Positions 1 to 64,000 of a DNA stretch of 64,000 nucleotides are shown piece after piece. Position 1 is the first letter of the stretch, and every line of letters begins with the position of its first letter. The stretch lies in assembly GCF_002127325.2 (NCBI RefSeq), contig NC_035439.2, positions 145,902,709 through 145,966,708 of the forward strand, in the 5' to 3' direction. The notes beneath the pieces were generated by a model. That model worked only from the letters and a program-made list of their open reading frames with translations. It was not told where the DNA came from and ran no database searches. The stretch is from Helianthus annuus (Eukaryota > Streptophyta > Magnoliopsida > Asterales > Asteraceae). Position numbers and translations under genes: made by a program.

Positions 1-2171
1 TCCATAAATGCGGCTGGGGCATTGGTTAAACCAAATGGCATGACGGTAAATTCATAATGACCATACCTTGTTCTGAATGCAGTTTTAGGAATATCCTCTT
101 CCTGTACCTTTAATTGATGATATCCTGATCTTAAATCGATTTTAGAGAAAAATCGAGCTCCTTGAAGTTGGTCAAACAAATCATCAATTCTCGGTAGTGG
201 ATACCGATTCTTAATCGTGACTTTATTCAACTCACGGTAATCAATGCACATGCGCATTGATCCGTCCTTCTTTTTGACAAACAATATTGGTGCTCCCCAT
301 GGCGAAGAACTTGGCTGTATGAACCCTTTTCCCAGTAATTCGTCCAATTGTTTCTTCAGTTCTTGAATTTCAGCGGGTGCCAAACGGTAAGGTGCTTTGG
401 CAATTGGTGCTGTTCCCGGTATCAGATGGATTCTAAATTTGACTTCCCTGTCTGGCGGTAATCCTGGCAATTCTTCTGGAAAGACATCTGAAAACTGGGA
501 CACTACTGGAATGTCTTTTAATTCTTTTCCTTTAGTGTTAGTGATTATAGAAATCAAATACACTATAGATCCTTTTCTTATACAACTTGCAGTTTTCATC
601 ACAGAAATAAATTTAGTGGATCTAGATGGTTTATTTCCTTTAATTGTGATCTTTTCACCTCTTGGTGATTTTAATTGAATTTCCTTTTGATCACATAAAA
701 TACTGGCTTTATTGGCTATTAACCAATCCATACCTAACACGACATCAAATCCAGCCAGATTCATTGGGTAAAGGTTTGCAATAAACTTTTGATTAAAAAT
801 TTCTATTCCTGCTCCCTGCAAGATTTCGGAAATTCTAAGGGTTTCTCCATTTGCGGTTTCTACTAGACATTCTTGTGGTAGTTTAGTTAATGATTTATTT
901 AGGAGTTTGCAAAACGAAGTATTAATGAAACTTTGGTTTGCACCAGAGTCAAATAATACTTTAGCAAAAATATCATTAACTAAAAACGTACCAGCAATGA
1001 CGTCTGGAATCATCTTGGCTTCATCTGCAGTTAGAACGAATGCTCTAGCATTTTTAGGGTTCTTGTTGTTTGCAGCTGGAGCTAACTTTGGACAGTTTGG
1101 CTTGATGTGACCTTTTTCTCCACAGTTGAAGCATACCCTGCTATTAGCTTTCTTCCTGCAATCTTCTTCCTTGTGACCTGATATTTTGCAGAAATTGCAG
1201 TATATAGAGCATTTTCCAGAATGCTTCCTTTTGCAATACTTGCAATAAGGTGCAGATGTAGAACCTACATTCCTACGGTTGGAATTCCCAGAACGGAGTT
1301 CTTGAGTAAGCTTGTGGGTTAGGTTTCTTTTCTGGTCTTCTTCTCTAGTACGGATTAGCTCATCTGTCAAGGTATTGGCTAATTCTACAGCTTCTTCTAT
1401 GGTTTGGGGTCTAGCTGCCTTGACTACATGTCTAATCTCTCCAATTAATCCCCAGATATAACGGGAGATTAACACTGGTTCAGGTGATGCATGGGTTGGT
1501 ACTATCCTAGCATACTCAAAGAATGTGGTAGTGTAACCTTTACTGTCTACCCCGGTCATTCTAAGATTCAGAAATTTATTTGCTATTTGTTCCTTTTCAT
1601 TAGGAGGGCAGAATTTTCTTTCCACCATGTTCTTAAATTCCTCCCATTCCATGTTATAAACCTTATCACTTCCTCTTGACTGGAGGATAGTGTTCCACCA
1701 TTCTAGAGCTGCATTCTTAAATAAGTTGGAAGCAAACATTATTTTATCTTCTTCAGCACACTTGCTTATTTTTAGAACTGCCTCAGTTTTCTCTATCCAG
1801 CGTAAAGCTGCAATGGGTCCTTCATTGCCCGAGAATTCTATTGGCTTGCAGGACCAGAATTCTTTGTAAGAACAACCATATGGCATGGTTCTTCTTCTTT
1901 TGGGAATGGGCGCTTGAAGTACGAGTCCATTGTTCACGCTGTGTTCTGGTTCAACTGGTCGCTTACTGCTATGCTTACTTTGATTATTTGCTTCTTGGAC
2001 TGTTTGAATAATAAATGGCATTGCATCTATGATTCCCTGTGCCACAATATGTTGAACAGCACTATTATCCATTTGATTTCCGTTGTTATTGTTGTTTGGA
2101 TTCTCGTTAGCCACGTTATTGTTACTCTAGTTATCGTTATTCAGATTTTCTTGATTTCCCTCGTCGGCCAT
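1..2171 (-). CDS. Ty3/gypsy Gag-Pol, 5' part (Gag, protease, start of RT); runs off the window
   Basis: Read on the minus strand from ATG 2171, this is the Gag-Pol start of a Ty3/gypsy retrotransposon. Gag (about 2130-1090) has the retrotransposon gag core (motif ALEWWNT) and a cysteine/histidine-rich tail ending in a CCHC knuckle, [14 protein letters not shown], near 1100-1145. The aspartic protease motif FDSGANQSF lies around 930-955, with DSG at 942-950. Reverse transcriptase follows, with the LRSGYHQL and [12 protein letters not shown] motifs at the window edge; the YxDD centre is outside. The frame is open from codon 16 to the edge, but codon 15 from ATG 2171 is TAG. Either the copy has a nonsense mutation or translation starts at a later in-frame ATG such as the MDNSAVQ segment near 2072. 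The chromovirus or other lineage cannot be decided without integrase. Confidence 0.9.
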
Positions 2172-2454
2172 CTGAATTTTAAACATTTACCAGATATTAA
2201 TATCACAAATAATATTTAAATACAACCAGTCACATGACACATATTTTTAGCCAAAAGCGTCGAACATTGCGACTTTTACTCTATTTATATAGTATGCATC
2301 AATACACACCAGTACAGAAATTAAAATTACAATACTGACTGAAATGTAAAACTACAATACTAGTAGTATGCATCCGTAGTTTTTTTTTTCTAACACATAC
2401 ACACATATATTATTATATTATATTATTATTATTACTACTGTTCTTCCATCACAT

Positions 2455-3310
2455 TCACTGATATGGATTCATCCAGAAATCCATATTGCGCTCGTCGTAC
2501 TTCCAGACGAGACGCTCTCCCACCTGTCGCATTCTCTCACTGCTTTCTAAAATTTCCTCCCCAAAAGTCTTAAGTTCTTGGACATTTTCTGCACTCATTG
2601 GGGGTGCAGGTTCTAGGACTGGGTTTGGAATCTGAGGTACGGGTTCCTGGTACGGGGCCTGGTAAGGGTAGGATTTTCTAAGATTTCCCTAACATATGCA
2701 TCACTAATGTTGTAGGGATCTTGAGGATCTAACCCTGGGTAGGCTCCTAGATTGGGCATTGGCACATTTTCCTGAATCGGGGTTGTTGCACGTAGTCCCT
2801 AACCTCGTTCCACCAGGGATCATAATCGTTTGGATCTAGGGGATTGGGTGCAGCTACCCTAGGTATCTCTTCCGGGTTGTAATCAGGCATTTCCACTTGG
2901 TTTTCTGGGTTTTCTACTTCCATGGGTTGGTCAGGATTTGGTAGTTGTGGTTGGGGTGCTAGCATTTGTTCCAGGTTTGGGTCAGCAGCAGTGGTTGCTA
3001 AAATATGGATATTAGCTATACCCCTATTGAGCATATCCTGAGCATAAGCATCAGTCTCTCTTTTTGCTGCGGCTAACACTCGCTGATCCTGTAATTTTTT
3101 CATTCTTTTCCTACGCTCGTGTGCTCCCCTACTGAACCATCCCCTCTTTTTCTGAGGAAATGGCTCTTCAGACTGAGCCTTAAACACAAAGATTCCTTCT
3201 TCTGTGTCAGCAGAATACCCCGAGAGGGCAGGATGAGAAGAGGAGGTGCCTTCGCTCCTAGGCGAACCAGACAGTTGACGATACGCGTCAGAGGGTCCTT
3301 GGTCGCTCAT
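2455..3310 (-). pseudogene. Leader ORF upstream of gag in the Ty3/gypsy element, frameshifted
   Basis: A protein-coding tract lies between the primer binding site and gag. It starts at ATG 3310 (MSDQGPSDAYRQ) and ends at TGA 2455-2457 (DFWMNPYQ). It is hydrophilic, rich in Pro, Glu and Gln, with a basic block (KKRGWFSRGAHERRKRMKK) near 3110-3170. The first frame stops at 2747; coding sense continues in another frame from about 2790 and shifts again near 2620, so at least two indels break it. It has no domain I recognise. Extra ORFs upstream of gag are known in some plant Ty3 lineages, and its position suggests such an accessory protein. I give no function. Confidence 0.6.
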
Positions 3311-3442
3311 ACTGTAAACTACCAAATAGTCAGATAACACATAACAAGTAAATACAATTATGCACGTATTTTCATAATTTATTTCCTAACAATTTGAATT
3401 TTGATGTCAGCAGAACACTTCTGTGGCTGAATCAGTGGCATA

Positions 3443-3454
3443 GCTCTGATACCA
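3443..3454 (-). other. Primer binding site, initiator tRNA-Met type
   Basis: The minus strand reads TGGTATCAGAGC, complementary to the 3' end of plant initiator tRNA-Met, five bases after the LTR end. It marks the LTR on its right as the 5' LTR of the minus-strand Ty3 element. Confidence 0.9.
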
Positions 3455-3459
3455 CCTTC

Positions 3460-4902
3460 TGTCACAACCCCCGATCCCTAGTTCCCGGGAGCGGGTGGCC
3501 GTGAGCCAGTTGCGGTGGTATCACATTATTAATTTATTTGGCAGCGGAAATTTTCATCAGGACCGTAGTTAGGAAATATTGAATCAGAGTAAACCACCAA
3601 AATTTTATAATATTAAACACATGGGTAAAACCCAAGTTTTTATTACAAACTGGATTACAGGGATAAATCCCACTTTATTGAAATAAACGCTTTCTTTTAT
3701 TTAGGTAACTTTTATAGCCACTTTTCCAATCCTTCAGTGCTGTCCAGCTGGCTTCTAATTGGCTTTCACATTGTGTTACCTGAAACGCGTTTTAAAAAGG
3801 TTTTGTCAGTGGAAAATACTGGTGAATGAATCTTAGTTTAATCAAGACATATTAATTCAATTTAAAAAGTATTGAGGGCAATTACAATGTTTATATCTAC
3901 CCAATTGCTCATTCAGTAGTGTCAAGTCTGACTGAGGGTCGTATTACACATTGGCTAACTCTTCGTCCAATGGTAACGTTACTCAAATTTTGTATACAAA
4001 ACCCCAACATACCGGCAGTAATTGTAGAATTACAAAGACTTAATCACTGCTAAATTGCATTGTAAAAAGGTTAAGGTTTTTGTAAAAACTGTTAACAAAA
4101 AGGAGATTACTCACATTGCTGTTTTAGATTTTTCGTAAGGATTTCCTGGAGATAATCTATAAATTACACAAATGCACGTGTGTTAGTATAATAACCCATT
4201 TTAACATTAGTAATACCCTCCCCGAGACGGCATTCCAACGACTACGTCGGGCAGAACCACGACAGCCGTTACGGAACCCTATATCAATCGGGCAGCATAT
4301 CTAATACGTCTCCAGGGGTTATAATACTTACATCGTAGCAGAACATCGCTATTTTAGGGGGTATAATACCCGGGTATAGTAACGCCACTACCGAAAATTA
4401 AGAAAGAAAGAAAGGAATGAGCGAAACGGACTGAAGGCCGTTGCGTTCTATTTATAGTTGTGAAATCGAACTCTCTCGCGGCCCGCGTTAAGTAAGGCTA
4501 GGCCTTACGCGGCCGCGTCAACAGGCGGTCAAAGCGTAGCTTGTCCGGATCACCTACTAGCTTCGACACGATGATGACACGTGTCATCACCGGGCTGCGC
4601 CACTAATCGAGACTCTCGCGGCCCGCGTAAACTTAAACGGGCTTGTACGCGGCCTGCGTTAACTAATAATTTAAGCGAAGTCTAGTTATACCCTCGCGCG
4701 GCCCGCGTTAAATGGAGGTGAGGTCCTATGCGGCCCGCCTCAACTTAATAATTATTGTTTTTAATTTATTTTATATGTTATATTATATTTTGGGGCTCGG
4801 TTTACACATACGGGGTGCATATAAAGACATGTTAGGACATTTTAAAATATATTAGGGTGTCAGGACTATTATGAGGGTGTCGGTTTACCGTGGGTTGTTA
4901 TA
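3460..4902 (-). repeat. 5' LTR of the minus-strand Ty3/gypsy element (1443 bp)
   Basis: Read on the minus strand the LTR begins TATAACAACCC (a decayed TGTAACAACCC) at 4902 and ends GGGTTGTGACA at 3460, directly before the primer binding site. Part of it (about 4430-4760) is rich in GCGGCCCGCGTTAA-like repeats. The U5 side (3460-4030) is also present in inverted orientation at 4903-5476. Confidence 0.8.
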
Positions 4903-5476
4903 ATTTGTAAGAATACAATTATTATGAGTATGCTGGGGTTTTGTATACAAAATTTGTTACCACCTGGTCAAGGAGTAACATTTCCATAAGTTTGCTTCGA
5001 CAGTACCATGGATGTTAATTGTTATTACTTGGAAACAAATATAATTGCGAGATCGCCCTCAATACTGTACAATGGTTTTTAGTTAAACTTGATTAAACTG
5101 GGATTCACTCACCAGTATTTCCCACTGACAAAATGTTTTTAAAACGCGTTTCAGGTAACAAAATGTGAAAGCCAAATAAAAGCCAGCTGGACAGCACTGA
5201 AGGCTTGGAAAAATGGCAATAAAGTTACCTAAGAACAAAATAGATGTTTTTATTCAATAAAATAGGGTGTATCCCTATAAAAATGTGTGTACTGAAAACT
5301 TGGGTTTTATCCATGTGTTTAATGTTATGGAAATGTGGTATTTTACTCTGATAAAATATTTCCTAACTACGGTCCTGATGAAAATTTTCCGCTGCCAAAT
5401 TAGACAATAACATGATACCACCGAAACTGGCTCGCGGCCGCCCCCTCCCGGGGATTTGGGATCGAGGGTTGCGACA
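4903..5476 (+). repeat. Inverted LTR piece of a related Ty3 copy
   Basis: This stretch is a diverged, plus-strand copy of the terminal 570 bp of the LTR at 3460-4902. Shared blocks include GGGGTTTTGTATACAAA, AAAACGCGTTTCAGGTAACA, CCAGCTGGACAGCACTGAAGG and the end GGGTTGCGACA. No primer binding site follows 5476, so it is the outer end of a 3' LTR or a solo LTR. The missing half is expected beyond the left end of the minus-strand element. Confidence 0.75.
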
Positions 5477-6408
5477 CGACGTCACCTCCCCCACCCTGGT
5501 TCGTCTGTCACTCACAGATTTCACCTTTTCATTATTAGTGAAATCTAAATTCTAATTAACTGAAAATCAAGCTTGAAAACATATCTAAATTCGAATACAT
5601 ATCTGTTTGCGATTTCATTGTTTCAATTTATGATAGCCTCTTACGACCACTTCTTCTTCAGGTAATTATTCTAGGGTTACAATTAAGTTATAGAAGTTTG
5701 ATATTTCATACTCCGTTCCTGTTTTGGAGCGTAAGAATCGTTGCGATTTTGTTGTTGTAGCTTCTTTATATATGATCCTGTTTCAGTTGCAGTTAGTTTT
5801 GAATCTGTGTTTGTACTTGTTTTGTGTATTTTGGAATTTGTGCACTGATTGTAAGAATCGTTACGATTTTGTTGTGGCATGTTTATAGATATATGAATAT
5901 AGGATCCTGTTTCTGTTGTAGTTCGTTTTGAATCCGTGTAAGTGCTTGTTATGTTTATTGTTTGAGTGTTTGATGGAAATAGAACATTAGGAATTGAAAG
6001 TTTTGTACTTACTGTTTTAAAGATGCAAAATTGTTATAAAGTTGCAAAATTGTTATAAAGATGGGAAGTTTAAAAAACAAACAATCTTCTTCTAGTAAAC
6101 TGCAGATGTTTGATTCACCTCTTCAGCAACTACAGATGTCTGTAGATGTGATCCGCACATTGAAAATATTTACCTCTGAAAAACAAACAATACCTAAATG
6201 TATGTCAAAATTTACTATGAAAGTAGAACTCTCAACAACTTTAAGAAAGTTAATTGTTCTTATGCTAATGTTCTTTTCTCTTCAATAAGGACACACATTT
6301 TTAAAATGCTTTAGATTGGCGGGTCCTTATATGCAATAAGGACACATTTTTAAAATGCTAGATAACGCTTATAAGCTACTACTTGTTATTTTATAAGATG
6401 AAAATACA
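5477..6408. repeat. Intergenic stretch with a roughly 100-bp tandem duplication
   Basis: No gene is supported here. Two diverged direct copies, 5731-5821 and 5851-5950, both run from GTAAGAATCGTTRCGATTTTG to GTACTTGTT or GTGCTTGTT. Shorter duplications are AAGTTGCAAAATTGTTATA (about 6020-6060) and ATAAGGACACATTTTTAAAATGCT (6285-6310 and 6333-6350). A 75-codon ORF at 6061-6288 resembles nothing I know. Confidence 0.55.
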
Positions 6409-6886
6409 GAGTTAAATGTCATTTTAGTTTCTGTGGTTTGAGTCATTTTGTTAGTTTAGTCTATATATTTAATTTTTCACATGTTGGTCTAAAAAGATTT
6501 CACCGTTACCATTTTAGTCCTTAGGTTAATTTCATCCATTTCATCTGTTAACGAGATGGGCAATTCGGTCATTTTATATGACAACGATGAAACCTTTCTG
6601 AACCCATAGACAAAAAATGAAACCTTTTGACTAAATTGGCATTATAGTCTAGTGGTATCTTGGTGGTGGGATAAGGCTTATGACCATTAGGTCATGGGTT
6701 CGATTCCTACAAAGAGGGTATTTCCCAGATTTATTAGCTTTTCTCCTGAATTGGTGTATAGGCATTATTGCCTAGTGGAGATGGATATGATCAGGTGGTT
6801 CTACTGTGGCACGATGATACTGCAGTGGTCCGTCAGTAATTCAAATTTGCCGTAAAAAAAAACATAAACTAAAATGACATTTAACT

Positions 6887-6887
<1 letters not shown>
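6409..6887. mobile_element. Non-autonomous inverted-repeat element (Mutator-like MITE)
   Basis: Termini are inverted copies: GAGTTAAATGTCATTTTAG at 6409 and its complement ending at 6887, about 25 bp each. The flanks (GAAAATACA and AAATATATA) are only a weak 9-bp duplication, so assignment to Mutator rather than another superfamily is tentative. The element has no coding capacity and contains a SINE. Confidence 0.55.
6639..6866 (+). mobile_element. tRNA-derived SINE
   Basis: It has a Pol III A box (TAGTCTAGTGGTA, 6645-6657) and B box (GGTTCGATTCC, 6697-6707), and a 3' A-tract at 6854-6862. Flanks GACTAAATTG (6629-6638) and AACTAAAATG (6867-6876) match at 8 of 10 positions, as expected for a target-site duplication. 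It sits inside the inverted-repeat element at 6409-6887. Confidence 0.75.
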
Positions 6888-6923
<36 letters not shown>

Positions 6924-6943
6924 TTATATATATATATATAAGG
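6888..6943. repeat. TA dinucleotide microsatellite
   Basis: A run of TA repeats broken once by TCCT, directly beside the right terminus of the inverted-repeat element. Confidence 0.9.
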
Positions 6944-7088
6944 TGATCATTTAAATTTCCATTATACTAGTTTAACATTTTCAGATTCGTAAATTGTGCA
7001 GAAAATAATGTAACAGAAAAAAACATCAAGTTGGATAACTAAAAACTTCCAAAACATGCCTTTATTTATTGGGTGCATTAATATCTTA

Positions 7089-7193
7089 TTACTTTAGTAA
7101 TACTATAATGTCAAACCAAAATTATTCATATAAAAATGGTCTTACTTTAGTATATAATATAAGGTCAAACCAAAAATATTCATATAAAATGGT
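7089..7193. repeat. Two-copy tandem repeat, 52-53 bp unit
   Basis: Copies at 7089-7140 and 7142-7193 share TTACTTTAGTA, GTCAAACCAAAA and ATTCATATAAAA. Nothing else is seen between 6944 and 7386. Confidence 0.7.
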
Positions 7194-7386
7194 TTTCGCT
7201 CAACACTAGTTGATCCCGCTACTCGTAGGTCTAAACGGAAAGATATTAGTGGTAAACAACTACACACATTGTCTTATCCATAATTATACAACTAAGGGTG
7301 ATTATCTATAATGATTCTAATTACATTAAAGAAATAAACTATATTAAGCAATCCGATTTGATCGTGTACGAATCACCCGTATAATA

Positions 7387-7820
7387 TAGTGGTGTGTAAA
7401 GTCGGTTCAGTTCAGTTATGGAGGCTTCATCCAGAACCGATAACTGAGTTTGATTATGGAAGATTGCTCCAAGGAAACCAATAACCGTGCATCGTTATGG
7501 CAGGGTTGGTTAACTGGTGGTTATGGACCAGTTATGGTTAACTTTGGTTGATTGTTTAGTTTGTTCGATTATGGTGTTCCAACCTGAAATATGCAAGTTT
7601 CAAGCTCGGTTATGGTGTTCCAAGCTCGGTTTTGCAAAGAAATACATGAAAATTTATGATGTTTGGTTCGGTTTGGGTTAACTCGGTTAACCAAGGGTAC
7701 AAAACCTAATCCATAACCAATGGTTCGGCGTTGGAGATGCACTTAACCATAACTTATCAGTTTGGACGGTTTTTGGTTAATGGTTTAATTTCCGGTTAGA
7801 GTTTGGTTTTGAACACCCCA
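7387..7820. mobile_element. Probable non-autonomous hAT element
   Basis: The left end TAGTGGTGTGTAAA and the complement of the right end, GGGGTGTTCAAA, resemble hAT termini. The interior is packed with GGTTATGG and GGTTCGGTT subterminal motifs in both orientations. Flanks are TA-rich (GTATAATA and AATATAAT) and do not give a clean 8-bp duplication. A similar GGTT/AACC-rich patch at 8615-8800 may be a related remnant. Confidence 0.4.
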
Positions 7821-8871
7821 AATATAATTAAGCAAAATCAATAAATGAAAAATAGTGTAATAATACACAAAATGCCTCTTCTCCTCACGCCCGGCCCAAG
7901 ACCAAATATTTTAAGGCTTGGGCTTTAGGCCTCCAAATCAATAGGGCCTCCAACTTTAAATAAATTATATATGATATTTGAGTTGGGCTGCACATATCTT
8001 TACACATACAAAAAATATATAAAAATGCAAAAAAAGAATTTTAACTTCGCCAACAATAAATTGTTTAGTTTATTTTTCTGGTCCCAAGCCCGGGTAAAGA
8101 AGGATTTTTCTCAAATAGTATTTTTTTTTCTTGAAAAAGGTCTCGAGTTTTTAATTCATTTTAGGCTACCAAAATGAATGAGCCGGCCCTACTTCTCCGT
8201 AACCTCTTATCTCTGCAGATTTTCAACATCAGTCTACGTGAAAGGTAGCTAGGGCGTGTTAAAACTATAAGTTTGTGGTTCAATCTTGGCCTCTTGGGGG
8301 TGATAACATAAGTGTCAAATTACTAATATGATTTATTTGAACATACAAAAGTTCAAGGACTCAGGGTGAAAATATTTGAATTGAAAGGGGTTAACTGGAC
8401 GGACGTAAGGAAAACTACAAAGCAATACTTGGTTATTGTTGGTTTTATGTTTGGTCTTGAAAGGTTGGGTATGAAAAAAATGGCCCAAGATAATAATTTT
8501 GGGCTTCAAACAAACTTTTGAGTAAAACTTGTTTTTTTATCAATTTCTTTGTGCATAAAACTTTTGGCCCCCTTTTGGCTAAAAAATCAATAACAAATAA
8601 TATTTAAATAAGTTCCTGCGAACCGGTTAAGTCGGTTGCCAAAGTTGGTTAAGTTCAGTTTCCAAACGAGGTATAACCGAAACCAATCCGTAATTGTAGT
8701 TCAAAAACACGAAACTGAACCGTCAGTTATTAGTTCGTGCAGGTTATCTCGGTAAGGTTTTGCCAGTTAATTCGGATTTGGTATGGTTAACCAGCTTTTG
8801 CTGACTCCTAAAGATAGCACTGTGGCTCTCGTTGCGACTATACATTTGTTTCAAAGATGCTTAAACACTAC
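7821..8871. other. Intergenic stretch, no gene seen
   Basis: AT-rich sequence with two GGCCC-rich patches (7885-7950 and 8180-8195) and the AACCGG-rich patch noted above. ORFs are short and without recognisable motifs. Confidence 0.5.
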
Positions 8872-9012
8872 CAGGGGCGGGGGGGTTGTCCGGTATGTAG
8901 TTTTTGTATAAAATTTTTTAGGTATATACGTTTTCGACCCCCCTGTTTTATAATTTTTTTTAGCTATATACGTTTTCGACCCCTCAGTCGGAAATCTCAA
9001 GCTTCGCCACTG
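8872..9012. mobile_element. hAT-type MITE, 141 bp
   Basis: Termini CAGGGGCG (8872) and CGCCACTG (ending 9012) form short inverted repeats. Flanks AACACTAC (8864-8871) and AACTCTAC (9013-9020) match at 7 of 8 positions, the hAT target-site size. Inside, TATATACGTTTTCGACCCC occurs twice as a direct repeat. Confidence 0.75.
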
Positions 9013-9579
9013 AACTCTACCATGTTCATCCACCTTTGCCACCATTACTCATCACAGGGTTTGATGCGTAAGTCGATTAGAGGTTGTAAATCAAATATCG
9101 GCATCAATTTCTAGGTGTTTTGCTCAAATTTATGCAGCCAAACAATTTAGCAGCACTTATCTTTGCATTCACCAATGACTTTCGGTTTGTACACCAAACT
9201 TGCATTAAACATTTTCAACCTATACATTCAACATGTGCATTAAACTCTGCACTAAAGATATTTATCAAATATGTGCATAAAAATGTATTTTTTAAGCAAA
9301 TAACATAGGTAGACGATAGTTATGTGTTATGGACCTTAATGTCCTTTCCCTCCCTAAAATAAACATGCAAAAGGTGGATTCGGGGTGACGGGGCTGCAGC
9401 CATCTTCTTGCTGATTTGGGTCAGGAGCGTGGTGTACCCCAACCTCCCCGTCCCACATGGACCCTTGCTAAACCCCATGATGAACGCCACACTCTTTAGC
9501 CTAATGTTAAGAAGTTTCGGCTCTCAAATCTCTACAAGATACAAACCATGCATCTTATTTCAAACCAACTAATTTTGTA

Positions 9580-9941
9580 TCTTTATCATGCATGCTATGC
9601 TAATGTATACACACCTCTACTTATTTTTGAATTACTTGTAAACATAAGTTTGATAATCCATTGTCAATAAAGCCGATACTAAAAACTATTACAAATATCA
9701 ATAATCAACATTTACTTGATTATGACACAATTTTCTTTCATTTTTTTTATTGCAGTATAACGTATTAACTATTAACGATATATATATAAAATTTCAAATC
9801 ACACAATATACAAATTTTATTTATGGTAATGTATACAAATAACATACGCCACCTTTCGTTTAGAGTTAATTATAATCTTTATTTTGGAGCATCCACTATC
9901 AATAAAGACGAAATTAAAAGCCATTATAAGTACTTTAACTT
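9580..9941. repeat. Tandem host repeat (about 235-bp unit), first copies
   Basis: The unit contains TCAATAAAGNCGAAATTAAA, TATTATAAATATCAATA, CTTTAACTTGGTTGTGA, TTTTTAATTGCAATAATA, ATTTCAAATTATACAA and TAATATCATG(T)NATGGTAA. The marker TCAATAAAG recurs at 9663 and 9898, 235 bp apart. Further copies lie at 10245-10358, about 11505-11612, 18602-18769 and 30200-30480. The region is thus a satellite-like array broken up by later insertions. Confidence 0.7.
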
Positions 9942-10244
9942 TTTTTAACGACCAACAGATCAATCTCGAGCACTCTCGGGGCACCCACTGGACCAAACGG
10001 AGTACTCCGAAGGTAATCCGAGTCCACCATCAGTTTCGGGGAAAACCCAGTAACCCACCCGCCCGTAGGCACGACGGTGAAATTACTGGTAAAACCCGTT
10101 TGACTCAAGGATCGAACTCAGGTTTCCCTATGTCTCCTATCATTGCCCACCAATGTCGCACTCTGCACGTGGGAGTTGAACTTGCATGTCTCAAAAGTAA
10201 TGCAAGCCTTCCACCACTTGATCTAGAGATTATGTCAAATTGAC
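9942..10244 (-). mobile_element. tRNA-derived SINE with perfect 16-bp target duplication
   Basis: On the minus strand there is an A-box-like TCAAGTGGTGGAAGG (10207-10221), a B-box-like GTTCAACTCC (10172-10181) and a terminal A-tract (9942-9946). The 16-bp sequence ATAAGTACTTTAACTT is repeated exactly at 9926-9941 and 10245-10260. It interrupts one unit of the host tandem repeat. The 119-codon ORF across it is incidental. Confidence 0.85.
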
Positions 10245-10358
10245 ATAAGTACTTTAACTTGGTTGTGAGTTGTGACATTATTTTCTTTTATTTTTTAATT
10301 GCAACAATAATGACATATAATATTTCAAATTATACAACTAGCTAAATGCATATCTAGC

Positions 10359-11072
10359 TGTTGATACATTTTGTGTGGACACGGTACGTTCGGTTCGACA
10401 TTATTACGGAATGAAGACCAAGTCGGATATCCTCCTATCCTACTTGGGTTTGATAGTTTGTCTCGTCTGTTTTGTAAGGTTTAACGAACAATGCATGTTG
10501 CATATTCAGTTTATGTATGTGTTTGTGTTTATTGAGTTGCTGCAAACTGTTAACAGTTTGCAGCACATTAGCAGTTGTAGCCCTGGAGTTTCGTCCAGCT
10601 CATATATGACGAAACTCCCAAGTTTTCTCAAAGACATACATGGGGAAACTCCCTTGTGATGAAACTCTAAGTTTCACCGTGATGAAACTCTAAGTCACCA
10701 TGATGAAACTCCAAGTTTCACCATGATAAGTGACGAAACTCCCTAGAGTTTTGTCAACATTGGAGTTTCGTCTAGCATCATTTGAGTTTCGTCATGACTT
10801 GTGTCAAGCTTCCTATATAAACACCTCATAGTTTCACACTGAAACAATGAGAGCATAACCTGTCTGAAAGCTTAGTGTCAAACATTGTGTGTATCTATTT
10901 GAACATTGTTCTCATCCACTTTAATCAATCGACTGTGTTTCATTGGTTATCCTGTGTTTGTTATATCTGTGTTTGGTTTGGCATAGCCATGGGGATTCCG
11001 CACTCGTGACCGTGTTTGTGATAAACAAGGATTTGGTTTCGTTAATCGATCCTCCAAGAATCGGGACCAACA
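10359..11072 (+). repeat. 5' LTR of a truncated Copia-type element (714 bp)
   Basis: The LTR begins TGTTGATACA and ends GGACCAACA, followed by the primer binding site. U3 (10570-10800) carries many copies of GAAACTC and its complement GAGTTTC, for example GATGAAACTCTAAGT. A TATA box (CTATATAAAC) lies near 10811. No second LTR of this family was found in the window. Confidence 0.8.
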
Positions 11073-11430
11073 AGTGGTATCAGAGCAGTGGCTCTTATCC
11101 TTGTTTAAAACCAAACATAGTTGATTTTATCAAGTGTTGAAAACTGTCTGTTGTTGTTTTCTGAAAATTGTTCTTGAAGTTCACAAATTTCTGGAAAAGG
11201 TGCTTAAAATCTGTGAAAATCTTGTTATTTGCCAAAGTTTTATCAAAAACGTTTGTTGTATTTCTTTTTCAAGTGATAAAACCGGGTTTTTAATTGAAAG
11301 TTTCTGCAACTTCGTTGTTGTTCGAAAAACTTATCCGGTGAAAAATCTTGCCGGAAAGTTCATATTTTCTGGGCTTGTTCTTCATATCTTCAAGTTGTTC
11401 ATCAGTTGTTATTGAGATAATCATTGAATT
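11073..11430 (+). mobile_element. Leader of the truncated Copia-type element, with tRNA-Met PBS
   Basis: TGGTATCAGAGC at 11075-11086 is the primer site. About 350 bp of leader follow and then element sequence ends without gag. Host tandem repeat resumes by about 11505. The element is therefore a 5' remnant; its exact right edge cannot be fixed. Confidence 0.65.
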
Positions 11431-12092
11431 TACAATTAAAATATTAATAGGGTTAAGGACTTAAGGTTTTACTTAGTGTTTCTTTTGATATCGTAAACCA
11501 ATGAAATCATTACTAATATCATGTTAAGGTAATACATACACACTTTCACTTCACTGATTAACATAAGTTTGAACGTCTAAGATAGAAACTATAACCTGTT
11601 AAAAAATATCAAGAGTAAAGTGCAATGTGCTTCCCTGACGTTTTATCTAAATTTCTCAATGCCTCCCCCTCTTTCCGTTTTTGTCCTCTGAAACCTTAAC
11701 ATGGGTATTTCATTACCATTTGCCTCCGAAACGTTAAACGTTGTTAGTACATGCTGTTAAAAAACCCTTTTGCCCTTACTAGATGATGTACACATACCTT
11801 ATTGCCCCTCACTTTATACTATATTCAAAATTCCATCCATTCTCACAGTAGGTGCAGGTTTGACTTTATCAAGTCAAAATATTGAAGCATCACCAACTCG
11901 TTTTGAAAGTATAAGCTCGGGACTGAAATTTTGAAACCCATTTCATCGTTTCAACTTTATTTGAAACCCATCTACCTGGGGAAATTGCACTAAACCTGCA
12001 TCTTGGACATGGCATTCAAGCTCTGACTTTAGTGGGTCAACTGTTGCAAAGCTGCACTTAAGTGGCCAAACATACTAATACACTTGTGACCT

Positions 12093-12693
12093 TGTAAGTG
12101 CAGTATCCAGTGATTGAATTTCAGTGTCAGACAGAACAGATAGCAACAGTTAAGGGGGTGTCTGTAAGTGCAGTTCCTGTCGGGTAACTGTGCTTTATCA
12201 GTTCGGGTCTATGGTCAACAAAATCCAAGCCAACTCAAGAATTCGGAAGCTTAATCAGTTCCGAGTTTATGATGTTAAACTCAGAATATGTTGATTATTA
12301 TTATTGTCTGAATTATTTGTTTTGAATCCCGGACAATATGTTTTGTCCGGGTTTAGTCCCTAGTCTATATATGTGTTGTATAGGGTAGATTAGGGCAACC
12401 CTAGAGAAAGCTTGGTGCACCTCTCATAAGATCCCAACTATTCTCCATCAGTGTGTGAATTCTAGAGAGAGAGGGAGACTATGTGTTAGTGAGAGAAAGC
12501 TTGGTTTAGATCTTAGTGATCTAAACCAGCTTGTAGATGATGTATACTCTTTTGGTATGTAATCTGTGATGACTGAGTCGTTAATAAAGAGATTCATCTT
12601 CTACATCTTTCTATCTTTGGTGTTTATGATTGTTCTTCATGTCTTGAATCAAGTACAATGTTTGATATTCGTCATCGATCCGGTGCTTCAACA
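12093..12693 (+). repeat. Solo LTR with 5-bp target duplication
   Basis: A 601-bp LTR starts TGTAAGTGCAG and ends GCTTCAACA. It is flanked by GACCT on both sides (12088-12092 and 12694-12698). A TATA-like CTATATATGTG lies near 12364. TGTAAGTGCAGT occurs again at 12163, an internal duplication of the LTR start. It lies inside the Mutator-like element. Confidence 0.85.
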
Positions 12694-13034
12694 GACCTAC
12701 ACTTACTTGGTCAACTAACCTACATCTAGTTTATCACTCTCACTAATCCACTTAATTGGCCAACAAACCGCACTTAATTGGATAATGTGATTGCACTTAT
12801 GCAAATTCAAACTTGCATCTAGTTCTCAAACTCTGTAATCAACTTATATAAAACTATGAACCAACCTGCATCTAATTCATCAAGCTGCACAACATCAAAC
12901 TCACAACATTAACATCATCAGAACAATTGTACGCACACAGACTCACTAACAGACAAATAGAACAATTGTACACACACAGACTCACTAATACACAGACTCA
13001 CACTATGCACATTATCAAGATCATGATCATCATA

Positions 13035-13360
13035 CAGTTGACCAATGAAGTCATACATATGATCACCATCATCATACATCATACATCACACTATGCACAT
13101 TATCAGGATTATGAGGATTATATGTATGAATATAATCATGATCATGATGTTCATCATCATCATCATATAGTTGACCAATGAAGGACATACATATGATCAC
13201 CATCATCATACATCACACTATGCACATTATCAGGATTATGAGGATTATATGTATGAATATAATCATGATCATGATGTTCATCATCATCATCATATAGTTG
13301 ACCAATGAAAGGCATACATATGATCATCATCAACATACATCACACTATGCACTATATGCA
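13035..13360. repeat. ATC/ATG-rich tandem repeat, about 130-bp unit
   Basis: The marker GTTGACCAATGAA recurs at about 13038, 13171 and 13298, giving periods of 133 and 127 bp over roughly 2.4 copies. Each unit contains CATCATCATCATCATATAG and ATGAATATAATCATGATCATG. Simple CAT/ATC repeats continue on both sides, from about 12990 to 13740. Confidence 0.85.
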
Positions 13361-14915
13361 CATTATGATGTACATATGTATGATTATGATACATTCATGG
13401 ATTAGATGGTATTGAAATATCATGATTATGACCATATGTGTGATCATGATCATCATACATCATACGTCACATCATAATCATCATCGTCATAATACAACTT
13501 AATCATATAGTTTAATCATAAATCATCATCATAAACCATCATTACACACTTAATCGTATATCATCATCATCATAAAGCAAATTATCACACACTTAATCAT
13601 ATATCATCATCGAGTTCATCATAAAGCATCATCATGCAGTTCATCATAAAACATCATCATCATACAGTTAATCATATTAGATTTATATATTAAAACATCC
13701 AAATGATAATCATCATCATCATCATCATCCTAACCATAATTATACATAACAAAAGTTTAAGTTAAGAAAATATAAACAAATCCTAACCATAATTATATGT
13801 ATCCATGTCATAATTACATATCACTAAATAATAAGATCATTAATCAAAATAATCAAGACTAGTATTGCACTAGTCTTAGTGAAGATGGACGATGCTCTGA
13901 TCTGGTGATGGTGGTGAAGTCGGACCAAACATTGGGATGATGGGATTTTGTGGTGATAGGGACGGTGGACGTGATTGCTGGGGTGATTGAGGGAACAACA
14001 CTCCAAAGTTAATATAAATGTTGTCCAAGCACCGCAGGACCACCCTAACCAGAACCACTGTGCGGTGGCTGTTGGTCTCCATGACATTACTCCAACTACA
14101 ATCGAATAAACACAAACAAACGACCACATTATCGATGAAAGGGTTTTCAATCAAAACGACGGTAGTAATCTCTAACTTATAGTGGACTGAAATCAACACT
14201 CGTGTAATAAATGTGCTTGATATACGTACCATGGACGTGTTCGTTGTGCACCTCGACAGTGAATTCCATTATCAATGATTGGGGTGACAGTCGGTGGCCG
14301 TTCGCAGGAGCTGCACTGATTTCGCCGGTGAAGAAGAAGGGGAAAAGGGTAGGTGAAGACTGGGGGTGTCAGAAGGTTATAATAAAAAGATAAGGGCTAA
14401 TTAAAGAGAGCTAGGAATATTCATAGGCGAAAAGACCAGATTGCCCCTAAATCTAACAGTCAAAATAATTGTTGACCAATGGTCGAGGACAAATGGTAAT
14501 GAAATACCCATGTTAGGGTTTCAGTGGGCAAAAACTGAAAAAGAGTGATGCTTTGGACAATTTAAACCAAACCTTAGGGAGACAAATTGCAATCTATTAT
14601 ATATAATAAATAAGAAAATTTGGGCTGATGTGGCAGCTTCTTAGGGCTTCTAGAGATTCATTTTGGCGGGAAAATGGATGGATCTTTGAAAAGCTCGCGG
14701 ATCCTTTTTTCATGGATCCGACCCAATGAATTTGGAGCGTATATAATAGGTATTAGACAAACCCGAGAGATCAGCCCAAATCTCTTCATTCTACACCGCT
14801 CAGATACACTTTTTGACAAATCCTAGAGATCAATACGCCAGTTCTTCATTCTTGGCCGCTGAGATATCATCCAAAATTGACAAAACTGATTGGTCTTTGT
14901 TTCGGCCCTAACACA

Positions 14916-15777
14916 ATGGCGGACGACGACTCTTCATCACTTGAAACCAACCCTCTCGATGTCGGAAAAGCGCTTCACGGGTAATCAATTCTTCATATTA
15001 TCGCAATTCGTAATATATTTTAAGATCCCCAAATCCTAATATTTTTAATTTTTATGCATAATTTGAACAATAACAGGTGCATTCACTATCGGAGACACTG
15101 CAAAATTCGTGCTCCATGTTGCAATCAGATATTCACATGTCGTCACTGTCACAACGAATACACGGTTGCTTCCTCTTTCTCCTTTTATATTTCATTATGC
15201 ATATGAATTGTGAACATTATTTGATTTGATTTGAATGTGCGGATCATTTAGTAACTGGTTATTGTTTATGTTGTGTATAGAATGCGTTGGCAAACCCTAA
15301 GGAACGTCATGAGATCGTTCAACACGATATTAAGCAAGTACTGTTTTATTTTTTATGTTAATTGTTATCGTGATGTTTAAAAAGTGCGCTAAACGTAAAA
15401 GCGGTGGGCTTTTCGTACCAAATACGCAAACCGATCATATATATTTTTTATGTATCCTATAAGTTTTTACTTCCCCTACCTATAAATAAGGTTTTTATAT
15501 GATTTTACCTGCATCAACAAGCCAAAAAACTGAACGTTTTTGCCACGTGCCTCACGACAGAAAAAACGCCCAAAAATGTGTTTTTTGGCGCTTCATGGGT
15601 TTATCGAGGCATTAAGTGAAAAGGCTATGGCCTTTGCGCCTAGACGCGCTTTTTAATACCAATATTGTTATGTTTTTAGGGATTATAGTTTATTTTTTGT
15701 GGATGTGAGGTATTGTGTTTGTGCTTTTTTGGTGGTTTACACAGGTTATTTGTGCGATTTGCAATACTCAACAGCAG
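14916..15777 (+). pseudogene. CHY-type zinc-finger (RCHY1/MIEL1-like E3 ligase) gene fragment
   Basis: Four exons are recognisable: 14916-14980, 15077-15164, 15281-15337 and 15745-15777, with GT..AG introns and consistent phase. They encode a start (MADDDSSSLETN) and the first half of a CHY zinc finger: [52 protein letters not shown]. In the plant family this domain is followed by CTCHY and RING domains that act in ubiquitin transfer. Here a TAA follows within two codons of exon 4 and no further exons appear, so the ligase part is missing. Upstream sequence has a TATA-like GTATATAATAGG near 14738, so promoter and 5' UTR may have been captured too. It lies inside the Helitron. Confidence 0.8.
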
Positions 15778-16264
15778 ATTTGTTAAGTTATGAGAATTTT
15801 ATGGGAATTATTAAGTTTGCGTAGTGTTTTTTAGATGATAAGTGTAGATGTTTTCATTGGTATTCTTAAGAACGTTTTCAATTTGGGTGAAAATGGTTCC
15901 CGCTAGATCCGAACCGTATTTTTGTATATAGGGTCCGATTCCGTACTTAAATTTGGGCGAAAATGGTTCCCGGAAGTTCCGGTTAAGACCGATTGTTCCG
16001 GCTGAATAACCTCAAGAACCGTTTGGGATTATAAAATATTTTAAAATCCCTATTTAATTAAAGAGCTTCTCAACTTAGTAAAAACCGACTGCTAGAACTG
16101 TAACCTATGGCACAAGAATTAAATTTTTTACAAATTTAAAAGCATTAAGACTAACGTTCACAATTTGAATATTGTACTTTAGGGTGTTGGAATTTTATTT
16201 GAATACCCCAATGCAATCTCTTTTTGAATTAACTGAAACTTGGCAGTGATTGAATTTCTATATT

Positions 16265-16965
16265 TATTGTAGTTTTGGAGTGAGCTATCGCCACAAGCAT
16301 GGCAAGAGCTTCTAAGAGTTGATTAGTAAACTCTTTTTGAACAAGCTCAAAAAAAATATGGGTTGCTTCTAGAGGGTTTCTTGCAAATTGTCATATATAG
16401 AAAGTCTTTACAGTATGCTGTAGTAGTTGGTCAGGCTCCTTGCATCGGAGCAGAACCTCAAATATGAAATTATCGAAGTTTTTTGCTTAACATCCATGTG
16501 TGTTGATGACATTCAAGATCCCTTTGTACATCCTTGGGGAGGTCTAACCACTACTCGTGATGGAACACTTACTCTTTTGGATTGCTATTTGTATTCAAAA
16601 TCTCTAAAAGGCCTTCAAAATGTGTCAGTCGTATAATTATATATTTGTTGCTTTGTTTTTTCTTTACATGGAGTGGTAAGCTTTTGTATCTCACATTTTA
16701 CTCAATCAGGTCTTTGGTAGTGCCAGAGCAAGAGAGCGGAGTGTGAATTGCTTTATACTGATGCACGTGGGGGTGGAGGCCACGGGTGGATTAGCCAAGG
16801 AATGATGAGGCATGGTAGAGGTCATTTGACCCGCGGAACATGTGCCTTGCATATTGCCAGACGTTCTGTTGACACTTTGGTTGATTTTTGGTCTGAACTA
16901 GGAGAAGAGACACGACATTCTCTTCTCAAGATAGAGGAGGATTTTATGGAACACCAAATGTATAG
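16265..16965 (+). pseudogene. Fragment of a conserved plant gene (stress response NST1-like)
   Basis: The first exon (about 16265-16621) reads FWSELSPQAWQELLRVD, then two in-frame stops (TAG TAA, about 16322), then LFEQAQKKYGLLLEGFL, EIIEVFCLTSMCVDDIQ and GGLTTTRDGTLTLLDCYL. The next exon starts after an AG at 16709 (VFGSARARE), carries a frameshift near 16735, and continues GGGGHGWISQGM, DTLVDFWSELGEETRHSLL to MYR before a GT at 16966. I match this from memory to a conserved plant protein often labelled stress response NST1-like, whose biochemical role is not settled. Most of the C-terminus is missing. It is the second fragment carried by the Helitron. Confidence 0.6.
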
Positions 16966-17578
16966 GTACGTTCTTACTATTGACTTTGTGAGCAATTTGA
17001 ATAACCTCATTAAATACTGCAAACACATCCCTTCATTAACGGAAAAGAATATTTCAATGTTCTTCCAAAGTTGTGTGCTTCTTCCATATGGTCTTTTAGA
17101 AACATAATAGGATGTAACTTTGAAGGGGTTGCTTAATTCCAGCCCATTGATGAAGGGACAAATAAAAGATTCGTAAAGGTTCTCTGGATTCTCTTGATTG
17201 CTTCTAGCATTTTACTTCCTATTATATTCATCAGTCAAGGTATTTTAGTCATTTAACCACAATAGTCAAATGTCAAATTGTATATTTTTGGTTGTTTTAG
17301 TATCTTTTACCATTAAAGATAACTTTTTTTTGTATTAATGTTTGATTATATAGAATAATGTCTTATGGCTCCTTACCAATTCGGATAAAAGTGTTTCTCT
17401 CCTTCAGTCCTTTGGTGATCGGGATGCGTTCTTTTATTTCCGTAACCAATAATGTTGAGAACCGCAAAAAGACATAAACACGACACATTTTCTTTAAAAA
17501 ACACTATAATTAAAAGACACGGATTTATTTATCCTTCTGATAGTGTTTTTTTTCTTTTCTTTATCATCTCCTGAACCC

Positions 17579-17717
17579 GGTGGCGGATCTAGGATTCGCG
17601 CCAAGCGGTAACGTTTTATAAATAAGCGGTAACGAAATCGAAAAAATGTCAGTTTTTTCAAAAATTTAAACTAATTTTACACTAACGCCGGAACGCCAAG
17701 CCGTAGCGGATGCCACC
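17579..17717. mobile_element. Possible hAT-type MITE inside the Helitron
   Basis: Left end GGTGGCGGATCTAGG and right end GCGGATGCCACC resemble the GTGGCGG termini of common small hAT elements. No clear 8-bp duplication is seen. Apart from this, 16970-18560 holds no gene; GTGAAACTACTGCAGGTATGA occurs twice (about 18120 and 18220). Confidence 0.35.
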
Positions 17718-18601
17718 CCTTAATATATAGTACATCCGCCGCGCTAAACCTACATATACATGTGCATGAAGTTTACCTGCATATATGCATTTTGACTTAC
17801 GTAGTCAAGAGCCCTTTAGTTGGACACCTATACTCTCAGTTGAGGCTATTAGATGGTTAAACTTATGTTTATATGATCTGTTATATATTATTATCGTAGG
17901 TTATTATTTTATTAAGGATTGGGTCAAAATATAGGCAAATGGGTCAAAACGGGTCAACTTGCTAGAAACTCAAGATATGTTTAAAACCTATCTTGTTGAT
18001 TGTGACCAATGTAAGTCTTTTAATATATCTTTAGTTTCTAGCAAGTTCAATCTACAGTGAGCTTTTCTCTCAGTTAGAAGACTTCCCTGATGTGAAATTT
18101 GAGTTGATAACACTCTAATGTGAAACTACTGCAGGTATGATGAAGAATCCTTTATGTTTAACTATAAAAATTTGACCTATTTTTTCTTTTTTCTTCTTTT
18201 CTTTGTTGCTTCTCTCTGATGTGAAACTACTGCAGGTATGAATATTGAAAATTGGGATGTTGAACGTGATAGGAAGTCAATGTGGGTCATTGTGTCAACA
18301 AAATTATCTACTTGTAAAGTTAATACATCATCTTTTCTTTTTATTGATAATCAAAAGTTGCATGAGATAGAAGCATATTTTCGTTGTTAGATATCAAAGA
18401 TACATTGTACATGTTGAATCCACGGCACAAGTCTGCGACACTTCTATGCTTATAGAATGCTCCAAAACAAATTATGCACTTTGTCATTAACTTATCTAAT
18501 ACGTCAAATTATTTGAGTTTATTTTAATTATACACTTGTGATTATTTAAAATTAAAATTTCCTATCCGGGAAGCAATCCCGGGTGATAACCTAGTTTACT
18601 C

Positions 18602-18769
18602 ATATAGTAATAACAAGCTTTGACTTGGTTGTAACACCATTTTCGTTATGTTTTTAATTGCAATAATAACCATACTTACTATTTCAAATCATACAATTAG
18701 ATTCATATCTAATATCATGTCATGGTAATCATGTATACATACACGCCTCTACTTCTTATATTAAATTAT
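18602..18769. repeat. Host tandem repeat, segment between two insertions
   Basis: It contains the unit markers CTTTGACTTGGTTGTAAC, TTTTTAATTGCAATAATA, ATTTCAAATCATACAATTAG and TAATATCATGTCATGGTAA. It directly follows the Mutator-like element and is cut at 18769 by E1, whose 5-bp duplication ATTAT is 18765-18769. Confidence 0.75.
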
Positions 18770-19477
18770 TGTTAATGCAATTCGGGTGATAAGTGCATGA
18801 CTCCCATGTTACCAATGGAATTGAAGATCTCAAGTTCAATCAAGGCCATGCACTGATCAAGGGGGAGTTTGTTAATGCACTTTTGGATGATAAGTGCAAG
18901 GCTTCCAACATCAAGGGTCTTTATTGAACATTGTCCAAAGTCTAGAAAGAGTTTATTCTAGAAAGAGTTTATGGGAAGAGTTTCTTCTAGAAGGAGTTTA
19001 TAGAAAGAGTTTATTTGGAAAGAGTTTATTTGGAAAGAGTTTATTTGGAAAGAGTTTAATTTGGACAGAGTTTATTTTAGAAAGAGTTTATAGCTAGACA
19101 GAGTTTATTTTAGAAAGAGTTTGTATAGTCTAGTTTTGTCTGAGTTTTGTAGAAAAACTCTGTGCTTGCTTTGTGCTTTGTCCGAGCTTTCTATTTGGTG
19201 TGGAAAGTCCGGGGTTCACCTTGTATATATACTTTAATATGGAATAGACAAGGTAACGATTTCTGTGTGAATTTCTGTGCCCTAATCATTGTGCTTTTTG
19301 TCTGGCGGCGCTTTGTGTGACGTCATTCATCTTCATCAAGAATACTCAGTGTATTCTTGATTTCTCTCTCAAATCCTTGCATTCTTGTGTTCATCTACAG
19401 TTGTTGATCATCAGGTGGATTCCGCACACCTTTTGGTTGCATTAGCTGAGTGAGATCTTGGATTAGGAGGCCTTACA
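18770..19477 (+). repeat. E1 5' LTR (708 bp)
   Basis: The LTR starts TGTTAATGCAATTCGG and ends GGAGGCCTTACA. U3 holds 13 copies of GAGTTT, mostly AAAGAGTTTAT, between about 18946 and 19150. A TATA box, TATATATA, lies at 19224-19231. The LTR also contains an internal copy of the polypurine tract and of its own start (TGTTAATGCAC at 18870), exactly 100 bp in. The short ORFs in it are by-products of the repeats. Confidence 0.93.
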
Positions 19478-19479
19478 AG

Positions 19480-19491
19480 TGGTATCAGAGC
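19480..19491 (+). other. E1 primer binding site (tRNA-Met)
   Basis: TGGTATCAGAGC, two bases after the LTR end. Confidence 0.92.
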
Positions 19492-19733
19492 AGTGTGCTC
19501 ATACTACTGTAGGTGTTCTTAGTTTGAAGGTTTTGGTGAGATTAGTTCATACTTTGATAGGGTTTAGTGAGTTTTTAGTGTGTTTCTGTGTGTTATTCAT
19601 GATTCTTCATTCATTTCTAGTGTTTGGATGATGGATTTTGAGTAGTTTAGAGAGTTTTTAGTGTTTTCTTCATCTGGGTTTTTACAGGGTTCTTGTTCTT
19701 GTTCATACAGAGCTTTGAAGGAGATAAAAGATT

Positions 19734-20650
19734 CTGAGTTTTGATCTTTGGAAGCTTGGTCTGAGGTTTACACTTTGTGTTTGTGTCTCCGGGGTATTGT
19801 TGAACCAGTGTGTAGTCACATTGGGGAGATACTCCGAAGATTGGTTCTTCTGAGTTTTGAAATTTGTCTGAGTTTCAATTCTTTCAGTCTGAGTTTTCCT
19901 TTTAAAGCTAATTGTGTCTGAGTTTAGTTGTTTGTTTGGTCCAAAGTTATCTAGTTTAGGTAATTTTAGAGTCTGAGTTTGTAAGTCTCCGAGAAACAAG
20001 CGTCCGAAACAAGTTGTCCGAGTTTATTTAATTATTTAGTATCCGAGTTTATTATTTCGGTAGTCTTTAGTCTGAGGTTTTAAATTTTAGTCCGAGTTTA
20101 TATAATATATATCGTCCGAATTTAAATTTTAAAGTTTAGTCTGAGCTTATTTCTCTAATATAGTCCGAATATATTTCTTTTTAATTTGTCTGAGTTTAAA
20201 AAAAAATGTTTTGAGTCCGAGTTAGTCATCCTTCTTAGATCCGAGTTTAGATATTTTATTTAAGTCCGAGTTTGAGTCCTTGTGTCCGAGTTTAAATTTT
20301 TGTTTTGTCTGAGTTTCTTGTGAGGGTTGAGGTCCGATTTTATTTAGTGAGTTCTTGGAATCCGAGTTCATTACAACACCTTGAGTCCGAGTTTATTAAA
20401 ACAACTTGTGTCCGAGTTTAAATTTTTGTTGTGAGTCCGAGTTTATTAAAACAACTTGTGTCCGAGTTTAAATTTTTGTTGTGTCTGAGTTTCTTGTGAG
20501 GGTTAAGGTCCGATTTTATTTAGTCATAGTTAAGTCAGAGTTTTAAGTTCTTATATTTTTGTGTCCGAATCTATTAGTTTGTCTTGAGTCCTGAGTTTTT
20601 AAACCTTGAGTCCGAATAGTCTTTAGAAAATCAGTTAGAGTCCGAGTTTA
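19734..20650 (+). repeat. E1 leader array of TCYGAGTTT motifs
   Basis: The untranslated leader (19492-20847) carries dozens of copies of TCCGAGTTT or TCTGAGTTT at irregular spacing, plus one exact longer repeat (TTATTAAAACAACTTGTG, near 20392 and 20444). No ORF here is credible; minus-strand ORFs reflect the repeats. Confidence 0.85.
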
Positions 20651-20847
20651 ATGCTCTCATTCTTGTCTGAGGTATAAGTGCAGTGTGTCCAAATTTTTCA
20701 ATCAGTAAGGGTGTCTTAGTTTGAATTTCTAACAGTGTTGTGTCCGAGCTCTGTTTGTCTGTGTTTAATTTCAGGTTCTGTGATCCGGGATTTACACTCT
20801 GATTGAAGCTCACTTCATTGTTTTGAAGTTCTCTGTTGTTGTCTAAA

Positions 20848-23800
20848 ATGGCAAACAACAATCTGACTACGATGGTGCAAAGCCTCAAGCACAATGCTGA
20901 GGTAGGAAGTAACGACAAACCTCCTTTGTTGGTCAACGAACTTGATTTTCCTGAGTGGAAGGAGCGTTTTGAAAGATATGTTCGAGCAAAAGACATCAAA
21001 ATCTGGTTGTGCATCGTTAAAGGATGTGGTGCTACACCAATACGTACGTTGACGATTGATACGTATTTGGCTCTCACTGATGACCAGAAGAAGTTTTATG
21101 AATGTGAAGAGAAAGCTATGTCAATGATAACGATGGCAATGACACAATCGATACTTCATACGTTCCGCAAGAGAAATAACTCAAAGGAATTATGGGACAG
21201 TATGATCCAGCGATATGAAGGAAACGAAATGTACAAGAAACGACGTCTCGAACGTTTGAAGACTCAATTCGTTGTGTTCAAGGCTTTGAAGAATGAATCT
21301 TTTGATGACACAGTAAATCGATTTTATCATCTGCTGAGCGAACTTGATAGAAGTAAAGAGGGTATCTACACTGAATTCGAGAAGGTTGAGAAGTTTCTGA
21401 ATTGTCTTTCAAGAGAATGGAATATGTACACCGCTTTGATCAGAGAGGGTGTTCTCTACGAAGAGCTTTCATTGGAAGAAGTTGTTCAGAAGCTGAGGGG
21501 TTACGCTTGGAATATGGAAGATCAAGCATCCGATTTCGAGAAGATCCAAGATCCTCAGTTGTATAAGGCTTCGAAACCAACGGATAAGGGTAGTAATGGT
21601 GGTGTCGGTGTTGCTTTGTATTCAGAGAATGAAGGTCCTACAAGTGAACACGCCTTCATAAGCAACACTGTCAGTTCAAGTGGAACAACCAATTCAAATC
21701 AAGGGATGTACTCTTCTAGTGGCGCTCAGAAATCTCAAGGAACAAGTGTAAATATTCCTAAGATAGATGCAAGCGGTTTGAAGTTGATTGAAGAAAATAT
21801 GGGTTTGTTGGCGTCCTTTATGACTGCATACGAGAACTTCTGTCTTGGGAAACTCGTTGGACCGTCAAGTCTCGATGAAGACTTCGATCAGATAGATCAA
21901 GACGAGATGGAAGAACTTGATCTACAACTCAATATGGCATTGCTAGTCCGTAGAGCGAAGAAGTTTCTGCTGAAGACGGGTAGGAAGTTCATAGGGGGTC
22001 AGACAAAGACTCGAATGGGGGTCGACATGTCAAAGGTAAAGTGTTACAACTGTGGGATCTACGGGCATTTCGCACGTGATTGTCGAAAGCCGAAGATGGA
22101 AAGATCTGACAGAGATAACAACTCCCGAGGAAACAATTCAAGACCTCAAAACAATGCATCAAATGTTACCTCCAACTCAAGTGCTCGTTCAAGTGGGTCT
22201 GAAAATACCACACCTTCGACAAACAATGCTATGGTGGCTCAACCTTTACAGAATGTGACTGAGCCTTATGACTGGGGTTGTGCTTTGGAAGACATCTCAG
22301 GAGCTATTGTGTCACAAGCTTTTATAGCTGAAATTGTGAACGAAGAAGTGTATGAAGAGGTTATTGAAGATACAAGCATCGAGGAGCTTGCAGTTGTAGC
22401 TGAAGTTCTTGAGGAAGAGTTGGATTCGGGAAATGTTACTGAGAATGAAAGTCCTTCGATCGAAGAGACTGTTGAGAAGCCGAGCAAGACAGAAGATGGA
22501 GAAAAAGGTGAACGCTTTGAATTCAACATCTCCACAGCTGAAATGCAGCAATTTGCGGATGCAGAAGCTAAAAGGTTGGAAGAAAATTCCGTAGAAAACG
22601 AGGCTTGTGCATTCATGGCTGGCATTGAGGTAAAATCATCTTCTGTAGATAAGCGATGTGCTAGATGTGTTGAGTTTGTGACTAAGATTGACAGATATGC
22701 ACTTCATAACACAAACTTAATTGCAGATTTAGAAAAATCCAGAGAACTCATTGCGGTTTTGTCTAATTCGGATAAAGAACACCGAATTAAGATAAGAGCG
22801 CTGAAGAATGATATCTCTGAATTTGAGAGACTTGTGGCTAAGGGTAATCTTAGAAATCAAGAATTAAAATCTGAACTTGAAACAAGTCAAAATTCTGTTT
22901 TGGAAAAGAACAAAATCATTTTGGAAAAAGATAATCAGATTTTGGATTTGCAACGAAAGATTGAAAAATTCAGGGATTCATCTGAAGTGATGAATTTCTG
23001 TATTAACAGCCAACGTCTCAAAGAATCTGAGGAAGAAATGTTTGGCATTGGTTATACCAAGGTGCCTCCTCCGGTAAACCATAACTATACATCGATGCCA
23101 AGCATTGATCCTGAATTGGCAAACTTTGTGCCAACGACTCCTCTGACAGTTGAACCACAAAGTGAGTCAGAATCTGAGCCAGATGAAGTTACAGACTCAG
23201 ATCAGTCGAAGAAGAGTGGCTTGTCTAAGAAAAATGAAGTGAACCTTGAAAACATTGAAAATTTGATAAGCAACAAGATTTTGGAAATTTTCAATCAAGT
23301 TCAAAATGAAAAATCAAAACGTAAGTCACGTGGGAAAAACAAAAAGGCTTTGAAAAATGTCCCTAAAACAGAGTTTGTTAAAGGGGAGGATTTTACCAAA
23401 GAAGAAGTAAAAATTGAAACAGGTTCCAACTCACAGTTTGTGAACCAAATTTTGAAAAATCCCACCAATGCGTCTTCATCTTCGACCGATCATGAGGAAC
23501 GTCCGAAGAACGCTGCGAAAATTCGCAAATGCTACAAGTGTCGTGGGAAAGGACACTTAGCAGCAGACTGTCCAGATGACAGGGGTAAATCACTTGTTGA
23601 TCCTGATCAAAAGAAACCTTTTGTTGACAAACCTCAAAATGAATCAGTTAATGTTGAAAAGAAAAATGGTAAAAATCAAAAGGTTGAGAAAACCAAAGTG
23701 ATTAAACATGAAATAAAACCAGTTGTTAAACCAAATGTTAAATCACAACAAAATCAGGATCAAGAGGAGAAACCCGCTGTTAATAACCGTGGGGACAGAT

Positions 23801-24303
23801 CAGAAAACGTCCCTCAAAGACATGATACTCGTGAGAAAACCCCTCACAGACGACAAAATCATGTCACCTTTCAAGGCGTTGAGAATGACAAACGTTCTGG
23901 AGGTTCGAACAACAACTATGCTAGACCTCATGCACAGAACAGATTCGTGAATGATCGAAATGGGTCACCCCCCCGATTTCCAAATCAAAGACCGCATTCG
24001 GATAATCATCCACGATCATTCTCTAGACACGAAGATGCTCCTAGATTTGGTAGAAATTTTGAGTCACCCAGGAATCAAAATTACAATTACCAAAACTATG
24101 GAAGCCGAGGGTATGGAAACTCTGGTTATACCAACAGATCGTCAACTCCGTATAATCCACGATTTGCGGGGACTCATTCCAACAATTTCCGAAATGGAAA
24201 TGGTGGACACAGAGGCGATGATGGTTATTTCAAAGAGTTTTCTTATGTTGACGAATCAGGACGACCCAAGACCATCATGGCTTGGGTCCCACACTCTAAC
24301 TAA
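20848..24303 (+). CDS. gag: E1 Gag, long form (1151 aa)
   Basis: Gag forms the virus-like particle and binds the element RNA. The start ATG 20848 (MANNNLTTMVQ) is the first ATG of the frame; earlier in-frame codons are TTG. Residues about 20-230 form the Copia gag core (ELWDSMIQRYEG, RLERLKTQF, ESFDDTVNRFYHLL). A CCHC knuckle, CYNCGIYGHFARDC, starts at residue 399. Past residue 594 come a Glu/Lys-rich coiled-coil stretch, the block GIGYTKVPPPV, a second knuckle CYKCRGKGHLAADC (from 895), a basic Asn/Arg-rich tail and the end AWVPHSN. Residues 595-1151 lie in the candidate intron 22630-24323, so spliced RNA would contribute only residues 1-594. Length is far above the roughly 300-500 residues of ordinary Copia Gag. 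Confidence 0.9.
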   Translation: MANNNLTTMVQSLKHNAEVGSNDKPPLLVNELDFPEWKERFERYVRAKDIKIWLCIVKGCGATPIRTLTIDTYLALTDDQKKFYECEEKAMSMITMAMTQSILHTFRKRNNSKELWDSMIQRYEGNEMYKKRRLERLKTQFVVFKALKNESFDDTVNRFYHLLSELDRSKEGIYTEFEKVEKFLNCLSREWNMYTALIREGVLYEELSLEEVVQKLRGYAWNMEDQASDFEKIQDPQLYKASKPTDKGSNGGVGVALYSENEGPTSEHAFISNTVSSSGTTNSNQGMYSSSGAQKSQGTSVNIPKIDASGLKLIEENMGLLASFMTAYENFCLGKLVGPSSLDEDFDQIDQDEMEELDLQLNMALLVRRAKKFLLKTGRKFIGGQTKTRMGVDMSKVKCYNCGIYGHFARDCRKPKMERSDRDNNSRGNNSRPQNNASNVTSNSSARSSGSENTTPSTNNAMVAQPLQNVTEPYDWGCALEDISGAIVSQAFIAEIVNEEVYEEVIEDTSIEELAVVAEVLEEELDSGNVTENESPSIEETVEKPSKTEDGEKGERFEFNISTAEMQQFADAEAKRLEENSVENEACAFMAGIEVKSSSVDKRCARCVEFVTKIDRYALHNTNLIADLEKSRELIAVLSNSDKEHRIKIRALKNDISEFERLVAKGNLRNQELKSELETSQNSVLEKNKIILEKDNQILDLQRKIEKFRDSSEVMNFCINSQRLKESEEEMFGIGYTKVPPPVNHNYTSMPSIDPELANFVPTTPLTVEPQSESESEPDEVTDSDQSKKSGLSKKNEVNLENIENLISNKILEIFNQVQNEKSKRKSRGKNKKALKNVPKTEFVKGEDFTKEEVKIETGSNSQFVNQILKNPTNASSSSTDHEERPKNAAKIRKCYKCRGKGHLAADCPDDRGKSLVDPDQKKPFVDKPQNESVNVEKKNGKNQKVEKTKVIKHEIKPVVKPNVKSQQNQDQEEKPAVNNRGDRSENVPQRHDTREKTPHRRQNHVTFQGVENDKRSGGSNNNYARPHAQNRFVNDRNGSPPRFPNQRPHSDNHPRSFSRHEDAPRFGRNFESPRNQNYNYQNYGSRGYGNSGYTNRSSTPYNPRFAGTHSNNFRNGNGGHRGDDGYFKEFSYVDESGRPKTIMAWVPHSN

Positions 24304-24323
24304 ATTTTTGTTGGGGAGTGTAG
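22630..24323 (+). other. E1 candidate intron joining Gag to Pol
   Basis: The 5' site is GAG|GTAAAA (after 22629), 12 codons into a segment starting AFMA. A branch site CTAAC is at 24296-24300, overlapping the last gag codons, and the 3' site is TGTAG|GAG (AG at 24322-24323). Exon 1 from ATG 20848 is 1782 nt (594 codons) and pol is open from 24324, so splicing gives an in-frame 1724-residue Gag-Pol. E2 and E3 have the same arrangement. Splicing itself is inferred. Confidence 0.7.
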
Positions 24324-27300
24324 GAGCAGCTGAAGAGGGCTATCTATATTTGGTATATCGATAGTGGCTGTTCCAGACACATGACAGGAAATAAAGAGTT
24401 ACTGAACAATTTTAAACAAATTCGTGGTGGTTATGTGAACTTTGCCGGTGAAAAGGGTGGTTACATCACCGGTGAAGGCTCTATGTCCAATGGAAAAATC
24501 ACGCTGCATAAAGTGAACTACGTTGAAGAACTGAAGCATAACTTGATGTCGGTTTCTCAAATCTGTGATAACAAGTACACGATGCTGTTCACTGATAAAG
24601 CTTGCTTCGTATTGCGTCCGGGATTTGTTGTTCCTGAAGATTGGATCGTTATGAGGGCTCCAAGGGTGAATAACACATATGTCATGGACATGCGCCCGTT
24701 GGTTAACTCATCTGCTCCAGTGACTTGTCTACTTTCAAAGGCGACTGAAGATCAATCGTATCTCTGGCATAGGAGAATGGGCCACGTGCATCTGCGAAAA
24801 ATGAACCACTTAGTGAAAAACAACTTGGTGTTGGGGGTTCCTTTACGTAGTTTCAATATGCACAACAAATGTGAATCATGTGAAAAAGGAAAAATCAAAC
24901 GAAAGCCTCATAAACCGAAAACAGTTAACTCAATCCAAAAACCACTTGAGTTGCTTCACATGGATCTTTTCGGCCCAATCCATGTTGCTAGCATTGGTGG
25001 TATGTCTTATTGCTTAGTTGTCACTGACGATTTCTCACGTTACTCATGGGTATTTTTCTTAAAAACAAAGGATCAAACCGCTGGTATTTTAAGAGATTTA
25101 TTCAAACAACTTGAGAAAAATTATTCACTTCCTATTAAGAAAATCCGAAGTGACAACGGCACTGAGTTTAAAAATCAGTATATGGATGAGTTATGTCGGG
25201 AAATGGGAATAATTCATCAGTTCAGCGCTCCATATGTTCCTCAACAGAACGGAGTTGCAGAACGGAAGAATCGTACCCTAATTGAGGCGGCCCGCACTAT
25301 GCTTTCTGAATCAAAATTGCCAATTTTCTTCTGGGCCGAGGCGGTGAACACTGCATGTTATGTGTTAAATCATGTGCTTACTGTCAAAAGAGAAGATAAA
25401 ACTTGTTATGAATTACTTGAAAACAAGAAACCGAACCTTTCTGGTTTTCAGCCTTTTGGGATTAAGTGTGTTATCAAACGCACCAAAGATACTCCAAAAA
25501 TGGGGGAAGTTGGTGAAATTGGGTTCTTCTTGGGTTATGCCAATGGAACTCCAAACAAACGCGTTTATAACATCAAGAAACGAACAGTGGAGATCGTGTT
25601 TGATATAATTCCTTTGAGTTTCGATCCTCCACCGTCCGAATTCGGTCCCAAAAGCGGTTATGATTATGATAAATTATTTGATTCGTTTGATCTTCCTGAT
25701 GTTTCAGAAGAAGATTCGGAGGTTGTATACACACATCTTGTGAACCAAGATGAAGTGGATGCGAGCTGGAGAGCAAGTATTCCTACTAATGTGTCTTCGA
25801 ATGTTCCAGTCGCTGATTCTTCGTCCGTAAGTGATGTTGCTGCTGAGCAGATCCCCAATGCAGCTGCTCAAACTACAAGTGGAGATCTATACGTTGACTT
25901 TTCAGCATATCCAAATGTTGTTGCGTCTTCTGGTAATGGTGAAGCTTCTAGTAGTAATGCAAATGTTGAGGGGGAGATTCAATCGAATTTGGGAAACAAT
26001 CTTCAAGCTCCGGCAATCCCAGTTCCAAGAACAAATATTCATCATCCTGTTGATAATATTATTGGGAATCCAACTGCGGGAGTGCAAACGCGAAGGAGTA
26101 TTTCAGAAATGCAATGTTTATTCTCTGCTATCAAGAAAGAGGAAATCTACAATCTTAGCCTACATGAATGTTTTATCTCTCAGATAGAGCCGAAGAACTA
26201 TCAAATGGCTCTGAAGGATAATTCTTGGTGTGAGGCGATGCAAGAAGAGTTAGCTCAGTTCGACAAGTTAAAGGTGTGGAATTTGGTCGATCTTCCTAAG
26301 GGCCAGCATGCAATCAACACGAAATGGGTTTTCAAGTGCAAGAAGGACGATAAGGGTGTCGTCGTCAGAAACAAGGCACGGTTGGTTGTTCAAGGCTTCA
26401 ATCAGGAAGAAGGGATTGATTATACAGAAGTTTATGCACCGGTGGCAAGACTGGAAGCTATTCGTTTGTTTCTAGCCTTTGCTGCACACATGCGTATCAA
26501 AGTCTATCAGTTGGATGTGAAAAGCGCCTTCCTTTACGGGAAATTGCATGAAACTGTGTATGTGTCCCAACCGCCGGGTTTCGAAGCTCCAGGGTCAGAC
26601 AACAAGGTCTATTTGTTGGACAAGGCTCTCTATGGTCTCCATCAGGCCCCTCGAGCTTGGTACGAGACGTTGTCAAAGCATCTTTTGGAGCATGGGTTCT
26701 CGCGTGGTGCAATCGACTCCACACTGTTCATTTTGAAGAAAGGGGGAGACTTTCTGATCGTGCAAATTTACGTTGATGACATAATTTTTGGTTCTTCAAA
26801 TGAAGAGTTGTGTCGTGAGTTTGAGAAGGTGATGAAGTCAAAGTTTGAAATGAGCGCGATGGGCGAGTTATCATTTTTTCTAGGTCTTCAAGTGAGTCAA
26901 GAAAAAACCGGGACGTACGTGCACCAGACAAAGTATGTCCACGAGATTCTCAAAAGATTTGGATTGGAAGATAGCTTACCCTATGACACGCCTCTACCAA
27001 CAAATCTCAAGCTTTCACCCGATGATGAGAAAGATCCTGAAGTGGATCCGACTCTATATCGAGCAATGATAGGTTCATTGATGTATCTTACTGCTTCACG
27101 ACCAGATATTATGTTCTCTGTTTGTTTGTGTGCTAGGTACCAATCAACTCCGAAGGAATCGCACTTGAAAGCTGTCAAGCGTATTTTCAGATATCTGAAA
27201 GGAACGCCTAAGCTTGGATTGTGGTATCCAGCTGAAGGTGGTCTGGATTTGATGGCGTATGCTGACGCAGATTTCGGAGGGTGCCGGATGAACAGAAAGT

Positions 27301-27716
27301 CAACCTCTGGCGGCGCACAACTTCTTGGAAACCGTCTTGTCTCTTGGCAATGCAAAAAGCAAGTTGCCGTTTCTCTATCCACGTGCGAGGCCGAGTACAT
27401 TGCTGCTTCAAGCTGTTGTGCTCAGGTCTTGTGGATTCAGCAGCAAATGAGGGACTACGGTTTGAATTTTACTCGAACTCCTATCCTTGTTGATAATAAC
27501 TCTGCCATTTCCATAACAAACAATCCGGTAAATCACTCACGCACTAAGCACATAGATGTTAGGCATCACTTTATTCGCGACTGTGCTGAGAAGGGGTTGA
27601 TAGAAGTGGTTAGGGTAGACACCTTGGATAATCTTGCCGACCTGTTTACGAAAACATTCGATCGGGCTAGATTTGAAAATCTGGTCCGAATGATTGGCAT
27701 GATCAACCCAGAGTAA
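24324..27716 (+). CDS. pol: E1 Pol: protease, integrase, reverse transcriptase, RNase H
   Basis: Pol makes and inserts the DNA copy. The frame is open from 24324, right after TAG, to TAA 27716 (1130 codons); the first ATG (24381) lies inside the protease motif [10 protein letters not shown] (DSG at 24360), so it cannot be the true start. Counting from 24381, the integrase zinc finger ([15 protein letters not shown]) comes first. The catalytic triad is D195 (HMDLFGP), D258 (RSDNGTEF) and E294 (GVAERKN), the D,D-35-E spacing. RT has ARLVVQGF and YVDD at 797-800. RNase H has D962 (AYADADFGG), CEAEY and LVDNNSA. All key residues are present. Supply through splicing to gag exon 1 is the best explanation for the missing start. 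Confidence 0.93.
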
Positions 27717-28070
27717 AATGCTTTCAAAACTCGCATAGAAACTTTATTTTATCTTTTCTGTATAGTTCTTACCGCTTTCGAAAATTTGAAAAACTCCAAA
27801 AATATTTTACTTAGTTGTAGGATAAATTTCAGAAAAATACAAAAACATATGAAAAATCTAAAATGAAGTTGTGTTGAGATATAAGGAAAATGATAGTACA
27901 TTGGTTAGTCGTATCTGGTGCAGGACTATGGCTATATATATATGAGATTAACTGTTAAATGTGACAGCTTCATTATACGTTGCATCGGTAGGTTTTACGC
28001 GTAAATAAGAACCCGTTTTTGGTATATAAACATAATGATCTGCGTAACTCGTGTGGCGCATCTCTCGGAT

Positions 28071-28228
28071 ATATGGTCTTGGTACCGTAATTTCGTTTGA
28101 TAGATTGCCGAGGTTCTGAGATACGTGGTCTTTATGCTGTTTATCATCTGGGTATCATGGTTGCTTCTTTTACCGGAAAATAACGGGGACGCAAGTCTAG
28201 ATCTTCCATGATACCATACATACGTGTA
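28071..28228 (+). other. E1 conserved 3' non-coding block with long stem
   Basis: About 158 nt are shared, nearly base for base, with E2 (43123-43280) and E4 (53609-53764), although these families differ in LTRs and leaders. A 10-bp perfect stem pairs GGTATCATGG (28151-28160) with CCATGATACC (28206-28215) around a 45-nt loop. There is no ORF. Confidence 0.75.
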
Positions 28229-28261
28229 AATATCTTCAAAACATGATGCACCCGACCCGAA

Positions 28262-28475
28262 TAAGTGATAAACAATCACATGTCCCTCAAAATCTTGCGG
28301 GAGTCAGGTCTATCTTCAATAAGTGATTCTATCACAAATGACTAGCTCCTGTGCCCTTTGCATCTGAAAATCAAATAAGTGAGTATCTCACATAAGCTTA
28401 TACGTCAAAAACAGATGATAAATGGTATACTCACCAGTAAGATGATCTCTCGTGCATACCTTGATACGGGAGTAT
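28262..28475 (+). other. E1 array of three AATAAGTGA stem-loops plus conserved tail
   Basis: Three short hairpins follow each other: GTGAT-AAACA-ATCAC (28265-28279), GTGAT-TCT-ATCAC (28323-28335) and GTGAG-TAT-CTCAC (28379-28391), each preceded by AATAA or its near match. The last has a compensating pair change. A conserved tail (about 28424-28475) contains GGTATACTCACC, GTAAGATGA and CTCTCGTGCATACC, as in E2 and E3. Confidence 0.7.
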
Positions 28476-28969
28476 ATTCTGAGGTGGGTAAACACAGTTA
28501 ATGTCAGCTTAATACACTTAATTCCATATCTCGAAAACAGTGTTCGAAAGCGTGCTAAAACTTAAGTGGACCACAATACCGTTGAACATCTTGAACTGTC
28601 AACATTAGTCTAAAACATTAAAGCTAAATGCCATGGTTTTTGTGTTGGATACAGACAGAAAAACCGATATGATTCCTTGCTCCGACTTCACAAAAAGATA
28701 GTTAGTGTAAATACTTTCGTAGGTTTAATTTCCATTTCAGTCAAAAATTGAAAAACCACAAAAAGATTTTGCTTTCTTGTTTCTATGTGCGAGTTATCAT
28801 TCTGAAAAATACTCTAGGGTTGTGAAAAATTGTTTAAATAAGTTATTAAATGTTGGTTGTTTAATATTTCAATTGTTTATTCTGGGGTATTGGAATTTAT
28901 TTTTGGGATCCAGGTTTGGGCCGATATCTTCGGGGTCAAGTTTCTTAATCCTGGGTTAAGTGTTTCAGG

Positions 28970-29090
28970 TCTGGATCGTTCATCTCAAGATGAAAGATTG
29001 GAGAAGCTGTGTGCATCTGGATCGTTCATCTCAAGATGGAATATTTGGAGAAGCTGTGTGCATCTGGATCATGCATCTCAAGACTGGGGA
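28970..29090 (+). repeat. E1 tandem repeat, 46-47 bp unit, 2.6 copies
   Basis: TCTGGATCGTTCATCTCAAG or a near copy starts at 28970, 29016 and 29063; copies one and two share TTGGAGAAGCTGTGTGCA. A 141-codon ORF (28960-29385) runs through it and into the LTR. It shows no envelope-like features and I do not call it a gene. Confidence 0.75.
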
Positions 29091-29354
29091 ATCAGTGATT
29101 TCTAAAACGAAAGTGACGAAGGAGATTGCTAAGGTGCTGGATCTGATTTGGCTTGCAAACTTAAGGGGAGAACATCTGAAGAAGCTTCGACGCCTGCCTC
29201 TAAAATACAATGAAGAAGATCGTGTTCTAGCTGACCAGTCCATCAAGGTGGTTCAGTTCTGTGTGAAGAACAAGGTCTGGGCAGGAAGCAGCTCTCGAAG
29301 AAAGGATGAAGATCTCAAGTCCAATGAAGACCATGCACTGATCAAGGGGGAGTT

Positions 29355-30062
29355 TGTTAATGCAATTCGGGTGATAAGTGCATGACTCCCATGTTACCAA
29401 TGGAATTGAAGATCTCAAGTTCAATCAAGGCCATGCACTGATCAAGGGGGAGTTTGTTAATGCACTTTTGGATGATAAGTGCAAGGCTTCCAACATCAAG
29501 GGTCTTTATTGAACATTGTCCAAAGTCTAGAAAGAGTTTATTCTAGAAAGAGTTTATGGGAAGAGTTTCTTCTAGAAGGAGTTTATAGAAAGAGTTTATT
29601 TGGAAAGAGTTTATTTGGAAAGAGTTTATTTGGAAAGAGTTTAATTTGGACAGAGTTTATTTTAGAAAGAGTTTATAGCTAGACAGAGTTTATTTTAGAA
29701 AGAGTTTGTATAGTCTAGTTTTGTCTGAGTTTTGTAGAAAAACTCTGTGCTTGCTTTGTGCTTTGTCCGAGCTTTCTATTTGGTGTGGAAAGTCCGGGGT
29801 TCACCTTGTATATATACTTTAATATGGAATAGACAAGGTAACGATTTCTGTGTGAATTTCTGTGCCCTAATCATTGTGCTTTTTGTCTGGCGGCGCTTTG
29901 TGTGACGTCATTCATCTTCATCAAGAATACTCAGTGTATTCTTGATTTCTCTCTCAAATCCTTGCATTCTTGTGTTCATCTACAGTTGTTGATCATCAGG
30001 TGGATTCCGCACACCTTTTGGTTGCATTAGCTGAGTGAGATCTTGGATTAGGAGGCCTTACA
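29355..30062 (+). repeat. E1 3' LTR (708 bp)
   Basis: It is indistinguishable by eye from the 5' LTR, including the 13 GAGTTT motifs and TATA box (offset 10,585). It is preceded by the polypurine tract CAAGGGGGAGTT and followed by ATTAT (30063-30067). Confidence 0.92.
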
Positions 30063-30084
30063 ATTATTACCCATTTATATATAT

Positions 30085-30195
30085 TTTTTAATGACATTTA
30101 TTTTAATCTATATCGTTTGTAGGACTTGAACCCAAAATCTCTCCCTTCAAAACGCAGATGCTTAAAGACTTTAACTACCACCCATTAGTGTATTA
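30085..30195 (-). mobile_element. tRNA-related SINE fragment
   Basis: On the minus strand, A-box-like TGGTAGTTAAAG (30169-30180) and a perfect B box GGTTCAAGTCC (30122-30132) are spaced as in tRNA genes. The 3' part is AT-rich and reaches the E1 insertion point. It could also be a decayed tRNA pseudogene. Confidence 0.5.
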
Positions 30196-30199
30196 ACCA

Positions 30200-30480
30200 A
30201 TATCTAATATCATGCTATGGTAACAATCAATAAAGTCGAAATTAAAAGCTATTATAAATATCAATAGTCGGCCGGCTTTAACTTGGTTCCAGCACTATTT
30301 TCTTTGATTTTTAATTTGCCACAGTAACGATATCTAGTATTTCAAAAAATACAATTAAATTCCTATATGACATTATGCAACGTAAACGAACCTTTACATT
30401 CATTTAAAACATACATTTAACTGCAATAATAACCATAACCATATCTAATATTCAAATTATGCAATGAATGGACCACATAA
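30200..30480. repeat. Host tandem repeat, uninterrupted copy
   Basis: It contains TCAATAAAGTCGAAATTAAA, TATTATAAATATCAATAGTC, GCTTTAACTTGGTTCC and TATTTCAAAAAATACAATTA. It serves as the empty-site reference for the Mutator-like insertion. Confidence 0.7.
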
Positions 30481-30581
30481 ATTTTGGCTCGGCCTTCCAA
30501 TTCCTGGACTTTTCACAAATAATTAATTGAAGTTAGATCATTGCAAATGTGCTTCAGAGGCTTTGGGAGATAAATGTCTTA

Positions 30582-32152
30582 GGCTACTCGGTATGGTTGA
30601 GACTCATCCTTGGAGAATGACCCGTCACGTAAGTGTCACGTCATAGTCCTTGAAGGATGCCCTCCAAGGATGAAACCAAGGAAATGGAGGATGAGTCTAC
30701 CCCCACCAACTTAATTTTTTTTTTTTTTAATATCATCTAATTTTTTAACATTTATTAAATAAGATATAAAAATAAAATCATTAATATTAAAAAACCAAAC
30801 ATTACATAATATTAAAAACCAAACATTACATAAGTTAAAAAAACACATAAACCAAAAAAATAAAAATCCTAAGAACTACCCCACTTTTCATGATCTTTTC
30901 TTGCATTTTTTTTTTTAAATTGCTCGCTTTTCTTCGGGATAATTGTCTATATCGGTAATCATTATCTCCCATTCTTTTAGTTGGTTCTTTTCTTGCTTCA
31001 ATCGAACCCGTTCTTCCACCTCACGTTCTTTTCTTTGGGATAATTGTCTATATCGGTTTTTCGTTGTTGAGCCATCGGAACCTCATTTGGAACCAGCGCC
31101 AACTTGTTATTGGTTCGTAAAACTTCCCAAGCCCGTACGTGTGGGAAAATGGATTTATGCATAGTTTCGTATTTATCCATTGCTGCTTTCAAAACATCTT
31201 CGTCGCTCATCCCACTACGACGATTATTTGTATATAAATTATTATATATGGATAAAAACCGGTTCACGATCGGATGCATCTTTCGTCACTTTGAAGAGAT
31301 CGAGTCGACATCGCGGTAATGGGCTTGTTCCATGATCGCAAGGAACTTTGCTAATGTCGCTTTCCAAAACCCATTGTTTGTTTGGTTGGTACCTATATTT
31401 TTTTTAGAATGTAACAAAAGTATATATTAAAATTTTAAAATTTCTATAATTTTAGTGTAAAATATATATAATTTTACATACCGACAATGGAGTGTTTGGA
31501 TGTGCTAATCCACGCCTTCGCTAAAGCCTCCTCCTCGATCCTCATCCACGTTTTTGCCTTCGCTTTCGAAGGTTGATCTTTGTCAACCGCCACTTGCTTT
31601 CCTTTTTTTACGTTTCTAAGATTGTGGTTGCGTCTCCGGAACAATTTCAATGTCATCTTCAACGGGTTGTGGTTGTTGAGAAGATGCAACTGGTTGTGGT
31701 TGTTGAGATTGAAGTTGTGTGTTGAACGGGTTTGGCATCAACATTTGCTGTAACGATTGCACTTGTTGCATTTGCGAGAAAGCGTTCGGTGATTGTTGAA
31801 AACCCACAAAAGAGTTGTGAGAACATTGAGAGGATGACCAACTCGGTTCCATTGAAGGATAGTAGTCGGGCACCGTAAAAACGGTTTGCTTCGGGTTTGG
31901 GTTTGGGTTGTTTGGATCCATGATAAAAGTAGAAGCATGATTATAAAAAGTAGAAGAGTTTTAAAAAAAGTTGAAGAAGAGTTGAGAAAGAGATGGGGTT
32001 AAATTGTGTAACAAATGGGGTGTTTGGGTTGTATTTATAAAAAGGTTAATGAATTTTGGGGGTTTTAAACTTTCTCAATTGATGTTTAAAAAGGGAATTT
32101 ATTTTTATTATTATTATTATTATTATTATTTAATATTATTATTATTATTATA

Positions 32153-32188
<36 letters not shown>

Positions 32189-32325
32189 CAACGGTCCATG
32201 CCCCAAATGGATACATTTTTTTGTCTTATGCGAGCGTCCCAACGTGTTTGGCTAGATGATTGAGAAGACAGGGGGAGGGGGGGATTGGTGTGCGGGGCGG
32301 AGACGGTCCCCATACCGCCCTGGCC
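30582..32325 (-). mobile_element. PIF/Harbinger element carrying only ORF1
   Basis: TTA is duplicated at 30579-30581 and 32326-32328. The termini GGCTACTCGGTATGG (left) and GGCCAGGGCGGTATGG (complement of right) match at most positions. TTA targets and such termini are typical of PIF/Harbinger. The element holds a Myb-like ORF1 remnant but no DDE transposase, so it depends on a helper. An ATT microsatellite fills 32104-32190. Confidence 0.8.
30998..31921 (-). pseudogene. Harbinger ORF1 (Myb/SANT-like DNA-binding protein), broken
   Basis: In this superfamily ORF1 is the DNA-binding partner of the transposase. It starts at ATG 31921 (MDPNNPNPNPKQ), has a Gln/Pro/Ser-rich N-terminus, then a trihelix-like domain with TWMRIEEEALAKAWI and, after an intron of about 98 bp (GT near 31484, AG near 31387), NNGFWKATLAKFL. 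Later come IYNNLYTNNRRSGMSDEDV and HVRAWEVLR, typical of plant ORF1. It is inactive: TAG after ETQPQS (31616), a one-base shift in an A-run near 31610, and TGA replacing the expected Trp in SSKWRKM near 31283. Confidence 0.75.
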
Positions 32326-32569
32326 TTAGAAATTTGCAAGGTTTGAGAGATACCGTACATATCGTACATATATGTTTGATAATGTAAATAATTAAAACTT
32401 AACAATGTATAATAAAAATAAAATAAAAAGTAAAACGAGAGAGAGCATGTTTAACAAAATATAAAAATTGCTTAGAGAAAATGAGTGGTACACATTAGTT
32501 CTCATGGTTTCTCAATTACCATGTGATTTTCTTAGGTTTCGTGTGTATATATTAAAAAATGAGTATGTA
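32326..32569. other. AT-rich spacer, nothing recognised
   Basis: Short AT-rich sequence between the Harbinger element and the next inverted-repeat element. Confidence 0.4.
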
Positions 32570-33624
32570 TATAGGATTAGGTTCAATAGTGAACAACTTT
32601 TAGATAGTGAACTGAGTAAAGTAATCTTGGCCTTGATCATTTTTTAGATTAAAGGGTGAGATTGACATTAGCCAAGTGTTTTTTAGTTAAAATCCCTTAA
32701 TTTTCTCATCTCTTAACTCTCTCTGTCTCTCATTTTTAATTATTTCTTAATTATTTTAATTATAAGAGATTGAAGGGCTTTAAATTTTGGTAGACAATCA
32801 TGGATTACGAAATTAGCATTCTACATCTCCAGATCATATGTTGAAGTTGATTAATGAATGTTGAAGAAATTTTTATCACTCAAGAAGATGATAAAGACAA
32901 AACTATTATTTTTTTCAAATGTCTTTTTTGGAAATATTCTGTTTACAAATTATTTAATTTCCAAATATCCGTAGCACTCATTTCTTTATCCTTATATGAT
33001 TATGTATATACATATATGTATATTACGTTTATATATACATGTAACTTGTTTAGTTCTTGTTGCTTTTATAATTTCATACAAATCTACATATATGTGCATA
33101 CGTATTATGTTCTTTGTTATGGATATACACATATGTATATTGATTTGTATATACACATATGGATATTACGAATTGACTTGTTTCGTTTTTATTAATTTCA
33201 TAGTTTTTATAAGAATCTACTCGTGTGCATGTATTATATATTATATGTTGTTAATATACACATATGTAGCCATTTCTAAATATAATACACATATGTATAA
33301 AAGTTTGTACACATGTGTATAAACTAACATCTGTGTAACTTGTATAAACTGATACTAGCGAGACTGTACACATGTGTATACACTAACAATTGTGTATCTT
33401 GTATAAACGGAAACTAGCGAGATTTTAGGGATTTTGATTATATTGTTTAATTAATGCAATTTACAAATGACGAAAACACCCTCCTGTAAATTATTTTAAA
33501 GGGAAGTTATAAAATTATAATTACAATCTTGCCATTGTTTAAAAATCTTTAGATGATGTCATCCAATGGCCCAAATTAGTTCACACAGTTCATTCTCAAC
33601 CTAGTGTTCACTCTAGAACCTTAT
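32570..33624. mobile_element. Degenerate inverted-repeat element, about 1.05 kb
   Basis: The left end (TAGGATTAGGTTCAATAGTG) and the complement of the right end (AAGGTTCTAGAGTGAACACT) are related over roughly 65 bp, including GTGAACT and a GGCC patch. The interior is AT-rich with many TATACACATATG-type palindromes (33000-33330). ORFs here are low complexity and not genes. The superfamily is unclear. Confidence 0.4.
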
Positions 33625-33645
33625 ATATATATATATATATATATA

Positions 33646-34036
33646 GGGAGCCGCTAGAATGAGAACCACCTTGAGTTGTAAGAACCGCGAGAACTACACC
33701 CCACGGAGGGGCGTTCGCCGCGATTTTTTTTACAAGTAGATGTGTGCATTATAAACACGGCCGTAAAAAATCACGGCGAACGCCCCTCCGTGGGGTGTAG
33801 TTTTTTACACCTCAAGTTTGGTGAAAAAAAAAGAAAAAAGAAAAAAAATTAAAAAACACCAAACTTGAGGTGTAAAAAACTACACCCCACGGAGGGGCGT
33901 TCGCCGTGATTTTTTACGGCCGTGTTTATAATGCACACATCTACTTGTAAAAAAAAAATCGCGGCGAACGCCCCTCCGTGGGGTGTAGTTCTCGCGGTTC
34001 TTACAACTCGAGGTGGTTCTCATTCTAGCGGTCCCC
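33646..34036. mobile_element. Foldback (palindromic) MITE, 391 bp
   Basis: The whole element is a near-perfect hairpin: GCCGCTAGAATGAGAACC at the left is mirrored by GGTTCTCATTCTAGCGG at the right, with arms of about 185 bp around an A-rich centre (33820-33865). The block CACGGAGGGGCGTTCGCCG occurs four times, twice in each orientation. Both ends abut TA repeats. Confidence 0.85.
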
Positions 34037-34056
34037 TATATATATACATATATATA

Positions 34057-34694
34057 TGTTGGTGCACTTGTGTCTGTACTTTGTCTGTATTCGGTCACGA
34101 TGTAAACGATGTCCTGATTAGTGTTGTAAGTTGACCAAGTCAACCATCCTCCGGTTTGACTTGGACAACATTTGATAAATGTTGAAAGATGTTCTGTCTC
34201 GAAGGATAAGAGATCGAAGGATGATGTGGATCCTTCGATCTCATCGAAAGATATGCTTCGAATGGTTAGACCTCGAAAGGTGATCTTTCGAGGTCCCTGC
34301 TGATCGTTCGAGTGACTTGTTATCGATAGATGATCCTTCGGACCATCTATCGGATCCTTCGGACTGGACATCATGGGCTGGGTATAAATACCCATGCAGT
34401 GTATGTGTTAGATAGACTTAGACAGATTCACACAGAGACTTTCGAGAGAGCTTGAGAGCATTCTGTCCAGAAAACACACACACACTTTGAGAGTTTACAA
34501 GTTAGATTTGTAAACATTGTGCTTGTAACCGAAACCTTCATTTGCATTAATACATTGGTGTTAATCGGTGAACCCTTGTGTGTTGTGTTTATACTTGCTT
34601 AATCTCGGTTTGCTTGCTAGCTTGGATTCCGCACTCGCTAGTGGGTTAGTATAACAAGGTTTGAGGTTCGTCATCCTCCGACAAGGGACCTACA
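34057..34694 (+). repeat. E2 left LTR (638 bp)
   Basis: It starts TGTTGGTGCACTTGTG and ends GGGACCTACA. U3 carries many CCTTCGA and CTTTCGA motifs. The TATA box sits in GGGTATAAATACCC (34380-34393), whose arms are inverted repeats. Confidence 0.92.
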
Positions 34695-34696
34695 AG

Positions 34697-34708
34697 TGGT
34701 ATCAGAGC
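34697..34708 (+). other. E2 primer binding site (tRNA-Met)
   Basis: TGGTATCAGAGC, two bases after the LTR end. An identical site follows the right LTR at 45270-45281. Confidence 0.92.
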
Positions 34709-35074
34709 TTGGCTCTTTACCTTGTTTAAAACCGGGTTATTCAAGTTCTTTGTGTGTGTTTGAACACTTGGTTTAACACCCGTTTTTGGTGGTTTTTCTA
34801 CACTTTTAAACTGGAAAACGTGTTTTAAACTTACCGGGAGTGTTCATAAGTGGGTTGGGTAACTTGAAAACTTGTTTTAAGTGACTTTGTGTTTTCCGGC
34901 CATATTTCCGGTCAAGGATTCCGGTGACTGGTTTGGGGATAAGGTTATCCATTTTGGGAAATTTTTCAAAGTTGGTGAGAAAGGTACAGCCTGCACATCC
35001 TTTCTGCCGAAAGTTGACTTACCTACCCATCACCTTTTCACCAACCTGTCACATCAGCGTCAGTGTGTCAGAAC

Positions 35075-35440
35075 CTCTCGAAAGATATCTTTCGACATCG
35101 AAAGACCATCTTTCGATCAAGGAAGGTTCGAAAGATCATCATCCTTCGACCCATCCTTCGACCCATCCTTCGAAGTCTGAAACATATCTTTCGACCAAAG
35201 GAATCTATTCGAAAGACAAGTGTCCGAAAGATAAGGATTTAACTCGAAAGATAAGGATCTTTCAAAGGGGAATCCTTCGAGTTCTTGAATCTTTCGAAAT
35301 TATTGTTCGAGATTCAACAGTAATCTTTCGAGTACTGTTGATCCTTCGAACAATAGTTGATCTTTCGATTGTGGTCAGTTTATTGTTAACAAGTTTCTGT
35401 GATTTCAGATCTTTCGGAACAGGATCCTTCGGCTGTGTTA
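35075..35440 (+). repeat. E2 leader array of CTTTCGA/CCTTCGA motifs
   Basis: Part of the untranslated leader (34709-35482) holds about two dozen TTTCGA, CCTTCGA or TCGAAAGAT motifs. The 252-codon ORF at 34924-35682 runs through it and overlaps gag in another frame; I do not regard it as a gene. Confidence 0.8.
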
Positions 35441-35482
35441 TCTTTCGGATTATTCACTTGGCATTTATTTTGCTTATCAATC

Positions 35483-38400
35483 ATGAATCCGAGTTGGTGG
35501 AATCCTGCCCCAGACAGTGGAAAATATACCAGTTCTGGTGTCACTCCCTCATGGTGGGGTACACCGGCGCCAGACAGTGGAAAATACACGTCTACAAGTC
35601 TATCGCCTTCATGGGCCGAGTCTCCGGTATCGACATCTTCTCAGGGAAATCAGTGGGCGTTAGTCTCGAATCAAACTCCTAGTATCCAAAGTATCTTACT
35701 GAGCGAAAGCGAAACAGGAAGTTTGAATCGACCTCCAAAGCTGATGCATTTAAACGAGTATCCGGGATGGGCTGATAGATTCCGTACATATGTTTTGGGT
35801 CAAAATACAGAGCTGTGGATACGTTTCACCACAGACTTTGATCAAGCTATCGAGGTCGCTGCTTCAACAACTGCTAGTTTTGCCGATCTTCCAGAAGATC
35901 AAAAGAAAATATATGATCTGGAAAAGAAAGCCTACGCCATTCTCACTCAGGCGTTAAGCAAAGACATTTATCATCAGTTTGTCAGCTTCAAGACTACAAA
36001 GAAGCTGTGGGACGGTTTGAAAACCAGAGGAGTAGGGAATGAAGCAACACGCCAATTGCGTCATGATCTGCTCAAGAAAGAATTCGACTGTTTCACATGT
36101 TTAGATAAGGAGTCTTTGGGAGACATGACAAGTCGGTTTTATCATTTGCTTACTGAGCTGAATAATTTTGGTGTGACGACAACTCAAGCAGAAGTGGTGA
36201 AAAAGTTTGCTGATGCTTTGCCTCCCCAATGGAGTAGTTTCTTGGAAATCCTGAAGTATAACGGAGTGTTGAAAACTACAAATATCAACGACTTCGTGCA
36301 GCTTTTGGAAAACAAGGATCAGGAGGAAACATTAAAGGCGAAGAGAGTTCCATTGCCACAAAATCCTGAAATGTATTGTGGAACTTCCAATACTTCGTCT
36401 GCAAGAACAGGTCCACATGCTCCCCTGCAAACGGCTTTTGTCACAAGTACAGATATGTATGGCAATCCGGTGCAAGTTCCTGTAAAGCCACCTCCTACCA
36501 CAGATATGTATGGAAATCCAATACAACCACCTCCTCCTCCGCCTCCTGCTCAACAACAACGTGCATGTTATGGAGGAACATCATCTGCTGGTCAACAATC
36601 AAAGTCAAGTACCGTACAGCTCGACACGTCAAGCTTCTCTAAAATCAGTGTAGAAGTAGCTAAGGAACACATGGAGCTGCTTAACACTGTAGTGAGCGCG
36701 TACTGTGGGTTGATAAAAGGTCAGATTGGCAATATTAATCTGACACAAGAAGACTACCGGCAGATTGATATAGAAGAGATGGACTTGATGGATATCAAGT
36801 GGGCCTTTGCGAGTGCTGTGAGAAGAGCAAAGGATTGGATGGAAAGTACTGGAAGAACCAGCTTGGAAAGTAAGAGAGACACCAAGTATGGGTTCGATAA
36901 ACAAGCTGTTAAGTGCTTCAACTGTGGTGAACGGGGTCACTTTAAGAGGGAATGTACAAAGCCAGCCCAGCACGGGAATCAAAACCCCTTCAGAAACCAA
37001 GGCAACCAGCAGAACAGAAACAATGAGCGTACATTGGTGCCTGTCAACAACCAAACCAACCGGGCACTTGCAGTTCAGGTGGATGAAGGTTGTGACTGGT
37101 CAATCCAGTTGGGTGGTGATGCTCCTGATGGAACAGCATGTTTTGCTCAGATTGTAAACGAGCTAGTTCACACCAGTGGTGGAGAATCTTCTGCCAGTGG
37201 TGGTGAATCGTCTGAAGATGAAGATTCGTCTGGATACAGTTGGAGTGTTGATGAAGAATCATCCAATTCTGGTGATGATCATGTGGGTGAGACGTCAAAT
37301 GTTTCGGTTGATGTTGACTTTGATGAGCTTTTGGAGGAAGCTGCAGCAGAAACTCAAAGAAGATCTATTTTGGTGGATCAAGCCGCTTATACTTCGTCTT
37401 CTCTCCATTCAGCCTTTATGGCTAATGTCGACGGTTCATCAAGTCAGGTATGTGTCGATGAACCCACTGCTATTAACTGTGATGAATGTGATAGATTGCA
37501 TGCTAGGTGTGCTAACTTAGAAGGAAACATGTCTGAGTTGCAAGCCAAACATGAGTTGCAAGCCAAACATGATGCTTTACAAGCTAGTTTGTTTGACTTG
37601 CAAGACAAACATAGTTCCTTGAGTGCTGAGTGGTGTGACTTGCAAAGCAAGCATGAGGCTTTGCAAGAGAAATATGATGTGACATTCATCCACAATCAGA
37701 AGTTGACTGTGGATCTCTCAAAATGCACAGAAGCCAACATGTTTTATGAAAACCATGAAAAAGAATTTAAGTCAGTAATTGAGACCTTAAAGAAAGATAA
37801 AACTGAACTGACAAAAATGGTTTCAAGAAAACAAACTGATATTAATTTGTATATATCTCGCCTGGAGATTATGCAAAAAGAAATGGCTTGTGTGAAAACA
37901 GAAAGCGATGCGATCCAGCTTAAGCTAGACAGTTATTTGAGCTCTAGCTATGTGTTGGATCACATCATTGATGTTCAGAAGGAAAAGAGGGATGTCACAT
38001 GCATTGGCTACAAGAAATGTCCACCACCGGTTAGACACAATTATGATGCCATGCCTGATGAAGAGGACAGGGTGTTCTTTGAACCTTCTGTGCCTCTAGA
38101 TGTTAAGGAGTTTGCTGCAGGACTCGGATACCAAAAGGAAGTATCCTCAGATTCAGATGTGTCAGCAGATACATTTGTAAGTGCTGAACAGAATCAAGAT
38201 CCTCCAGTTGTGATTGAGGATGCTGATTCTTCTGATGATGAATCTGATGATACTATCCCAGCAAAGTCTGATGCGGTAGCCAAGAATGAGGACATACCTC
38301 TCGAGAATCACATTCTATGTGATCCCCCTGTGAAGTCCGCTAAGACTATTGCAACTGAGTCCTCATCTGCAGAAGAGCCGGAGAGTGTGAATTTGCTGTA

Positions 38401-39327
38401 CACTCTAGTTGGTGATGATAAAATTTACTCAGACAAAGATTTTCCCATTAAGTATGTTAATCAATCCTTAATCTGTAAAGTCTTTGAAAATTCAACAAGT
38501 AAGTTTTTAGGAAAGGCAGGACCACGTGTTACAGTTACACAGTGTCTTCCTATTCCAAAGGCTGAAATTCGAAAACAATTTGGCAACAAGAATTTACAAC
38601 AGTGCCAAAACAGCAAAATCACACCAAGCCCAAAGGAAAATCACCGGCTCAAGTCCAAAAGAAGCCGGATCAAAAGAAGAAGAAAAACGTTAACTTTGTG
38701 AAATCGACGGGAACGGATAAAATTGAAACGTTTGAAAATAAATCTAACTTAGATTTTGTCAAGAAAGCTACGGTTTTGAAAAGAAATGAACAAGACAGTT
38801 CAAAGCCTAGTACCTCGGGTTCACAAAGTTCAACATCATCGGCTAGACGATCACATGATTCTTCGGGGTTTGTTGAACGAAGATCATGTTTTGAGTGTGG
38901 AACCATTGGGCATATAATTCGAAATTGCCCATATCTTCATAAACAAAAAGAAAAGGTTGATGATCCCCGTGGCAAGAATGACCGTAAGCCATCTGTTTCC
39001 ACAAAACAAGATCCCCGACTTGTAAAAGAAAGGGAAAAGAAACAGAAACGCCAACAGGTCAAGAAGATTGAAAAAGCAATTAAAATCGATGTGGTTCAAA
39101 AACAATCTGTTGCTGTAAAACCAGACAATTCTAAAACTTCAAACAATCAAGAAGTTAAAACTTTAAAGAAAGACACTGGTAAGACAAAACAGACCTGGAA
39201 ACCTAAATCGGTTACTGAATCAGGGGGACCATCACAATTCACCAACCATCAAAGACAAGAAGTTATTGTCATTGATGAAAATGGAAGACCCAAGACCACA
39301 ATGGCTTGGGTCCCCATCTCCAACTAA
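35483..39327 (+). CDS. gag: E2 Gag, long form, with a frameshift near 38600
   Basis: The ATG 35483 (MNPSWWNPAPDSGKY) starts the frame. The gag core lies at residues about 75-290 (KKLWDGLKTRG, MTSRFYHLLTELN), a Pro/Gln-rich linker follows, and a CCHC knuckle CFNCGERGHFKREC begins at residue 478. Exon 1 in the splicing model ends at residue 655 (37447). Beyond it are Leu-rich repeats (LQAKHELQAKHDALQ), the block CIGYKKCPPPV, a second knuckle CFECGTIGHIIRNC and the end AWVPISN. The first frame stops at 38701; the homologous frame resumes at about 38602, so one base was lost near 38600. That break lies inside the candidate intron and would spare Gag-Pol while truncating long Gag. Confidence 0.87.
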
Positions 39328-39348
39328 TTCATTTGAGTTCATGTGCAG
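37448..39348 (+). other. E2 candidate intron joining Gag to Pol
   Basis: The 5' site CAG|GTATGT (after 37447) matches the consensus closely and is 655 codons from ATG 35483. The branch site CTAAT (39324-39328) overlaps the gag stop. The 3' site is TGCAG|GGT (AG at 39347-39348), and pol is open from 39349 in frame. The product would be 1799 residues. Confidence 0.72.
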
Positions 39349-42300
39349 GGTGCTTCAGGAGGAACTGTCAGTAGTCATTGGATTGTTGATAGTGGAGCAT
39401 CCAGGCACATGACAGGCGACATGAAGCTTCTCTACGACGTTAAATCTATTAGAGGAGGTTATGTTGCTTTTGCTGGAGATAAAGGTGGATATATAACGGG
39501 AGAAGGAATGATATCCAACGGGATTGTCAGCTTTGACAAGATCAACTTTGTGCAACAACTTGATCACAATCTTCTTAGTGTTTCTCAAATTTGTGACAAG
39601 CAATTTTCAGTACACTTTGATGCTAATGGATGTTATGTGCTGAAACCCGGCTTCAAAATTCCAAAAGAATGGATTCTCTTGTCAGCTCCAAGGATAAATG
39701 ATTTGTATGTCCTTGACATGAGCCAAGCTATTACTACGTCTGCACAAGCAACTTGTTTCGTTTCCAAAGCCACAGAAAAAGACACTATCTCTTGGCACAG
39801 ACGAATGGGTCACATTCACTTACGCAAAATGAATCATTTGGTTTCAAATGAATTGGTGAATGGTGTTCCTCTCAAAAATTTCCATCTTCAAGACGTCTGT
39901 GTTTCGTGCCAGAAAGGAAAGCAAACAAAGAAGAAGCACCCTACAAAGAAGATCAACACGGTGGCAGTTCCTCTTGAACGTTTGCACATGGATTTGTTCG
40001 GTCCTGTCAAGCACAAGAGTATTCGGGGTGATCAATACTGTCTCGTGATAACTGATGATTATTCAAGATTTTCTTGGGTAGCGTTCATGGCACACAAGAG
40101 TGAAACCTTTGGCATTATCAAAAACTTGATCATTCAGATTGAGAATTTGTATAAGTTGAAGGTTAGGCGGATACGTAGCGACAATGGTACTGAATTTAAA
40201 AATCATTCCATGGCGGAGTTCTGCACTTCAAAGGGTATTCTTCATGAGTTTAGTGCAGCTTATACTCCTCAACAGAATGGCGTCGCTGAACGTAAGAACC
40301 GCACATTGATCGAGACTGCTAGGACAATGTTGGTAGAGTCGCAGTTGCCCATTCCATTCTGGACTGAAGCTGTGGCCTCTGCATGTTACACATTGAACCG
40401 AGTCCTTACAGTCAAAAGGCACAACAAGACCTGCTTTGAGCTTCTTCAAAAACGGAAACCAGATTTGTCTTATCTTGAACCGTTTGGAGCTCCATGCACA
40501 ATCATCGATCCTAATGGAAAGTTTGGGGCAAAAGCAATTGATGGATACTTTCTTGGGTATGCCACCCCTAACTTACGAGTCTGGAATTTAGAGACTAAAA
40601 GGGTCGAGGAATGGTCTGAGGTCAGAGTACAACGGCACACTTTACCAGTCAAAAATCCGGGCCAACCTTGGATGTTTGAGTACGATGACTTTTTCAATTC
40701 GATCAATGTTGAAGCCGTTGAAGAAAATGCTGCGGCTAGGATGTTTTTCGAGAGTGACAATGCAACAGTTTCACCGGTGGTTCGTCCGATTCTTGTTAAT
40801 CAAGAACCATCGTCTTCGTTGAACAATAATACTCTCAACAATGAGGATTTTCATGATGCAAACGAATTGAATGAATCTTCAGAGGATGATGAATTTCTAG
40901 ATGCAGATCAAGAAGCCCCAACAACAGCAGTTCATGGTACTTCAGAGGGTACTCCTCCAGTAGATGCCCATAGAACAGCTGAGGCTACTGCATCATCCTC
41001 TTCGTCAATTCCGGGCCTTGAATTGGTTGTTGATCTTAATTTGAACAACCTGGGTATAAATGTTCCAGTTCCATATAATCCAGAAACAAGGATTCATAAT
41101 ACCCATCCTCAACAAAACATCATTGGAAATGTGCAAAGTGGCGTTCAAACAAGAAACATGTTGCGAAACAACAACAATGCAGGCTTGTATGCAGCTATTC
41201 GAGAATCCGGGCAACAAAACGATTGGTCCTTCGCGTGCTATGTCTCACAAGAAGAACCAAGAACTTGGAAAGAAGCCTTGAAAGATAACGCTTGGGTTGA
41301 AGCAATGAAGGAAGAACTGCAACAATTCCAGAAGCTGGGTGTCTGGAAACTCGTAGAGAAACCTGCTAGATACAAGAAGATTGGTACCCGTTGGGTTTTC
41401 AAATGCAAAAAGGATGACCGTGGAGTTGTTATCCGAAACAAAGCACGTTTAGTCGTTCAAGGTTTTCGTCAGATTGAAGGGATCGACTACAACGAAGTGT
41501 ATGCACCAGTGGCACGTCTCGAAGCAATTCGAATCTTTCTAGCCTATGTGTCCTTCAAAGGATTCAAGGTTTATCAGATGGACGTGAAAAGTGCATTTTT
41601 ACATGGTGTGGTTGAAGAAGAGGTATATGTCGAACAACCTCCAGGTTTTGAAGATCCTATCCATCCCGATCGGGTTTGGTTGCTCAACAAAGCTCTCTAT
41701 GGTCTTCATCAAGCACCGCGAGCTTGGTATGCAACCTTATCTCACTATCTGCTGGAGAACGGTTTTCGTAGAGGTCTTATCGACTGTACCCTTTTCATCA
41801 AAGAACAAGATGGAGATCTTCTTCTGGTACAGGTATACGTTGATGATATTATTTTTGGTTCTACTAATGATGTCTTGTGTAGGGAATTCGAGCGCATTAT
41901 GCAGGATAAATTCGAGATGAGTGCTTTGGGGGAAATGACTTTCTTCTTGGGCCTACAAGTACAACAAACTGAGTCTGGGATATTCATCCATCAGACTAAA
42001 TATGTTGGCGACATCTTGAGCCGGATCCAGATGTCTGATGCAACGCCCATTGGTACCCCATTGCCAACTAATCACGGAATTACTCCAGATTTGAAGGGAG
42101 AAGCTGTTAGTCCTTCAAACTACCGCGCTATGATCGGATCTCTTATGTACCTCACAGCATCAAGGCCAGACATAATGTACCCAACGTGCCTGCTTGCCAG
42201 ATATCAAGTTAACCCGAAGGCCTCACATCTTGCAGCTGTCAAAAGGATTTTTCGTTATTTGAAGGCGTACCCTGACACCGGTCTGTGGTACCCTAGGGAT

Positions 42301-42783
42301 AATAACTTTGAATTGGTAGCTTTCAGTGATTCTGATTTTGGCGGATGCAAAATCGACGGTAAATCCACAACGGCTGGATGTCAGTTTTTAGGAAATCGCC
42401 TAGTCACATGGCAGTGCAAGAAGCAGACGTGTGTCGCTACATCAACATGCGAAGCTGAATACATTGCTGCCTCAAGTTGTTGCTCCCAAGTTCTTTGGAT
42501 TCAACAACAAATGCGGGACTACGGTTTTGAATTCCTAACTACTCCTATTTACGTTGATAATTCTGCTGCTTTAGATATCACTAGAAATCCTGTGCAGCAT
42601 TCGAAGACCAAACACATCGAAATTAAATATCACTTCATACGTGATTGCTTTGAGAAAAGGCTAATCGATGTTGTTAAGGTCCACACCGATGACCAACGTG
42701 CCGACTTATTTACCAAAGCATTTGACAAATCAAGATTTGACTTTTTATTATTGGTAAACGGCATTAAGGTCAAGCAAGAGTAA
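39349..42783 (+). CDS. pol: E2 Pol: protease, integrase, reverse transcriptase, RNase H
   Basis: The frame is open to TAA 42783 without a near ATG; the only upstream start-like codon is GTG 39343, which overlaps the proposed 3' splice site. Domain order: protease [11 protein letters not shown] at the N-terminus, integrase zinc finger ([15 protein letters not shown]), integrase core ([22 protein letters not shown]), an acidic Ser-rich linker, RT ([17 protein letters not shown]) and RNase H ([20 protein letters not shown]). All catalytic residues are present. It shares the C-terminal end GIKVKQE with E3 and E4. Confidence 0.93.
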
Positions 42784-43122
42784 AACCAACATCGGAAAAT
42801 CATTTTTTTTGTAAATATCTTTGTGTTTTAAATTTCTCTTAGTTTATTGATTTTAGGGGGAGTAAATCCAAAAATCTGAAAATCCAAAAACATCGAAAAA
42901 TTCAAAAACACAAAAACAATAGAAAATCAAAAATGAGTTTCCTGGCGAGCAAAAGAGAAAATGATAGTACATCAGTGGTCTATCCAAACCTCTTTAAACC
43001 TTAAATGGAAAACGATAAGCAGCTCTATATAAGATGTATCGGTAGGCTCACAATCATTTTAAAGTGTGCAGGGTGATATAAATCTTAATCGACTGAAGAC
43101 CAGGTGGGAACCATTCATTGGC

Positions 43123-43280
43123 ATATGGTCTTAGTACCGAAATTTCGTTTGATAGATTGCCGAGGTTCTGAGATATTCGGTCTTTATGCTGCTTATCATC
43201 TGGGTATCATGGTTGTATCTTTTACCGAAAAATAACGGGGACGCAAGTCTAGATCTTCCATGATACTATACATACGTGTA
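43123..43280 (+). other. E2 conserved 3' non-coding block with long stem
   Basis: Homologous to E1 28071-28228. The stem pairs GGTATCATGG (43203-43212) with CCATGATACT (43258-43267); the single change leaves a G-U pair in RNA. The loop is 45 nt. Confidence 0.72.
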
Positions 43281-43305
43281 CATATTACATACTGCATTCG
43301 ACCTC

Positions 43306-43600
43306 AATAAGTGATAAACAATCACATGTCCATATCAAATAAGTGATAAAATATCACATCTATCCGGGTGTCAAGTTCGTCTCTCTGCTGTACGGAAGTA
43401 CTGACCTGTTCACGGACTTGCACCTGTGCCCTCATGCATATGAAAATCAAGTTCCTCATCAATAAGTGATTATATCACATAGGGCTTGTTTTCAAATCAA
43501 AATAAGTGAGTATCTCACATTTTATACGGTCAAACAGATGATAATCGGTATACTCACCGGTAAGATGAACTCTCGTGCATACCTTGATACGGGAATGTGT
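43306..43600 (+). other. E2 array of four AATAAGTGA stem-loops plus conserved tail
   Basis: Hairpins: GTGAT-AAACA-ATCAC (43311-43325), GTGATA-AAA-TATCAC (43343-43357), GTGAT-TAT-ATCAC (43466-43478) and GTGAG-TAT-CTCAC (43506-43518). The tail with GGTATACTCACC and CTCTCGTGCATACC lies at 43547-43600. Confidence 0.7.
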
Positions 43601-44629
43601 CGTGATGTGGATGAACACCGGTCGGTAAGTATAAATCATACCTTAACGTATCCCCTCGCCATGATTACATCTGATAAGTTGAGCTTAAGTGGACAACAAT
43701 ACCGATAATTGTTATAGAATGCTTATCTTAATGTTAACTAACTGAACAACAAGAGTGCTTTGGCATGACCGTACACTGATATGATTCTCTTACCCTCGAA
43801 ACTCGCATAAAGAATGTCTGTATATATATTTATTTACTGCTTAACTTGTATTGTTTTCTTTTAAACAGTTTCGTCGTTTGGTGCATATCAGCACGACATT
43901 AGCGGTGATGTCGTTTGATAACACTCAAAGGATTTTAAATTGTTGTCTTTTAAATTCAAAAGCCAAAAAGATTTTATTTCTACTTTATTTTCGATCGTAC
44001 GATGTTGGAGCTCGAGTCTTCGTTGCCTGAAACCTGAACGAAAACCGAATTGACTAAAATCTTCATAAACGATCGAAATTTGCATGTTTTGAAAGTTAGA
44101 AATTAAAATTGATAAATCTGGAAAACTTTCAAACTGTCGGACGGTGTTTGACTATGACATGGTCATTCGTGTGTCATTTGGTTATATTAACTATTCCAAG
44201 CAGTTGTTCTCATTACGCGTTTAGATTTCTTGCATGTGCAGATTCTAAAGGTTAGGAGAACATGGTCGATGACAAGCCTTGGAATGAAGACACGACGAGA
44301 AGGCGCTCAAAAGACGAAGATGATCGAGTTGCCGCTGGCCATCATCAACACCACAAGGATCTCACTTCATAAAGACCAAGTCATTCACGAGCATAACTCA
44401 AGGGGGAGCTTATGTTAAGGGGGAGTTTGTCAACACACTTCCTACATGATACGGGTAGTTTGTTGATACACTCTCTGCTTTCAATACGTGAAGACTTTGA
44501 AGATCCTCCGACTTTGAAGACTTGAAAGGACATCAGAGTTTTGAGAACTCGAAGACCAAAGACCGTCGAAGTTCGAGACGAGTCTACAACTATAGAAGAT
44601 AAAGACAAAGCTACAGCCAAGGGGGAGTT

Positions 44630-45267
44630 TGTTGGTGCACTTGTGTCTGTACTTTGTCTGTATTCGGTCACGATGTAAACGATGTCCTGATTAGTGTTGT
44701 AAGTTGACCAAGTCAACCATCCTCCGGTTTGACTTGGACAACATTTGATAAATGTTGAAAGATGTTCTGTCTCGAAGGATAAGAGATCGAAGGATGATGT
44801 GGATCCTTCGATCTCATCGAAAGATATGCTTCGAATGGTTAGACCTCGAAAGGTGATCTTTCGAGGTCCCTGCTGATCGTTCGAGTGACTTGTTATCGAT
44901 AGATGATCCTTCGGACCATCTATCGGATCCTTCGGACTGGACATCATGGGCTGGGTATAAATACCCATGCAGTGTATGTGTTAGATAGACTTAGACAGAT
45001 TCACACAGAGACTTTCGAGAGAGCTTGAGAGCATTCTGTCCAGAAAACACACACACACTTTGAGAGTTTACAAGTTAGATTTGTAAACATTGTGCTTGTA
45101 ACCGAAACCTTCATTTGCATTAATACATTGGTGTTAATCGGTGAACCCTTGTGTGTTGTGTTTATACTTGCTTAATCTCGGTTTGCTTGCTAGCTTGGAT
45201 TCCGCACTCGCTAGTGGGTTAGTATAACAAGGTTTGAGGTTCGTCATCCTCCGACAAGGGACCTACA
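44630..45267 (+). repeat. E2 right LTR (638 bp)
   Basis: It is identical by eye to the left LTR at an offset of 10,573 bp. It is preceded by CCAAGGGGGAGTTTG. Unlike a normal 3' LTR it is followed directly by a primer site and leader. Confidence 0.92.
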
Positions 45268-45630
45268 AGTGGTATCAGAGCTTGGCTCTTTACCTTGTTT
45301 AAAACCGGGTTATTCAAGTTCTTTGTGTGTGTTTGAACACTTGGTTTAACACCCGTTTTTGGTGGTTTTTCTACACTTTTAAACTGGAAAACGTGTTTTA
45401 AACTTACCGGGAGTGTTCATAAGTGGGTTGGGTAACTTGAAAACTTGTTTTAAGTGACTTTGTGTTTTCCGGCCATATTTCCGGTCAAGGATTCCGGTGA
45501 CTGGTTTGGGGATAAGGTTATCCATTTTGGGAAATTTTTCAAAGTTGGTGAGAAAGGTACAGCCTGCACATCCTTTCTGCCGAAAGTTGACTTACCTACC
45601 CATCACCTTTTCACCAACCTGTCACATCAG
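45268..45630 (+). repeat. Second, truncated leader copy after the E2 right LTR
   Basis: Identical by eye to 34695-35057 including TGGTATCAGAGC. It breaks after ACATCAG; the sequence after the break shares CAGTGTGT with the intact leader, suggesting a microhomology junction. Confidence 0.88.
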
Positions 45631-45641
45631 TGTGTTTTTCC

Positions 45642-45676
<35 letters not shown>

Positions 45677-46729
45677 TAGGGTTCGCACGGAAAGTGTGTT
45701 TTTCCTAGAAAGTCTAGGAAGCGATCTGGTCCATCCGATTGGTGTGTTTAAGGGTTGAGATTAAATCAATGGCAATCTTGTAATATCTGAGTTTAATTAA
45801 TTGATTGATTTAAATGAATAGGGGCAATTTTGTCAAATGGTCGTTTTTTTAAATCAATTAGATAACTACAATCCCTAATTTCATGGGATTTTCCCTCTCT
45901 CTCTCCATTATTGATTTGATTTTCTCTCTTTCTTTCTCTAATCCAACCCTAAACATAATAAAACCTGCGGTCTCTACTCCCCCTTGCTGTTGGCGACGCA
46001 AAACAGGACCCCAAAAGCATTCAGATTTCGGTTCCAAGGCTTGTTGATACCCATTTTCTTCACTAGGTATTCATATCTTGTGTTGTGATTAAAGTTCTTG
46101 AAGTGCATATACGTTTTCGGTCTTAATCTGTTTGTAACTTGGCTGTGTTTTTTCTGTTTTAATTGATGATTGTAGAGAGGCATGTAAAACACAGCGTCAA
46201 GAATCTGCTTGCTGTTAAAACACAGCGTCAAGAATCTGCTTGCTGTTAAAACACAATGGCCTGCTTGCTGTTAAAACACAATGTCAAGAATCTGTTTGCT
46301 GTTAAAACACAATATCAAGAATCCTCCAGCAAATCTGCTGAATTAAAACACAATTAGATTTGTTAAACTCCAGTATAAAAACAAACTGTTGTAAAACACA
46401 TTATGATGTAATGTAATCATCAAAAAACACAATGTGATGTAGTGTGACATAGACAACAACATAAAACACATTCAGAGTGTTAAAATGCAAAATAACTGTT
46501 AAAACGCAACCTGATTATATATTGACTTCAGATTGTTAAAACACACTGACTTCAACCTCTCTGATTGGTAAAACACATCACCAAGAATATGCTGATAGTT
46601 TCAGATAAACACATTGACTTGCAGATTTGAATTCGAAAACAATAGAAATTCCGAAAATCATGGAATTTTAGTTAATGAAGATACATTCCAAAAATAAAAT
46701 TAAAATGTGAAATTACATGATAGCCCAAT
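45631..46729. repeat. Non-coding stretch with TA/GA microsatellites and a 31-bp minisatellite
   Basis: TA and GA dinucleotide runs lie at 45641-45676. At 46188-46330 the unit GTTAAAACACAGCGTCAAGAATCTGCTTGCT or variants is repeated about five times, and single AAAACACA motifs continue to about 46600. The start at 45657 (AGTAGGGTTCGCACGG) and the sequence before 48365 may be the ends of another degenerate inverted-repeat element, which I could not prove. No gene is seen. Confidence 0.6.
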
Positions 46730-48046
46730 GTTCATGTCTCTTAAGTTACCGATGTTCAGTCAATAAAATTAGATGGGTAAAATGGGAAAAAGTGGTTGCT
46801 TTGAAAGATTTTGGGGGACTAGGTATCGGTAACTTAAGAGACATGAACTTGGCTCTCTTAGCAAAATGGTGGTGGAGATATAAGATGGAACCGGAAAATC
46901 TGTGGTCTAGAGTAATTGGGTCGATTCACGCGAACCAAAGAAGAATTGAGTCGATTCCATTTAAAAAATCAATGGTGGGGATATGGAAAAATATTGGGGA
47001 AATAGATAAAGAGTTCATGAAGAATAATATAAATATAAATATAAGTTTCAGAAGTAGAGTGGGATTGGGGGACAAAACTTTGTTTTGGGTGGATATGGTT
47101 GGGTAATGAATCTTTGAGGGAACAATTCCCAAGTCTATACCAGTTGTCATCTAAGAAAAAAGCAAAAGTGCAGGAAGTCTATAAAATTGTGAATGGGGGA
47201 ATATTATGGGATTGGGCTTGGAGTAGGGCTCCTTATAGTGATATGGAGAAACAAGAAATGGATATTCTGAAGGATCGATTGCAGCATATAAATATAGTGG
47301 ATAAGGAAGATATTTGGGTGTGGAGATATAATGAGAATGAGGAATTTAGTGTAAAATTGGTGAGGCACACATTGGGTTGTAACCTGGATATAAATGCAGT
47401 TCCAAATTCATTCTGCTGGAATAGTTGGGTAACAAGAAAGAGTTCCACGTTTGTTTGGCGAGCAATTGAGGAAAAGATTCCGTCAGCCGTGGCATTAAGA
47501 AACAGAGGAATGGATCTTCAGGATGTCATATGTAAAATCTGCGGAGAGTATGAAGAATCAGCGATTCATATCTTGTTAAGATGCAATCTGGCAAGAAGGG
47601 TTTGGCAAGAGGTGGCGAAATGGACGAAAACTCCGATGGTGAATACTGAAGGCAGCTTATCGGAAGTTTTGCAAGCTTTTCTGGATATTCAAAGGAGTCG
47701 GAACATAAAGAAAATACTACATGCTATAGCATTACAGTCAATGTGGATTCTGTGGTTAAACAGGAACGACAAAATTTTTTCAAGAAGAAACCGAACGATT
47801 CAGATGATTATGGAAGAGATAAAGGATTCTTCATTACAAGGTGTGAGGCAACGTTCAAAGCATAACACAATTTCAAAACAAGAATGGTGGGATTTTAGCT
47901 TTAATGTGTAGTTAGTTTGTTGTTTCTATTTTATCCTTTTTCTTTTCTGCTTCTGTTTTGGTATTGCTCCTGTATCAGCTTCTGGCTAAAAACGTTTCTG
48001 CAAGTTTATGGTTTGAATGAAGTTTGCATTGGCTATTAAAAAAAAA
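46730..48046 (+). mobile_element. 5'-truncated L1-type LINE, twin-primed
   Basis: It contains the C-terminal part of a LINE ORF2, a 3' UTR and an A-tract (48038-48046). At its 5' end a 24-bp segment (46730-46753) is an exact inverted copy of 46825-46848 inside the element, the mark of 5' inversion during LINE integration. No target duplication is clear because the 3' side is TA-rich. Confidence 0.8.
46762..47911 (+). pseudogene. LINE ORF2 C-terminus (RT end and zf-RVT domain), frameshifted
   Basis: The first part (WVKWEKVVALKDFGGLG, NLALLAKWWWRYK) is the conserved region after LINE reverse transcriptase. After a one-base shift near 47095 it continues NESLREQFPSLYQL and ends with a reverse-transcriptase zinc-binding domain: TFVWRAIEEKIPSAVALRNRG and CKICGEYEESAIHILLRC (C-x2-C-x7-H-x5-C). 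The catalytic RT core and endonuclease are absent. It is a dead fragment. Confidence 0.85.
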
Positions 48047-48363
48047 TATATATATATATATTTAAATTTATCCTACACAACTTGTAATTTATCCTACACA
48101 CTTAGTAATTTATCCTACACTCTAAATTAATTTTTTTATTTTTTGAAAAAAATATAAATTTTGAAAAATACGTTACAAATTTAATGTAGTTAGCTATTAA
48201 AGAGGAAGACTACAAATTAATGATCTATGTAAGTTTACAAATATACCCTTATATTAAAATTAAATGCAAATATTAAATGAAGTAAAATGAAGCATTCTTA
48301 TTGGTTGAAACTTCTTCTTTTTTCTTCTTACAAAAAAAATTATTCTCATTTGAACCCTCCACT

Positions 48364-48844
48364 ATGTATGTATGTATGTATGTATGTATGTATGTATGTA
48401 TGTATGTATGTATGTATGTATGTATGTATGTATGTATGTATGTATGTATGTATGTATGTATGTATGTATGTATGTATGTATGTATGTATGTATGTATGTA
48501 TGTATGTATGTATGTATGTACGTATGTATGTATGTATGTATGTATGTATGCATGCATGCATGCATGCATGCATGCATGCATGCATGCATGTATGTATGTA
48601 TGTATGTATGTATGTATGTATGTATGTATGTATGTATGTATGTATGTATGTATGTATGTATGTATGTATGTATGTATGTATGTATGTATGTATGTATGTA
48701 TGTATGTATGTATGTATGTATGTATGTATGTATGTATGTATGTATGTATGTATGTATGTATGTATGTATGTATGTATGTATGTATGTATGTATGTATGTA
48801 TGTATGTATGTATGTATGTATGTATGTATGTGTGTGTGTGTGTG
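48364..48844. repeat. Very long TATG microsatellite
   Basis: About 465 bp of nearly uninterrupted TATG repeats (roughly 117 units), with one TACG unit near 48520 and a pure CATG block at 48551-48590, ending in a TG run. All frames are open on both strands, giving long Tyr/Val/Cys/Met or His/Thr/Tyr/Ile ORFs that are not genes. Confidence 0.97.
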
Positions 48845-50155
48845 TTATATTTAGTGACAGTTTAAAAACAAATGTGTTTTAACGTACGTAGGTGCAAAGT
48901 AAGCAAATAACGTGCATAATTATCTATTATAACATGTCTAGTTAGGGTTAACACAACCCATGCGTAATTTAATTTAATCCATGTGTATTTTCATGTTTGA
49001 TGGCATGCATTATTTGAATTTTATGGCGTTCGTATTTTAAAAATGAATAGGCGTCTTGAAGGTGTGGAAATAGGCCCTTGGGTGTGTGAATATGTAGAGC
49101 CTAAATATAAGCTATGATACCTTTGTTAAGGATTTGGGTATTGTAAACACATACAAACCCAAACTAAATTTTAGGAGTTAATAAACACACAAGTTTTACG
49201 TGGTTCGGTCAACTAATCTACGCCACGTGCTGCAACCAGAACATTACCGTATTGCATTCTCCTTTACTCGTGTGGAATTACATACTAAATATAAATGGAT
49301 ACAAGATTAGGGTTTACTACTTTATTCACCAAGAAAACTAATATGGACCATATTTAAAACAAAATGGGCCAACCCATCTTCTGATCGTCTGCTCTATAGT
49401 ACCCTAGAGTCGTGCCCAAAACAATCAAGCCTCCACATTAAAACAAGGGTTGTAATTGAGCCAAGCCAATCCAAGCCAGGGTGGGCTCAGACTCAGCTTG
49501 TTTAAAAACCAAGTCAAGTCGAGCTGACTCGTAAATCTTAATGAGTTGAATTGCCTGGCTCAGGCTCGGCTTGTAAACAACTCGAGCTAGCTCATGGCTC
49601 ATTGAGTCGGTTCGTTTATTATTTTCTTAGAAAATGTTTTCTATTTTTGTATTTATTTTACACATTATGATAATGATTTACATAAAACAAAAATAAATAA
49701 ATAAATAAAAGCCTATTTAAGCTGGGGTTGTAAACGAGCGAGCCACAAACTAAACCTATCTTGGCTTAGGCTCGCCTTATTTACAAACCTAGTCAATGCT
49801 TGTTCGACTCATTTAAAACCAATTGTTTTGGCTTAGGCTCGCCTTATTTACAAACCTAGCCGAGCTTGTTCGGCTCATTTAAAACCGATTATTTTCTTGA
49901 ACGGAATCTTTTTCAGCGATTAAAACGAGCTGCGAGCCGTGATCTTTTGAACAAATTTGAAATAAATTTAAGACATTGAGTTAACGGAAATCCGAACACC
50001 AAAAAAGTTGATAGATTTCGGAAAACCAAAACAAATTAACTCATGTGGAAACGATCCTCATTCCATGGATGGGTGTATATATGTGATATTCACAACCACA
50101 CATGGCATAACACGTCAAGTAGAAGCCATAAAAGAAACCAATCACGGCGCCAACA
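48845..50155. repeat. Intergenic repeats upstream of a host gene
   Basis: A patch rich in GAGC/GGCTC motifs (49448-49930) resembles subterminal repeats of hAT elements. It contains a 67-bp tandem duplication (starts 49761 and 49828, TTGGCTTAGGCTCGCCTTAT). No gene is supported. Confidence 0.5.
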
Positions 50156-50168
50156 CTATATATATATG
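50156..50168 (+). promoter_or_regulatory. TATA box of the truncated glycosyltransferase-like gene
   Basis: CTATATATATATG lies about 100 bp upstream of the ATG at 50266, with a CCAAT-like AACCAATCAC 20 bp before it. Position and sequence fit a plant core promoter. Confidence 0.55.
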
Positions 50169-50265
50169 AACTCCCATCCAAGATCCAACCATTCCACTCC
50201 AAATTTAACACAAATCCCTCCTAATATATTCATGAACCCTTAGTCGCCACCACATCATCATTACA

Positions 50266-50795
50266 ATGGATGGTTCACTCAAACCTGGAGCCACTCTTGC
50301 CCTTTGCACTTTACTGCTTATATCCTTACTTCTTATTTGTTTTTTATCAGAAAAAAACCCATCGGCATCCATAACCGACAAGCTGTATCGATCCAAACCG
50401 CCATCGGCCATCGTAAGCTTCATCATACTTGGATAATAATCTCACTATTAGAAAATGAGGCTAATGTGACCTTTTAGAAGCAAAGCAACTTAACCTCTTT
50501 AACATGAGTTGCATTCAATTATAATTCAACTTCGCTTAACATAAATGTTGCATTAAAAGATCTGATATATGGCAATGAGTTACATTCTATTAGTTTTCCA
50601 AATTTGTATGAATAAAATTGTGAATAAGTTTTGAGTTTTGTGTGATTGTAGCATGAGACCTTGATGTCTAGAGACGAGTTGGAAGCAGCCTTGGAGGGAG
50701 CTTCCATGGCGAACAAAACAGTGATCATCGCGGTTGTGAACCGAGCTTACACCGAGGGGGACAAACCTATGTTTGATATATTTTTAGATGGGTTT
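50266..50795 (+). pseudogene. Nucleotide-diphospho-sugar transferase (At1g28695-like), 5' end only
   Basis: Exon 1 (50266-50412, 49 codons) encodes MDGSLKPGATLA and a hydrophobic segment at residues 9-27, a type II membrane anchor as expected of a Golgi enzyme. An intron of 239 bp (GTAAGC...TGTAG) follows in phase 0. Exon 2 from 50652 reads RDELEAALEGASMANKTV, AVVNRAYTEGDKPM and IFLDGFW, the start of the plant nucleotide-diphospho-sugar transferase domain of uncharacterised At1g28695-type proteins. At about 50795 the sequence turns into Copia pol; the host frame then meets TAG after four codons. The catalytic part is missing here. Family assignment is from memory of its motifs. Confidence 0.75.
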
Positions 50796-50796
50796 T

Positions 50797-53269
50797 GGCA
50801 AGAACAATGTTAGTAGAGTCGGAACTCCCTATTCAATTCTGGGGGGAGGCTGTATCGGCTGCATGCTACACGTTAAACAGAGTTCTTACAGTAAAGAGAC
50901 ATGGCAAGACTTGCTTCGAACTCCTTCAGAAAAGGAAACCGGATCTTTCTTACCTTGAACCGTTTGGTGCTCCATGTACTATGATTGAGCCGGATGGAAA
51001 GTTTGGTGCAAGAGCTATCGAGGGTTTTTTCCTTGGATATGCTACTCCGAATTTTCGTGTTTGGAATCTAGCTACCAAAAAGATTGAGCTATGGAGTGAA
51101 GTTAGGGTTCAAAGGTACACAAGTCCTGTTAGGGCTCCGGGTGATCCGTGGATGTTCGATTATAATGGGCTATTTGACTCCTTCAATCTGCCAACCTTTG
51201 ACGAAGAATCAGCAGCGGCTAGGATGTTGTTGGAAAGTGACAACGCTGCTGTCTCGCCTTTGGTTAGACCTATTGTTGTTGACCCTCAAGCTTCTTCGTC
51301 AGTCAACAATATGGTTCAAAATGAGGTTTATGAAGATGCTGCTGATTATAATGATTCTTCTGAAGATGATGAATATCATGATGCAGCCGAAGGATCTTCA
51401 GCTCCAGCTGCTCCTGTTCAAGGTGCCTCTGGTGATACACCTCATACGCAGAATGTAGACACTGCTGAAGGGAATGCATCCACCTCTACCCACATTCCTG
51501 GTGTGGAGTTGGTTGTTGATCTTAATCTTACCAACTTGGGTATCAATGCTCGTGTGCCAGATAATCCTGAAATGAGGATTCACGATACCCATCCCCAGCA
51601 GAACATAATAGGAGATGTCCATCGCGGTGTGCAGACGCGTAATCAGCTGAGAAACAACCGGAATGCTGGTTTGTATTCAGCTATAAGAGAATCTGGTCAA
51701 CAAAATGACTGGTCCTTCGCGTGTTACGTGTCACAAGAAGAACCAAAGTCGTGGAAAGAAGCATTGAAAGACAGTGCTTGGGTTGAAGCCATGCAGGAAG
51801 AATTACAGCAATTTCACAAGCTTGGTGTTTGGAAGCTTGTTGAAAAACCTGAGAATTACAAGAAGATTGGCACTCGATGGGTCTTCAAATGCAAGAAAGA
51901 CGACCGTGGAGTGGTTATTCGGAACAAAGCTCGTTTAGTCGTTCAAGGTTTTCGTCAGATAGAAGGGATCGACTACAACGAAGTCTATGCACCAGTTGCA
52001 CGTCTGGAAGCTATTCGGATCTTTCTGGCTTATGCCTCATTCAAAGGATTCAAGGTTTACCAGATGGACGTCAAAAGTGCATTTCTACATGGTGTGGTTG
52101 AAGAAGAGGTATATGTCGAACAGCCTCCAGGTTTTGAAGATCCTGTCCATCCCGATCGGGTTTGGTTGCTCAACAAAGCTCTCTATGGTCTTCATCAAGC
52201 GCCACGAGCTTGGTATGCAACCTTATCTACATATCTGCTGGAGAACGGTTTTCGAAGAGGTCTTATCGATTGTACTCTCTTCATCAAAGAACAAGATGGA
52301 GATCTTCTTCTGGTTCAGGTATATGTTGACGATATTATTTTTGGTTCTACTAATGATGTTTTGTGTAGGAATTTCGAGCGCATTATGCAGGATAAATTCG
52401 AGATGAGTGCTATGGGGGAAATGAATTTCTTCTTGGGCCTACAAGTGCAACAAACGGAGTCTGGGATATTCATCCATCAGACTAAATATGTTGGTGACAT
52501 CTTGAGCCGGTTCCAGATGTCCGATGCAACGCCCATTAGTACCCCACTGCCAACTAATCACGGAATTACTCCAGACTTGAAGGGTGAACCTGTTAGCCCC
52601 TCATACTATCGCGCAATGATCGGATCTCTTATGTACCTCACAGCATCAAGGCCAGACATAATGTACCCAACGTGCCTGCTTGCCAGATATCAAGTTAACC
52701 CGAAGGCCTCACATCTTATAGCTGTCAAAAGGATTTTTCGTTATTTGAAGGCTTACCCCGACACCGGTCTGTGGTATCCTAGGGATAATAACTTTGACTT
52801 GGTCGCATTCAGTGATTCTGATTTTGGCGGATGCAAAATCGACGGCAAATCCACAACGGCTGGATGTCAGTTTTTAGGAAATCGCCTAGTCACATGGCAG
52901 TGCAAGAAGCAGACATGCGTCGCTACATCAACATGCGAAGCTGAATACATTGATGCCTCAAGTTGTTGCTCCCAAGTTCTTTGGATCCAACAACAATTGC
53001 GGGACTACGGTTTTGAATTCCTAACTACTCCTATTTACGTTGATAATTCTGCTGCTTTAGATATCACTAAAAATCCTGTGCAGCATTCAAAGACCAAACA
53101 CATCGAAATCAAATATCACTTCATACGTGATTGCTTTGAGAAAAGGCTAATCGATGTTGTTAAGGTCCACACCGATGACCAACGTGCCGACTTATTTACC
53201 AAAGCTTTTGACAAATCTAGATTTGACTTCTTATTATTGGTAAACGGCATTAAGGTCAAGCAAGAGTAA
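50797..53269 (+). pseudogene. pol: E4 Pol, C-terminal part (end of integrase, RT, RNase H)
   Basis: About 823 codons remain open from [15 protein letters not shown] to GIKVKQE. RT ([17 protein letters not shown]) and RNase H ([15 protein letters not shown]) are present. It differs from the matching part of E3 Pol by only about a dozen residues. EYIDASS here replaces EYIAASS of E1-E3, next to a conserved RNase H Glu. Without protease, integrase core and a start it cannot make a working enzyme. Confidence 0.88.
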
Positions 53270-53608
53270 ACCAACATCGGAAAATCATTTTTGTAAATAT
53301 CTTTGTGTGTTTTAAATTTGTCTTAGTTTATTGATTTTAAGGGGAGTAAATCCAAAAATCTGAAAATCCAAAAACATCGAAAAATTTCAAAAACACAAAA
53401 ACAATAGAAAAACAAAAATGAGTTTCCTGGAGAGCAAAAGAGAAAATGATAGTACATCACTGGTCTATCCAAACCTCTTTAAACCTTAAATGTAAAACGA
53501 TAAGCAGCTCTATATAAGATGTATCGGTAGGCTCACAATCATTTTAAAGTGTGCAGGGTGATATAAATCTTAATCGACTGAAGACCAGGTGGGAACCATT
53601 CATTGGCA

Positions 53609-53844
53609 TATGGTCTTAGTACCGAAATTTCGTTTGATAGATTGCCGAGGTTCTGAGATATTCGGTCTTTATGCTGCTTATCATCTGGGTATCATGGTTG
53701 TATCTTTTACCGAAAAATAACTGGGACGCAAGTCTAGATCTTCCATGATACTATACATACGTGTATATATTACATACTGCATTCGACCTCAATAAGTGAT
53801 AAACAATCACATGTCCAAACAAATAAGTGATAAAATATCACATT
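53609..53844 (+). other. E4 conserved 3' non-coding block and first two stem-loops
   Basis: The long stem GGTATCATGG (53688-53697) / CCATGATACT (53743-53752) and hairpins GTGAT-AAACA-ATCAC (53796-53810) and GTGATA-AAA-TATCAC (53827-53841) match E2. The remaining hairpins are cut off by E3. Confidence 0.7.
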
Positions 53845-53905
53845 TATCCGGGTGTCAAGTTCGTCTCTCTGCTGTACGGAATTACTGACCTGTTCACGGA
53901 CTTGC

Positions 53906-54556
53906 TGTTGGTGCACTTGTGTCTGTACTTTGTCTGTATTCGGTCTGTAAATAAACGATGTCCTTGGTAGTCTGTAAGTTGACCAAGTCAACCATCCTCC
54001 GGATTGACTTGGCCAACAGTTGACATATGTTTAATATGTTAGTCTGTCTCGAAGGATAGGCTCGAAGGATAGACTCGAAGGATACTGTTGATCCTTCGAG
54101 ATGGTCGATAGATATGGTTCGACTGTTAGACCTCGAAGGATCATCCTTCGAGGTCCCTGCTCATCCTTCGAATGACTTGTCCTCGATAGATGATCCTTCG
54201 GACCATCTATCGGATCCTTCGGGATAGACAACCTGTGCTGGGTATATATATACCCATGCAGTGTAGTGTGAAAAGAGAGATGCACACTTAGAGAGACAGA
54301 CATTCTGTGGAGAGCATTCTGTCCGAAACTCACACACACACACTTTGAGAGTTTACAAACTGATTGTAAACATTGTGCTTGTAACCGGAACCTTAATACG
54401 TATTAATACAGTTGTGTTAATCGGTGAAATCTTGTGTGTTTGTTTCTATACTTGCTTCATCTCGGTTTGCCTACTAGCTTGGATTCCGCACTTGCTAGTG
54501 GGTTAGTATAACAAGGTTTAGGTTTGTTCTCGATCCTCCGAGAAAAGGGACCTACA
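53906..54556 (+). repeat. E3 left LTR (651 bp)
   Basis: It starts TGTTGGTGCACTTGTG and ends GGGACCTACA. U3 (54040-54230) has many CCTTCGA and TCGAAGGAT motifs. The TATA box is a perfect palindrome, GGGTATATATATACCC (54240-54255). Confidence 0.92.
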
Positions 54557-54558
54557 AG

Positions 54559-54570
54559 TGGTATCAGAGC
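54559..54570 (+). other. E3 primer binding site (tRNA-Met)
   Basis: TGGTATCAGAGC, two bases after the LTR end. Confidence 0.92.
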
Positions 54571-54952
54571 CTCGCTCTTTACCTTGTTTAAAACCGGGTT
54601 GTTCGAGTTCTTGGTGTGTTTGGACACTAGGTTTAGCACCCGTTTTGGTGGTTTTTCTTGCTTTTCTAAACTGAAAAACGGCTTCTAAACCTTCGGGAGT
54701 GTTCAAGGTTGGGTTGGGTAACTTGAAAACTTGTTTTTAAGTGACTTTGATTTTTCCGGTCATATTCCGGTTATCATTCCGGTGGACTGGTTGTGGATAA
54801 GGTGTTTGCCATTTTGGGTAAACTTTTTGAAAGTCAAATAGTTGGTGGAAAAGTTGGTGGCAGAACATACTTTCTGCCGAAAGTTGGTACACCAACCTGT
54901 CACTTTTCTTACCAACCCATCAGTACTTTTGTCAGTGTGTCAGCCGTCGAAA

Positions 54953-55410
54953 GATAACTTTCGAGCTCGAAGGATCATCCTTCGATCAAGGAGATTCGAA
55001 AGATAACCATCCTTCGAACATCTTTCGAAGTCAGTGTGTTATCCTTCGAGTCAAGGAATCTTTTCGACAGATACATCCTTCGAGTTACTGTTCATTACGA
55101 AAGATAAGGATCCTTCGTGTTGGGTGAATCTTTCAAGGTTATCTTTCGAGGTTATTGTTCGAGCCATCAACAGTGATCCTTCGAACACTGTTGATTCTTC
55201 GAACAAGTGTCGTCTTTCGAGACCTGTGATCGAAACATAAGGAGAATCTTTCGAAATCATCTTTCGATAGATAAGGATCCTTCGTATAAGTCAATCTTTC
55301 GAAGTCATCCTTCGAAGTTTTTGTTCGAAACTCAACAAGGATCTTTCGAACCCTGTTGATCATTCGAACAAGTATTGATCTTTCGAACAGGTTGCATCTT
55401 TCAATCCTTA
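54953..55410 (+). repeat. E3 leader array of CTTTCGA/CCTTCGA motifs
   Basis: The leader (54571-55467) contains more than thirty TTCGA-centred motifs (ATCTTTCGA, ATCCTTCGA and complements) in both orientations, denser than in E2. ORFs across it are by-products. Confidence 0.82.
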
Positions 55411-55467
55411 TCTGTTTTACACTTAACAGTTTGTGGTGTGTAGGTTTGGTATTTTTATTTGATCAAA

Positions 55468-58400
55468 ATGAGCTGTACAAGTCCATGGGATTGGAGTTTG
55501 GACTCACGAAACAATCAAGAGTTAGTGACTGCTGCAGATTGGGCAAAAAGTATGGTTCCACAGCCATCAATCAGTCCAAGTCAATGGGCTTTGGTATCCA
55601 ATCAAAGTCAAAGTCTTCAGAACCTTCTGATTAGTGAGAGTGAAACTGGCAGCAACAATCGCCCACCCAAGTTGAACCATATGAACGATTTTCCATCATG
55701 GAAAAACCGTTTTCACACATATGTCCAAGGGCAAAGCACTGATCTTTGGACGTGTTTCATCAATGCGTTCAATACTAATCTTGAAACTGCTGCGTCAACT
55801 TCAGAGGGTTATGCAAATATGCTTGAAAATGACAAGAAGGCTTATGAATTGGAGAAAAAGGCCTTTGCCACACTTACTCAAGCACTCAACAAAGACATCT
55901 ACCATCAGTTCTCATATTGCAAGACCACGAAAGCATTGTGGGATGCCTTAGTTGCTAGAGGAGAAGGCAATGCAGCTGCTCGAAAATCTCTGCATGATCT
56001 GTTGAAGAAAGAGTTTGAATCCTTTCAGTTTTTGGAAAACGAGACTCTGAATGATATGATCACACGTTTCTATCATTTGATTAGTGAGATGTGTGCTTAT
56101 GGAGTTGTCGCTACTCAACAAGAAATGGTGAGTAGATTTGCTGACGCCTTACCTCCAAAGTGGAGTTCCTTCATTGAATTGTTGAAGCATACTGGAACTC
56201 TAGATCAAGTCAACATCTATGAGTTCATTCAAAAGCTGGAACATAAGAATGATGAAGAGATTAGGAAAGCAAGGCGTGCTCCAGCTCCTCAGAATACGGA
56301 AATGTATCTTCCAGGATTCGATGTTTTGGCAAGATCAGCTGCAGCTCAGCAACAGCAACCTAAGCTGCAGACTGCATTTGTGTCCAATACAAGTTCAAGT
56401 TCCTTTCCGTTTCCTCAGTCAACAGCTGCTCCACCACAACCTCAATTCGATCCGAGGTCCTATATTCCTGTTCCAACTCAGCCACAACCACAACCTCAAC
56501 AACAACAACAGCAAGCTCACTATACAAGCAATTCTCAACCTCAACCCCAAAGTCATCACACAATCCGAGTCGACAACTCAAATCTGTCACACCTTAGCAT
56601 TGAAGTCGCTAAGGAACATATGGAGATTATCAACACCATGGTCAGTGCATACTGTGGTTTGGTAGCAGGTCAGCTTGGAAACATCAACATGACCAATGAA
56701 GATTATGATCAGATCGACAAGGAAGAAATGGAGTTGATGGATATTAAATGGGCTTTTGCTAGTGCGGTTAGAAGGGCGAAAGATTTCATGGCACGAACTG
56801 GAAGAACTTCGTTGGAAGGAAAGAAAAACACGAAGTATGGGTTTGATATTAATGCCGTCACGTGCTTTAATTGTGGCGAGAAAGGGCACTTTAAACGTGA
56901 GTGCACTCGACCAACAAAACACGGCAATCACAACCCTTTCAGAAACCAGACAAATGTGAATGCCCAACAAGAAAACCGTGAGAGGAGGATGGTGGCAGTG
57001 AACAACAATCAGGGACAGCCTGGAACTACCAATCACAATCGGGCTTTGGCTGTTCAAGCTGATGAAGGATGTGACTGGTCAGTTCAGTTTGGTGAAGGTG
57101 ATCAGGGAAGTGGCACTGCACTGTATGCTAAGGTCATCGAGCAGGTTCAAAAAGAAGAATCTTCTGGAAGCGATGACAGTTCTGGTTATTCTGGCAGTTC
57201 GGATGAAGAAGGCTCTGTTTCTGGGGATAATCACTCAGAGCCTGATGAGGAGGAAGAAAGTGAAGATATTCAGGATCTTCTGAATGAAGCTGACGAGCTT
57301 AAATGTCAGAAATCAATTCTGATTAGGAAGGCTGCTGCTACATCAACGGAAATGGAAAAGCTATTTTCTGAAGATGGAGCTTTTTCTTTTCAATCAGCCT
57401 TTATGGCAAACGGCTCAGCCTCTACTAGTCAGGTAACTTCTGAACCTCCTGCTCCTATTATCTGTAAATCATGTGCAGAGATGAAGCTTGAATCAGAAAA
57501 GCTTCATAGTCATAACCAGAATTTGGTTATTGAACTTTCGAAATGCAAAGAGGCAAACATGGCTTTAACCCGGAATGAAAAAGAATTTAAATCTGTAATA
57601 GAAACTTTAAAGAAAAATGTGTCCGAGGTTAACAAAGTAGTTTACCACAAGCAAGTGAGTATAAATGAATATATTAACACTGTGGAAGAAACTAAAAAGC
57701 AATTAGCCATTGCCCAATGCGAACATGATGCGATCAAACAGAAATTGGATAGTTATTCTAACTCACGATTTGTGCTTGATCACATCATCGACGTTCAACA
57801 ACTAAAGGGAAATCAGAAAGGCATAGGGTATAACAAATGTCCGCCCCCCTTGATGAACAACTATACCAAGATGCCTGATGAGGAAGAAATGCCTCGGTAT
57901 GAACCCAGTGTGCCTCTTGATGTTGAGGAGTTTACTACTGGCCTTGGGTTCAAACCGGACAATTCTTCAAACACAGCCTCTAAGGAACAAGAAACTTCAC
58001 CATCCATGAAGCAAAGTCCTCCAATTATCGAGGACTATGAGACATCGGATGATGAATCAGATGTGGCTGTAAGTGATCAGGATAAATCACTTAGCAAGAT
58101 GAAAGGAGTAGATATTCCACGAGAGAATCACATCCTTTGTGATCCTGATACTCCTGAGGTTCCATCTGTTGAGAAGCAAGTGATTGATCCTGTCAAGGTT
58201 GATAAGACAGGTGTGTCTACTGTTAAAAGCAGTAATGTGTTGTACACTTTGGTTGGAGATAATAAAATCTACTCAGATCATGTTTTTCCAATTAAAAATG
58301 TAAATAAATCTTTGATTGACAAAGTCTTTGAAGACAATACAAACAAATTTTTGGGAAAAACACTTCCAGGAATTGTGGTAACACAATGTGATCCAATTCC

Positions 58401-59190
58401 TAAGGCTGAGATTAGGAAACAATTTGGTAATCAAAAATCTCCAACCACTCGACAACCTACTGCTTCTAAGGGTAAACAACCACAACGAGCTCCAAAGCCA
58501 AAGGCTAAAGTTGAATCAAAAGGAGCTCGTTACATGAAGAAAGGAAAAGATGTTAAGTTTGTAGCATCAAAAGGTACAGATAAAATTGAGACTTTTGAAA
58601 ACAAATCAAACACTGATTTTGTACAACAAGTCAAGATTTTGAAAAGAAACAGTGATAACAATTACACCCAACACACAAACGGGTGTGATGAAAGAGCAAG
58701 TACCTCAGGTTCTACAGGCTCAACATCTGGTAGTCGATCAAGTTCTCCTAAATCTGTTGAAAGGAGAACTTGTTTCAAATGTGGAGAAATTGGGCACATT
58801 ATCAGAAACTGCCCCAATGCTCCAAAGAAGAAATTTGTTGAGAAAACTCCACCTGAAACAGTTCACCCTCAACGTCGATCAGTTTCACCTAAACAAGATA
58901 AACGAACGGTAAAAGAACAAGAAACTAAACAACGACGTAAAAACATAAAAACTGTTGAAAAAGCTTTAAAATCTGAAGTTAAAACAGTGCAAAAGGAACC
59001 AATTGTGTCACAACCTGTAAAACCAGAATCTTCAAAAACTGGTAGGCACAGACAAACTTGGTTACCTAAGTCGGGTGACAATTCAGGGGGAGCAGTTGTT
59101 CTTGAAAACCATCAAGAGATAGAGCTTACGTATCGTGATGCCAAGGGACGACCCAAGACCACTAAGGCTTGGGTCCCCATTCTCAACTGA
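55468..59190 (+). CDS. gag: E3 Gag, long form (1240 aa)
   Basis: The start is ATG 55468 (MSCTSPWDWSLDSRN); the frame upstream begins only with TTG. The gag core spans residues about 70-290 (KALWDALVARGEGN, MITRFYHLISEM). A Gln/Pro-rich linker precedes the CCHC knuckle [14 protein letters not shown] at residue 466. The exon-1 part ends at residue 655 after SAFMANGSASTSQ. The intron-encoded part has a predicted coiled coil (CKEANMALTRNEKEFKSVIE and following), GIGYNKCPPPL, the block HIIDVQQ, a second knuckle CFKCGEIGHIIRNC from residue 1102, a Lys/Arg/Ser-rich tail and AWVPILN. The frame is intact over its full length. Confidence 0.9.
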   Translation: MSCTSPWDWSLDSRNNQELVTAADWAKSMVPQPSISPSQWALVSNQSQSLQNLLISESETGSNNRPPKLNHMNDFPSWKNRFHTYVQGQSTDLWTCFINAFNTNLETAASTSEGYANMLENDKKAYELEKKAFATLTQALNKDIYHQFSYCKTTKALWDALVARGEGNAAARKSLHDLLKKEFESFQFLENETLNDMITRFYHLISEMCAYGVVATQQEMVSRFADALPPKWSSFIELLKHTGTLDQVNIYEFIQKLEHKNDEEIRKARRAPAPQNTEMYLPGFDVLARSAAAQQQQPKLQTAFVSNTSSSSFPFPQSTAAPPQPQFDPRSYIPVPTQPQPQPQQQQQQAHYTSNSQPQPQSHHTIRVDNSNLSHLSIEVAKEHMEIINTMVSAYCGLVAGQLGNINMTNEDYDQIDKEEMELMDIKWAFASAVRRAKDFMARTGRTSLEGKKNTKYGFDINAVTCFNCGEKGHFKRECTRPTKHGNHNPFRNQTNVNAQQENRERRMVAVNNNQGQPGTTNHNRALAVQADEGCDWSVQFGEGDQGSGTALYAKVIEQVQKEESSGSDDSSGYSGSSDEEGSVSGDNHSEPDEEEESEDIQDLLNEADELKCQKSILIRKAAATSTEMEKLFSEDGAFSFQSAFMANGSASTSQVTSEPPAPIICKSCAEMKLESEKLHSHNQNLVIELSKCKEANMALTRNEKEFKSVIETLKKNVSEVNKVVYHKQVSINEYINTVEETKKQLAIAQCEHDAIKQKLDSYSNSRFVLDHIIDVQQLKGNQKGIGYNKCPPPLMNNYTKMPDEEEMPRYEPSVPLDVEEFTTGLGFKPDNSSNTASKEQETSPSMKQSPPIIEDYETSDDESDVAVSDQDKSLSKMKGVDIPRENHILCDPDTPEVPSVEKQVIDPVKVDKTGVSTVKSSNVLYTLVGDNKIYSDHVFPIKNVNKSLIDKVFEDNTNKFLGKTLPGIVVTQCDPIPKAEIRKQFGNQKSPTTRQPTASKGKQPQRAPKPKAKVESKGARYMKKGKDVKFVASKGTDKIETFENKSNTDFVQQVKILKRNSDNNYTQHTNGCDERASTSGSTGSTSGSRSSSPKSVERRTCFKCGEIGHIIRNCPNAPKKKFVEKTPPETVHPQRRSVSPKQDKRTVKEQETKQRRKNIKTVEKALKSEVKTVQKEPIVSQPVKPESSKTGRHRQTWLPKSGDNSGGAVVLENHQEIELTYRDAKGRPKTTKAWVPILN

Positions 59191-59212
59191 TGTGTTTAAT
59201 TGACATGTGCAG
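57433..59212 (+). other. E3 candidate intron joining Gag to Pol
   Basis: The 5' site CAG|GTAACT follows 57432, 655 codons from the ATG, the same count as E2. The branch site CTGAT (59187-59191) includes the gag stop TGA. The 3' site is TGCAG|GAT (AG at 59211-59212) and pol is open in frame from 59213. The product would be 1801 residues. Confidence 0.72.
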
Positions 59213-62200
59213 GATGTTCTAGGAGGAACTATTAATAGTCATTGGATTGTTGATAGTGGAGCATCCAGGCACATGACTGGCGACTTACGGCTCCTATACG
59301 ACGTGAGAAATATTAGAGGAGGGTATGTTGCTTTTGCGGGTGATAAAGGCGGGTACATCACTGGAGAAGGAAGTATCTCCAATGGCATCGTGTGTTTTGA
59401 TAAGATCAATTATGTGAAGCAAATTGATCACAATCTTCTGAGTGTGTCGCAAATCTGCGATAAAAAGTTCTCAGTAATTTTTGATGACGCTGGCTGCTAT
59501 GTGCTGAAACCTGGATTCAAAATTCCACAAGAATGGATTCTCTTATCGGCTCCGAGAGTTAATGATCTTTATATTCTCGACATGAGCCAGGCGATTACTA
59601 CATCTGCACAAGTCACTTGCTTTGTCTCAAAAGCCACAAAAAAGGAGTCTATATCTTGGCACAGAAGAATGGGACACATTCACTTGAGAAAGATGAACCA
59701 TTTGGTGAAAAATAATCTTGTGAATGGTGTGCCTGTGAGAAGTTTTCATCTACAAGATATCTGTGTCTCGTGCCAAAAGGGGAAGCAAACAAAGAAGTCT
59801 CACCCTTTGAAGAAAATCAACACTGTCAGCATGCCTCTCGAACGTCTTCATATGGACCTTTTTGGACCTATGAAGCACAAGACAACGTTTGGTGATGCTT
59901 ATTGTTTAGTAGTTACTGATGACTACTCTAGATTTTCTTGGGTATCTTTTATGGCACACAAAAGTGAAACACCTGGCATCCTCAAGGATCTTCTTACAAT
60001 GTTGGAGAATCTCTATACGTTGAAAGTAAAAAGGATCCGAAGCGACAATGGAACTGAATTCAAGAATCAAGTTATGGATGAGTTCTGTACTTCTAAAGGC
60101 ATTCTTCATGAGTACAGTTCTCGTTATACTCCACAACAAAATGGTGTCGCTGAGAGGAAGAATCGGACTATTATAGAAACTGCAAGAACAATGTTAGTAG
60201 AGTCGGAACTCCCTATTCAATTCTGGGGAGAGGCTGTATCGGCTGCTTGCTACACGTTGAACAGAGTTCTTACAGTAAAGAGACATGGCAAGACTTGCTT
60301 CGAACTCCTTCAGAGAAGGAAACCGGATCTTTCTTACCTTGAACCGTTTGGTGCTCCGTGTACTATGATTGAGCCAGATGGAAAGTTTGGTGCAAGAGCT
60401 ATCGAGGGTTTCTTCCTTGGATATGCTACTCCGAATTTTCGTGTTTGGAATCTAGCTACTAAAAAGATTGAGCTTTGGAGCGAAGTTAGGGTTCAAAGGT
60501 ACACGAGTCCTGTTAGGGCTCCGGGTGATCCGTGGATGTTCGATTATGATGGGCTATTTGACTCCTTCAATCTGCCAACCTTTGACGAAGAATCAGCAGC
60601 GGCTCGGATGTTGTTGGAAAGTGACAACGCTGCTGTCTCGCCTTTGGTTAGACCAATTGTTGTTGATCCTCAAGTTTCTACATCTGTCAACAATATGGTT
60701 CAAAATGAGGTTTATGAAGATGCTGCTGATTATAATGACTCTTCTGAAGATGATGAATATCATGATGCAGCCGAAGGATCTTCAGCTCCAGCTGCTCCTG
60801 TTCAAGGTGCCTCGGGTGATACACCTCATACGCAGAATGTCGATACTGCTGAAGGGAATGCATCCACCTCTAACCACATTCCTGGTGTGGAGTTGGTTGT
60901 TGATCTTAATCTGAATAATTTGGGTATCAATGCTCGTGTACCGGATAATCCTGAAATGAGGATTCACGATACCCATCCACAGCAGAATATCATAGGAGAT
61001 GTCCATCGCGGTGTGCAGACACGTAATCAGCTGAGAAACAACCGGAATGCTGGTTTGTATTCAGCTATAAGAGAATCTGGTCAACAGAATGACTGGTCCT
61101 TCGCGTGTTACGTGTCACAAGAAGAACCAAAGTCGTGGAAAGAAGCTTTGAAAGACAGTGCCTGGGTTGAAGCCATGCAGGAAGAATTACAGCAATTTCA
61201 CAAGCTTGGTGTTTGGAAGCTTGTTGAAAAGCCTGAGAACTACAAGAAGATTGGCACTCGATGGGTCTTCAAATGCAAGAAAGACGACCGTGGAGTGGTT
61301 ATTCGAAACAAAGCTAGTTTAGTCGTTCAAGGTTTTCGTCAGATAGAAGGGATCGACTACAACGAAGTCTATGCACCAGCTGCACGTCTGGAAGCTATTC
61401 GGATCTTTCTGGCTTATGCCTCATTCAAAGGATTCAAGGTTTACCAGATGGACGTCAAAAGTGCATTTCTACATGGTGTGGTTGAAGAAGAGGTATATGT
61501 CGAACAGCCTCCAGGTTTTGAAGATCCTGTTCATCCCGATCGGGTTTGGTTGCTCAACAAAGCTCTCTATGGTCTTCATCAAGCGCCACGAGCTTGGTAT
61601 GCAACCTTATCTACATATCTGCTGGATAACGGTTTTCGAAGAGGTCTTATCGATTGTACTCTCTTCATCAAAGAACAAGATGGAGATCTTCTTCTGGTAC
61701 AGGTATATGTTGATGATATTATTTTTGGTTCTACTAATGATGTTTTGTGTAGGAATTTCGAGCGCATCATGCAGGATAAGTTCGAGATGAGTGCTATGGG
61801 GGAAATGAATTTCTTTTTGGGCCTACAAGTGCAACAAATGGAGTCTGGGATATTCATCCATCAGACTAAATATGTTGGAGACATCTTGAGCCGGTTCCAG
61901 ATGTTCGATGCAACGCCCATTGGTACCCCATTGCCAACTAATCACGGAATAACTCCTGACTTGAAGGGTGAACCTGTTAGCCCTTCATACTATCGCGCGA
62001 TGATCGGATCCCTTATGTACCTCACAGCATCAAGGCCAGATATAATGTACCCAACGTGCCTACTTGCCAGATATCAAGTTAATCCGAAGGCCTCGCATCT
62101 TGCAGCTGTCAAAAGGATTTTTCGTTATTTGAAGGCTTACCCCGACACCGGTTTGTGGTATCCTAGGGATAATAACTTTGACTTGGTCGCATTCAGTGAT

Positions 62201-62653
62201 TCTGATTTTGGCGGATGCAAAATCGACGGCAAATCCACAACGGCTGGATGTCAGTTTTTAGGAAATCGCCTAGTCACATGGCAGTGCAAGAAGCAGACGT
62301 GTGTAGCTACATCAACATGCGAAGCTGAATACATTGCTGCCTCAAGTTGTTGTTCACAAGTTCTTTGGATCCAACAACAATTGCGGGACTACGGTTTTGA
62401 ATTCCTAACTACTCCTATTTACGTTGATAATTCTGCTGCTTTAGATATCACTAAAAATCCTGTGCAGCATTCAAAGACCAAACACATCGAAATCAAATAT
62501 CACTTCATACGTGATTGCTTTGAGAAAAGGCTAATCGATGTTGTTAAGGTCCACACCGATGACCAACGTGCCGACTTATTTACCAAAGCTTTTGACAAAT
62601 CTAGATTTGACTTCTTATTATTGGTAAATGGCATTAAGGTCAAGCAAGAGTAA
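59213..62653 (+). CDS. pol: E3 Pol: protease, integrase, reverse transcriptase, RNase H
   Basis: The frame is open to TAA 62653 (1146 codons), again without a usable ATG near its start; GTG 59207 overlaps the proposed splice site. Protease [11 protein letters not shown] is near the N-terminus. The integrase has [30 protein letters not shown] and GVAERKN. RT has YVDDIIFG; RNase H has [13 protein letters not shown] and YVDNSAA. Two RT positions depart from E1, E2 and E4: KASLVVQGF instead of KARLVVQGF, and YAPAARLEA instead of YAPVARLEA. The lost Arg is highly conserved in Copia RT, so activity may be impaired. Confidence 0.93.
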   Translation, partial: DVLGGTINSHWIVDSGASRHMTGDLRLLYDVRNIRGGYVAFAGDKGGYITGEGSISNGIVCFDKINYVKQIDHNLLSVSQICDKKFSVIFDDAGCYVLKPGFKIPQEWILLSAPRVNDLYILDMSQAITTSAQVTCFVSKATKKESISWHRRMGHIHLRKMNHLVKNNLVNGVPVRSFHLQDICVSCQKGKQTKKSHPLKKINTVSMPLERLHMDLFGPMKHKTTFGDAYCLVVTDDYSRFSWVSFMAHKSETPGILKDLLTMLENLYTLKVKRIRSDNGTEFKNQVMDEFCTSKGILHEYSSRYTPQQNGVAERKNRTIIETARTMLVESELPIQFWGEAVSAACYTLNRVLTVKRHGKTCFELLQRRKPDLSYLEPFGAPCTMIEPDGKFGARAIEGFFLGYATPNFRVWNLATKKIELWSEVRVQRYTSPVRAPGDPWMFDYDGLFDSFNLPTFDEESAAARMLLESDNAAVSPLVRPIVVDPQVSTSVNNMVQNEVYEDAADYNDSSEDDEYHDAAEGSSAPAAPVQGASGDTPHTQNVDTAEGNASTSNHIPGVELVVDLNLNNLGINARVPDNPEMRIHDTHPQQNIIGDVHRGVQTRNQLRNNRNAGLYSAIRESGQQNDWSFACYVSQEEPKSWKEALKDSAWVEAMQEELQQFHKLGVWKLVEKPENYKKIGTRWVFKCKKDDRGVVIRNKASLVVQGFRQIEGIDYNEVYAPAARLEAIRIFLAYASFKGFKVYQMDVKSAFLHGVVEEEVYVEQPPGFEDPVHPDRVWLLNKALYGLHQAPRAWYATLSTYLLDNGFRRGLIDCTLFIKEQDGDLLLVQVYVDDIIFGSTNDVLCRNFERIMQDKFEMSAMGEMNFFLGLQVQQMESGIFIHQTKYVGDILSRFQMFDATPIGTPLPTNHGITPDLKGEPVSPSYYRAMIGSLMYLTASRPDIMYPTCLLARYQVNPKASHLAAVKRIFRYLKAYPDTGLWYPRDNNFDLVAFSDSDFGGCKIDGKSTTAGCQFLGNRLVTWQCKKQTCVATSTCEAEYIAASSCCSQVLWIQQQLRDYGFEFLTTPIYVDNSAALDITKNPVQHSKTKHIEIKYHFIRDCFEKRLIDVVKVHTDDQRADLFTKAFDKSRFDFLLLVNGIKVKQE

Positions 62654-62979
62654 ACCAACATCGGAAAATCATTTTTTTGTAAATATCTTTGTGTTTTTAA
62701 ATTTATCTTAGTTTGTTGATTTTAGGGGGAGTAAATCCAAAAATCTGAAAATCCAAAAACATCGAAAAATTTCAAAAACACAAAAACAATAGAAAAACAA
62801 AAATGAGTTTCCTGGCGAGCAAAAGAGAAAATGATAGTACATCAGTGGTCTATCCATACCTCTTTAAACTTTAAATGAAAAACGATAAGCAGCTCTATAT
62901 AAGATGTATCGGTAGGCTCACAATCATTTTAAAGTGTGCAGGGTGATATAAATCTTAATCGACTGAAGACCAGGTGGGA

Positions 62980-63085
62980 ACCATTCTGAGATATTCGGTC
63001 TTTATGCTGCTTATCATCTGGGTATCATGGTTGCTTCTATAAATAGACTAAGTCTAAGATCTTCCATGATACCATACATACGTGT
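62980..63085 (+). other. E3 conserved 3' non-coding block, stem kept but loop replaced
   Basis: About 47 nt present in E1, E2 and E4 before the stem (ATATGGTCTTAGTACCG to GCCGAGG) are missing. The stem GGTATCATGG (63021-63030) / CCATGATACC (63064-63073) is perfect, but its loop is 33 nt of largely different sequence. Confidence 0.7.
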
Positions 63086-63111
63086 ACATATTACATACTG
63101 CATTCGACCTC

Positions 63112-63407
63112 AATAAGTGATAAACAATCACATGTCCAAAACAAATAAGTGATAAAAATATCACATTTATCCGGGTGTCAAGTTCGTCTCTCTGCTGTAC
63201 GGAAGTACTGACCTGTTCACGGACTTGCACCTGTGCCCTCATGCATATGAAAATCAAGTTCCTCATCAATAAGTGATTATATCACATAGGGCTTGTTTTC
63301 AAATCAAAATAAGTGAGTATCTCACATTTTATACGGTCAAACAGATGATAATCAGTATACTCACCGGTAAGATGAACTCTCGTGCATACCTTGATACGGG
63401 AATGTGT
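63112..63407 (+). other. E3 array of four AATAAGTGA stem-loops plus conserved tail
   Basis: Hairpins: GTGAT-AAACA-ATCAC (63117-63131), GTGATA-AAAA-TATCAC (63149-63164), GTGAT-TAT-ATCAC (63273-63285) and GTGAG-TAT-CTCAC (63313-63325). The second has one more loop base than in E2, with the stem unchanged. The tail with TATACTCACC and CTCTCGTGCATACC follows from 63354. Confidence 0.7.
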
Positions 63408-64000
63408 CGTGATGTGGATGAACACCGGTCGGTAAGTATAAATCATACCTTAACGTATCCCCTCGCCATGATTACATCTGATAAGTTGAGCTTAAGTGGA
63501 CAACAATACCGATAATTGTTATAGGATGCTTATCTTAATGATAACTAACTGAACAACAAGAGTGTTTTGGCATGACCGTATACTGATATGATTCTCTTAC
63601 CCTCGAAACTCGCAAAAAGAATGTCTGTATATATTTATTTACTGCTTAACTTTTATTGTTTTCTTTTAAAACAGTTTCGTCGTTTGGTGCATATCAGCAC
63701 GACATTAGCGGTGATGTCGTTTGATAACACTCAAAGGATTTTAAATTGTTGTCTTTTACTTTCAAAAATACCAAAAAGATTTTAGCTGTGTTTTAATATA
63801 AACTTTATAAAAGCCAAAAAGATTTTACTTCTACTTTATTTTCGATCGTACGATGTTGGAGCTCGAGTCTTCGTTGCCTGAAACCTGAACGAAAAACGAA
63901 TTGACTAAATCTTCATAAACGGTCGAAATTTGCAAGTTTTGAAAGTTAAAGACTAAAATTGACAAATTTATTAAACTTTCAAACTGTCGGACGGTGTTTG

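Follow-up and report, generated by a model that had tools for sequence, protein, structure and literature searches.

Splicing into an acceptor at the start of pol appears to be the best explanation of Pol expression in three Ty1/copia retrotransposons (E1, E2, and E3) carried by a 64,000-nucleotide stretch of the Helianthus annuus genome (the window). The whole model, in which a donor at the end of the AFMA motif region is spliced to the AG preceding the protease and yields a shorter Gag fused to Pol, is probably correct, at roughly 0.6. The unspliced RNA would give a long Gag with capsid, two zinc knuckles, and an extra C-terminal third, and the host spliceosome would, in some transcripts, remove 1.7–1.9 kb between the donor past AFMA and the AG before the protease, placing the shorter Gag in frame with Pol. 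The removed segment would itself be coding, corresponding to approximately the last third of gag, with the candidate CTRAY branch point overlapping or abutting the gag stop codon and the neighboring hairpin possibly tuning splicing.

Lineage, layout, and the gag–pol boundary

The elements look like Sirevirus-like Ty1/copia retrotransposons of sunflower. All three Pols had the copia domain order (Pfam gag_pre-integrs, rve, then RVT_2), the gag was large with a central CCHC knuckle (zf-CCHC being found also in exon 1 of E2), and a hairpin, GACCCAAG...CUUGGGUC, occurred at the gag/pol boundary in 3/3 elements, where it resembles the Sirevirus repeat by description. The sequence TGGTATCAGAGC, which we take to be a tRNA-Met-type primer site match, was present at 19480, 34697, and 54559. 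Downstream of the knuckle, heptad-like sequence of the coiled-coil type was visible by eye. An ENV-like open reading frame was sought between pol and the 3' LTR of E1 and E2, and no + strand ORF of at least 150 aa was identified there; an extra ENV-like ORF follows pol in 74% of SIRE elements (PMC6317226), and it is not a strict requirement for a Sirevirus. E2 and E3 were closer to each other and E1 was clearly more divergent, its gag retrieving a separate small set of close relatives. E1 was flanked by a 5 bp target duplication (ATTAT, by eye in the flanks), the long gag of E2 was broken by a frameshift falling within the proposed intron, and E3 runs off the end of the window (Table 1).

Table 1. 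Features of the three elements, in positions of the window.
Feature	Positions	Strand	Remarks
E1 5' LTR	18769..19478	+	BLAST match of 710 bp, 100% identical to 29354-30063
E1 3' LTR	29354..30063	+	By BLAST match
E1 long Gag ORF	20848..24303	+	1151 aa, C-terminal end AWVPHSN before the stop; Pfam copia gag and two zinc knuckles
E1 proposed coding intron	22630..24323	+	GAG/GTAAAA ... TGTAG/G; identical junction in gene model P0127
E1 gag-end hairpin	24263..24288	+	
E1 candidate branch point CTAAC	24296..24300	+	Adjoins gag stop
E1 Pol reading frame (integrase, RT)	24324..27716	+	Last in-frame stop upstream is TAG at 24321
E2 gag region	35483..39327	+	Frame broken near 38,600; ORFs 35399-38701 and 38602-39327
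E2 proposed coding intron	37448..39348	+	CAG/GTATGT ... TGCAG/G
E2 gag-end hairpin	39287..39312	+	
E2 candidate branch point CTAAT	39324..39328	+	Overlaps gag stop codon
E2 Pol reading frame	39349..42783	+	Last in-frame stop upstream is TGA at 39334
E3 long Gag ORF	55468..59190	+	1240 aa, C-terminal end AWVPILN before the stop
E3 proposed coding intron	57433..59212	+	CAG/GTAACT ... TGCAG/G; equivalent junction in gene models P0034, P0035, P0036, and P0045
E3 gag-end hairpin	59150..59175	+	
E3 candidate branch point CTGAT	59187..59191	+	Overlaps gag stop codon
E3 Pol reading frame	59213..62653	+	Last in-frame stop upstream is TGA at 59201

The gag and pol genes did not overlap in any of the three elements. 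An earlier note on this DNA had reported that pol lacks a usable ATG and stands in a different phase relative to gag each time, and both observations were confirmed: the gag stop is separated from the protease Asp codon by 56, 60, and 61 nt in E1, E2, and E3 (phases 2, 0, and 1), and in E2 and E3 the Pol frame lacked any ATG upstream of the protease Asp codon. Translation of Pol from its own ATG was likewise rejected for E1, where the first ATG of the Pol frame (24381) lies past the Asp codon (24360). The accompanying argument that one readthrough or frameshift rule could not serve all elements was borne out, and a frameshift or single readthrough into Pol was rejected because in 3/3 elements the Pol frame is closed by a stop that follows the gag stop and precedes the acceptor.

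Proposed splice sites and their conservation in relatives

The splice model specifies the exact junctions 22629/24324, 37447/39349, and 57432/59213. Exon 1 would extend from the gag ATGs (20848, 35483, and 55468) over 594, 655, and 655 codons to a donor at gag phase 0, and exon 2 would begin 36, 39, and 39 nt upstream of the protease Asp codon. The donor and acceptor letters, the CTRAY motifs upstream of the acceptors, and the coordinates were verified in all three elements, and removal of the segment joined Gag to Pol in frame in 3/3, as had been claimed. Scored with splice matrices of approximate plant frequencies, the donor ranked 2/185 (E1), 1/227 (E2, including GT sites beyond its frameshift), and 1/188 (E3) among gag GT sites, and the acceptor ranked 2/33, 1/40, and 1/40 among the AGs within 300 nt. 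The donor also came top of the 24 Val columns common to E2 and E3, at 9.4 vs 4.3 for the runner-up, with E2 used only as far as its frameshift. When matches to AG/GTAAGT were counted instead, the GT sites that were equal or better (donor included) numbered 8/185, 2/227, and 1/188, so that the E1 donor is unexceptional by plain consensus count. The chance of NAG/GTA codons given the residues was 0.049, 0.075, and 0.056, which do not represent three independent tests because E2 and E3 are related. The suggestion that the donors occupy homologous positions was firm for E2 and E3 and holds only roughly for E1, whose Val was 5 columns off in an unanchored alignment, its donor falling within the same interval between AFMA and the CxxC motif.

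The proposed intron was A-rich and not U-rich, with a T content of 0.25 vs 0.25–0.29 in exon 1 and pol; U-richness is typical of plant introns (PMC3735527), and this base composition counts against splicing. Comparison of E2 with E3 gave a pN/pS of 0.43 and 0.50 for the intron part of gag vs 0.40 for other gag, with synonymous sites near saturation, and the unspliced product (long Gag) seems to be used too, because purifying selection on the intron part resembles that on the rest of gag.

The donor Val, and hence the GT, was present in 70 of the 85 Helianthus E2/E3-type gag models, one of the 85 being the window's own E3; about five of the 70 (P0046, P0071, P0074, P0091, and P0096) could themselves reflect jumps or deletions. 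Plain substitution of the Val was found in none of the remaining 15, of which 12 resumed with sequence located 5–580 residues further on in Val-bearing models (at most two mismatches in 10), as if spliced at that site, and three (P0085, P0088, and P0090) resumed with unmatched sequence after the donor position. The four residues after the Val agreed in only 41–45% among 69 Val-bearing models, a set selected for the Val in which 69/69 is therefore no measure of conservation. Among E1-type models the Val was found in 6/7 (one the window's own), and the seventh, P0127, had the proposed junction. The residue preceding the donor was Q in 83/85 Helianthus, E in 7/7 E1-type, and K in 30/30 Smallanthus models, Q, E, and K being the three residues with possible NAG codons. 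Conservation of the GT had been put forward earlier as a check; in Smallanthus the protein models had Ile or Leu instead of Val in 3/30 copies. Q, E, or K also preceded a Val in the same interval in 60/63 Smallanthus, Tanacetum, and Centaurea rows (four of the rows being duplicates, and the exceptions being P0154, P0162, and P0232), and LMA-type proteins, retrieved with a pattern requiring the Val, had E before it in 39/40 and K in 1/40; this pattern is only suggestive because 0/8 Tanacetum-type models covering the pol start join to pol from that site. No DNA of relatives was found in a scan of viral contigs.

The exact proposed junction was present in five public gene models (Table 1), which are predictions. 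Four of the 15 E3-type models covering the pol start used the proposed donor, seven a donor at the AWVP codons that leaves an intron of 38–40 nt and so probably shorter than plants can splice, three another donor, and one (P0009) another acceptor. Many models joined the proposed donor to acceptors within gag instead of pol, and 0/16 Smallanthus models reached pol from the equivalent donor. The gene models were rejected as proof of the junction, several donors being in use. The claim that splicing of a gag intron creates Gag-Pol was sustained in part: the join is in frame and the putative donor has good support from sequence and conservation, and the use of other donors in most models counts against it.

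Alternative routes to Pol

Ribosomes might instead reach Pol on the unspliced RNA, through bypassing or by entering internally at the hairpin that ends gag, as has been proposed in print for Sireviruses with an out-of-frame pol and a conserved inverted repeat where gag meets pol (PMC2829016). The hairpin of all three elements is in keeping with this route, yet the gap varies in both length and phase while the open Pol frame starts at or just before a strong AG/G, and the predicted folding of the hairpin regions was only modestly stronger than that of shuffled sequences (z of -2.2, -0.9, and -2.1). Between the gag stop and the Asp codon, an Asn codon matching the pre-stop AAC was absent from the Pol frame of E1 and E2, and E3 had two AAT codons there, one ahead of the Pol-frame stop (by eye); bypassing has no need of matched codons. 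It would also leave the donor unexplained, and was considered improbable. A different donor, for example near the gag end, could serve the same acceptor and give a Gag-Pol that retains the second zinc knuckle, as 10/15 E3-type models enter this acceptor from elsewhere and 16/16 Smallanthus models over the pol start use different donors. However, the commonest Helianthus alternative, TGG/GTCCC, gives a 38–40 nt intron, which is below the usual plant intron minimum, and short introns are favored by gene finders. As no phase-0 gag donor outscored the proposed one in E2 or E3, and a single donor at 22035 did so narrowly in E1, this route was also judged unlikely.

The Q/E/K-Val pair may alternatively be a protein motif, such as one for LC8 binding, the splice site being coincidental or serving a short Gag isoform. 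Q-V can occur within LC8 motifs, and in several models this donor is joined to acceptors within gag. However, the LC8 motif wants Q, and the swapping of Q, E, and K between families fits NAG/GT better. An LC8 interaction has been described for Sirevirus Gag (PMC2829016), but with the NAG/GTA codon choice in 3/3 elements and the acceptor at pol as independent support for splicing, this reading was regarded as very unlikely.

Relation to known elements and significance

The preferred reading, splicing from the AFMA-end donor to the acceptor at pol, is not without precedent, and the novelty suggested in the earlier note, which knew of no description of it, was too strong a claim. In Ogre elements, an intron is removed from a subset of transcripts such that the whole polyprotein becomes translatable (PMC6317226), as proposed likewise for E1–E3. 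Ogre is a Ty3/gypsy element whose intron follows the protease, in a region with a mean length of 274 bp, whereas E1–E3 have the Copia order and their proposed intron of 1.7–1.9 kb lies before the protease and codes for the Gag C-terminus. The new element would be a large coding intron in a Copia lineage, and no report of Gag-Pol-making splicing in a Copia lineage was found in the literature, as judged mainly from titles and abstract openings. Foamy virus Pol similarly depends on a spliced pol mRNA and, separately from Gag, is translated from a start codon of its own, whereas in E1–E3 the protease Asp codon is not preceded by any ATG in the Pol frame. Alternative splicing sets the Gag:Pol ratio in EVD, BARE1, and Drosophila copia (PMC3735527, PMC12786077), where the spliced RNA encodes Gag only; in contrast, that proposed for E1–E3 would encode Gag-Pol, its join being in frame. 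Direct RNA sequencing identified spliced Ty1/copia transcripts of sunflower Tyran and Varan (Kirov 2020; PMC7730604), which are short truncated-Gag isoforms unlike the proposed product, and the highly expressed Copia elements of that study belonged to Ale, Ivana, and Tork, not SIRE. The elements share with SIRE/Maximus Sireviruses the Copia order, a large gag with a zinc knuckle, the out-of-frame pol, and the boundary inverted repeat; splicing is proposed here, whereas the available part of the Sirevirus account turns to bypassing or internal entry and does not mention pol splice sites (PMC2829016).

A broader extension, held tentatively and at somewhat less than even odds, is that those Sireviruses of the daisy family whose gag and pol do not overlap, and perhaps all Sireviruses, make Pol via a spliced coding intron consisting of the last third of Gag, with the gag stop belonging to the branch point and the hairpin at the end of gag acting as a splicing control and not as a recoding signal. 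The share of Maximus/SIRE elements in the H. annuus genome has been estimated at 6.72% (PMC5563062), and in maize two Sireviruses, OPIE-2 and PREM-2, reach very high abundance (PMC2829016). If true, splicing into pol would answer the old question of how Sireviruses with an out-of-frame pol produce their enzymes, would extend the known means of setting the Gag:Pol ratio by a coding intron, and would give the host, through its splicing machinery, a point of control over a very successful group of plant elements.

Access to Pol across the gag end

In the three Sirevirus-like Ty1/copia elements E1, E2, and E3, translation alone fails to reach Pol because the Pol frame opens only past the gag end, each element has a stop in that frame after the gag stop and before the proposed acceptor, and the gag-to-pol gaps are unequal in length and phase. 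A -1 or +1 frameshift in E1 and E3 was rejected as it requires overlapping frames, and readthrough in E2 was rejected as a second stop would be met. The intervening stops and unequal gaps bear out the earlier note, according to which no single readthrough or frameshift rule can serve all three elements, and its donors, acceptors, stop distances, and phases were all correct when the E1-E3 coordinates were re-derived from the sequence. By arithmetic, its three joins were in frame.

A 26-nt hairpin was located shortly upstream of the gag stop in all three elements. Among 33 models ending in the AWVP motif, two of them from the window, the C-terminal residue of gag was Asn in 32, which fits AAC before TAA or TGA and therefore a CTRAY-like sequence over or beside the stop that, we infer, may be used as a branch point.

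Candidate splice sites in the elements and their relatives

With a matrix of approximate plant frequencies, the donor ranked 2/185, 1/227, and 1/188 among gag GT sites of E1, E2, and E3, respectively, and the acceptor 2/33, 1/40, and 1/40 among AGs within 300 nt, and the acceptor was first of 7, 7, and 6 AGs in the shorter interval ending at the protease Asp codon. By plain consensus count the donor was outstanding in E2 (2/227) and E3 (1/188) but not in E1 (8/185). It also ranked first of 24 Val columns common to E2 and E3, and the donor codons read NAG/GTA in all three elements (joint chance given the residues 0.05-0.08 each). The proposed intron is not U-rich as plant introns are, which suggests that splicing is weak and regulated or else counts against splicing altogether.

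The exact junction was present in five predicted gene models, namely P0034, P0035, P0036, and the E1-type P0127 from H. annuus and P0045 from H. debilis. Among 15 E3-type models spanning the pol start, seven instead had a donor at AWVP, three another donor, and one another acceptor, and all 16 such Smallanthus models used other donors; the predicted models agreed more on the acceptor than on the donor.

As a phase-0 GT corresponds to a Val codon, protein models can test the donor. In the Helianthus E2/E3-type set (85 representatives of 90%-identity clusters, the window's E3 among them), 70 models carried this Val and none of the other 15 showed a plain substitution. Twelve of the 15 resumed with text situated 5-580 residues further on in Val-bearing models (≤2 mismatches in 10 residues), four of them being the proposed pol junction, and P0085, P0088, and P0090 resumed after the donor with unmatched text. 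P0088 and P0090 (the latter labelled protein kinase) exit gag at the donor, a possible fusion of an element exon to other sequence. Approximately five Val-bearing models (P0046, P0071, P0074, P0091, and P0096) could be jumps or deletions in their own right, as by eye their post-Val text sits further on in relatives. Agreement over the four residues after the Val was 41-45% in 69 Helianthus models selected for that Val. The E1 type had Val in 6/7 models, the seventh (P0127) being the proposed junction. In Smallanthus (n = 30), Val was found in 20 models, one of which (P0137) was a jump; seven more jumped at the donor position, and P0129, P0154, and P0162 had Ile or Leu instead.

Elements and their surroundings

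The E1 LTRs were 710 bp and identical to each other, and a 5-bp target duplication (read by eye) flanked the element, indicating from sequence that the insertion is recent. The matching ends of E2 were identical over 1001 bp, extending beyond the primer site at both ends and therefore involving a piece of another copy; the primer site and leader in the downstream copy indicate that part of a second element lies 3' of the E2 3' LTR. The E2 exon 1 and Pol frames were open. No E3 3' LTR was found within the window, and E3 seems to be located within or against a relative. The 120 listed of 121 E3 Gag matches were all from Helianthus (H. annuus, H. debilis, and H. anomalus) except one Smallanthus, with identities up to 98%, which makes a sunflower the most likely source of the window.

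Window coordinates of the proposed joins and of neighboring features
Feature	Position	Observation
E1 join	22629/24324	Pol-frame stop TAG 24321
E2 join	37447/39349	Pol-frame stop TGA 39334; long gag frame broken near 38600, within proposed intron
E3 join	57432/59213	Pol-frame stop TGA 59201
Ty3 frame, minus strand	3-2114	Capsid, protease, and RT domains; continues beyond window edge
Inverted repeats	33625-34057	Large, near-perfect; immediately ahead of E2 5' LTR
Downstream copy of E2 end	44630-45630	Primer site (45270) and ~360 bp leader
zf-RVT domain (Pfam)	47099-47911	Probably fragment of non-LTR element
TATG tandem repeat	48363-48843	~120 copies; ORFs of 160-193 aa probably repeat artefacts
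pol 3' fragment	50798-53905	Abuts start of E3 5' LTR; 97% identity with E3 across 2.8 kb

Proposed splicing to Gag-Pol and known systems

Sireviruses share the gag/pol anatomy of E1-E3: their pol is described as lying in a different frame from gag, their gag/pol boundary carries a conserved inverted repeat, and internal entry and bypass have been proposed as routes to pol expression (PMC2829016). The Ty3/gypsy element Ogre shares the proposed logic, as its partial splicing is described to give the full polyprotein (PMC6317226). The novelty claimed earlier is therefore narrowed to the union of Sirevirus anatomy with splicing to a polyprotein via a large coding intron, for which the literature search found no example. 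Splicing into the pol acceptor from any donor is likely (about 0.75), and splicing into it from the exact donor of the earlier note is moderately probable.

Between E2 and E3, pN/pS was 0.40 in exon 1, 0.43 and 0.50 in two parts of the proposed intron, and 0.18 in pol, values that are rough because synonymous sites in gag are near saturation. Together with a second zinc knuckle encoded within the proposed intron (E1 and E3), the intron values suggest that the long Gag is maintained by selection, as would be expected if unspliced RNA gives long Gag.
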